Source of the DNA: a virus
DNA: 34,616 bases
Virus record (IMG/VR): IMGVR_UViG_3300030430_002613
Coordinates: 1 to 34,616 of that record
Direction: 5' to 3' (one strand)
The notes under the pieces are model-generated. The model saw nothing but the letters and a program-made list of their open reading frames with translations. It ran no database searches and was not told the DNA's origin. Made by a program: the position numbers and the translations under genes. Numbering within the stretch: position 1 is the stretch's first letter; every line of letters starts with the position of its first letter. Of the stretch, positions 1 to 34,616 are shown piece by piece.

Positions 1-290
1 TGTAGGTTATTTATAGAAAAATTGTTTTTTATCCGTCAGAGTCTATCCAATATATGCTATTCATGAATAATAAAAAGATTAGTTTTAAGAGCCTCTAATA
101 TTTCGCTGGGGTTATGGTATCAAAATCTATTTTAATTGCATTAGGCGTTCTCTGAGGCGTAAAATTCGCCCTATTTCATATGAATTTAATCTTACTTTTA
201 TTGATAATCAAGCATTTATAAATATTAGACCATAAAAAAACCCCCTAAAAAAGGGGGTAAATAATTAATTTAATTTATTTAATGATTAAT
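1..290. repeat. Intergenic repeat, copy A (pairs with 33833-34127)
   Basis: A diverged direct copy of 33833-34127. The first 55 bases are identical between the copies. Further conserved blocks are GGTATCAAAAT, TTAATTGCATTAGGCGTT, CTGAGGCGTAAAATTCGCC and ATTGATAATCAA. In transcription order both copies start just after the stop of a small gene, include that gene's terminator, and run on for about 230 bases. No shared ORF was found in the element. A GGCG-TAAAATT-CGCC hairpin and a TTGAT-ATCAA inverted repeat are kept in both copies. Function is unknown; a structured RNA, an origin or a recombination site are all possible. Confidence 0.85.
234..259 (-). terminator. Rho-independent terminator after the Gp88-like gene
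   Basis: On the minus strand a stem of ACCCCC/GGGGGT closes an A/T loop and is followed by seven T. It lies about 35 bases after the stop of the Gp88-like gene and ends the leftmost accessory operon. The equivalent stem in the other repeat copy reads CCCTC/GAGGG, so the base pair is kept while both bases change. Confidence 0.85.
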
Positions 291-293
291 TTA

Positions 294-905
294 TTAATGG
301 AATATAAGACCAACTTTATTAGATGCATTGAACCATTTAGTGGCGAATAGATCAATTTTACTAGCGTTTTTATAACCATCTTTAATTAAGTCTTTGACAT
401 TATTAAAAATCTTTGTATGTCTGTCAATAGATCTATTAATTAAATTTACCTGTTTACCACTATCCGAAAATATAAAATCAAAATTATTGGGAATAGATTT
501 TAGATCCTTTACAAATTTAATTGAATTCGTATAGCTGTAAAATTTGACATTTGGGTTATCTTTTGCAATTGTTAACCATTTATTTAAATATTTTGGGCTG
601 TAATAATCGCCGCTATCATGCACCCTTACAAAATCAGGTTTTTTGCGTTTAATTTCCTTATTCATTAAATCAATAAAATTATTTTGTTTTGTTAGTTCAT
701 ATTTTTTTTCCATGCCATTTCTGACAGAGGGAAAACGTTTGTAATTTCCTTTTTGAGCATAACAAAATTTAATGCATTTATCCGCAAATGGGCATGTTAT
801 TTTTCCCGTTTGGCTCTTATAAGCTGGAATAGAAAAGTTAAATACTTTTTTATTTAGAAATAGACCCGTTTGTTTAATCTTTGTATTTTGTGTTAATAAG
901 TTCAT
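294..905 (-). CDS. Gp88-like cysteine-cluster protein
   Basis: A 203-residue protein that resembles the Gp88 family first named in mycobacteriophages (Pfam GP88). Visible landmarks are a cysteine cluster C-x5-C-x3-C near residues 38-48 (TCPFADKCIKFCYA), an RNGMEKKYEL segment, and a histidine/aspartate motif VRVHDSGDYYS near residue 95 followed by FYSYTNS. The family's function is not known to me; the cysteine cluster invites an iron-sulfur or zinc role, but this is inference, and its spacing is not the canonical radical-SAM CX3CX2C. It is the last gene of an accessory operon and is followed by a terminator and the 290-bp repeat. The start is supported by a TAACTAATTATG leader typical of this region. 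Confidence 0.65.
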   Translation of the reverse strand: MNLLTQNTKIKQTGLFLNKKVFNFSIPAYKSQTGKITCPFADKCIKFCYAQKGNYKRFPSVRNGMEKKYELTKQNNFIDLMNKEIKRKKPDFVRVHDSGDYYSPKYLNKWLTIAKDNPNVKFYSYTNSIKFVKDLKSIPNNFDFIFSDSGKQVNLINRSIDRHTKIFNNVKDLIKDGYKNASKIDLFATKWFNASNKVGLIFH

Positions 906-925
906 AATTAGTTATTTTTAATTAG

Positions 926-1222
926 TTAATATATATCGTCAATTTCAGGTAGATCACCAACCAAAATATTTAATTTGTGATTAGCTTTTTTACTACTTAA
1001 ATTGTATTCACTCTTATAATAGTCTAAAATTAGATTTATAATGTGTTCATAGTTCCAACCCTTTTTATTTGTTGTTGTCTTTTCTTTGTATCTATAATTA
1101 ATAAATTTAGATAAGAGCATTTTTATATATAAAGGGTTTTTTTGTTCATGGGCTATTCGTATAAATTCGTGTAAAATAGCTTTTCTATGTCTTAAGACAA
1201 ACAATTTATTATTTATGTTCAT
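926..1222 (-). CDS. Hypothetical protein, 98 aa
   Basis: A 98-residue lysine- and asparagine-rich protein with predicted helices and no motif I recognise. It sits between the WYL_2-like gene (1 base away) and the Gp88-like gene (20 bases away) in the same operon, so it is probably co-transcribed accessory cargo. The acidic C-terminus (LPEIDDIY) is the only distinctive feature. It is a clear intact ORF with close spacing, but no function can be given. Confidence 0.7.
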   Translation of the reverse strand: MNINNKLFVLRHRKAILHEFIRIAHEQKNPLYIKMLLSKFINYRYKEKTTTNKKGWNYEHIINLILDYYKSEYNLSSKKANHKLNILVGDLPEIDDIY

Positions 1223-1223
1223 A

Positions 1224-1544
1224 TTAAATAATATTTATAGTTTTTTTATTTCCAGTATCAACATCAAAGAATTTAATATAAAATAAAGTATTAGAATTGA
1301 TTTTTCTAAAGTCATTTATTGTCATGTCAAAAACTTTAAAATGTCCATGTTTATTCGGGTCATGTTTAGCACCTGTACCCTTAACACCAATTTTAACACC
1401 GCCTCTATATTTTCCAAATCTAGGCGTTCCATCTTTCTTAATGTGTCCAGCACCGAAAATTAAACCAGTTTTTACGGCTTTTTCTACAAGTCTAAACTTG
1501 TACGAATTAGATATTTTACTCTTTGTTTTTATATTTAGTTTCAT
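1224..1544 (-). CDS. WYL_2-like (DUF2693, Sm-like SH3b fold) protein
   Basis: A 106-residue basic protein. The central part (about residues 28-85) reads like the WYL_2/DUF2693 family common in Bacteroidetes and their phages: a KKDGTPRFGKYRGG segment, a variable loop, then KVFDMTINDFRKI leading into a final strand. The fold of that family is a small Sm-like/SH3 beta barrel, and its role is uncertain; nucleic-acid or ligand sensing is only a guess. It is preceded by an ACTAACTAAATACA leader shared in form with neighbouring genes and is followed after 1 base by the next gene. Family assignment is from motif recall. Confidence 0.55.
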   Translation of the reverse strand: MKLNIKTKSKISNSYKFRLVEKAVKTGLIFGAGHIKKDGTPRFGKYRGGVKIGVKGTGAKHDPNKHGHFKVFDMTINDFRKINSNTLFYIKFFDVDTGNKKTINII

Positions 1545-1560
1545 AGTTGTATGTATTTAG

Positions 1561-1839
1561 TTAGTAATTTGGGTCATTAAATTCTTGTAATTTTTCGTTT
1601 ATTTCTTCAACATTAATTGCTGGATTGTCCCAATCTTTAATGTCTATTTCCCAATCTCCCTTTTGCGGTTTTACAATAGTTTTAAACATTTCAAAGTCTA
1701 AATTATTTTTTCCGCAAAAGTGAGCCAATTGATATAAATTAGGGTCATTGTCAATCCACAAGGAAACTAAAAAAGTTTCGTAATTGTAGTGACCGTTGTA
1801 CTTTTTGGCGGTGTTTTTATTTGTATTCGAATTTTTCAT
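1561..1839 (-). CDS. DUF7249-like small phage protein
   Basis: A 92-residue protein. The segment YNGHYNYETFLVSLWIDND (residues about 14-32) followed by LYQLA resembles a small phage family with a YETW/F-xx-LW-x-ND signature that I associate with DUF7249; function unknown. The C-terminal half is acidic and alternates W and D (GDWEIDIKDWDN). It lies inside the operon that starts at the promoter near 2050. The leader before the ATG contains TTACTAACTAAATTTTAT, matching other starts in the region. Confidence 0.6.
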   Translation of the reverse strand: MKNSNTNKNTAKKYNGHYNYETFLVSLWIDNDPNLYQLAHFCGKNNLDFEMFKTIVKPQKGDWEIDIKDWDNPAINVEEINEKLQEFNDPNY

Positions 1840-1866
1840 TTTTATAAAATTTAGTTAGTAATTAGT

Positions 1867-1995
1867 TTAAAATATCTCTTTTAATGTCTTTATAAAAGGT
1901 TTGACAAATAATGTCAAAACAATTACAGTCATAAGACCAAAAAAAGGGATCAATAAATTTATTATCGTATTTATTTCATTTAATGTAAGTTTCAT
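1867..1995 (-). CDS. Small single-pass membrane protein, 42 aa
   Basis: Read directly from the gap. It starts MKLTLNEINTII and contains one long hydrophobic stretch (about residues 10-32, rich in L, I, V, F) followed by a basic end FVKPFIKTLKEIF. It is the first gene after the promoter at 2037-2067 and has the usual A-rich leader ending AAAAATT before the ATG. No homologue is recalled. Confidence 0.6.
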   Translation of the reverse strand: MKLTLNEINTIINLLIPFFGLMTVIVLTLFVKPFIKTLKEIF

Positions 1996-2036
1996 AATTT
2001 TTGTATTTAGTTAATATTATTTTTAATTAGTTAAGA

Positions 2037-2067
2037 CAAACATAAAATATATTTTCCACATGACAAA
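2037..2067 (-). promoter_or_regulatory. Bacteroidetes-type promoter for the leftmost accessory operon
   Basis: On the minus strand TTTG (2064-2067) is followed by a 19-base spacer and TATGTTTG (2037-2044), an exact match to the Bacteroidetes TTTG / TAnnTTTG consensus. The -33 side reads TTTGTCATGTGGAAAA, a variant of the TTGTCAGTTGGA element seen at three other places. The first gene begins about 40 bases downstream after a TTAACTAATTAAAA leader. Phased A-tracts lie immediately upstream. Confidence 0.75.
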
Positions 2068-2101
2068 ATAAAAAGCAAAAAAACGCAAAAAAAACGCAAA
2101 T
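2065..2101. promoter_or_regulatory. Phased A-tracts upstream of the 2050 promoter
   Basis: Three A-runs of 5 to 8 bases separated by GC or CGC, at roughly 10-11 bp spacing, lie directly upstream of the -33 element. Such phasing is known to bend DNA. An UP-element or curvature role at this promoter is inference. Confidence 0.5.
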
Positions 2102-2133
2102 TTAGAATAAGTCTAAATAAGGAATTATGGCAC

Positions 2134-2165
2134 AAAAAAAACCCCCTATTGAATTCATAGAGGGG
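2134..2165 (-). terminator. Rho-independent terminator after the small-protein operon
   Basis: On the minus strand a stem formed by ACCCCTC/GGGGGT around a GAATTC centre is followed by eight T. It ends the 2967-2208 operon. The loop and 3' arm are built from one of the 15-bp repeat units, so terminator and repeat overlap. Confidence 0.8.
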
Positions 2166-2212
2166 TATTAAATTCATAGGGGTATTAAATTCACATCCCT
2201 ATTAGATTCACA
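2145..2212. repeat. Array of four 15-bp repeats (consensus TRTGAATYYAATASS)
   Basis: On the minus strand four units lie at 2198-2212, 2181-2195, 2164-2178 and 2145-2159, so starts are 17, 17 and 19 bp apart. They read TGTGAATCTAATAGG, TGTGAATTTAATACC, TATGAATTTAATACC and TATGAATTCAATAGG. The first supplies the TGA stop of the upstream gene; the last forms the terminator hairpin. A second array of the same motif is at 3165-3239. Confidence 0.85.
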
Positions 2213-2342
2213 TTTGCAATTTTTCTTTGAAGATCTTCCCATTTAATTCTTCGACAATCTTTCTAGTTTTTGAATTCTTCATGAGCTTATCTACGTTTTG
2301 TGATTTAAATTTTAACCATATAAATTTATCTTGTTTCATCAT
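2208..2342 (-). CDS. Hypothetical protein, 44 aa
   Basis: A short lysine-rich protein (MMKQDKFIWLKFKSQNVDK...). The ATG at 2340-2342 overlaps the TGA of the upstream gene as ATGA, which selects this start over the ATG three bases later. Its stop codon lies inside the first unit of the 15-bp repeat array. No family is recognised. Confidence 0.5.
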   Translation of the reverse strand: MMKQDKFIWLKFKSQNVDKLMKNSKTRKIVEELNGKIFKEKLQM

Positions 2343-2449
2343 TTAAGTTTAAAAAGGTTTTTCTTATCAAATTCTTTTTTAAGTTTATTCTCTAATTTCT
2401 TCCTTACTTCAGGAGGTAGATTTGAGAAATCAAATATATTTGTTTTCAT
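2339..2449 (-). CDS. Hypothetical protein, 36 aa
   Basis: A 36-residue basic peptide: an N-terminal FDFSNLPPEVRKKLE segment followed by an amphipathic lysine-rich helix. It is coupled to the next gene by an ATGA overlap. The leader before its ATG is the recurrent AACTAATTAAAATAAATAAAT. Function unknown. Confidence 0.5.
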   Translation of the reverse strand: MKTNIFDFSNLPPEVRKKLENKLKKEFDKKNLFKLK

Positions 2450-2471
2450 ATTTATTTATTTTAATTAGTTA

Positions 2472-2627
2472 TTAATCATCTTCTCTTTCATCGTGAAAGC
2501 CAGTGCCTTCTTTACATTCTAGACAACGACCAGTCACGTAATCGTCATCTATTTGTACTTCACCGATTGGGTAAGCACCACAACAATCTGAGATATATGT
2601 TATATTATTGAATTTATCTTCTTTCAT
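2472..2627 (-). CDS. Small zinc-ribbon-like protein, paralogue of 2630-2821
   Basis: A 51-residue acidic protein with two cysteine pairs: SDCCGA near residue 15 and CLEC near residue 36. The spacing and flanking residues match the 63-residue neighbour (TCCDA ... CSKC), so the two are tandem paralogues. A zinc knuckle is the likely fold. The target is unknown, and such acidic small proteins in phage early or accessory regions often bind host proteins (inference). Confidence 0.65.
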   Translation of the reverse strand: MKEDKFNNITYISDCCGAYPIGEVQIDDDYVTGRCLECKEGTGFHDEREDD

Positions 2628-2629
2628 AA

Positions 2630-2821
2630 TTATTCGTTTTCGTCATAAAAGTCTGACCACTCATTACATTTCGAGCAATATCCAAATGCAACTTTATCGT
2701 GGTCTATTTCTACATCTTCGTATGTTGGAAGTGCATCACAACAAGTTGATATAAAAGTTACATCATTGTTTTTGTAAAGTTTGTCTAGCCAATTAGGATC
2801 TTCATCCACCATATGATTCAT
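2630..2821 (-). CDS. Small zinc-ribbon-like protein, 63 aa
   Basis: Acidic 63-residue protein with a CC pair (STCCDALPTYEDVEIDHDK) and a CSKC pair (GYCSKCNEWSDFYDENE). It aligns by eye with the 51-residue neighbour and has an extra N-terminal DEDPNWLDKLYKNND. The ATG overlaps the stop of the upstream gene as ATGA, showing translational coupling. A zinc ribbon is inferred from the paired cysteines; no function is known. Confidence 0.7.
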   Translation of the reverse strand: MNHMVDEDPNWLDKLYKNNDVTFISTCCDALPTYEDVEIDHDKVAFGYCSKCNEWSDFYDENE

Positions 2822-2967
2822 AATTTTATTTTTATGTTTTTATATGTTGCTACTTCTAATAAGTATTCATTGTCATAATCTAATGATCCATCTAAATATC
2901 TCAAGATATTTTCTTGACAATATTCATAAGGTAATATGTATTGTTTTATAAATTGTTTTCTTTTCAT
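2818..2967 (-). CDS. Hypothetical protein, 49 aa
   Basis: First gene after the promoter at 2996-3026. The N-terminus is basic (MKRKQFIKQYILPYEYCQ) and the rest holds LRYLDGSLDYDNEYLLEVATYK, probably helical. It is coupled by an ATGA overlap to the zinc-ribbon gene. The leader TTAACTAATTAAAATATAAAATT precedes the ATG. No family is recognised. Confidence 0.6.
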   Translation of the reverse strand: MKRKQFIKQYILPYEYCQENILRYLDGSLDYDNEYLLEVATYKNIKIKL

Positions 2968-2995
2968 AATTTTATATTTTAATTAGTTAATAGTA

Positions 2996-3026
2996 CAAAT
3001 ATAATAATTATTTTCCAACTGACAAA
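2996..3026 (-). promoter_or_regulatory. Bacteroidetes-type promoter with TTGTCAGTTGGA element
   Basis: On the minus strand TTTG (3023-3026), a 19-base spacer and TATATTTG (2996-3003) match the Bacteroidetes consensus exactly. The -33 element is extended to TTTGTCAGTTGGAAAA. It drives the 2967-2208 operon after a leader of about 25 bases. Confidence 0.8.
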
Positions 3027-3065
3027 TTTTATTTAAATTATTTTTTATATATATTTGCAAAAATT

Positions 3066-3095
3066 AAAAAACCCTCTGAAAGTGTCAAAGGGTTT
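3066..3095 (-). terminator. Terminator of the early/terminase operon
   Basis: On the minus strand AACCCT and AGGGTT form a stem with an inner TTGA...TTCA extension, followed by a T-run. It lies about 110 bases past the nuclease stop and should end the long unit that begins with the ERF gene. Confidence 0.75.
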
Positions 3096-3103
3096 CTTGT
3101 TAA

Positions 3104-3178
3104 CTAATTATAATAACCAAAAATCAAATTATGAAAAAACATAATTGAAGTAGGTCCAAATATAGGTATTAAATTCAT
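3104..3178 (-). CDS. Possible hydrophobic micro-ORF, 24 aa
   Basis: The ATG lies within one 15-bp repeat unit (TATGAATTTAATACC). The product would be a mostly hydrophobic peptide (MNLIPIFGPTSIMFF...) ending just before the terminator. It may be only a chance reading of the repeat; there is no overlap signal or homologue to support it. Confidence 0.2.
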   Translation of the reverse strand: MNLIPIFGPTSIMFFHNLIFGYYN

Positions 3179-3239
3179 ATATACAAAATTTATCCTATTA
3201 AATTCACAGGGTATTAGATTCATAGGTGTTAAATTCATA
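3165..3239. repeat. Second array of four 15-bp repeats
   Basis: On the minus strand the units at 3225-3239, 3210-3224, 3194-3208 and 3165-3179 read TATGAATTTAACACC, TATGAATCTAATACC, TGTGAATTTAATAGG and TATGAATTTAATACC. The first two are translated as the C-terminus of the nuclease (YEFNTYESNT) and the third provides its TGA stop. The same motif is arrayed at 2145-2212. Confidence 0.85.
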
Positions 3240-3716
3240 AGCACTTTTTGATGCATCAGGATAATAAATTCTTTGTATTTCAAGGTGTTTTATATCATCG
3301 TAAGATACTTTTACTATCTGATCTTTTCTACCCCACTTTGATCTTGTATATATTTTCCAGTAATCTTTTTTGCTTGTAGTGGTTTCTGTAACACCACCTA
3401 TTAAATTCAAGAGATCAATTCTATTGTAGATACAAAAAGATTCTAGTTCATGAATATAGAAACAAATGTAATCTGCTTTACCTTTTAACCATCCATCTCT
3501 ACCCTGCACATTAGTAAGCTCTAACCAAATTGTATCTAGATGCCTTCCACCTTTAACATCTACTCCTTTATCATTAATATAGAAATCAATATGTTTGTGC
3601 ATGTTTTCATGCCTATTGGATTTTGTTACAGAATTAGATCTGTCTTTCATACAAGTAGCAAAGTGGTTTTCAACAAAATCACCATACTTAAAATCATAAT
3701 ATTGTTTACGTATCAT
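3204..3716 (-). CDS. PD-(D/E)XK-like nuclease next to terminase
   Basis: A 170-residue protein. Residues 42-80 look like a small PD-(D/E)XK nuclease core: HIDFYIND with D44, VDVKGG giving D53-x-K55, then DTIWLEL with E66, and a GRDGWLKGKADY segment. This arrangement is frequent in phage endonucleases that lie beside terminase genes; a role in DNA processing or packaging is inferred. It follows terL with only 5 bases between. The last twelve residues (AYEFNTYESNTL) come from the 15-bp repeat array, so this tail is probably a recent addition and unlikely to be part of the fold. Confidence 0.65.
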   Translation of the reverse strand: MIRKQYYDFKYGDFVENHFATCMKDRSNSVTKSNRHENMHKHIDFYINDKGVDVKGGRHLDTIWLELTNVQGRDGWLKGKADYICFYIHELESFCIYNRIDLLNLIGGVTETTTSKKDYWKIYTRSKWGRKDQIVKVSYDDIKHLEIQRIYYPDASKSAYEFNTYESNTL

Positions 3717-3721
3717 GTAAA

Positions 3722-4933
3722 TTATCTTATAACATAAGTGCCTTTTGGATTGCTACGCAGAAGTAAATACTCAACAGCATACCTCATCGCATCGACACCA
3801 TGATTGTAAGCATCTCTCGGCTTGACACCCCTGATATCCCAAACATAGTTGTTGAATTCTTTGACAAGGTTTTCTCCATCCAAGTTGATGTTGTAATCCT
3901 GCATCAAAGCAATTCCTGTTACAATACTGCCCTTCTTCTTGACAGTGGCAGTGCAATTCAACCCTCTTGAATTCAGCTCGGCAATCAGTCGAGGTTCGCT
4001 GGAGTCTACAACAATAAGTCTTTTTCCTGCATATCTTAAACATAAGTCATATATATTTGAAGTAACTAACCCTTTTTTATAAAAGTGTTCTTTAACCCAA
4101 ATAATCTTTCTTGCTTTATCTACTGCAACTTCTGTGAGTACAGACTCATCTCTAGCAAATCCAATGTCTAATCCAAAACAACTTATAGGTATATCCCTAT
4201 TGAATTGTCCAATCTGCCAATCTTCAAATACAACTCCTTCAGCTTTCTGTAACCAACCACCCATGATTTGATGCTGATACTTCTGTGGTCTTCTTACTTT
4301 CATTTCTTCTACTTGCTTCACAAAAGACTCAGATAAATGTTCTTCATTGTCTAAATAAGTGGTATGAATATAGGTAACCCCATCTTTAGATCCATTGAAT
4401 CCATCAGCAATACCCCTGTTCTGAAAGAATCTCTGATACACCCAATGTTCTTTTGTAGTGGGATTTAATATAAGTAAAACTCTATTGGTAGATACTTTGG
4501 ATCTAATACTGTAATCTATCTTATCAAAGTTATCTTCTTCCATTAGCTCCTCTGCTTCATCAAGCACAAAAGTATTTACACCACTTATAGATTTTAGTTT
4601 AGCAGTCTGATCTCCACTAGCAGTTTTTATGCCTGAGAAATATATAGAAGAACCAGTTACTTTATTTTTTATTTCATATTTGGTGACCTCAAAGTTTTCA
4701 ATTACTCCCATTAAATTCAGTTTTTCTACAAACTCAGGAATAATCGACATAGAAGCAGAAGTCATGGTGTACCTAGTAAAGAGTACCCTGTTGTCCTTTT
4801 CGTACGTTAGAAGTGCTAAAAATACCGTTACAGCGAATGATTTACCTGATCCTCTACCACCAGTTATTACAACGTATCTATCCTTTGTCTGAAACAGACT
4901 TTGATACTTTGGGTTTAGATTCAGCTTTTGCAT
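3722..4933 (-). CDS. terL: Terminase large subunit
   Basis: A 403-residue packaging motor. The N-terminal ATPase shows Walker A GGRGSGKS (25-32) and Walker B TFVLDEAEE (D125, E126), with the coupling segment LLILNPTT near 153-160. The C-terminal RNase H-like nuclease has its acidic residues in LDIGFARD (D256), IVVDSSEP (D310) and NHGVDAMRY (D381). Length and motif order fit the Terminase_3/PBSX-type group. It translocates DNA into the prohead through the portal and cuts concatemers. It lies at the end of the early operon after the small terminase, far from the portal gene, which is unusual. All key residues are present. Confidence 0.95.
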   Translation of the reverse strand: MQKLNLNPKYQSLFQTKDRYVVITGGRGSGKSFAVTVFLALLTYEKDNRVLFTRYTMTSASMSIIPEFVEKLNLMGVIENFEVTKYEIKNKVTGSSIYFSGIKTASGDQTAKLKSISGVNTFVLDEAEELMEEDNFDKIDYSIRSKVSTNRVLLILNPTTKEHWVYQRFFQNRGIADGFNGSKDGVTYIHTTYLDNEEHLSESFVKQVEEMKVRRPQKYQHQIMGGWLQKAEGVVFEDWQIGQFNRDIPISCFGLDIGFARDESVLTEVAVDKARKIIWVKEHFYKKGLVTSNIYDLCLRYAGKRLIVVDSSEPRLIAELNSRGLNCTATVKKKGSIVTGIALMQDYNINLDGENLVKEFNNYVWDIRGVKPRDAYNHGVDAMRYAVEYLLLRSNPKGTYVIR

Positions 4934-5027
4934 TCTCTTTGATAATATCGTTTATGTCTTTTTTAATTATTGGTAAATGATAAAGAAGGTGAACTTTTTT
5001 CTCTAAGTCCTCAATCTTTTTTTTCAT
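4878..5027 (-). CDS. Small coiled-coil-like protein overlapping terL
   Basis: A 49-residue ORF read from the gap. It begins MKKKIEDLEKKVHLLYHL, a short heptad-like helix, and ends KPKVSKSVSDKG. Its last 56 bases overlap the start of terL in another frame, and its first bases overlap the end of the small terminase. It may be a genuine accessory of the terminase pair; the overlap at both ends supports tight packing, but no homologue is recalled. Confidence 0.45.
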   Translation of the reverse strand: MKKKIEDLEKKVHLLYHLPIIKKDINDIIKENAKAESKPKVSKSVSDKG

Positions 5028-5379
5028 TTGTAGGAGAGTCGATTCTTTCATTCTCAGGTGTTACATCTATTGTTTTAGGTCTAGCAAAATCTATGACAGG
5101 AATATTAACTTTTGTGTTAACATCTATCTGTTGCATTTCTTTTGGTTTACCATATCTATAATTCATAAGATAATCCCACATTTTAGGATTACCAGCTTTA
5201 GCTTCTTTGGCAATATGCATCCACATTTTCTCTGCACTACCAAAGTTTTTTTTTATCGCAAAGTCAATCAGACCAGTCATATTATCTGTGATAATCTTTC
5301 TAGGTCTACCTTGCCCTCTGCTGATACCTTTTACAGCACCATTGTTTTTTCTCCCATCTTGTTTTTTTATTTCTGACAT
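5011..5379 (-). CDS. Probable terminase small subunit
   Basis: A 122-residue basic protein immediately upstream of terL. It opens with a GRKNNGAVKGISRGQGRPRK segment, has a helical middle part (DFAIKKNFGSAEKMWMHIAKEAKAGN), then MWDYLMNYRYGKPKE, a pattern I associate with phage small-terminase-like proteins where the YRYGKP box ends the helical domain. The C-terminus is polar and acidic. The small subunit recognises the packaging site and loads TerL. Assignment rests mainly on position and the basic helical layout; a different DNA-binding role cannot be excluded. Confidence 0.6.
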   Translation of the reverse strand: MSEIKKQDGRKNNGAVKGISRGQGRPRKIITDNMTGLIDFAIKKNFGSAEKMWMHIAKEAKAGNPKMWDYLMNYRYGKPKEMQQIDVNTKVNIPVIDFARPKTIDVTPENERIDSPTNEKKD

Positions 5380-5441
5380 ACATCTATAATATAAATTAGT
5401 GCTATAAGTAAAGCACCTACCAAGTAAAACGATGTTCCCAT
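5367..5441 (-). CDS. Membrane micro-protein, 24 aa
   Basis: MGTSFYLVGALLIALIYIIDVCQK: a single hydrophobic segment with a polar end. It starts 2 bases before the end of the upstream DnaA-like gene and overlaps the start of the small terminase by 13 bases. The tight fit suggests a real micro-gene, but the evidence is slim. Confidence 0.4.
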   Translation of the reverse strand: MGTSFYLVGALLIALIYIIDVCQK

Positions 5442-5442
5442 A

Positions 5443-5817
5443 TTAATTTTGTTTTTCTAGTTCCCTTTTCATTCTTACGTTTTCTCTTATTAAATCTTCA
5501 ACGTAATATTTTTTATTTGTCCACCAGCTATTAGATTTTATATCTCTACACTCTCTGCTTATCTTGTCATAAGCTTTTATATATTTCATTTCTTTCCATA
5601 AGAATAAATTCTTAAATGTATTCTTAGTGTGGTGTAAAACTGTTGCATGATCGAAGCCAAGAGTATTACCAATGTCTGCCAAACCCATGTTTAAGACTTC
5701 TCTGCATAAACCAAAATACAAAGCTCTAGCATAAACAAAATCCCTCTTTCTTGTAGGAACTTCTAGATCTATATTCAAATGTTCCTCTACTTTGTTTCTA
5801 ATTATCTTATAATTCAT
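5443..5817 (-). CDS. DnaA domain-IV-like DNA-binding protein
   Basis: A 124-residue protein with no ATPase domain. Residues about 22-66 match the DnaA C-terminal DNA-binding domain: a TRKRDFVYARAL helix, then GLADIGNTLGFDHATVLHHTK, whose last part corresponds to the RDHSTVLHA signature that contacts the DnaA box. A charged helical tail follows (residues 95-124). It could recognise a phage origin containing DnaA-like boxes or interfere with host initiation; both are inference. It overlaps the 61-residue gene by 4 bases. Confidence 0.8.
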   Translation of the reverse strand: MNYKIIRNKVEEHLNIDLEVPTRKRDFVYARALYFGLCREVLNMGLADIGNTLGFDHATVLHHTKNTFKNLFLWKEMKYIKAYDKISRECRDIKSNSWWTNKKYYVEDLIRENVRMKRELEKQN

Positions 5818-5999
5818 TTCTTCGTTTTTCTATAATCATTATATGCATCAAGTATGCCTTGACAACATTCATATTGTTCTAAATCTTCATAGTGTTTTAT
5901 GATAACTTTGATATCATCTTTAATAAGTAAACCCTGAATCAACGACATAATTATATCATCGTAGCACTCCTTTCGACTTACTGTTAAAGTTTCAATCAT
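5814..5999 (-). CDS. Hypothetical protein, 61 aa
   Basis: A small helical protein (SRKECYDDIIMSLIQGLLIKDDIKVIIKHYEDLEQYECCQGILDAY by parts). It is coupled at both ends by ATGA overlaps: with the RecB-like nuclease upstream and the DnaA-like gene downstream. That places it in the replication operon. No motif is recognised apart from a CC pair near residue 45. Confidence 0.65.
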   Translation of the reverse strand: MIETLTVSRKECYDDIIMSLIQGLLIKDDIKVIIKHYEDLEQYECCQGILDAYNDYRKTKK

Positions 6000-6763
6000 A
6001 ATATTAACTCTCTATATTTTGGCTCAAACACAGTTTGACCTTGCTCTATTTTTTTATAATTCTCTACACCATCAATTACGATTTGTTTGCCACTCAAATA
6101 AAACTCTTCACTTATAGTATAGAAATCAAAATCACCAGTATTTCTATCTACTGCTATAAATGTCCAGTTTGTATAATCTATCTTAAACAATTCTGTATAG
6201 ATATATACTTGAGCTGCATAACCATAGTCTCTGGCATCCCATTTAAATCCATTTAGGTTTCTACAGGTTTTTAAATCTACGATGTAACCATCACCTAAAA
6301 TATCAGCCTTAGCTCTAAAACAATAACCATAAAGCATACCAACTGTTGGTGTCTCTGTTTGACTATGTTCAAAAATATGTTCTACTTTTCTGCATGATAG
6401 AAGCTGATCGGCTATTTGTTTGACCTTATATCGATCAGACATTAAGTAAACTTTACCATGTTTTTCTTCTGCTTCCTGCCAAACCTTACCTGATCTTCTT
6501 GGCACATCTACAAAGACTTGTTTATTAAATACATCAGGTTCTAAAAGATACCAGTGAAACAAACTGCCAAAATCAAACTTACTATCACTGACACCTGTTG
6601 AATTTACATACTTAAAATAATCATTAGGTTTATTTGCTAATACTTTTATAGATGAAGAGGAGAGAGAATTTTTACCCATATAGTCATAGTAAAACTCATC
6701 ATCATACATATTCGTTTCAAGCTCTTCCTCTCTCCAAAGTTCTCCATCTAATGTGACTATCAT
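5996..6763 (-). CDS. RecB/ExoVIII-like PD-(D/E)XK exonuclease
   Basis: A 255-residue nuclease. The order of motifs fits the RecB/RecE (PDDEXK_1) fold: FDFGSLFHWYLLEP with H70, FRAKADILGDGYIVDLKTC with D154 and D163-x-K165, and YAAQVYIYTEL with the Q185-xxx-Y189 motif. Such enzymes chew 5' ends to give 3' single strands for annealing. The likely partner is the ERF protein encoded at the start of the same operon. Together they would form a two-component recombination system, although the two genes are about 5.5 kb apart. All catalytic positions appear intact. Confidence 0.8.
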   Translation of the reverse strand: MIVTLDGELWREEELETNMYDDEFYYDYMGKNSLSSSSIKVLANKPNDYFKYVNSTGVSDSKFDFGSLFHWYLLEPDVFNKQVFVDVPRRSGKVWQEAEEKHGKVYLMSDRYKVKQIADQLLSCRKVEHIFEHSQTETPTVGMLYGYCFRAKADILGDGYIVDLKTCRNLNGFKWDARDYGYAAQVYIYTELFKIDYTNWTFIAVDRNTGDFDFYTISEEFYLSGKQIVIDGVENYKKIEQGQTVFEPKYRELIL

Positions 6764-6767
6764 CTAT

Positions 6768-6884
6768 TTATTTTTTCTCGTAAACGACATGATTGTTTTT
6801 TCTAAGTAGTGTTTTTGCTTTTTCTATTTTTCTTTGCTTTTTTCTATAGTGTTCAAAGATATGATTTGTAATAACATTTCTCAT
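6768..6884 (-). CDS. Basic small protein, 38 aa
   Basis: MRNVITNHIFEHYRKKQRK...VVYEKK, a single basic helix. The ATG overlaps the TGA of the preceding gene (ATGA) and the stop lies 4 bases before the nuclease start. It is not a recognised family. Confidence 0.5.
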   Translation of the reverse strand: MRNVITNHIFEHYRKKQRKIEKAKTLLRKNNHVVYEKK

Positions 6885-6997
6885 TTTTTTTCTTTTTGTG
6901 ATTCATATAAATGTTCTTGTTCTTCCCACTGAATTTGTGGTCTTGTTTCTTCACCCAACATTTCTTCCTCTTCTAATAGTTTTTTTATTTTACCCAT
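6881..6997 (-). CDS. Acidic small protein, 38 aa
   Basis: MGKIKKLLEEEEMLGEETRP... followed by a Q/E-rich, lysine-ending tail. It is coupled to the next gene by ATGA and overlaps the stop region of neighbouring genes closely. Function unknown. Confidence 0.5.
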   Translation of the reverse strand: MGKIKKLLEEEEMLGEETRPQIQWEEQEHLYESQKEKK

Positions 6998-6998
6998 A

Positions 6999-7178
6999 TT
7001 ATAGTTTTAAGATTATATATTTTAATATTGATTCTATCCCTTTTAATATTTTATTAAGTGGATATTCGAGTAGATAGTAATTTGTATATAGCAATACTTT
7101 TACTATACAAAATACAACCAATAATATAAAAGCTATAATTAAATGTGGTAATCTTAATAATATTTTAAATGCTTTCAT
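6999..7178 (-). CDS. Small membrane protein, 59 aa
   Basis: Read from the gap. Basic start MKAFKILLRLPH, then a strong transmembrane stretch (about residues 12-34, IIAFILLVVFCIVKVLL) and an amphipathic C-terminal part. It ends 2 bases before the following gene. Membrane location is clear from composition; the role is unknown. Confidence 0.55.
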   Translation of the reverse strand: MKAFKILLRLPHLIIAFILLVVFCIVKVLLYTNYYLLEYPLNKILKGIESILKYIILKL

Positions 7179-7223
7179 ATTTTTGCTTATGACACAAATC
7201 TATGAAAAATATTTTATATAAGA

Positions 7224-7382
7224 TTATTTACTTGGATCAAACGTACCTTTCCATATAGATTGACATACTGCAAACCTTTGATCTCTGTCACCAAATTCAG
7301 ATATCATTTTAGCATTATTCATACATCTTCTATTGAAGTCCTTTTTCTCTTCGTACTTTTTGGGTTTCATTCTAAGTGGCAT
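7224..7382 (-). CDS. Small conserved phage protein, 52 aa
   Basis: MPLRMKPKKYEEKKDFNRRC... then a C-terminal ...EFGDRDQRFAVCQSIWKG motif. The pattern F-x-D-x-x-Q-R-x-A-V-C-x-S-x-W is one I know from small phage proteins of unknown role; two cysteines and the tryptophan are its fixed points. It lies 3 bases after the diphosphohydrolase-like gene. Confidence 0.6.
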   Translation of the reverse strand: MPLRMKPKKYEEKKDFNRRCMNNAKMISEFGDRDQRFAVCQSIWKGTFDPSK

Positions 7383-7385
7383 AAC

Positions 7386-7736
7386 TTACTTTTTAGTTTT
7401 CTCTAATTCCTTTTGTAGATTAGCTAAAGCTCTCCAAGCTACCTTTGTTGAATGACGTATACCATCATCATCAAATGTACCTGCTTGAAGTAAATGTCTA
7501 CTTAGTGCATCTAATTCATCTCCTGACTTTGACCTATCCCAATGTAATTCTTTATCAGGATTATGTTGATTGTTACCAACATAACTACATTTAGATATTT
7601 CTCTTATAGCATCAGGAAAGTATTTTAACACACCACTGTAAACTGGCATTGACTTTCTATCTTCTTTTGAAGTAACTATACCAGTATCATTTTGTACGTA
7701 TGACAAACCTGTCATTTCATCTAAAATTGTATTCAT
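7386..7736 (-). CDS. dATP/dGTP diphosphohydrolase N-terminal-like (DUF5664) protein
   Basis: A 116-residue protein with the signature of the domain formerly called DUF5664: SMPVYSGVLKYFPDAIREIS, GNNQHNP, LHWDRSKSGDELDALSRHLL and a final RHSTKVAWRALANLQ helix. The family has been annotated as the N-terminal part of dATP/dGTP diphosphohydrolases, which would adjust the dNTP pool. The conserved H, D and R residues are visible. Whether this stand-alone domain is catalytic is not shown by the sequence. It lies 1 base from the 140-residue gene in the replication operon. Confidence 0.65.
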   Translation of the reverse strand: MNTILDEMTGLSYVQNDTGIVTSKEDRKSMPVYSGVLKYFPDAIREISKCSYVGNNQHNPDKELHWDRSKSGDELDALSRHLLQAGTFDDDGIRHSTKVAWRALANLQKELEKTKK

Positions 7737-7737
7737 G

Positions 7738-8160
7738 TTATTTGTTATATTCTGTGTATATTCCTTTTAACTTACTTAAGACATTGTTTACAAAACATGG
7801 TGAACAGCTTGTAGGTTCAACCTTTGGTGCTTTGGGAAATACTCTACCGTAAATATTAATCAAAGCAACTTGTTCATCTATAGTTACTTTGGATTTATTT
7901 GCTGTAAAATATTTGTCTAAATAATTGTATTCATCTTCTGTCAAACATTGTGGCTGTACATAAGGGAATAATTTATTAAGCTTTTCTTTTCTCTCTTCAC
8001 ATCCACAGTCTTCACCAAGTAACCATTTAGCTACTTTATCTATACCAGTAGCTTGAAATACCTTTTCTACTGTATCACCAAAACCTTTACTGGTCTTTTT
8101 TGCTTTTAAGGTACTCGTACCACTCTTCTCTAACTTCTGATCTAATTTTTTCTTTGCCAT
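7738..8160 (-). CDS. Conserved hypothetical protein, 140 aa
   Basis: N-terminal basic tail (MAKKKLDQKLEKSG...KTSKG), then GFGDTVEKVFQATGIDKVAKWLLGEDCGCEERKEKLNKLFPY and a later CLTEDEYNYLDKYF, with a final SCSPC cysteine pair. I recall the GDTVEK...GCxxRKEKLN...LTxxEY layout from other Bacteroidetes phages, function unknown. Its first 74 bases overlap the end of the sigma-like gene in another frame, and there is no later methionine in the ORF, so the overlap is real. The cysteine pairs GCGC and CSPC may bind metal. Confidence 0.7.
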   Translation of the reverse strand: MAKKKLDQKLEKSGTSTLKAKKTSKGFGDTVEKVFQATGIDKVAKWLLGEDCGCEERKEKLNKLFPYVQPQCLTEDEYNYLDKYFTANKSKVTIDEQVALINIYGRVFPKAPKVEPTSCSPCFVNNVLSKLKGIYTEYNK

Positions 8161-8623
8161 TTTTTAATGTGTTAAATATTGAACTTAAACTAATTTTAGT
8201 AACAGATGCTATCATTCTCATAGACATTTGCTTCTTAAAATGTATCTCCCAAAGTTTCTTGTCATACCAATACCATTTTCCTACTATATTCTCTATCTTG
8301 CTAATCAACTTATCAAATGCAGTTTCATAATCTATTTTGTACGTTTCATCAGCACCTATACTAAAATTATCTATAGGTAAATCTTTTTTTACCTTATGAT
8401 AACCTGACAAAAATAGATTACGCAAAGTTACATAAACATAATAAGTATTTATATTATCTTCATCATACATAATCTTATCAACTTTATCTACATACTTGCT
8501 GAGTCTTAAATACATACCTTGTACAAGTTCATTTGCAGCATCATCATCACATCCAAACGATTTTGCCATATGTATCCAGTCTTTATGTTTTTCTGCTAGT
8601 TTATCTATTAGTCTCCCCACCAC
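8087..8623 (-). CDS. Sigma-70-like transcription factor
   Basis: A 178-residue protein. The N-terminal half resembles sigma region 2 (IHMAKSFGCDDDAANELVQGMYLRLSKY, then YYVYVTLRNLFL). The C-terminal half resembles region 4: MSMRMIASVTKISLSSIFNTLKNGKEKIR, a helix-turn-helix. Similar proteins in Bacteroidetes phages are annotated as sigma-family factors. It could direct host polymerase to phage promoters such as the TTGTCAGTTG-type sites; this is inference. The start is GTG at 8621-8623, overlapping the preceding gene by 16 bases; a downstream ATG (MAKSFG) is possible but would remove the first helix. Confidence 0.65.
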   Translation of the reverse strand: MVGRLIDKLAEKHKDWIHMAKSFGCDDDAANELVQGMYLRLSKYVDKVDKIMYDEDNINTYYVYVTLRNLFLSGYHKVKKDLPIDNFSIGADETYKIDYETAFDKLISKIENIVGKWYWYDKKLWEIHFKKQMSMRMIASVTKISLSSIFNTLKNGKEKIRSEVREEWYEYLKSKKDQ

Positions 8624-8778
8624 CAGTGAAAAGATATACCTACAATTCCTATGAAGAATTGTATCATATACTCTTTACTCAAGTCTTTTGGATGTGGATC
8701 GTCTTCAGTATTCATGTCTGTATCCCAATAGTTAATACCTACACATAAACCATAAATAGGAAAAAATTGTATATACAT
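8608..8778 (-). CDS. Small protein with hydrophobic ends, 56 aa
   Basis: MYIQFFPIYGLCVGINYWDTD... then an acidic centre (NTEDDPHPKD) and a hydrophobic C-terminus (MIQFFIGIVGISFHWWWGD). The layout of two hydrophobic segments around a polar loop suggests a membrane hairpin. I recall similar FxFxxGxNYW peptides beside phage sigma-like genes in this host group. It starts 6 bases after the resolvase stop and overlaps the sigma-like gene by 16 bases. Confidence 0.6.
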   Translation of the reverse strand: MYIQFFPIYGLCVGINYWDTDMNTEDDPHPKDLSKEYMIQFFIGIVGISFHWWWGD

Positions 8779-8783
8779 AGTAT

Positions 8784-9191
8784 TCAGTCTTTGTTATACT
8801 GTTTTACAACAGCTTCTATTCTAGGGTTTTCTCTATCAATCCCCCCATAATTACAAGTAATCTTTTTGACTGTCTTTGTATCATCACTGACAATACAATC
8901 AGAAGATGTCATTGTATCTTGAAAGAATTTATCTACGACTGATATTACGTTCATAAGATCTCTCACTCTGCTATCAGGTGCATAGTAAGTATAATCTATT
9001 TCTACCTCACTGTTAAATTTAAAATCTAATCTTTTGCTTACCTTTGCCTGAAATGCCTTTTTTATATCGTTAGAAACAAAGGTATTCCAATTTCTATACT
9101 GGTTTAGATTCAGATAAAATCTTCTGAGTCTTCTTTTACCTATTGTAATTCTAATCGGCAGAAGAACTTTTATAGCCTTTTCTAAGTTCAT
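8784..9191 (-). CDS. RusA-like Holliday junction resolvase
   Basis: The RusA-type pattern is visible: an N-terminal LPIRITIGKRRLRRFYLNLNQYRNW, a central FNSEVEIDYTYYAPDSRVRDLMN, then VDKFFQDTMTSSDCIVSDDTKTVKKI with the paired aspartates typical of the family's metal site. RusA resolves four-way junctions made during replication and recombination, fitting its place behind the primase-helicase and with ERF. The ATG at 9189-9191 (MNLEKAIKV) is preferred because it puts the first family strand near the N-terminus and overlaps the primase gene by 41 bases; an ATG at 9248 would overlap it by 98 bases. Confidence 0.65.
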   Translation of the reverse strand: MNLEKAIKVLLPIRITIGKRRLRRFYLNLNQYRNWNTFVSNDIKKAFQAKVSKRLDFKFNSEVEIDYTYYAPDSRVRDLMNVISVVDKFFQDTMTSSDCIVSDDTKTVKKITCNYGGIDRENPRIEAVVKQYNKD

Positions 9192-10890
9192 CAACCTTTG
9201 TAAATGGTGTTTTTCCACCAAAGTAAAATCGTTGGCTTTTAATATCAAATTCTATATCTTTTATTTCCTGTGGAATTCCTACCAACTTTTGTTTCTTTAT
9301 TTTCTGTGATCCAAAGATAGCTCTCTTTGACGAATAATCCAAAGCTCTATCAGGTCTCCATATAAAAAGTACATTATCGGCTTTGTCTGCAAAAGTACCC
9401 CCACCCTTAATTCTATTGCTATCAGGCTTTATATATTTACCATTATCTTCTTTTGTTGGGGTTACTTGATGTGCAACTAAATGTACAGAAACTTTATACT
9501 TAAGTGCAAATCTTTTGAGTTCAGACATAAACCTTGATATATATAAATCTTCTCTTTCGCCTGACTTCATTCGATGTTGAACTGTATTATAAGGATCTAT
9601 AATTAAACTACGTATACCTTGAGTCTTAACTAAAAACTTTGCTCTGTCAAAAATAGATTGCAATTCAAAGTCTGCTCTAGGATAAATTAGAAAGAAATGT
9701 TTTCTTACAAAAGTCATAGCATCTTTATATTCTTTGATTGACATTTGATTGTTTTTATAAAAAGGATCTGAAGTTTTACCTACATACATCTCGATTATAT
9801 CATTAAAGAAATCATTCATAGGCATATTCTCAGGTGAAAATACACCAAACTTCCAACCATCATGATATGCTTTTAATGTAGATAATTGATTTAAAAATAA
9901 ACTTTTACCTTCGTTCTGATAGCCTGTCCAGATATTTACCTCACCTATTCTCCATGTCCAAGCATTATCTATCTCTCTGACATAGGTAGTAGATCCTCTT
10001 TCTTGACCATTATGAAACCCATCTATCATAGACTCACCTACATCTGCTACAGAGAATATACCCTCTATTTTAGGTCTAGAAGCTATTTTAAGACGATTTC
10101 TGAGACTTTCTACCCCTTCATGGACTAATACCTCATTTGCATCTTTATATGGCTTTAGATCGACTAAAAAGCATTTTTCTGATTCAAACCTACGAATAAG
10201 TTCTCTTTGTAGGTTTCTCCCATTTTCATCTTCATCAGTGGCAATAAAGATTGCTTCTGCATTTTTAAATACATCGTAGCAATTTGTCAAGCACTCTAGT
10301 TTTTTATCTACGTTGCTATCTCTAGAATTCATTGCACCCATGTTAACAGATGTATGAGATTTAACTCCTGCAACTTCCCATGATAAAGAATCCATTTCTC
10401 CTTCACAGATTACAATTCTTTTTTGGTCTACACAATTATCATAATTATAGATAATAGATTCAGCATCTTTAGATTGCGTAAAGGTTTTACCATCTATACC
10501 TCTAGTTTTATAATTTATTATTTGACCATCTTTAAAGTAGGGAAATAAAATACTTTTGTCATTTCTTGTGGAAACGATCTTATTGTTTTTTATTACCTCT
10601 TCTGTAATACCTCTATCAGTTAAAAATGATTTACCCTTTTTTGTTAAAGGAATCATGTTAGATCTTGAAGGTTTCTTATATGTTTTAGCCATTGGCACAA
10701 TTTCTATGTTATCTTTTATTTTACCTTTCCAACCACACTTATGGCAATAATATAAACCTTTAGATGGACTTACTGATAAACAAGGGTCTTTATAATGCTC
10801 TTTACCTAGTGTAAGACAATTTGGACATCTCTGTTTTTGTTCATCTCTGTTTTGATTTACCCTTATACCTAAATCAGAAAACGTTTGCAT
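9151..10890 (-). CDS. Primase-helicase (T7 gp4-like)
   Basis: A 579-residue bifunctional replication enzyme. A zinc-binding domain lies at residues 22-52 (CPNC, then CHKCGW). A TOPRIM primase domain holds ICEGEMDSLSWE (E163) and IFIATDEDENG (D219, D221). The DnaB/Twinkle-type helicase has Walker A TGYQNEGKS (K329), a Walker B SLIIDPYN (D432) and the HLVAHQV motif near 470. It would prime and unwind DNA at the phage fork. The C-terminus overlaps the resolvase gene. It is preceded by a run of TA repeats rather than a Shine-Dalgarno. Confidence 0.92.
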   Translation of the reverse strand: MQTFSDLGIRVNQNRDEQKQRCPNCLTLGKEHYKDPCLSVSPSKGLYYCHKCGWKGKIKDNIEIVPMAKTYKKPSRSNMIPLTKKGKSFLTDRGITEEVIKNNKIVSTRNDKSILFPYFKDGQIINYKTRGIDGKTFTQSKDAESIIYNYDNCVDQKRIVICEGEMDSLSWEVAGVKSHTSVNMGAMNSRDSNVDKKLECLTNCYDVFKNAEAIFIATDEDENGRNLQRELIRRFESEKCFLVDLKPYKDANEVLVHEGVESLRNRLKIASRPKIEGIFSVADVGESMIDGFHNGQERGSTTYVREIDNAWTWRIGEVNIWTGYQNEGKSLFLNQLSTLKAYHDGWKFGVFSPENMPMNDFFNDIIEMYVGKTSDPFYKNNQMSIKEYKDAMTFVRKHFFLIYPRADFELQSIFDRAKFLVKTQGIRSLIIDPYNTVQHRMKSGEREDLYISRFMSELKRFALKYKVSVHLVAHQVTPTKEDNGKYIKPDSNRIKGGGTFADKADNVLFIWRPDRALDYSSKRAIFGSQKIKKQKLVGIPQEIKDIEFDIKSQRFYFGGKTPFTKVDELRKGYKSSSAD

Positions 10891-10935
10891 ATATATATAT
10901 TATATATATAATTATATTATTTATTTATTTATTTT
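10891..10935. other. TA-rich tract before the primase gene
   Basis: About 45 bases of near-pure A/T, first TA dinucleotides, then TTTA tetranucleotides, cover the end of the winged-helix gene and the leader of the primase gene. It may serve as an unstructured leader for translation or as easily melted DNA. Confidence 0.5.
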
Positions 10936-11236
10936 TATTTATAATATTATTATGATATGTCGTTTTGACAGTTGGAGTAACATAAATCTTTCTATTTTTA
11001 CCATAGAATCCTGAACTTCTAGTTACCCTTTTTATTAGCTCCTTTTCTTCTAATCTATTTAATATTCTGTATAGAGTTCTTTGGTTAATATTTAACGTAT
11101 CTGACATATGACTATTTGATACAAAACAATATTCTTTTCTATCAAGTGAGCATAGGTAAGATAAAACAGACGACTCCTTAAACGATAAGGAGTCATCTAG
11201 ATTTAATTGTACATTTACAAATTTAGTTTTAGTCAT
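10925..11236 (-). CDS. Winged-helix DNA-binding protein
   Basis: Starting at MTKTKFVNVQ the protein is 103 residues. Residues about 20-75 form a winged helix: SFKESSVLSYLCSL, then SNSHMSDTLNINQRTLYRILNRLEEKELIKRVTR, which is the recognition helix and wing, followed by a tail with NRKIYVTPTV. It resembles replication-initiator or MarR/IclR-type wHTH regulators. The ATG at 11234-11236 is preferred: it follows the ParB-like stop by one base, whereas an upstream ATG would add 14 residues overlapping that gene. Likely a regulator or initiator of the early region (inference). Confidence 0.65.
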   Translation of the reverse strand: MTKTKFVNVQLNLDDSLSFKESSVLSYLCSLDRKEYCFVSNSHMSDTLNINQRTLYRILNRLEEKELIKRVTRSSGFYGKNRKIYVTPTVKTTYHNNIINKNK

Positions 11237-11237
11237 G

Positions 11238-11948
11238 TTAATATATTTTATTTTTTTGACTACGATAATTATACGCATCTACAAATTCTCTGTAGATATC
11301 GGTCTCATTGTTGTATATACGTAATTTCTTTTTAGGTATTCTATCTAAACATACTTTATCTACAAAACGTTTGGGATTGTTTCTTATTACATCCCTTATA
11401 ACTCTAATCATTTTACTATGTAAAAAAACACCATCTTTAGTCTCTTTAAATAAAGCAGTAGCTAATTCTAAAACACTTGCACCTCTTTTTTTATCAATCT
11501 TATATGATCTGTTTTTAATTAATGGTGCAGTGCTGTTGCCTCTATTGTCAGAAAAAGCATCGTTTATTTTACTACAAGTAAAATTATAAAAAGCATACAT
11601 TTGTTCAAGATAAATATAAGTGTCGTCTCCTTCCATAGCATATCTATGGACATAATCTTCGGTTTTCCAATTAGCCTGTTTTGTATTCATGTGTAGGACA
11701 CTATCTTGTGTGTAAATATCATCTACTATATATTTAACAGGTACATCTAATTCTACACAAGCCATAAATCTGTGTTGTCCGTCAGATATAAAATAGTATT
11801 TACCTACTTTTCTAACACATATAGATGCAAATTGTCCATGCTCTGCAATAGAGTTTTTTAAATAATTAACGTGACTTTTGTTTATATTTCTATTGTTTTT
11901 ATAAAATTTAAATAATTTATACTCCTTAGTTTTATTTATTGAATTCAT
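11238..11948 (-). CDS. ParB/sulfiredoxin-like nuclease-fold protein
   Basis: A 236-residue protein. The N-terminal half matches the ParB N-terminal/Srx fold: NRNINKSHVNYLKNSIAEHG, then KYYFISDGQHRFMACVELDVPVKYIV, with the GQHR box near residue 58. The C-terminal half is basic and not recognised. In phages this fold is found in DNA-binding or nuclease proteins and sometimes in DNA-modifying systems; the catalytic or CTP-binding role here is open. Its first codons (TATGAATTCAATA) match the 15-bp repeat core, which may be coincidence. It lies in the recombination operon. Confidence 0.7.
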   Translation of the reverse strand: MNSINKTKEYKLFKFYKNNRNINKSHVNYLKNSIAEHGQFASICVRKVGKYYFISDGQHRFMACVELDVPVKYIVDDIYTQDSVLHMNTKQANWKTEDYVHRYAMEGDDTYIYLEQMYAFYNFTCSKINDAFSDNRGNSTAPLIKNRSYKIDKKRGASVLELATALFKETKDGVFLHSKMIRVIRDVIRNNPKRFVDKVCLDRIPKKKLRIYNNETDIYREFVDAYNYRSQKNKIY

Positions 11949-12004
11949 ATCTTATTGTTTAGTGCATTTAGGGCAAGATATTATCTCACCCTTTCTGCGT
12001 TATT

Positions 12005-12271
12005 TTAAAATGGTAAATGATCTCCTGCACTTACAGGCTTTTTACCTTCTTTTTGTTCTTCAGTATTAAAGTCATTTACCCATATAGTATGTGTTCTACC
12101 ATGTTGGTCTACCTGTCTTTTTTTTCCTAAAGTAAGACGTATTTGTCTTTTACCATTATACTTATTTGTAAAATAGTGATTTTTCATATCTTCTTCAGTT
12201 AATAGTAATGTTGTGTAAAATTCATTAATTTGTTTTCCGTAACCTACGAAAATTCTATCATTGTTGTCCAT
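12005..12271 (-). CDS. Small protein with SSB-like C-terminal tip
   Basis: An 88-residue protein with a predicted beta-rich core (RIFVGYGKQINEF, RQIRLTLGKKRQ, HTIWVNDF) and a disordered tail that ends SAGDHLPF. The D-x-x-P-F ending resembles the acidic tip of single-strand DNA-binding proteins that recruits partner enzymes. It lies 7 bases after the ERF gene, where an SSB-type partner would be expected. No OB-fold signature is clear, so a role in binding ssDNA is a hypothesis. Confidence 0.45.
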   Translation of the reverse strand: MDNNDRIFVGYGKQINEFYTTLLLTEEDMKNHYFTNKYNGKRQIRLTLGKKRQVDQHGRTHTIWVNDFNTEEQKEGKKPVSAGDHLPF

Positions 12272-12278
12272 ATTAAAT

Positions 12279-12836
12279 TTATTGAGTTAGTAATTTTTTT
12301 TCTACTGTTGAATTTATCTTGTATTTCTTTTTTACATCTTCTATTGTATATCCTTTAGTCATCCAATGCTCTACATTTTTATAAGCTTCAGTTCCTACCT
12401 TCAGCTCAGGCAGGGCAGATACAGTTGTAGGCATAGTTTTATCGTGTGTGTTTGTAGCATCTGCATCTTTGGTATCATCAATTAAAAATAAACCATTAAG
12501 TGCATACTTTCTAGCATAACTAGAACTACTACCAAAAGACTGCGATATATCCATACCTTTTCTATTAAAATCTATTCCTGCTTGTGCAGAAGTTTTTTTT
12601 TCTTGTTTGCCATCAGATATTATTGCAGTCGCATTTACATAAGCTACATTTAAACTATCTAGACTTATAATCTCATCTGTGATAGTTAAAACTAACTTAT
12701 GTTTTGTAAGCAGTGGTTTTACTGCTTCTAATATATCTTCACAACTACGGTAATTATATCTACCAAAGTTGTTTCTTTGATTTTTAGGTGCCTTCAGTCT
12801 CCCCTGAATGTCTCCCAGTTTTTCATTTAAAGTCAT
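12279..12836 (-). CDS. ERF-family single-strand annealing protein
   Basis: A 185-residue protein from MTLNEKL. The ERF features are present: an N-terminal helix (LGDIQGRLKAPKNQRNNFGRYNYRSCEDILEAVKPLL), a strand-rich middle, and GMDISQSFGSSSSYARKYALNGLFLIDD, the conserved (G/A)-S-xx-SYxRKY(A)LxxLF box. ERF proteins anneal complementary strands in phage recombination. The longer ORF from 12869 is rejected because its first codons lie inside the promoter. The ATG is only 4 bases from the -7 element, so the mRNA may be leaderless. It begins the early operon. Confidence 0.88.
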   Translation of the reverse strand: MTLNEKLGDIQGRLKAPKNQRNNFGRYNYRSCEDILEAVKPLLTKHKLVLTITDEIISLDSLNVAYVNATAIISDGKQEKKTSAQAGIDFNRKGMDISQSFGSSSSYARKYALNGLFLIDDTKDADATNTHDKTMPTTVSALPELKVGTEAYKNVEHWMTKGYTIEDVKKKYKINSTVEKKLLTQ

Positions 12837-12840
12837 ACTG

Positions 12841-12870
12841 CAAATATATAAAAAAATTACAACTGACAAA
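12841..12870 (-). promoter_or_regulatory. Promoter of the early operon, apparently leaderless
   Basis: On the minus strand TTTG (12867-12870), an 18-base spacer and TATATTTG (12841-12848) fit the Bacteroidetes consensus. The -33 side is TTTGTCAGTTGTAA. The ERF ATG starts 4 bases after the last G, so the expected transcription start falls on or next to the start codon. Confidence 0.8.
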
Positions 12871-12876
12871 ATGTAT

Positions 12877-12905
12877 AAAAAAAGAGAGCTTAATTAAAAG
12901 CTCTC
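12877..12905 (-). terminator. Terminator after the lysis module
   Basis: On the minus strand GAGAGCTT and AAGCTCTC form a perfect stem round TTAATT, followed by seven T. It lies between the last late gene and the ERF promoter and insulates late from early transcription. Confidence 0.9.
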
Positions 12906-13005
12906 ATAGGAAAAACGTAAAAACAAAAGGAGATAAATCCATCCCAAAGGTATATATAAAATTACTTGGTGTTGACAGATTGTTAATAACAAATAAATTC
13001 TTCTG

Positions 13006-13143
13006 CTATCGTTTTCCTTGACCCCTATATTTCTTTTTATATAATTTACTAGATTTTAGACCACTAGATTTAGACTTTGCGTGTACGTTTGGTCTCTTTA
13101 CTTTATTTTTTTTCCTATATACAAATGCAGCTTGACGTGCCAT
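13006..13143 (-). CDS. Conserved basic peptide (VHAKSK...YRGQG)
   Basis: A 45-residue, strongly basic protein: MARQAAFVYRKKNKVKRP, then NVHAKSKSSGLKSSKLYKKKYRGQGKR. I recall this VHAKSKxS...YKKxYxGQG pattern as a recurring small gene in Bacteroidetes phages, usually in the late region; function unknown, with DNA or RNA binding plausible from charge. Its ATG overlaps the TAA of the holin-like gene (TAATG). It is too short to be called by length alone, but the overlap and pattern make it convincing. Confidence 0.7.
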   Translation of the reverse strand: MARQAAFVYRKKNKVKRPNVHAKSKSSGLKSSKLYKKKYRGQGKR

Positions 13144-13556
13144 TATTTATGATGTTTATTACCAATTATCTTTTCTGCACCTCTAGATCCAAAGTAACCT
13201 AAAAACACTATAGTCAGTAACTCTTTTATTACTGATAATTCTTCTAATTGTAAATACCATCCTATGACGAATGCTACAGTTAAAAATACAAGTGTAAGTG
13301 GTCTGACATTTTTAGCTAACCAACTACTACTAGCAGAATCAGCTACCCATCTTTTTGTTATGCCATCAAATTCATGTATTTCTTGCTCTAATTTTTTTAG
13401 TGCAATTTCTTTATCACCATCAGACATTTCTGACCCACCAATGAGAGTACGAACAATATTACCAGCAGGACTATCGCTAGCGAGACTGGTGACGACATTT
13501 GGGATTTTCTCAAGTAAGAACTTTCCAACCTTTGTATCTTTAAATTTCTTCTTCAT
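13143..13556 (-). CDS. 3TM-holin-like protein
   Basis: A 137-residue protein. An N-terminal amphipathic region (residues 1-40) and a charged helix (DKEIALKKLEQEIHEFDGITKRWVADSASSSW) precede two membrane segments: NVRPLTLVFLTVAFVIGWYLQ and SVIKELLTIVFLGYFGSRGAEK. The layout LAKNVRPLTL...GYFGSRGAEK matches the GTA_holin_3TM family. Holins form the membrane lesion that lets the endolysin out. It lies 23 bases after the M15 peptidase gene, as expected for a lysis pair. Confidence 0.75.
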   Translation of the reverse strand: MKKKFKDTKVGKFLLEKIPNVVTSLASDSPAGNIVRTLIGGSEMSDGDKEIALKKLEQEIHEFDGITKRWVADSASSSWLAKNVRPLTLVFLTVAFVIGWYLQLEELSVIKELLTIVFLGYFGSRGAEKIIGNKHHK

Positions 13557-13579
13557 ATTTAAGTGTACTTCCTACAGTA

Positions 13580-13957
13580 TTAGTACAACCAGATAGCATC
13601 CACTTTGTTTGGGTCGTTGTCAACGTGAACGAAGCTTTTGGCAATTCCAAGTCTAGTGAATCCTGCCTTGATAAGGCTTCTAACAATAGCTTCTCTAATA
13701 TTTGAATTCGTACAGGAAATGTCTGCAGCGAATCCATACAAGTGTGAACTTCCTCTATTAGAGGTAGTTTTAGGCACTCCACCAACTCGTAGATTGTGAG
13801 CCTCGCTTCTATATCCTGAGTTAATTTTAAAGGATATACCTGCGATTTCTCTTGCTTTGTCCAGCATCCGTAAGAAATCATGATCCATATTAACACCACT
13901 ATTCTCTTGGTCAGGACTGTCAAATTCAGATAATTCAAAATATTTAAGTTTAATCAT
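13580..13957 (-). CDS. M15-family peptidase (endolysin)
   Basis: A 125-residue zinc peptidase. The Peptidase_M15 signatures are present: KINSGYRSEAHN (R50), SSHLYGFAADI with H72 and D79 as zinc ligands, and SFVHVD with H111 as the third. Such enzymes cut peptide cross-bridges of peptidoglycan (D-Ala type carboxy- or endopeptidases) and are common phage endolysins. No signal peptide is present, so it depends on a holin. Its ATG overlaps the upstream membrane gene by ATGA. Confidence 0.88.
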   Translation of the reverse strand: MIKLKYFELSEFDSPDQENSGVNMDHDFLRMLDKAREIAGISFKINSGYRSEAHNLRVGGVPKTTSNRGSSHLYGFAADISCTNSNIREAIVRSLIKAGFTRLGIAKSFVHVDNDPNKVDAIWLY

Positions 13958-14073
13958 TTTATTAAATAAGTGATGACATACAGAAATGTAATTACAAACA
14001 TTACTGTTACCATCTTTGTTGTCAAATCTAATTTATTCCAATTAGATACTAAATAATCTTTTATCTTTTTCAT
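13954..14073 (-). CDS. Single-pass membrane protein, 39 aa
   Basis: [20 protein letters not shown] followed by one membrane span ([19 protein letters not shown]). It is linked by ATGA overlaps to both the upstream 126-residue gene and the endolysin. Position and size suggest a lysis-cassette accessory such as a small holin or antiholin (inference). Confidence 0.6.
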
Positions 14074-14450
14074 TTCTTTACGTTTTTACGCAAGTCATCA
14101 ATATAGAAAGAACTCATAAGAGATAATTTATCTATAGAATCTTCTTGCATTTTTATTATCATGTGTTCTAAGCTATCTTTCTGAGATACTAACATATCTA
14201 CTCTAGCTTCTAAGTTGCTAATTTTTTTCTTAGCACTTTCTAATTCATCAGGGTTTCTACCTGTAATAGTTGATATAATCATAGCTACACTCGCAGCTAT
14301 CATACCTATTAATGTGTTTACAATACTTGCATTTTCTTCAGGTATAGTGTATTCGGTTAAGTATACAAGTATGCCTACTATAAGAAAGAATACAAGTAAT
14401 GCACCTGAAAAGTGTAATAGAAATCTAAATGTGCCATTCTTAGGTATCAT
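14070..14450 (-). CDS. Two-span membrane protein with coiled coil
   Basis: A 126-residue protein. Two hydrophobic spans (about residues 9-31 [19 protein letters not shown] and 43-62 [19 protein letters not shown]) are followed by a soluble coiled coil rich in E, K, L and S ([17 protein letters not shown]...). Membrane topology with a cytoplasmic or periplasmic coiled coil suits a holin or spanin-like lysis role. It is embedded in an unbroken chain of ATGA overlaps from the LamG gene to the endolysin. I do not recognise a named family. Confidence 0.6.
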
Positions 14451-14593
14451 TTTGTTTTTTGGTATATCTGTATTATTACTAAAATTATTGTCAAGATCAG
14501 AACAGTAGTTTGCAAATAAACATTGATTTGTGGCATAGAACTAAATACTAATGCAAATACTGACAAACCATATGTTCTTACATCTTGAATCAT
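14447..14593 (-). CDS. Small membrane protein, 48 aa
   Basis: [20 protein letters not shown]... then a long hydrophobic C-terminal segment ([16 protein letters not shown]) and QKTK. Two short spans are likely. Its ATG overlaps the LamG stop (TAATG) and its TGA overlaps the next start (ATGA). Holin-like by size and place. Confidence 0.6.
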
Positions 14594-16680
14594 TATGTTA
14601 GATTATATGTTGCCTTATCTAAATCATACAATGCTGATACTTCACTTGCAGATAATTCTTTTTGAAATATTTTAAACTGTCCTACATCACCATCAAAATG
14701 TGTACCCGAACCACCATAATTACCTAACCTAAAATTTGCTGTACTTGAAAAATGACTTGCTACTGATGTGTTTGAGTCTGTTAAAACACCATTACCATAA
14801 CCTTTTGTTATTCCACTTCCATCATATGTAAAAACAAAATGTTTGAACTGATTAAGAGTAAAAGGTATTTCTGTGTTTCCTGTTGAACTTATTAAAAAGG
14901 CTTTGGGTGGAGTTAAATTTCTAAAAGATATAGCAGCACCTGTAGCATTGCCTGTGGCAAAAAAATAGCCATCATTAGCAGAATGTGGTCTAGCAAAAAA
15001 AGCTATTGTCCAAGCTGTTGTACCCCAATTTGAAAATGCAAAATTTGAGGTAATAGTATCGCTGCTCATCTCAAAAAAATTAGTGTTTGCTGCAGCACCT
15101 AGATCTTCAGTATCAAATTCAGCACCATTTATTGTACCATTGTTACCATTAGGGTAATTATCCTTTGTAGCTAAATAGTTTTGTGCTACTTGTGCTGGGG
15201 TTAGTGTTGCACTATATATTTTTACTTGTCCTATCTTACCTGTAAAATGTTCACTTGTACCTGCTTGATTACCTATTGTTATGTCAGTTGTACCTGCATC
15301 ATTAATGGTTTCACTTGCACTTGATGTGTTATCTAAAATTCCATTTACATATATTTTTGCCTCACTTGCTGCTCTTGTATATAGAAAATAAAACCAAGTA
15401 TTAGCTGTAAATGTCTGTGTGCTTTCTATCGCAAAGTTTCCACTACCTCTTTCTAACACTGATAATTTGTTACTACTTGATATTTGTATTTGAAAAGCCC
15501 TATTGCTACCTGTTGTAAATTTACCAATTAAAACTTTATCATTTGCAAGAGTTCCTATATTTGCCCACATTCCTATTGAGTATGTTTCACTAGAAAAATC
15601 AACAGGTGCTGAAGCTGTTGCACTTACTGTTATCGTATCATTACTTCCATCGAAATCAAAAAAGTTACCTAACTCTTTGTCAAATTTCGCATCATTTATA
15701 GTACCATTATTACTTCCTGCACTATCTGCCCAAGTACCACTTGTATAATTAGCAGCATCTAAATTCATCGCTAAATTTGTAGAATAAATAGAACTAAAAC
15801 TTAAAAAACAATCTGCTCTAAAATTTTGTGCTACCTCTGAAGCTGTCAAAACCCTGTTGTATATTCTTAGGGAATTAAATCTACCTTGCCATCCACTATG
15901 TCCAAAAGTTGAATTTGTAGCATTTAATTTTAAAACATCTGAAGAATTTGTTGGTGTTGAAGCAGTACCGCTACCTACTGTATTATTGCCTGTAGCCAAA
16001 GTACCGTCTACGTACATAGTCCATTTTAAAGCACTTACATCCCAAGTGCAAACAATGTGTTGCCAAACATCAGTTTTAGTTTCACCACTTGTTGCTTGTG
16101 CAGAAGCACTTGTTGGTCTATCACTTATATTATATTGTATTGGATTGTTTACTACACCAAAAAAATAACCAACTCCTGTACTTGAATGTGATGTGCCAAA
16201 TAAATTTTGTTCTGTGGTATTTGCTTGTGTATATACCCAAACTTCAAACGATAAATCACTTGTAGTTGAAAAATCTCCAAGAGAACCAATAGAAATAAAA
16301 TTAGAATTTATAGTACCAAAATCATAGTAACCTCTTGTATCACTTGCAAACGTACCACTTCCATTTATAGATCCATTCGCTGAAGGATTGTTAGGACTTA
16401 CATCATTAACAGTATCTGTGCTACTAGTGTTAAAAGATGCAGTATCAGAAAAATCTAAATCAAGTATTAAATTTGTAGATGGTGCAATTCTTGGCACACT
16501 TAAATCGTGTGTAGAAATGTCAAACCAAGTGCCACTTCCACTACCTGTATTAGCACCACCATTTTCTATACTATCTTCATCGTTGCAATCCCAATGCACT
16601 ACTAATCCTTCTGCTGCAGGTGTAGCAGGAGTAGCTGAGGATGCTGCATCTTGTGAAAATAATCTTTTATTAGTTGGCAT
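14593..16680 (-). CDS. Receptor-binding-type protein with three LamG domains
   Basis: A 695-residue protein made of three tandem concanavalin-like LamG domains. Repeated landmarks are a first strand (LDLDFSDT, MNLDAANY), a YDFG/FDFDGSND centre, an SFEVWVYT / SIGMWANI / TIAFFARP strand and a closing GRFNSLRIYNRVLTASEVAQNF / GKIGQVKIYSATLTPAQVAQNY / GDVGQFKIFQKELSASEVSALY. LamG domains bind sugars, so the protein likely sits at the tail tip or as a fibre that recognises host polysaccharide. Closing strands differ between domains, pointing to old duplications. It follows the chaperone-like gene, typical for fibres. Confidence 0.75.
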   Translation of the reverse strand: MPTNKRLFSQDAASSATPATPAAEGLVVHWDCNDEDSIENGGANTGSGSGTWFDISTHDLSVPRIAPSTNLILDLDFSDTASFNTSSTDTVNDVSPNNPSANGSINGSGTFASDTRGYYDFGTINSNFISIGSLGDFSTTSDLSFEVWVYTQANTTEQNLFGTSHSSTGVGYFFGVVNNPIQYNISDRPTSASAQATSGETKTDVWQHIVCTWDVSALKWTMYVDGTLATGNNTVGSGTASTPTNSSDVLKLNATNSTFGHSGWQGRFNSLRIYNRVLTASEVAQNFRADCFLSFSSIYSTNLAMNLDAANYTSGTWADSAGSNNGTINDAKFDKELGNFFDFDGSNDTITVSATASAPVDFSSETYSIGMWANIGTLANDKVLIGKFTTGSNRAFQIQISSSNKLSVLERGSGNFAIESTQTFTANTWFYFLYTRAASEAKIYVNGILDNTSSASETINDAGTTDITIGNQAGTSEHFTGKIGQVKIYSATLTPAQVAQNYLATKDNYPNGNNGTINGAEFDTEDLGAAANTNFFEMSSDTITSNFAFSNWGTTAWTIAFFARPHSANDGYFFATGNATGAAISFRNLTPPKAFLISSTGNTEIPFTLNQFKHFVFTYDGSGITKGYGNGVLTDSNTSVASHFSSTANFRLGNYGGSGTHFDGDVGQFKIFQKELSASEVSALYDLDKATYNLT

Positions 16681-16682
16681 AA

Positions 16683-17171
16683 TTACAAACTTGTATCGTA
16701 GTTAAAAACATCTACTTTTTTAGTCAGTGCTTTTATCTCGCTTTCTTTTGTATCTACTGAACTTCTTATATTATCTCTTTCTGTTTCTATATCATCAGGT
16801 ATTGCAGTGCCTTTTTCTGCTTTTCTTGTTACGTACCAATCAGTAGAAATTAATTTATTGTAAGCTGCACCATTTAGTTCTGCTATCTTTTTTGTCTTAA
16901 GTTCAGCAAGTGTTTCACTAAATGTTTTAGTTTTTACATCATAAATAAATACAGTTCTTTTTTTGCCATCTACATCTTCATAATCATCTATAGTATGAAG
17001 GTTAGATATGTATTGTGTTTTACTATCGTAATTTGGTGTTATAATATCATAAAAACCATAACCCTCTAACACTTCAGTAGAAGAGTTTTCAAATCCACCT
17101 ATTACGTTACCAAAGTTACTTGGAAGTTTAGGATACTTTATTATTTTGCCTTTTACTATTCTTGCTTTCAT
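16683..17171 (-). CDS. Tail-fibre assembly/chaperone-like protein
   Basis: A 162-residue protein. The C-terminal half (KTKKIAELNGAAYNKLISTDWYVTRKAEKGTAIPDDIETERDNIR in pieces, residues about 90-140) has the AAYxxLxxTDWYVxRKxExG...P motif of phage tail assembly chaperones (Phage_tail_APC/DUF4376-like). The N-terminus is unremarkable. It lies 2 bases upstream of the LamG protein and would help it fold or attach. A structural role in the fibre base cannot be ruled out. Confidence 0.6.
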   Translation of the reverse strand: MKARIVKGKIIKYPKLPSNFGNVIGGFENSSTEVLEGYGFYDIITPNYDSKTQYISNLHTIDDYEDVDGKKRTVFIYDVKTKTFSETLAELKTKKIAELNGAAYNKLISTDWYVTRKAEKGTAIPDDIETERDNIRSSVDTKESEIKALTKKVDVFNYDTSL

Positions 17172-17181
17172 ATTTTATTTA

Positions 17182-18078
17182 TTATGGTTGGTCTGTATCA
17201 TCTACGTCTACTTCGTTTACAGTGTAATTTATAATTGCATCACTATCCGTATCATCCAAACAGCTAAATACAAATAAATTCTTTTTACTGCCTTGAAAGT
17301 TAGTAGTGCCAATTTTATTAATGTTTTCAGTTGTAAATGTTGATGCTAATGTAATTGCAGCACTAGATAAATCTGATCCATCACATAGCACTTCTACTAC
17401 TTGACCAGTTTTCATACTCTGTAAATTAAAAGTACAAGTGCCTAAATTACCAGTCAATCTAAAGTTTGCATTACTACCACAATCTAAATTTATTGTACCA
17501 GTAGTTGTACTAATATCAGTAGGAATGGCTGTATACCTACCTTCTAGTTTTGCGTGTGTTATGTTATCATCAGCAATTTTAGCTGTAGTAACACCTAAGT
17601 CTTTTATTCTTACAGCACCACTACCATTTGTAGCAGATAATTCTATAGTTGAATCATCTACAGTAACTTCTATTTCATCTGCACTAGATGTAATACCATC
17701 TCCACCAACTACATTAAGCACTGGATCACCTGAAGTCAAAGAAGTTCCTGTAAGACCATCACCAGCACCAATACTATCTAAATCTGCTGATACTACTAAA
17801 TCTATAGTTCCATCACTATCTTCGTAAGTAGCTGTAATATTTGTTTCAGTGTTGCCTGTAAACATAGCACCAACGATGTCTTGTACTGACTCTTTAAATG
17901 TTTGTGATCCTGTAGCTAGGTTTAATGTGTCTGTATAACTGTCTAAAACATCTGATGCGTCTGTAGATACACCATATATTTCATACATCATCTTACGAAC
18001 ATTTATAAAAGCATCTCGTAACGTAGCACCGTCATTTGAGTTTGCTGCTGTTCCTACATTTAAATCTAATATTGCCAT
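17182..18078 (-). CDS. Tail fibre-like structural protein
   Basis: A 298-residue protein rich in T, S, D and G with the repeated short beta-strand pattern of fibre shafts (for example DGLTGTSLTSGDPVLNVVGGDGI, GVTTAKIADDNITHAKLEG). The TTAKIADDNIT segment is common in fibre and tail-spike proteins. The N-terminus (MAILDLNVGTAANSNDGATLRDAFINVRKMMYEIYG) resembles an attachment motif found in phage appendage proteins. The C-terminal half has a barrel-like strand series. Host recognition or attachment to the virion is likely. Confidence 0.65.
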   Translation of the reverse strand: MAILDLNVGTAANSNDGATLRDAFINVRKMMYEIYGVSTDASDVLDSYTDTLNLATGSQTFKESVQDIVGAMFTGNTETNITATYEDSDGTIDLVVSADLDSIGAGDGLTGTSLTSGDPVLNVVGGDGITSSADEIEVTVDDSTIELSATNGSGAVRIKDLGVTTAKIADDNITHAKLEGRYTAIPTDISTTTGTINLDCGSNANFRLTGNLGTCTFNLQSMKTGQVVEVLCDGSDLSSAAITLASTFTTENINKIGTTNFQGSKKNLFVFSCLDDTDSDAIINYTVNEVDVDDTDQP

Positions 18079-18080
18079 AA

Positions 18081-18254
18081 TTAATAATTTGTTCTATCTA
18101 TTGTTTCTAATATTGTATCTATTTTTAATTTAATAGTTGATATAAATAAATCAACTTGTTCTGATATAAAAGCTAAAGTTTTATTAAATCCTAAAAATAT
18201 ATAGCTAGGCAGTTCACCCCAATATGTTGTTTCATATATCTTACCGTAACTCAT
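18081..18254 (-). CDS. Small conserved protein MSYGKIYETTYWG-type, 57 aa
   Basis: Starts MSYGKIYETTYWGELPSY and continues into a helical segment (IFLGFNKTLAFISEQVDLFISTIKLKIDTILETI). I recall MSYGxIYETTxWG openings from small late genes of Bacteroidetes phages; role unknown. It overlaps the 32-residue gene by 14 bases and ends 2 bases before the fibre-like gene. Confidence 0.65.
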   Translation of the reverse strand: MSYGKIYETTYWGELPSYIFLGFNKTLAFISEQVDLFISTIKLKIDTILETIDRTNY

Positions 18255-18339
18255 TCTTATTCTTTTTAAGATAACCTGAAAGCCTTATTTCGTTCTTCTG
18301 TTTCGGCTTATATTGTCCAATTTTTTTTCTTTTCTTCAC
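18241..18339 (-). CDS. Basic micro-protein, 32 aa (GTG start)
   Basis: MKKRKKIGQYKPKQKNEIRL then SGYLKKNKNELR. The GTG start overlaps the TGA of the connector gene (GTGA), matching the coupling pattern used throughout the operon. It is very short and basic; real but unproven. Confidence 0.45.
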   Translation of the reverse strand: MKKRKKIGQYKPKQKNEIRLSGYLKKNKNELR

Positions 18340-18839
18340 AGTACCCAACCAGCAAAATTAGAATCCTTGTCAGGATAGATTTCTTCATTTTGATTAGAAT
18401 AGTACTCAGGAAACTTAGAAGGTGCATTATAAGTCATGTAATCTATAAATCTATTTGTAAAGTACTCTGCATAATCTCTTTCCTTAGCTATTAGTGTATC
18501 GATTTCATTTTTTTCTACTGTTTGACTGTTTTCACTTTCATGTTTAAATACACCACCGTTAGAGATAGTGTAAGCAGCAAAAGGTAAATATTCTGCCATA
18601 GCATAATGTATCAGCATGTCTTGCACATAGTCGTTTACTAAAGCAAGGTAATCACCAGTTAAACTACCAGCTACAATGTCAGCACTAATTTTATTATATA
18701 AATCTGTGCCTAGATAATTTCTAACATGAATCTCTTGTGCTAATTTTATAAAGTGTATAAATTTATCTGTATCTACAGAACCACTGATAGCAGTATTTTT
18801 TACTAAGTCCTCTCGTTTTATAAATAGTGCTGTTGCCAT
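18336..18839 (-). CDS. Head-tail connector-like (DUF6712) protein
   Basis: A 167-residue protein. The N-terminus ALFIKREDLVKNTAISGSVDTDKFIHFIKLAQEIHVRNYLGTDLYNKI fits the DUF6712 family of Bacteroidetes phages, whose members occupy the place of gp6-type adaptors. The later helical part (LVNDYVQDMLIHYAMAEYLPF) matches too. These adaptors bind below the portal and complete the head for tail joining. It overlaps the portal stop by one base and is followed by small coupled genes. Confidence 0.75.
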   Translation of the reverse strand: MATALFIKREDLVKNTAISGSVDTDKFIHFIKLAQEIHVRNYLGTDLYNKISADIVAGSLTGDYLALVNDYVQDMLIHYAMAEYLPFAAYTISNGGVFKHESENSQTVEKNEIDTLIAKERDYAEYFTNRFIDYMTYNAPSKFPEYYSNQNEEIYPDKDSNFAGWVL

Positions 18840-20068
18840 TATTCTTCAGTTTGTTCGTTTATTTCTTCTTCTCTTTCTACATCATCTTTTTTTACACCTG
18901 TTTCTTTTTCTACTTCTGCTTCTGATATAGCATTGGTCAGATCAGTAAATTCTAAAGGTTGTAGTGTTTTAAAATACAAGTCTAAATCAATATTATTATA
19001 CTCTAATATTTTTTGTAGTTCATCTATAATTGTTACTTGCATTGGTCTAATAACCGTATTATCCATAAGTATAGATGCTGTTTCTAATTCTTGTGCATTG
19101 TTACCTAGACCAGTTTTATCCTTGATACCAACAAGCATAGGTGAAACTATTCTATGAGAAACCATTACTTTTGTCATGGATTCGTTTGCCAAGAATTCAT
19201 ATTGCTGGTAAGCATCAGGAATCATCACTGGTTCAATACTTGCAGCTAATTCTTTACTGTCGTTAAATGCTAATATAAATTTACCTGCATTTGAAGATCC
19301 ACTAAACTTTTCATAGATTGCTCTTTCTATTTCTTCTCTTTGTTCTTTATTTGGTGTACCATTATTAAAGTTAATTAACATACTTGGTTGTAAACCATTT
19401 TGTATATTATTTATATGATAGTTACCTATCTCTTCTTCTAATTCTGCATATTGTAAACCACCTTGATAATCTACTGGTGAATAGTAATAGAAACCTGCCT
19501 TGTATGGGCGTATATAAAGTATCTCTATGCCATCTTTAGACATTCCGAATGCTGAGATACGTTTAGGCTCATCATCTTTCTTTATATCCTTCCATTTGGG
19601 GTGATAATAATAAGCTCTTACTTTACCTTCTATTGCCTTTTCTGCTCTTAGTGTTTCAATAGGTATATGTTCTACTTCAAATATTTTTGTTCTATCTTTT
19701 GTGTAAATTACCTGAACTGCTGCTTGACCCATCATTTTGTAGTCATAGCACACTTTTTTCATGCATTCTTTAGTAAACAAACTTTTCATTTGCTCGTAAG
19801 CTTCAGGTTTTTCTTTACTGTCTGAAGCATCTAATCCTCTACCATATATCATTTCTGATATACCATTGATAGCTGCATTGTTAGTCGCAGATCCGTTATA
19901 TCTGTCGATTAAGTATTGAAAGTATTGGTTGTCATCACCATATTCTATATAATCTTTTCTTGGGTTTTCTACTACTTCAGGAGAAGTATAAGATGATAAA
20001 TTTATAACGTGAACTGAATCTTTTGCCACTATATTTACATTTTTAGATTTGTTTTTATTTCTTGCCAT
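18839..20068 (-). CDS. Portal protein
   Basis: A 409-residue protein with portal features: an early YIEYGDDNQYFQYLIDRYNGSATNNAAINGISEMIYGRGL segment, then KKVCYDYKMMGQAAVQVIY, and a C-terminal helical part with KVMVSHRIVSPMLVGIKDKTGLGNNAQELETA, the loop typical of phage portals. The C-terminal tail is acidic (EKETGVKKDDVEREEE). The portal forms the dodecameric gate for DNA and is the docking site for TerL. It is transcribed after the capsid genes and far from terminase, an uncommon order. Confidence 0.88.
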   Translation of the reverse strand: MARNKNKSKNVNIVAKDSVHVINLSSYTSPEVVENPRKDYIEYGDDNQYFQYLIDRYNGSATNNAAINGISEMIYGRGLDASDSKEKPEAYEQMKSLFTKECMKKVCYDYKMMGQAAVQVIYTKDRTKIFEVEHIPIETLRAEKAIEGKVRAYYYHPKWKDIKKDDEPKRISAFGMSKDGIEILYIRPYKAGFYYYSPVDYQGGLQYAELEEEIGNYHINNIQNGLQPSMLINFNNGTPNKEQREEIERAIYEKFSGSSNAGKFILAFNDSKELAASIEPVMIPDAYQQYEFLANESMTKVMVSHRIVSPMLVGIKDKTGLGNNAQELETASILMDNTVIRPMQVTIIDELQKILEYNNIDLDLYFKTLQPLEFTDLTNAISEAEVEKETGVKKDDVEREEEINEQTEE

Positions 20069-20069
20069 A

Positions 20070-20408
20070 TTAATCTAATACTATAAAATCATTATCGTAA
20101 TTGTCTTGAGTTACATATTCTCCACTATTGATAAAGTATTTATCAAGTGCTGTCTGATCTGTACAGAATATTAGTCCTCTATATATTTCTGTTGTTCCAT
20201 CTTTAACTCTAAACAAATATTGTCTACCTTCTTTTAGTGCAAAGCTACCTGTAAGTTTCATGTATCCACCATCATTAGTTTTAGTTACACTAACTGTAGA
20301 TGTGGTTCTTTTCTCTTTATCTGTTAAAGATAAAGTAGGTGAAGTAGCATCTGCTCTAGATATAAACTTGAGAAACTGATTACTTGTTGATGTCGTTAAA
20401 ATGTGCAT
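20070..20408 (-). CDS. Conserved late protein upstream of portal, 112 aa
   Basis: Beta-rich protein (FLKFISRADATSPTLSLTDKE..., a GRQYLFRVKDGTTEIYRGLIFCTDQ strand pair, and SGEYVTQDNYDNDFIVLD at the end). The YRGxIFCTDQ...INSGEY pattern is one I recall beside portals of Bacteroidetes phages; it may be a virion or head-tail joining component. It is the first gene after the terminator at 20448-20477 and is 1 base from the portal gene. No clear promoter was found upstream, so read-through may supply it. Confidence 0.6.
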   Translation of the reverse strand: MHILTTSTSNQFLKFISRADATSPTLSLTDKEKRTTSTVSVTKTNDGGYMKLTGSFALKEGRQYLFRVKDGTTEIYRGLIFCTDQTALDKYFINSGEYVTQDNYDNDFIVLD

Positions 20409-20447
20409 ACCTAAATAACTGTATTATCTCCGTTTGTTTTTAGGCAT

Positions 20448-20477
20448 AAAAAAAGGGATATAAATATACCCCTTTTA
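20448..20477 (-). terminator. Terminator after the tail tube gene
   Basis: On the minus strand AAAAGGGGTATAT pairs with ATATCCCTTTT, leaving a run of T after the stem. It separates the head/tube block from the portal block. As no strong promoter follows, it may work as a partial terminator that lowers downstream expression. Confidence 0.85.
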
Positions 20478-20496
20478 ATAATCAATACAAAATTAA

Positions 20497-21069
20497 TTAT
20501 ACTGCCACAGGTGTTCCTGTAGTAATAGTTGATAATCCTGAAAATTCACTAAATGGGTACTGTGCATTAGTGACATCTACAGTTAAGAAATTTGGTGGAG
20601 ACACCTCTTGTGCAACGAATGTATAATTGTATCCGTTGAAATCACCTAGTGCATTTCCAGTACTAACAGTACCTTCCATTAAATCAGCACCTTCTTTAAG
20701 ACCCATCATAAACGCATTGTCATTTTTATCAACAATAACTATGTGTGGTCTAGCAGCAGCTAATAATTTTAATTCTTTGTGATCTTCTTTCGTTAGTTTC
20801 TTAAGAGTAATGTTAAGGGTTTGCTCATAAAATACAGTACCATTTTCTCTTGAAGCATTTATAGTTGTTTCAAATGAGTTATTACCTTTAACCTCATACT
20901 TATGTGAAGCTAAGTCGTTAGATGAATCACCAGTCAAGTTTGTTATCTCGTCACTACTTCCTAGAGTAACAGTTCCTAAGCCACCAAAATCAATGAAGTA
21001 TACTTCTTTGATACCTGCAACTACGTCTTTACAAGCTTCAGCACGAGATCTAGTTAAAACACAAGCCAT
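20497..21069 (-). CDS. Major tail tube protein (probable)
   Basis: A 190-residue beta-rich protein. It reads like a tail tube subunit: an N-terminal CKDVVAGIKEVYFIDFGGLG, a KYEVKGNNSFETTINASRENGTVFYEQTLNITLKKL strand pair with the loop typical of tube subunits, and a hydrophobic C-terminal region. I recall similar RSRAEACKDxVGGIKxVYFxDF openings next to capsid genes in this phage group. Hundreds of copies would be needed, which fits its place just after the capsid gene behind a hairpin. A terminator follows. Confidence 0.7.
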   Translation of the reverse strand: MACVLTRSRAEACKDVVAGIKEVYFIDFGGLGTVTLGSSDEITNLTGDSSNDLASHKYEVKGNNSFETTINASRENGTVFYEQTLNITLKKLTKEDHKELKLLAAARPHIVIVDKNDNAFMMGLKEGADLMEGTVSTGNALGDFNGYNYTFVAQEVSPPNFLTVDVTNAQYPFSEFSGLSTITTGTPVAV

Positions 21070-21085
21070 ATTTATTTATTTTAGT

Positions 21086-21120
21086 AAGAATAGTGGGCAG
21101 ATTAAACCACCCACTTTCTT
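21086..21120 (-). promoter_or_regulatory. Hairpin between capsid and tail tube genes
   Basis: On the minus strand AAGAA-A-GTGGG pairs with CCCAC-TA-TTCTT around a 12-base loop. No T-run follows, so it is unlikely to terminate fully. It could protect the 3' end of a capsid mRNA or set a processing point between two highly expressed genes. Confidence 0.55.
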
Positions 21121-21135
21121 GTTATTAATTACTTA

Positions 21136-22059
21136 TTACGAATAAAGAACGATATCGCTACCTATTCCATGCTGAATACCAGCAGTAAATCTCATAACGA
21201 TTCTTACATTCTGTGAACCATCGATATCTGCCATATCAATAACTTTTACTTCGTTGTGATCTGATAAAAGACCAGTACCGAAATACAAGTTAGATTTTTC
21301 AGCAGCTACAATGGTGTCAGCCGCTAAACCACGTGCCAAAACGAGGTTGATTCCATCAAAGGTCAAATTTCCACCGTTGAACCACTGAGTACCTTTGTTG
21401 TCTGTACCAGCAGCACCAATATTAGATGCAAACCCACCTAAAGCTCTTACGTAAGCTCTATATACTCCTGAAGGAACATAGATGAATAAATCCTCTTTAG
21501 CATATACTGCTGATGGAATCGCATCTGCCACTTTTCCAAGCTCTGTAATCACATTTCCAGAATTTACAGTAGTGCCACTTACATCAACGACATCTGAGTC
21601 TGCAAGTAAAGTAGTTTTAAACCCATCAAATTCACCAGCATTAGAATTTGAACCACCCCAAATATTTTGTTCCATTTTCTGTGCTGTTTTCTCTGCTACG
21701 TGAGCAATTAAGAAATCAGATAATGAAGGTGGTAAATCTGAATATGCTGAGAATCCCATTTGGATAGCTTCCCAATCAGATATAAAATCCTTCTTACATA
21801 ATTGTAAGTTAACTTGAAATTCTTCCATAGTAAGAATTCTTTCAGTTAACGTAAGTGTTGAAGTAGGATCAAAATCACAAGTAGCATCTTTTACCAATGA
21901 ATCAGTAGCTACTTTTTTAAGTACCTCTTTATGCTTTATATTCGGCTTGATAGTAATAAGTTCGTTTGCTAAAGTGTCTCCACTTAAAAGAGCAGCAGAA
22001 ATATATTTACCAGCAAATTCTCCAGCATAGGTTGTTGTTAAGTTATTAGTTGTTGCCAT
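21136..22059 (-). CDS. Major capsid protein (HK97-like)
   Basis: A 307-residue protein. It opens MATTNNLTTTYAGEFAGKYISAALLSGDTLANELITIKPNIK and includes LTERILTMEEFQVNLQLCKKDFISDWEA and TAQKMEQNIWGGSN, consistent with the E-loop and P-domain region of HK97-fold capsids I know from Bacteroidetes phages. The C-terminal part holds NLYFGTGLLSDHNEVKVIDMADIDGSQNVRIVMRFTAGIQHGI, the usual closing strand set. Its neighbours are a scaffold-like protein and protease upstream and the tail tube downstream. No separate delta domain is obvious, consistent with a separate scaffold. Confidence 0.85.
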   Translation of the reverse strand: MATTNNLTTTYAGEFAGKYISAALLSGDTLANELITIKPNIKHKEVLKKVATDSLVKDATCDFDPTSTLTLTERILTMEEFQVNLQLCKKDFISDWEAIQMGFSAYSDLPPSLSDFLIAHVAEKTAQKMEQNIWGGSNSNAGEFDGFKTTLLADSDVVDVSGTTVNSGNVITELGKVADAIPSAVYAKEDLFIYVPSGVYRAYVRALGGFASNIGAAGTDNKGTQWFNGGNLTFDGINLVLARGLAADTIVAAEKSNLYFGTGLLSDHNEVKVIDMADIDGSQNVRIVMRFTAGIQHGIGSDIVLYS

Positions 22060-22081
22060 TTTATATATATTTATTTATTTA

Positions 22082-22486
22082 TTATCCTGTTGCTGTTAAT
22101 GCACCACTTGATAGTGCGTTACCAAATACATAGTAGTTTGAACCATCAGACCATATGTCTATGAAATCACCTAAGTTAGATGATCCATGTACAAAGTTAA
22201 TTTGGTCTGCTGCATCTACGTCTACGACTGCACCTGCAACGATTAAACTACCTTCCATCTTATCTGCTGTACCACCTGCTATTACTGTATTTGCTGTATC
22301 CATAGCACCAGTAGTAACAAATCTACAGTTGAATCCTTCTTTAGGTGCAGGTAAAGTAACTGTACCACCTGAACCACTTACCTTAAAAATCTTCCCACTG
22401 TCAGCAGCTGTTAAACTAGAGCCTACAGAGATTGCTTCATACTTAGGGAAAATTCTGGTAACATCATTTGAAATTGTTATTGCCAT
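22082..22486 (-). CDS. Capsid decoration-like protein
   Basis: A 134-residue beta-rich protein directly upstream of the capsid gene. Its sequence (ADSGKIFKVSGSGGTVTLPAPKEGFNCRFV, GGTADKMEGSLIVAG, FIDIWSDGSNYYVFGNAL in parts) resembles a motif seen in phage decoration or fibre-tip proteins where a G-x-W-S-D-G-S-x-Y strand closes the fold. It may coat the capsid surface. A role elsewhere on the virion is possible. Confidence 0.55.
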   Translation of the reverse strand: MAITISNDVTRIFPKYEAISVGSSLTAADSGKIFKVSGSGGTVTLPAPKEGFNCRFVTTGAMDTANTVIAGGTADKMEGSLIVAGAVVDVDAADQINFVHGSSNLGDFIDIWSDGSNYYVFGNALSSGALTATG

Positions 22487-22503
22487 TTTTATTTATTTAT
22501 TAA

Positions 22504-23037
22504 TTAATTACTAATCTTTGATAAAACTCTATCTAGTGTACTGATAGGTCTATTTGGGTTTCTAAAGCTGTTATTAGCTTTTTTTACTTCTGTTTCAGGA
22601 CTATGTTTTATAGTTTCAGCAGCAGGTTCAGCAGAAAGCTTCTCGATTTGCTCAGACATCATTTTCTTTTCCTTGTCATGATATCCCATCTCATCATCTA
22701 CTCTCTTCATGAGTGCTGCTAATTTAGACTCCATAGAAGCCATTTTAGCTTCAAATTCTTCTTTTTTAACATAACCTTCCATCAGTTGAGTTTCTTCTGC
22801 TTCTACTTCTGTAGACTCATCAGAAAGCTCTTCTTCAGCAACTTCTTCGGTAGTTTCTTTAACTTCTTCAGAAAGCTCCTGCTTTGTTTCTTGGTTGTCT
22901 TCTTTTACTTGCTCAGATAAATTTTCTGCAACGACTTCTTCTTCTTTGATGCCTTGAGCTAATTCATCTTCCTTAGTAAGCTTAGACAACTTTTGTAATA
23001 TTTCATTTAAAATTGTTGTCGCTTTTGGAGATTCCAT
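22504..23037 (-). CDS. Scaffolding-like acidic coiled-coil protein
   Basis: A 177-residue protein with a very acidic, E-rich first half (ENLSEQVKEDNQETKQEL...) and a predicted coiled coil in the second half (KKEEFEAKMASMESKLAALMKRVDDEMGYHDKEKKMM). The C-terminus is basic (FRNPNRPISTLDRVLSKISN) and may touch the capsid. Position between protease and capsid genes, the charge and the coiled coil all suit a scaffolding protein that is removed by the protease. No sequence family is claimed. Confidence 0.7.
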   Translation of the reverse strand: MESPKATTILNEILQKLSKLTKEDELAQGIKEEEVVAENLSEQVKEDNQETKQELSEEVKETTEEVAEEELSDESTEVEAEETQLMEGYVKKEEFEAKMASMESKLAALMKRVDDEMGYHDKEKKMMSEQIEKLSAEPAAETIKHSPETEVKKANNSFRNPNRPISTLDRVLSKISN

Positions 23038-23097
23038 ATTAATATATTTATAAAGTAATTCACGTAATTAATTACTTATAATTAATATGTTTCATTT

Positions 23098-23256
23098 TTA
23101 AGTTCCATCGCCTGTAATATTACCTATTCCCTGTGCCTGTAAGCTACCATCACAACACTTAGAATGGTAAGTTATACCATCAGGACATAAGCAACCTCTT
23201 TTACCACCTTTTGGTGATGTTCTACTATATGTGTATCTTCTTCTTTTACGTATCAT
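23098..23256 (-). CDS. Conserved cysteine micro-protein (CCDGS-QAQGIG), 52 aa
   Basis: Basic N-terminus (MIRKRRRYTYSRTSPKGGKR) followed by GCLCPDGITYHSKCCDGSLQ and AQGIGNITGDGT. I recall the KCCDGSLxAQGIG tail from many Bacteroidetes phages. Four cysteines (CLC, CC) suggest a metal site or disulfides. Its ATG overlaps the TAA of the protease gene by one base. It is in the head operon and may be a minor virion part; function unknown. Confidence 0.75.
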   Translation of the reverse strand: MIRKRRRYTYSRTSPKGGKRGCLCPDGITYHSKCCDGSLQAQGIGNITGDGT

Positions 23257-24830
23257 TATTTTTTACTTTTAGGATGTTTCTTAGGTAGCAAATCATAATC
23301 CGTAGTATACTTTGGATTTTGTGGTCGTCCGTTTTTTACTAAATATAAAAATGCGTTGGTTCTTGCAAATGCCCACTGCGAAGCAGACCTGACCTTTGGA
23401 GAATGACTTGTGTTAAAAGCACCAAGTCCTCTTTGATATACACTAGCCAACATGCCTACTGTTACACCATAACCTAATTTATCTTTATATCTTTTATTAA
23501 AATCATCTGCTTTCTTTTGTAATGTAGCTCTATCTTTTGCAGATACCTTAGCACCTCTCTTACCTTTTGCTGTGCCTTTTGCAGTACCTTTACCTTTAGG
23601 ATTGGGGTTAGGTGTACCTGAAGCTGGTGCTTTAGGTGATTTTCTTATGCCACCTCTTGATCCTACTTTTGCATAGTAACCTTTTTTTCTTACACATTTA
23701 CCAGTTTTATCTTTTACAAATCCTTTAGGACATTTCTGCATTTCTTCTTTACTGTGATATTCACAAGGCATATACCATTCTTTACCTTCAAAGTTATGTA
23801 CGTGAAATCCTTCGCACCCTAAATCTTTTGCAATCTGTAGTGCTTTTTCTTTGCTAGAATATGCTAGTCTATCATCTATAATTGCAAAGTCATCATCTAC
23901 AACTTGAGAAGCTAAATCTATCTCACCTAATTCTTTTAGTTTAGATACAGACCATCTTAGACCAGCTTTACCACCCCAAGCATCATACATTAGTTTACCA
24001 CATCCATCAGAATATGTTTTAGATACTTCTAAGTCTTTTTTATGTCTAGCTAAAAAGCTTCTCATCCTCTTTATTGTTGATACACTCAAAGCAGATTTTG
24101 ATGCTAACATCGATGCTCTTCTTTTCCCCACAGCAGTGCCACAAGAACCCCAGCCATTTTTTTCTACATATTCTAATACTCTTTTAGCGTTATTTACTAC
24201 ACCTTGAGGATAGTCGCTATAAGATGCAAGTTTAGTTTTTTTAGATTCTATAAAGTCTTTTATTTCAAATAGTATTTCTTCTGCTTCAGATTCATCTAGT
24301 AATTCTGTACTCATTTGTACTTTATCTGTAAAATATCCTTCTATAGAAAAACCTGAGACTAAACCTGTCTTAACATAGTTTTCCCAAACATCATCGTTGT
24401 TTACTTTCATAGAAACCATCCAAGTTCCTACTGGTAAATCCATATCGTATTTCCTAGACTTATCATGTACTTCATCTTCTATAATCCATGATTCTACTAC
24501 AGACAAACCGTTAAGAGATGCTTGGTGTTCTAGTGTAGATTTATTCTGATTGCCTTTCATAAGAAATAGTTCTGATGCTTTTCTTACTGTATCTTCTGAA
24601 AAATAGATATAATATTCATCATCTTCTGTTTGACGATATATATTTTTGTTTGGTACTAAAGCAGCACCCATTAGTATTCTTTTTTCAGAGTCTACTTCTG
24701 CTAATTGTATTTTATGGTCTTTTGATAAAGCAATAAATTTTTCTTCTATAGCAGGTTTATCAACTATGCTAATAGCTTCTATTCCTGCAAGTAATGCTTC
24801 TTCGTCTATTATTAATTCTATAATTCTCAT
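23256..24830 (-). CDS. XkdF-like prohead protease fused to DUF5824-like C-terminal domain
   Basis: A 524-residue multidomain protein. Residues 1-190 match the XkdF-type protease domain: LLAGIEAISIVDKPAIEEKF at the start, a central MGAALVPNKNIYR, then LEHQASLNGLSVVESWIIED and TGLVSGFSIEGYF with the likely His/Ser pair. Residues about 205-305 form a second module (GSCGTAVGKRRASMLAS, SFLARHKKDL, GCGKLMYDAWGGKAGLRW). A K/G/P-rich linker (390-425) leads to a DUF5824-like domain with LGYGVTVGMLASVYQRGLGAFNTSHSPKVRSASQWAFARTNAFL. The protease would mature the head; the role of the other modules is unknown, possibly internal cargo released by cleavage in the linker. Confidence 0.8.
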   Translation of the reverse strand: MRIIELIIDEEALLAGIEAISIVDKPAIEEKFIALSKDHKIQLAEVDSEKRILMGAALVPNKNIYRQTEDDEYYIYFSEDTVRKASELFLMKGNQNKSTLEHQASLNGLSVVESWIIEDEVHDKSRKYDMDLPVGTWMVSMKVNNDDVWENYVKTGLVSGFSIEGYFTDKVQMSTELLDESEAEEILFEIKDFIESKKTKLASYSDYPQGVVNNAKRVLEYVEKNGWGSCGTAVGKRRASMLASKSALSVSTIKRMRSFLARHKKDLEVSKTYSDGCGKLMYDAWGGKAGLRWSVSKLKELGEIDLASQVVDDDFAIIDDRLAYSSKEKALQIAKDLGCEGFHVHNFEGKEWYMPCEYHSKEEMQKCPKGFVKDKTGKCVRKKGYYAKVGSRGGIRKSPKAPASGTPNPNPKGKGTAKGTAKGKRGAKVSAKDRATLQKKADDFNKRYKDKLGYGVTVGMLASVYQRGLGAFNTSHSPKVRSASQWAFARTNAFLYLVKNGRPQNPKYTTDYDLLPKKHPKSKK

Positions 24831-26599
24831 ATTCCTGCTGTGTTTGTTATATTTCTATCTAATTCTTGTTGTGAGGATATCTCTTTACCTACTACAAATG
24901 CTTTCAATGGTTTGTTTTGCTGTGCAGAAACAAGTCTTCCTAACTGAGATACTTGAGACGCACCAACGACATTAAAATCAGGTGCTTCTACAGTAGATCC
25001 TGAGCCAACAGAAGAACCTGCCATTCTTGGATTACTTGGGTCAGTTTGTAATATATTTCTAACTTGTGCAAACCCAAGCAAAGCACGAGTAGCTGCATAA
25101 ATTTCACCTAAAGGTGGTGGTACTTTTAAAGCTGCTGTAATACCCTCATAGGTGTTAAATAAAGCTTGTGCTATAGCAACTATTTTGCCTACTTTACTTT
25201 GTTCACCAGCAGCCTGTATAAATGCTGCTGTTAAATCTTGTAAGGCTTCTTTTTTCTCTAGAAGCAGAAGTTTATCATAATACTTGTTCACCTGTAGTAT
25301 TGCATCCTGCTTGTATTCTTCGTCAGCAATAATGCTTTTAATTTCAGCCAGTCTCTGTTGTTTTGCTTTTATTATTCTAGCACCAGCAAATTCTAGCTCT
25401 CTTACCTCTAAATCTTCATTCTTTTTAAAATATTCCTCTCTTATTTTACCTAGTTCTCTTATAGCTTCTATATGTTTTTGTATCTGTTCTATTTGTTGCT
25501 TAGTGACAGAATCAAATTCTTTTTTAGTTACTATATTTTTCTCTTCTGATAAATTTAAGTTTTCTATTTCATCGTATACCTTTTTTAATTCATTTATATA
25601 TTGTTGGTTGGTTTTATTAACACCATCTTGTATTTCTTTTACTTTAACTATAGTTTTCTGTCTTCTTTTCTCTGTTTGCTCTGTGCCATCTACTGCTTCA
25701 TTATATTTGTCAAACAATTCTGTGCCTATTTTTAAAGCAGGGAAGAACATGGCAGTAAGTGGATTGTTAACAATTAACTTAAAAAAGTTAACTACCTTTT
25801 CCGATACTTTACTGAAAAATTCACTAATAGGCTCTAACAATGTTTTTAGTAACGTAAAGAATTTATTTATACCTGAACTTTCTTTTTCTCTTATTTTTTG
25901 TATTTCTATAAGTGCCTTTTTGTTGTTTTCATCTATAAGTGACAATATGGCTTTAGCTTTAGCTTCTAGTGCTGCTAGTTTTATAGCTTTTTCTATAAGT
26001 TCGTTTGAGTCTTTACTTAATTGATTATTTGCATCAAGTTCAATGTTTTGTAAACCAGTAATCTTTTTAAGCCTTTCTACAAGTTTTGTTCTTTGGACAT
26101 ATGACCCGTTACCATTGTCGATAGCACCTTGTAAAGCTCTTATGTTTATTTCTGTCTCTTTAAATGAAGCTTGTGCTTCTATCAATGCATCTTTTAGTTT
26201 TCTTGTTGCATCAGCTGAACCACCAAATAATTTTATAAGTTTTGGTAAAAACGTTATAAGTAGCTGTATACCTATTAACAGTAGGTTGTTGAATTTAAGA
26301 AGATTTCTTAAAGATTGTGCATACGAACCTGTTGCATCTTTAGATGTTTTAAATAAGTTAATTAATTGTGACAAGTTGTTTGCTATAGCTGTAAATCCAA
26401 AACTTGCATCTGAAGCAAGTCTACTTGTTTCCATGAGGATTGCGTTATCAATACCTGCTGTGGCTTTAGGATCTTTACCTTTTTTCTGTACCCTGTTTAC
26501 AGATTGCTCTAATTTATTAAAGCTTTCCTTAACCTTATTTACGTTTCTTGTCGCACCACCACCGTCTACCAGTATTCTAACTAGAACTTCTTGTGCCAT
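24827..26599 (-). CDS. Tail tape measure protein
   Basis: A 590-residue, largely helical protein. It opens with MAQEVLVRILVDGGGATRNVNKVKESFNKLEQSVNRV, the usual tape-measure start, has hydrophobic segments (LLIGIQLLITFLPKLIKLF and NPLTAMFFPALKIG), long coiled coils (residues 330-470), and a conserved end KEALQDLTAAFIQAAGEQSKVGKIVAIAQALFNTYEGITAALKVPPP. The protein sets tail length; about 590 residues would suit a rather short siphovirus tail (inference). It overlaps the protease by ATGA and follows the large tail proteins rather than preceding them. Confidence 0.85.
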   Translation of the reverse strand: MAQEVLVRILVDGGGATRNVNKVKESFNKLEQSVNRVQKKGKDPKATAGIDNAILMETSRLASDASFGFTAIANNLSQLINLFKTSKDATGSYAQSLRNLLKFNNLLLIGIQLLITFLPKLIKLFGGSADATRKLKDALIEAQASFKETEINIRALQGAIDNGNGSYVQRTKLVERLKKITGLQNIELDANNQLSKDSNELIEKAIKLAALEAKAKAILSLIDENNKKALIEIQKIREKESSGINKFFTLLKTLLEPISEFFSKVSEKVVNFFKLIVNNPLTAMFFPALKIGTELFDKYNEAVDGTEQTEKRRQKTIVKVKEIQDGVNKTNQQYINELKKVYDEIENLNLSEEKNIVTKKEFDSVTKQQIEQIQKHIEAIRELGKIREEYFKKNEDLEVRELEFAGARIIKAKQQRLAEIKSIIADEEYKQDAILQVNKYYDKLLLLEKKEALQDLTAAFIQAAGEQSKVGKIVAIAQALFNTYEGITAALKVPPPLGEIYAATRALLGFAQVRNILQTDPSNPRMAGSSVGSGSTVEAPDFNVVGASQVSQLGRLVSAQQNKPLKAFVVGKEISSQQELDRNITNTAGI

Positions 26600-26735
26600 A
26601 TCTTATTCTTTTTAGTGTTTGCTTTAATTCTTTAATATCGCTTACAGCTTTATATTTACCTTTAGCGATGTCAACATCTTCTGATATGCCATACCAATCA
26701 TCTGCGTTCAATAATTCTAATATATTTTTTATCAT
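26577..26735 (-). CDS. Small protein between tail protein and tape measure, 52 aa
   Basis: MIKNILELLNADDWYGISED... then basic KELKQTLKRIRYGTRSSS. The ATG overlaps the TGA of the 763-residue gene (ATGA) and the end overlaps the tape-measure start by 23 bases. Its place suggests a tail assembly chaperone-like role, but it is far shorter than those and no slippery site was seen. Confidence 0.55.
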   Translation of the reverse strand: MIKNILELLNADDWYGISEDVDIAKGKYKAVSDIKELKQTLKRIRYGTRSSS

Positions 26736-29023
26736 ACTATTTCTCCCTCAAATAGGTTTAATAATTCTAATGTACTTTTACCAGTTCTTATGTCTGTAGT
26801 TATTGAATTTATTCTATAAATATTATCCTGAAATTTAAGCTGGTCATTTAATTTATATCTAATTATTACATTTGGTGGTAGATACGCAGTAAATTTAACA
26901 ACCTTTTTTAGAGGATTAAATACAGATCTAATATAACTACTATAGAACTTTTTAAATAACGAATTATTTGCTAACTGTTGCTCATCTCCCTGTTCAAAAC
27001 CAGTAGCAGAAGTATTTAACAAACTGTTATAATCTGTTAGCTCAAACTCGTCTACTTCAGAATCAAAGTTAATCATGAAATCAGGTGCTGCTGTTATTAC
27101 ACCTGATCCATCTTTAGTTGGTGCTTCGTTGGCATTTGAAGCTCTCCAGTAGGTCGAAATAGCATCTTCAGAACCACTAATCCAATTTATATAGTGATTG
27201 GCACTTGATATAGTTTGAAATATGCCATAAAACAATAAAGGTTTTATATTTTTAGAACTGTAGTTTCCTGTGTCTTCATTAAAATTACCACCAGCAGCAT
27301 ATCCCCATTGAATTTCTGTTTGAGTCTGATTGTCACCTAAATCTAATAAATGCTCGTACTTTAGATGTGAGAAAGGTAATTGTACATCGTACTTTTTACC
27401 AAAATCTGTATATCCTTCAGGAGTAAATTCTGCATTACCAAAAACCTTGTTGTGTGTAACAAAATGATTTTCCATTAAAACAGTATCTGTCTCTTCAAAC
27501 TTAAAGTGTATTGTAGTGAAAGGTAGGGATGCAGAAACGGTATGTTGTGATATATCAACATAATCCTGTATATCTATTGTACCACCTGTAGGATTGTTTA
27601 CAGCATCTGCATAAAACGAATCTAAAGTCATAACTTTTATTTTGCCAAAATCTGTATCAGATTCGTCATCCTCATAGAAGGCTACAAGATTAAACATTTT
27701 GAATATACCTGATAAAAAGTCAATAATCTTCAAGTCAGGCAAATGGTCTCTAATTATTATTTTACTTGTAGAAGTATACGTTCCACCACTATTTGCTGCT
27801 GCAAAAGTTGGTGAATAACCTGTAAATCTAAACAATGCTAATTTGGCACTGAATTCAGCAGTAAATACAATACCTACATATGTTTCTACAACAAATCTAA
27901 CTTTATAAAGTCTGGGATCCCTGTTGTGGCAGAAAGTTTTATTGAACTTTAAGGTTTGTGTGCCAACACCTGATATCTCAGCTAGTGTATCTCCTGTGAC
28001 ATCATCAATTGCTTTTATAGTATAATTTTTTTCTGTTTGTCCTACAGATGGTGTTATTTTAAGTTCCATGATAAAAGAACCCTTTTTACAAGCACCTGAG
28101 AATATATGTTTCTTCATTTGGAAGTCTACAGTGTCATTACTAGATACAGTAGGGTTGGTTGTGAACTTATCGTCTGTAATACTTATGGCAGGAAGATTTG
28201 TGATGTCTATAGTCTGTATTTCTTTGCCTTGAAATTCATAATCTATAATATCACCTGATGCAGAGCTTAACCACATATATAAATTAGTAAATGCTTCAGT
28301 TCCAAAAAAGTCTCTTGTAAATACTATGCCATATTTACCTTCTATAGCTTCAATAATATGTGAGCATTTTATAGCAGGTTTTAAGTCTGTAAAAGCTAAA
28401 CCTCTTGTTGCATCTGTGCCTATACTAAATAAATTACCTGAGTAGTTGCTGGGGTCACTTGTGCTTAAAGAAGAGTCAAAAAACAATCTTTTGGTTGGTG
28501 TTATTAGAGGATATATTACAGAATTATGGACACCAATACCAGTATTAAAACCACCCTTAACTGTAGCAGCATCATAGGTGTGATCATAAAGTGTAAGCTG
28601 ATTAGATTTACCTGCTTCTGTCAAAGCATCTAATTTATCCTCTTTAATTAAATCTTTTAACTGTACCGTATTACCAAAAAATGTTATGTTATAACTTGCT
28701 GGTCTATTATGATTCATATTAACTGAATTCACCTGTACAAAACCTCTTCTAAACAGAATAAAGTTTATAAATATCTTTGCTGCTTTTTTAGTTCTAGTAT
28801 CAAAACCACCTTCGGTTATGTGTGGGGAATAAAAATGACCAAATGTTTTATTGTTTTCATCTGATGCAGGAACAGTAAATGACTGGCTAAAATCTGTAAA
28901 TACTTTACCAACATCTTTTAAATCCTGTAGGGTTGAGGTTATTTCGATGGTTTCATCTCCATACAAGTCTATTTTTCTGTCTTTGTTACTTGTATCTTGT
29001 ATATATAATTGTACCTCTGTCAT
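26732..29023 (-). CDS. Large tail/baseplate-like structural protein
   Basis: A 763-residue protein. The N-terminus (YIQDTSNKDRKIDLYGDETIEITSTLQDLKDVGKVFTDFSQSFTVPASDENNK) has the FSQSFTVPAS box I associate with a large tail protein of Bacteroidetes phages, and the C-terminus has KLNDQLKFQDNIYRINSITTDIRTGKSTLELLNLFEG, another shared element. The centre is beta-rich. It probably belongs to the distal tail or tail tip. It shares one base with the preceding gene and couples to the small gene by ATGA. I cannot assign it to Dit or Tal by sequence. Confidence 0.65.
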   Translation of the reverse strand: MTEVQLYIQDTSNKDRKIDLYGDETIEITSTLQDLKDVGKVFTDFSQSFTVPASDENNKTFGHFYSPHITEGGFDTRTKKAAKIFINFILFRRGFVQVNSVNMNHNRPASYNITFFGNTVQLKDLIKEDKLDALTEAGKSNQLTLYDHTYDAATVKGGFNTGIGVHNSVIYPLITPTKRLFFDSSLSTSDPSNYSGNLFSIGTDATRGLAFTDLKPAIKCSHIIEAIEGKYGIVFTRDFFGTEAFTNLYMWLSSASGDIIDYEFQGKEIQTIDITNLPAISITDDKFTTNPTVSSNDTVDFQMKKHIFSGACKKGSFIMELKITPSVGQTEKNYTIKAIDDVTGDTLAEISGVGTQTLKFNKTFCHNRDPRLYKVRFVVETYVGIVFTAEFSAKLALFRFTGYSPTFAAANSGGTYTSTSKIIIRDHLPDLKIIDFLSGIFKMFNLVAFYEDDESDTDFGKIKVMTLDSFYADAVNNPTGGTIDIQDYVDISQHTVSASLPFTTIHFKFEETDTVLMENHFVTHNKVFGNAEFTPEGYTDFGKKYDVQLPFSHLKYEHLLDLGDNQTQTEIQWGYAAGGNFNEDTGNYSSKNIKPLLFYGIFQTISSANHYINWISGSEDAISTYWRASNANEAPTKDGSGVITAAPDFMINFDSEVDEFELTDYNSLLNTSATGFEQGDEQQLANNSLFKKFYSSYIRSVFNPLKKVVKFTAYLPPNVIIRYKLNDQLKFQDNIYRINSITTDIRTGKSTLELLNLFEGEIV

Positions 29024-30147
29024 TACCTAATACTTTGTACAAATTCAGAATCTGCTTCGAATTCTAAAGCATAGTTGACAAGCTTGTCATCTTTTCTAGT
29101 TAAAAAGTTTACATTGTCAGATACCACCTTAACAGGCACTGCTAACGAAGAGGTATTATCGGATGGACTTAACCTATTCGTATCATGTATATATACATAT
29201 TCTGAAACTAATATCTCTTTAATTACTTGGCTATGACTTGCATGTATAAATCCAGTATTCATAGTAAATCTTTCTCTACCCTGATTCTCTATATATCTTG
29301 TTTGATGTCTAGATGGATTATAAGTTGTAGGGTTAGTTTGTATTTCTATGATTGATTTTTTGTAATCTGATCTATTTGCATTCATCCCATCTCTTTTGAG
29401 TGCGAAGAAATACATGCTTTGTATTACACCAAATTTATTTAGAAAAGATAATTTGTGTGGTAAATTCTTACATTCTTCAATACATTCGATATTTATAGTT
29501 CTAGTTGTTCCATCGGATCTTGTAATTGTAACTTTATTTGCATTTGCAGGTATAGATTTTGTGTTTACAGAATTGTTGCTACTTGAGCTTAACGAGCCTG
29601 TTTTGTCAATGGTAATATCTGTAGTTGGGTTCAATCTTATCTCTTGTGCTATTGTAAAAGGAACAGCAGTACCAGTTGTATTGAGTTTTAGTTGTGTTGT
29701 ATCTTGAAAATATACAACTTTGGTAACACCATCTGTTCCTTGTTGATAAAACGGTACAATGATTTCAGAACCACAAAGGTTATTAATTACAGAATTAGAT
29801 ATCATAAAATCTTTTGATAGCTCAGGATTTATATTGTCGTTTAATTCACCGTAGCCTCTAAATGCTAAAGCTTTTTGTTTTATCTTTTCACTGTCGCTAT
29901 CTGTTGTGTCATCATCGTATGTTCTTGTGATTTCCCATTCTACATTTTTTGTTTGATTGATATTTGTATAATTACCATCAAATTCAATTTCAATAAAATC
30001 TTTTACTAATTCTGCTATTTCAAACACTATAGTGGTCTGGTAGACAAGTTTGGTTTTATTTATAGTATAAGTGGGTGTGCTAGGTCTTTTAAGTATGTCG
30101 CCACTCCATATATATAATTTTAATTCTGCGGAAGAAAGTTTAGCCAT
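29023..30147 (-). CDS. Virion structural protein, 374 aa
   Basis: Beta-rich 374-residue protein placed between two other large tail proteins. It opens LSSAELKLYIWSGDILKRPSTPTYTINKTKL and contains NLPHKLSFLNKFGVIQSMYFFALKRDG, then NPSRHQTRYIENQGRERFTMNTGF. The RYIENQGRERFTMNTGF strand resembles a piece shared by minor tail proteins of this phage group. A cysteine pair (ECIEECKN) lies near residue 225. No enzyme motif is visible. Confidence 0.6.
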   Translation of the reverse strand: MAKLSSAELKLYIWSGDILKRPSTPTYTINKTKLVYQTTIVFEIAELVKDFIEIEFDGNYTNINQTKNVEWEITRTYDDDTTDSDSEKIKQKALAFRGYGELNDNINPELSKDFMISNSVINNLCGSEIIVPFYQQGTDGVTKVVYFQDTTQLKLNTTGTAVPFTIAQEIRLNPTTDITIDKTGSLSSSSNNSVNTKSIPANANKVTITRSDGTTRTINIECIEECKNLPHKLSFLNKFGVIQSMYFFALKRDGMNANRSDYKKSIIEIQTNPTTYNPSRHQTRYIENQGRERFTMNTGFIHASHSQVIKEILVSEYVYIHDTNRLSPSDNTSSLAVPVKVVSDNVNFLTRKDDKLVNYALEFEADSEFVQSIR

Positions 30148-30149
30148 GT

Positions 30150-31604
30150 CTACGTAGTTAAAGATTTAAGTTGTATGTCTGCTTCGCTTTCAGAGGGTAT
30201 GTGAGGAAATAAACCATTTTGCTCTAGTTGAGGATGGACTATTTTTGCATGTTCAATACTTAATGCATCGTTAAAAGATAATTCTGTTTCATTACTTCCT
30301 TTAAATATAAAAGTTAGTTTAGAATCAGCACCTCTTAAAACACCTGAACATATCAAAGCTTGTACAGGCTCACCTGTAAAACCACCGTTAGATTGTGATC
30401 TTGTATTTTGTATATAGTCACCGTCAGCAACACCATCACTAGCATCTACAATGTTTTTTTTAGGATGTCTTGTTACTGTTATAATAAAAGGCATTTTATC
30501 TTGATTAAATTCATCGTACGACAAGTCAGGTGGTAATTCTACTGTTATTTTATTATAATCTGTTTTATTCAAAAAGTCGTCTCCTTTGTATTGGGCAGAA
30601 CAACCAGTACCAGTTCCTCTGCTCAGTGTGGTGGTTTTAAGATCACTAAAAGCACCAAGACCTAAAAAAGAACCATCACTAAAGAAAGTTTTATTTTCAA
30701 CACTCATTCTACTTGTAATATTGGCATCTCTCATTCTTTTATAGGCTGAAACACCATTACTATTTGCTCCTGAAGTGGTAGAAGCTGCTACAAACCTTCT
30801 AGTTGTACCTCTTGCATTTAGTGAGTAATTATTTGCGTTTCTTACCTCAGTAAATAATACACTGTCGTCTTCATTAGAAATAATTGTATTGTCAGACATT
30901 GTGTATGTTTTGCCATTTCCGCCAATTAGTACGTCATTTACTTTTACCGTAGCTCTAAATCTATGTTCGTAATTGTAAAGTGGATCTGGCAACATAGAAT
31001 GAAAACTTACTATGGTAACAAAACCAGCAGAACTAGAAACTGCTGATACAGCAGGACAGCTTAATGTTAGTGTTAAGTCAGGATCTGTTGCATCAGGTAT
31101 TATTGGTAAATTAAGCTCTAATTGTATGTCGTTTTCATCGGAAGATGATACTTGTGCATTTACGGATACTCCATCAGGATTTGCTTGTGTTGAAGACAAG
31201 TTACTTGCTGTACCACCCACAGCTTCCCATTCTGTTGCAAATTCATCAAGTCCTGCTTCCTGAAAACTTAGACCCGATATGCCACTAGCTTTACCTATTC
31301 TATATTTTATAGGCGTAATGATATTTGATATAACAACACCAAATGTACCATTCTGTCTACCAACAGCAGATATATCATATGTAATACTGCCAACAAACAA
31401 ACCTAATGAAGATGTTTGACCACATATTAATTTTCTATTGTCTTTTGTTACTGAAACAGTACCATCATCCCCATCATCAACAATACATTCACCATTTTGA
31501 TCTCTTTCACAATCTTCACCATCAACCACTTTATCTTTCTTCCTAGATACAGTGATATAGTAAGGAGATCGTACATTCATTTTTTTTATATTGAATTCAC
31601 TCAT
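30150..31604 (-). CDS. Virion structural protein, 484 aa
   Basis: A 484-residue protein. The first residues (FNIKKMNVRSPYYITVS) match an opening common in Bacteroidetes phage tail proteins, and a related segment (PFIITVTRHPKKN) occurs near residue 375. An internal cysteine-rich acidic stretch (VVDGEDCERDQNGECIVDDGDD) may bind calcium. The middle is T/S/N-rich and beta. It lies 1 base before the neck-like gene and 2 bases after the 374-residue gene, all in one unit. Likely part of the tail tip. Confidence 0.6.
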   Translation of the reverse strand: MSEFNIKKMNVRSPYYITVSRKKDKVVDGEDCERDQNGECIVDDGDDGTVSVTKDNRKLICGQTSSLGLFVGSITYDISAVGRQNGTFGVVISNIITPIKYRIGKASGISGLSFQEAGLDEFATEWEAVGGTASNLSSTQANPDGVSVNAQVSSSDENDIQLELNLPIIPDATDPDLTLTLSCPAVSAVSSSAGFVTIVSFHSMLPDPLYNYEHRFRATVKVNDVLIGGNGKTYTMSDNTIISNEDDSVLFTEVRNANNYSLNARGTTRRFVAASTTSGANSNGVSAYKRMRDANITSRMSVENKTFFSDGSFLGLGAFSDLKTTTLSRGTGTGCSAQYKGDDFLNKTDYNKITVELPPDLSYDEFNQDKMPFIITVTRHPKKNIVDASDGVADGDYIQNTRSQSNGGFTGEPVQALICSGVLRGADSKLTFIFKGSNETELSFNDALSIEHAKIVHPQLEQNGLFPHIPSESEADIQLKSLTT

Positions 31605-32123
31605 CTATACAAATTTTACAGTTTTATCATTCATGTCAAATCCTGCTTTAATTAATATTTCATTTATACTTAGCTCTATGTCTTCAACTATAGGTGCAAT
31701 AACTTTTAAATTTTTCATGTCCTCTTTTACAGCTTCTTTTATAAATGGTAATCTTTTTATACCTTTTATCTTAATTTTAGATGCTATAGTTTCAGCTATT
31801 TTTTTTACTTCTGGTAGCTCAGGAGACTGATTTGCATAAGCTATTGGTTTTTTAACTAACCATTTAGCTATATCATGTACTTGTACTGTTTTTTTTCTAC
31901 CCTTTTCTATATCCATTAAATATTTGTTACCAACAATATCTATGTTCAATGCATTTAACGTTTCTTTAGTTATAATGTTTTTCAATGACTTCTTTGATGC
32001 ACCTGTGTATGTAATTTTAGATCTATCCTGTCTCTCTCTATCTAATTCAATCTTCAATAGCTTTATTAGTCTTTTGGCATAATTTTTCATATATGCTTTT
32101 GTATTTTTTATTTTTATTGACAT
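31605..32123 (-). CDS. HK97 gp10-like neck protein (possible)
   Basis: A 172-residue basic protein. An N-terminal helix (AYMKNYAKRLIKLLKIELDRERQD) precedes a YTGASKKSLKN segment, a strand region (NIDIVGNKYLMDIEKGRKK) and a helical tail. The order helix, GASxxSL, strand, YxxxxEKG is like the HK97 gp10 family that completes the head-tail joint. It overlaps the tail-completion-like gene by 10 bases. The assignment is moderate; another neck protein is possible. Confidence 0.55.
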   Translation of the reverse strand: MSIKIKNTKAYMKNYAKRLIKLLKIELDRERQDRSKITYTGASKKSLKNIITKETLNALNIDIVGNKYLMDIEKGRKKTVQVHDIAKWLVKKPIAYANQSPELPEVKKIAETIASKIKIKGIKRLPFIKEAVKEDMKNLKVIAPIVEDIELSINEILIKAGFDMNDKTVKFV

Positions 32124-32605
32124 TCTGTTCCGTCTCTGTTAGTTAGTGCCATATCATTATTGGGCATACGTAAGGATAAATTCATACTCCATCCTGATAC
32201 CTTATTTTCAAACTTATCTTCAAATAATTCTGCTACAGGATCAGAATTAAGGTGAACTAAATCATCGTACAACTGTCCTCTTCTTACAGCAGATTGTAAA
32301 CCATTTACTACAGTAAGTAATGTGTTATGTATGTCGTGTTTGTTATCTAAACCTAAATGTGGTTTTGACTTATCTTGCTTGTCATCTTTGTCTTCATCTA
32401 CTAAATCCATGACAATAAGATTCAAAGCTAAATTCATGATGTGTTCTTCAAATGTCACAGACTGAATTGTTATATGTGCCAATGGAAAAATAGTTTGTTT
32501 TGATAAATCAACTTCTAACAAATCACCAAAGGTTACAGTATTTATAGAAACATTACCATTTAGGTAAGTATGTAATTTATCAATTATGTCGTAATAGCTT
32601 TTCAT
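32114..32605 (-). CDS. Tail completion-like protein
   Basis: A 163-residue protein: SYYDIIDKLHTYLNGNVSINTVTFGDLLEVDLSKQTIFPLAHITIQSVTFEEHIMNLALNLIVMD in pieces, then a variable acidic loop (EDKDDKQDKSK) and VSGWSMNLSLRM. The fold of a helix followed by long strands and the position beside the gp10-like gene suit a tail terminator or completion protein. I recall similar genes in Bacteroidetes phages without a tested function. Confidence 0.55.
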   Translation of the reverse strand: MKSYYDIIDKLHTYLNGNVSINTVTFGDLLEVDLSKQTIFPLAHITIQSVTFEEHIMNLALNLIVMDLVDEDKDDKQDKSKPHLGLDNKHDIHNTLLTVVNGLQSAVRRGQLYDDLVHLNSDPVAELFEDKFENKVSGWSMNLSLRMPNNDMALTNRDGTECQ

Positions 32606-32621
32606 TTAAACTTCTGTTTCA

Positions 32622-33368
32622 TTATTTTTGTTTCAAGCTCATTTTTTTGTTTTTCGAAGGATAAGAAGGTAAGGCATTGATGAATTGGTAATTTTGTAAC
32701 TTTGTCAAATTCTCTGATATTTCCTCTAGCCAAAGCATATATTGATTGATACCAACCCCATGTTTTTGCAAAGCTTCCTTCAAGTCCAATGTTGTATCCG
32801 TCTTCAGTGTTTTTCGTATATAAGTCAGGGTAGCTTTCGACAATTCCATCCCTAAACGATAAAAAAAAACCACCGACCCCATAACAATGTTAAGTGGCAT
32901 CTCTTTCATAAGCAAACTTATTTCATCAGATGGTGAATAGTCTGCAATCGTATATCTTTCTTTTTTCTTAAAGTTGACTGGTCTGTAAAGTACAGCCATC
33001 GCTTTATGCATATTGTGCCAATCTCCAAGAAAGTTTTCTACATCTACATATTCACCTAAACTCATGTCATCAAGTTTTGGTATAAAACCCATCTCGACAT
33101 CTAATAGTTTAAATCTTTTAACTAGATCGTATTTTTTGTTAAATGCATCGCTTAAAATAGATAATAGTTTTGATACATCTTTGAATGGTATCTTATCTAT
33201 ATATTTTTGATCTATGTTACATATGTGCTGAACTAATTTTCTATTTATATATTCAGCATGTTTTTTTTGATCTTTATTTTTTATGTCTTTTAAGTAGTCT
33301 TGGTATTGACCTAAAGTTATTTCTTCTAGAGAACTTGGAACTACAATCTTTACTTTTTCTTTTATCAT
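32622..33368 (-). CDS. Hypothetical late protein, 248 aa
   Basis: A 248-residue protein at the head of the structural unit. It holds PSSLEEITLGQYQDYLKDI and a near-repeat MSLGEYVDVENFLGDWHNMHKAMAVLYRPV, then KEMPLNIVMGSVVFFYRLGMELSKATLTYI. The ITLGQYQ...LGEYxDxE...AVLYRP pattern looks like the helical tail-assembly proteins of Bacteroidetes phages (chaperone-like). Its start overlaps a 20-residue ORF by ATGA. No enzymatic residues are recognised. Confidence 0.6.
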   Translation of the reverse strand: MIKEKVKIVVPSSLEEITLGQYQDYLKDIKNKDQKKHAEYINRKLVQHICNIDQKYIDKIPFKDVSKLLSILSDAFNKKYDLVKRFKLLDVEMGFIPKLDDMSLGEYVDVENFLGDWHNMHKAMAVLYRPVNFKKKERYTIADYSPSDEISLLMKEMPLNIVMGSVVFFYRLGMELSKATLTYIRKTLKTDTTLDLKEALQKHGVGINQYMLWLEEISENLTKLQNYQFINALPSYPSKNKKMSLKQK

Positions 33369-33427
33369 ACTATAATAACTTTGTTTCTATTTTGTGTATT
33401 GCACCAAGACAAATGACTCAGTGGCAT
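33365..33427 (-). CDS. Possible micro-ORF, 20 aa
   Basis: MPLSHLSWCNTQNRNKVIIV, ending in an ATGA overlap with the 248-residue gene. It may act as a leader peptide for translational coupling of the structural operon. Very short, and no homologue is recalled. Confidence 0.3.
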   Translation of the reverse strand: MPLSHLSWCNTQNRNKVIIV

Positions 33428-33575
33428 ATCAATAAATAATTATATATATTATATACATTATTATATCTTATATAAATACTTATATCAATACATATTTATG
33501 TATAAAATAAAAAGTATACTTACTTATGTATACATATAATTATCTATATATATGTCATCAGGACAGTTGGAATAT
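33428..33575. other. AT-rich intergenic region
   Basis: About 150 bases that are nearly pure A/T, with many TATA and TATACATA steps and imperfect palindromes. No strong TAnnTTTG promoter is seen on the minus strand although the structural operon starts just after it. A GACAGTTGGAA site lies at its right edge on the plus strand. It could be easily melted origin DNA or a late promoter of a different type. Confidence 0.55.
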
Positions 33576-33779
33576 TTAATTATTCGTTGTGTAGTAATGA
33601 CAATACAATTCATGGATCTTATCGTAAATTGTTTTTGCTGTATACGTTTGGGGTGATCTGATTATCGTTCCGTTATTGTAAATTTCAATATACATCTCTT
33701 TATTGTGTGTTGGCACTGGATACATCTTTATGCCATTTTCTAAACACCAACTAAAACAGATATGTGGTTCGACATTCAT
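33576..33779 (-). CDS. Hypothetical protein, 67 aa
   Basis: MNVEPHICFSWCLENGIKMY...: small protein with two cysteines, then strands (EMYIEIYNNGTIIRSP) and a helix. It is alone between the repeat and the AT-rich region. The ATG is 4 bases from a TATATTTG -7 element, so it is probably translated from a leaderless mRNA. That gives it its own promoter and suggests early or separate expression. No family is recognised. Confidence 0.6.
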   Translation of the reverse strand: MNVEPHICFSWCLENGIKMYPVPTHNKEMYIEIYNNGTIIRSPQTYTAKTIYDKIHELYCHYYTTNN

Positions 33780-33783
33780 AAAG

Positions 33784-33812
33784 CAAATATAAGAAAGTTA
33801 GTTGTCAGTTGG
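33784..33812 (-). promoter_or_regulatory. -7 element with inverted TTGTCAGTTG site
   Basis: TATATTTG (33784-33791 on the minus strand) is a full -7 match but no TTTG stands at -33. Instead TTGTCAGTTGG lies there on the plus strand (33802-33812), in the opposite orientation to the same element at the ERF and 3010 promoters. It may be an operator or activator site. Confidence 0.6.
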
Positions 33813-33832
33813 AGAATGTTATCTGTGTGGAG

Positions 33833-34127
33833 TGTAGGTTATTTATAGAAAAATTGTTTTTTATCCGTCAGAGTCTATCCAATATATACTATTCATGCAT
33901 AATAAAAAGATTGCTTCTAAGGAACGCAAATATCTCTCTGGGGTTAGGGTATCAAAATGCTTTTTAATTGCATTAGGCGTTAGCTGAGGCGTAAAATTCG
34001 CCCTATTTGATATTTATTTAATCTTGCTTTCATTGATAATCAATAACTTACAAAAATAAACCAATAAAAAAACCCTCTAAAAAGAGGGTTAAAAGATTAA
34101 TTAAATTTATTTAATGATTAATTTATT
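33833..34127. repeat. Intergenic repeat, copy B (pairs with 1-290)
   Basis: Diverged copy of 1-290. It fills most of the 357-base gap between the 67- and 82-residue genes. Identity is complete for the first 55 bases (33833-33887) and then patchy, with conserved blocks spaced equally in both copies. It contains the terminator at 34066-34090. On the plus strand TTATCCGTC in the identical block differs from a DnaA box at two places. Confidence 0.85.
34066..34090 (-). terminator. Terminator after the 82-aa gene
   Basis: On the minus strand AACCCTCT and AGAGGGTT form a stem round a short T-loop, followed by a T-run. It is the counterpart of the stem at 234-259, with a C-G pair replaced by T-A. 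Confidence 0.85.
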
Positions 34128-34136
34128 TTCCAATAA

Positions 34137-34385
34137 TTATTTGGTATCAATCCTTCTTAAATTTTCAACATCTTTTCTATCTAGGCCCAACATAGCTGGA
34201 TAAATGGTACCATCTTTATGCGACATCCATTCACAGTTTGTAATATTATGGCCTTTATCTATGATAAATTTTTCGCATTCTTCAGATTGCATATATTTAT
34301 TTTCAACTTCATATTGAAATACTTTACCTATTTCAAAATCTAATATTGTTATATATCCTTTTAAATATGTTTTTCTGTTTTTCAT
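34137..34385 (-). CDS. Hypothetical protein, 82 aa
   Basis: MKNRKTYLKGYITILDFEIGK...: strands at the N-terminus, then an EECEKFIIDKGHNITNCEWMSHKDG segment and a charged helix (LDRKDVENLRRID). No motif is recognised. It follows the partial gene by 11 bases behind an AACTGATTAAATAATAAAGAA leader like those of the 0.9-3 kb accessory genes, which ties this end of the window to that region. Confidence 0.6.
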   Translation of the reverse strand: MKNRKTYLKGYITILDFEIGKVFQYEVENKYMQSEECEKFIIDKGHNITNCEWMSHKDGTIYPAMLGLDRKDVENLRRIDTK

Positions 34386-34396
34386 TTCTTTATTAT

Positions 34397-34616
34397 TTAA
34401 TCAGTTATTGTTTCTATTTCGCAAAAATCTAATATATAATCATAAATAGCACGTTTAATTAATTTGCCATCTAGATAAAATCTGTATTCATGCAAATTAG
34501 GTTTTATTTCTCTGTGTGTTGTTTTAGTGTTAAAGAAGTTGTAAGACCTTTGTTTTGAAGTGCCAACAAAACAACTTAATTCTCCGTGTTCCTTTATTCC
34601 GTAACTTTTATTGCTT
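34397..34616 (-). CDS. Partial hypothetical protein, 5' end outside the window
   Basis: The reading frame is open through the window edge and ends at the TAA at 34397-34399. The visible 72 residues include YGIKEHGELSCFVGTSKQRS, a HEYRFYLDGKLIKRAIYDYIL segment and an acidic end EIETITD. It seems to be a small mixed alpha/beta protein. Without its start no family can be given. Confidence 0.55.
   Translation of the reverse strand, partial: SNKSYGIKEHGELSCFVGTSKQRSYNFFNTKTTHREIKPNLHEYRFYLDGKLIKRAIYDYILDFCEIETITD

Follow-up and report, generated by a model that had tools for sequence, protein, structure and literature searches.

The window analysed here, the whole 34,616-bp IMG/VR contig of an AT-rich marine tailed phage, carries homologous non-coding DNA at its two ends. 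The two copies are almost certainly not an intragenomic duplication and are best read as alleles of a single locus from two strains. As for the locus itself, a DNA control region between operons is the most likely reading, ahead of a new RNA. The whole explanation, a strain-allele assembly effect at an inter-operon DNA control region, is given a probability of about 0.65. The observations behind it are the single locus in relatives, the terminator, the conservation of the element, the lack of RNA covariation outside the terminator and the enrichment of a promoter motif.

The phage encodes, among others, TerL, portal, primase/helicase and exonuclease proteins, and in the gene model of this analysis its genes are packed on the minus strand. 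A protein encoded at 7386–7736 (minus strand) has a dATP/dGTP diphosphohydrolase N-terminal domain (PF18909, E 8e-9). A search of the window for tRNA and tmRNA genes found none. The nearest isolates are the Inhavirus members P12024S and P12024L, which infect Nonlabens and whose TerL and portal proteins are 53% and 41% identical to those of the window phage. Many virion genes stand in a common order in these isolates and the window phage, whereas the gene order near the terminase differs. The window phage belongs to an uncultured group distantly related to Inhavirus, and the hosts of the lineage are probably Bacteroidota. Among sequenced bacterial genomes, the search for TerL relatives gave a single distant match, in Sphingobacterium (43%), and no close prophage for comparison.

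The two contig ends on the circular map of the relatives

Positions 1–295 and 33833–34127 align without gaps at 87% identity (blastn E 3.5e-101), which bears out the homology of the two ends claimed in the original prediction. The limit of about 290 bp placed on that homology is too short, since in relatives it continues across another conserved block in the direction of a 67-aa gene's promoter (about 33784). Copy 1 seems shorter because the contig end cuts allele A. This allele lies at 1–295 on the minus strand, with its terminator at 258–240 and its core at about 52–176, and allele B (33784–34127, minus strand) is complete up to the promoter of the 67-aa gene. The first 55 nt of the window (1–55) recur exactly at 33833–33887 and the copies differ at base 56. 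The exact recurrence is best read as an assembly junction, like a de Bruijn path re-entering itself. Two relatives show exact end recurrences as well, of 127 terminal nt in G003 and 55 in G004, in each case at the end of the contig. Both 55 and 127 are usual final k values in metaSPAdes-type assemblies.

The nearest full-length relatives, G001–G004 (33.3–34.3 kb), have one full copy of the element each, and blast comparison of the window with them shows that the contigs are rotations of a single circular map. All four overlap at their ends (G001, 237 bp, 89%; G002, 98 bp, 100%; G003, 214 bp, 99.5%; G004, 139 bp, 99%), as does the more distant relative G006 (123 bp, 100%). On the G001 map, window positions 49–18768 correspond to 16557–33771 and positions 18532–34616 to 1–17154, which brings the two ends of the window together at the one element locus that G001 has. 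The last part of the window (34382–34616) is 93% identical to the DNA immediately upstream of that single element. In L011/G003 and in L004, a homologue of the GP88-domain gene that neighbours copy 1 lies upstream of the single element and the DNA downstream of it matches the downstream side of copy 2.

The original prediction took the two copies for a duplication, that is, for the element at two loci of one genome. The presence of both copies within one contig is what speaks for this, and it is set against the absence of two copies from every one of G001–G004, the mapping of both window ends to one locus of a relative and the exact 55-nt junction, which together make a true duplication extremely improbable. 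Judged from contigs rather than from reads, the case is strong that this very genome most likely has no second real copy. The two-strain reading accounts for the ends as follows. The contig would go exactly once round a phage genome of 33,832 bp that is circular or circularly permuted, and then run on, its start lying in the allele of strain A and the 783-bp tail that shares the element lying in the allele of strain B, with the two alleles joined through the exact 55-mer. The strain-B tail beyond the element (34128–34616, minus strand) holds an 82-aa gene at 34137–34385 and a cut gene.

Allelic ends and an exact junction of length k are likewise found in the inexact end overlaps of circular or circularly permuted viral contigs from several strains. 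The window differs from the usual case in that its two strains also have different genes next to the element, so that a simple end-repeat test misses the overlap. The diverged 89% end overlap of G001 corresponds to coding sequence of the window (18532–18768); as a strain-mismatched overlap can arise at such a place, a 'diverged end repeat' does not call for any particular property of the element. Contigs of this kind may often have inexact end overlaps that stem from mixed strains.

Anatomy of the element and exchange of its neighbours

Read on the gene strand, each copy begins with a terminator, which is followed by about 230 nt of non-coding DNA. The terminator of allele A (240–258, minus strand) has the stem ACCCCC..GGGGGT and that of allele B (34071–34090, minus strand) the stem AACCCTC..GAGGGTT, each with a T-run. 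The predicted pairing of CCCCC with GGGGG in one copy and of CCCTC with GAGGG in the other therefore holds, as a proper hairpin and T-run on the minus strand. Alleles were collected from viral contigs by exact-pattern scans, a TerL-based scan and an nhmmer profile, giving 29 non-redundant alleles, so further copies do exist in related phages. A blastn search of the element against 50,697 phage records returned short weak matches only. An intrinsic terminator is present in all 28 alleles that reach that far, with differing stem sequences.

A variable non-coding stretch follows the terminator and leads to a conserved block, which starts 171–275 nt past the T-run across the 29 alleles. The stretch holds TTGAnnATCA-like and ATTAAA strings, and TTTTAAG repeats occur in many distant alleles; ACGCCTAATGCAATTA is invariant across ten close alleles. 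The block itself is about 75 bp long, with the consensus GGTACTCTGACGG..TAACC..ACTCTACACA..TCTCCAACTGCCA across alleles. In the window it lies at 33802–33875 on the minus strand, reads GACTCTGACGG..TAACC..ACTCCACACA..TCTCCAACTGACA and is found by the nhmmer profile with an E-value of 2e-14. A relative of the block sought in P12024S and P12024L gave no convincing match. As predicted, the two copies share no open reading frame. A coding element was considered and rejected, as no frame is common to the alleles and allele A has none of at least 30 aa past the terminator. The suggestion of a multi-site protein-binding element is plausible and is favoured here, because the blocks are kept at nearly fixed spacing in 29 alleles.

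The block is followed by features of a promoter. The first gene past the element, conserved in relatives, is the 67-aa gene (phrog_5945; 33576–33779, minus strand), whose homologue often follows the element either directly or behind an inserted gene. It is directly followed by a very AT-rich gap of 207 bp with TATATA runs (33369–33575). Upstream of the 67-aa gene, TATATTTG (33784–33791, minus strand) resembles a Bacteroidota -7 box by its sequence and by the enrichment of the motif at this place in the family. As a sequence motif, TAnnTTTG, which we take to be the Bacteroidota -7 promoter box, follows the block within 75 nt in 16 of the 29 alleles against 1.6 expected, and its strict form is absent from the tested 75 nt in the other 13.

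The end of the block (33802–33813) is the inverse complement of TTGTCAGTTGGA, and this 12-mer recurs exactly at 3014–3025 and with one change at 12858–12869 (both minus strand), in each case before a TAnnTTTG box. Close versions precede such boxes in five relatives (G001–G004 and G006). Across the window, promoter-like sites of the form TTGTCAGTTGGAA..TATATTTG are seen at 3014–3025, 12858–12869 and 2055–2066 (all minus strand), their motif being the inverse of the block end. With up to two mismatches allowed, the 12-mer is mildly enriched (7 against 3.2, a count of 7 being reached in three of 100 shuffles), so what carries the argument is that it sits at promoters and is kept there in relatives. 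The recurrence suggests a shared regulator or a polymerase contact, either of which would bind at the motif.

The genes around the element are exchanged among relatives. Upstream of allele A lies a 203-aa GP88-domain gene (294–905, minus strand; PF17338, E 4e-37), and copy 2 has at this side the unrelated 82-aa gene, in agreement with the claim that the adjacent genes are unrelated. The GP88-domain gene is next to the element in some relatives and is swapped for unrelated genes in others. The upstream side can be read in nine close alleles. Their elements are about 80–89% identical to one or other of the window copies, and the upstream neighbour gene falls into seven unrelated groups; the downstream neighbour also varies. 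The idea of a module-exchange site hence stands in part, as a description of one conserved locus around which flanking genes are exchanged. The element may drive the exchange, or it may be no more than a landmark that stays conserved among accessory genes.

Structured RNA, replication origin and packaging site as alternatives

A structured non-coding RNA was the main suggestion of the original prediction, and the compensatory changes in the terminator and the slightly better folding of allele B than of its shuffles (z -2.0) are in line with it. Folding of single sequences is unremarkable in general, with z values of -0.3 to -2.0, and the terminator plus 5' hairpin does not score above shuffles. 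Across the ten aligned alleles covariation contributes unfavourably (+0.98), and the sole two-sided change lies within the terminator; the lack of covariation outside it counts against an RNA. The GGGCG/CGCC hairpin, the second of the element, is broken without compensation in three alleles, and the consensus energy is zero for group C and for all alleles combined. The sense strand of group B does beat column-shuffled controls (z -3.4), yet with just -3.8 kcal/mol and an unfavourable covariation term, and is given little weight. Rfam, searched at the gathering threshold and, for the element and its relatives, by E-value, gave nothing convincing. An apparent second compensatory hairpin, UUAG/CUAA against UUGC/GCAA, was discarded, since its pairing register shifts between alleles and consensus folding fails to recover it. 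With a lone compensatory pair inside the terminator, a structured RNA is very improbable.

The conserved stretch and block could instead form a replication origin, in which AT-rich iteron-like repeats would be bound by an initiator, within a large gap between genes that all run one way. In support, the elements are enriched for TTTAAG (48 against 26.7, sd 4.8), although the shuffle test overstates this significance as the alleles are related; the nearly fixed spacing of the block would also suit an origin, and one of the phage proteins (5443–5817) carries a DnaA C-terminal DNA-binding domain. This 124-aa protein (minus strand; PF08299, E 2e-11) has a weak homologue in P12024S and P12024L. DnaA boxes, sought as a cluster in the elements and in the window, are not enriched in either, and the repeats are not the same in every group, being weak in that of the window. 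An origin here is unlikely; if one were nearby, the AT-rich gap at 33369–33575 would be a possible DNA-unwinding region.

The region could also be the place where the terminase begins packaging (a pac or cos site). A multi-site DNA block with fixed spacing would suit this, and the region lies a few kb after the terminase gene both in the window and in relatives. The window and L125 both end at TAACCTAC within the block, but the exact 55-mer accounts for the window end, the remaining contig ends nearby show no common position and full-length relatives continue across the site, so that packaging from here is doubtful indeed. A cos site was also sought from contig ends and set aside: the end-motif scan is too loose for counting, and one of the two TAACCTAC ends is that of the window. 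L125, a 4.1-kb contig of a relative, ends at TAACCTAC (4136–4145) one base from the cut of allele A, perhaps by chance or perhaps at a DNA end. Phage origins and cos/pac sites resemble the element in their multi-site blocks, fixed spacing and non-coding gap, and differ from it in that no initiator boxes, cut site or end enrichment were found for the element.

The predicted control region and its significance

In the preferred explanation, an inter-operon DNA control region, the terminator would end the upstream transcript, which covers replication, terminase and accessory genes. The non-coding stretch and the 75-bp multi-site block would come next, and then a Bacteroidota-type -33/-7 promoter that would start the 67-aa gene and the structural genes. 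The element would act as DNA: a regulator from the phage or the host, or else RNA polymerase, would bind the block and the preceding stretch and thereby control the promoter. Such protein binding and regulation are most likely, as judged from sequence comparison. Known phage inter-operon control regions, with a terminator and then a promoter of the Bacteroidota type (-33 TTG and -7 TAnnTTTG), have the same terminator, short promoter box and conservation among relatives. They differ from the present one, in which a non-coding stretch of 170–275 nt and a 75-bp block intervene and the binding partner is hypothetical.

Against the control-region reading is the length of the non-coding stretch, which exceeds what a simple terminator and promoter need, and the TTTTAAG-type repeats would equally suit an origin or a packaging site. 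A tentative alternative is that the block and the repeat-bearing stretch form an undescribed phage cis element (an origin, a packaging site or a regulator platform), conserved across the lineage, with accessory genes exchanged on both sides of it.

Taken as an inter-operon control region, the element is ordinary in kind and moderately useful. It carries the caution that 'diverged repeats' at the ends of viral metagenome contigs can represent alleles of different strains where a full-length genome closes on itself. Contigs that combine an inexact end overlap with an exact junction of length k would, once recognised, also be marked as near-complete. For this uncultured phage group, the element is a landmark between exchangeable accessory genes, and the conserved region provides a clear target for mapping signals of transcription, replication and packaging.
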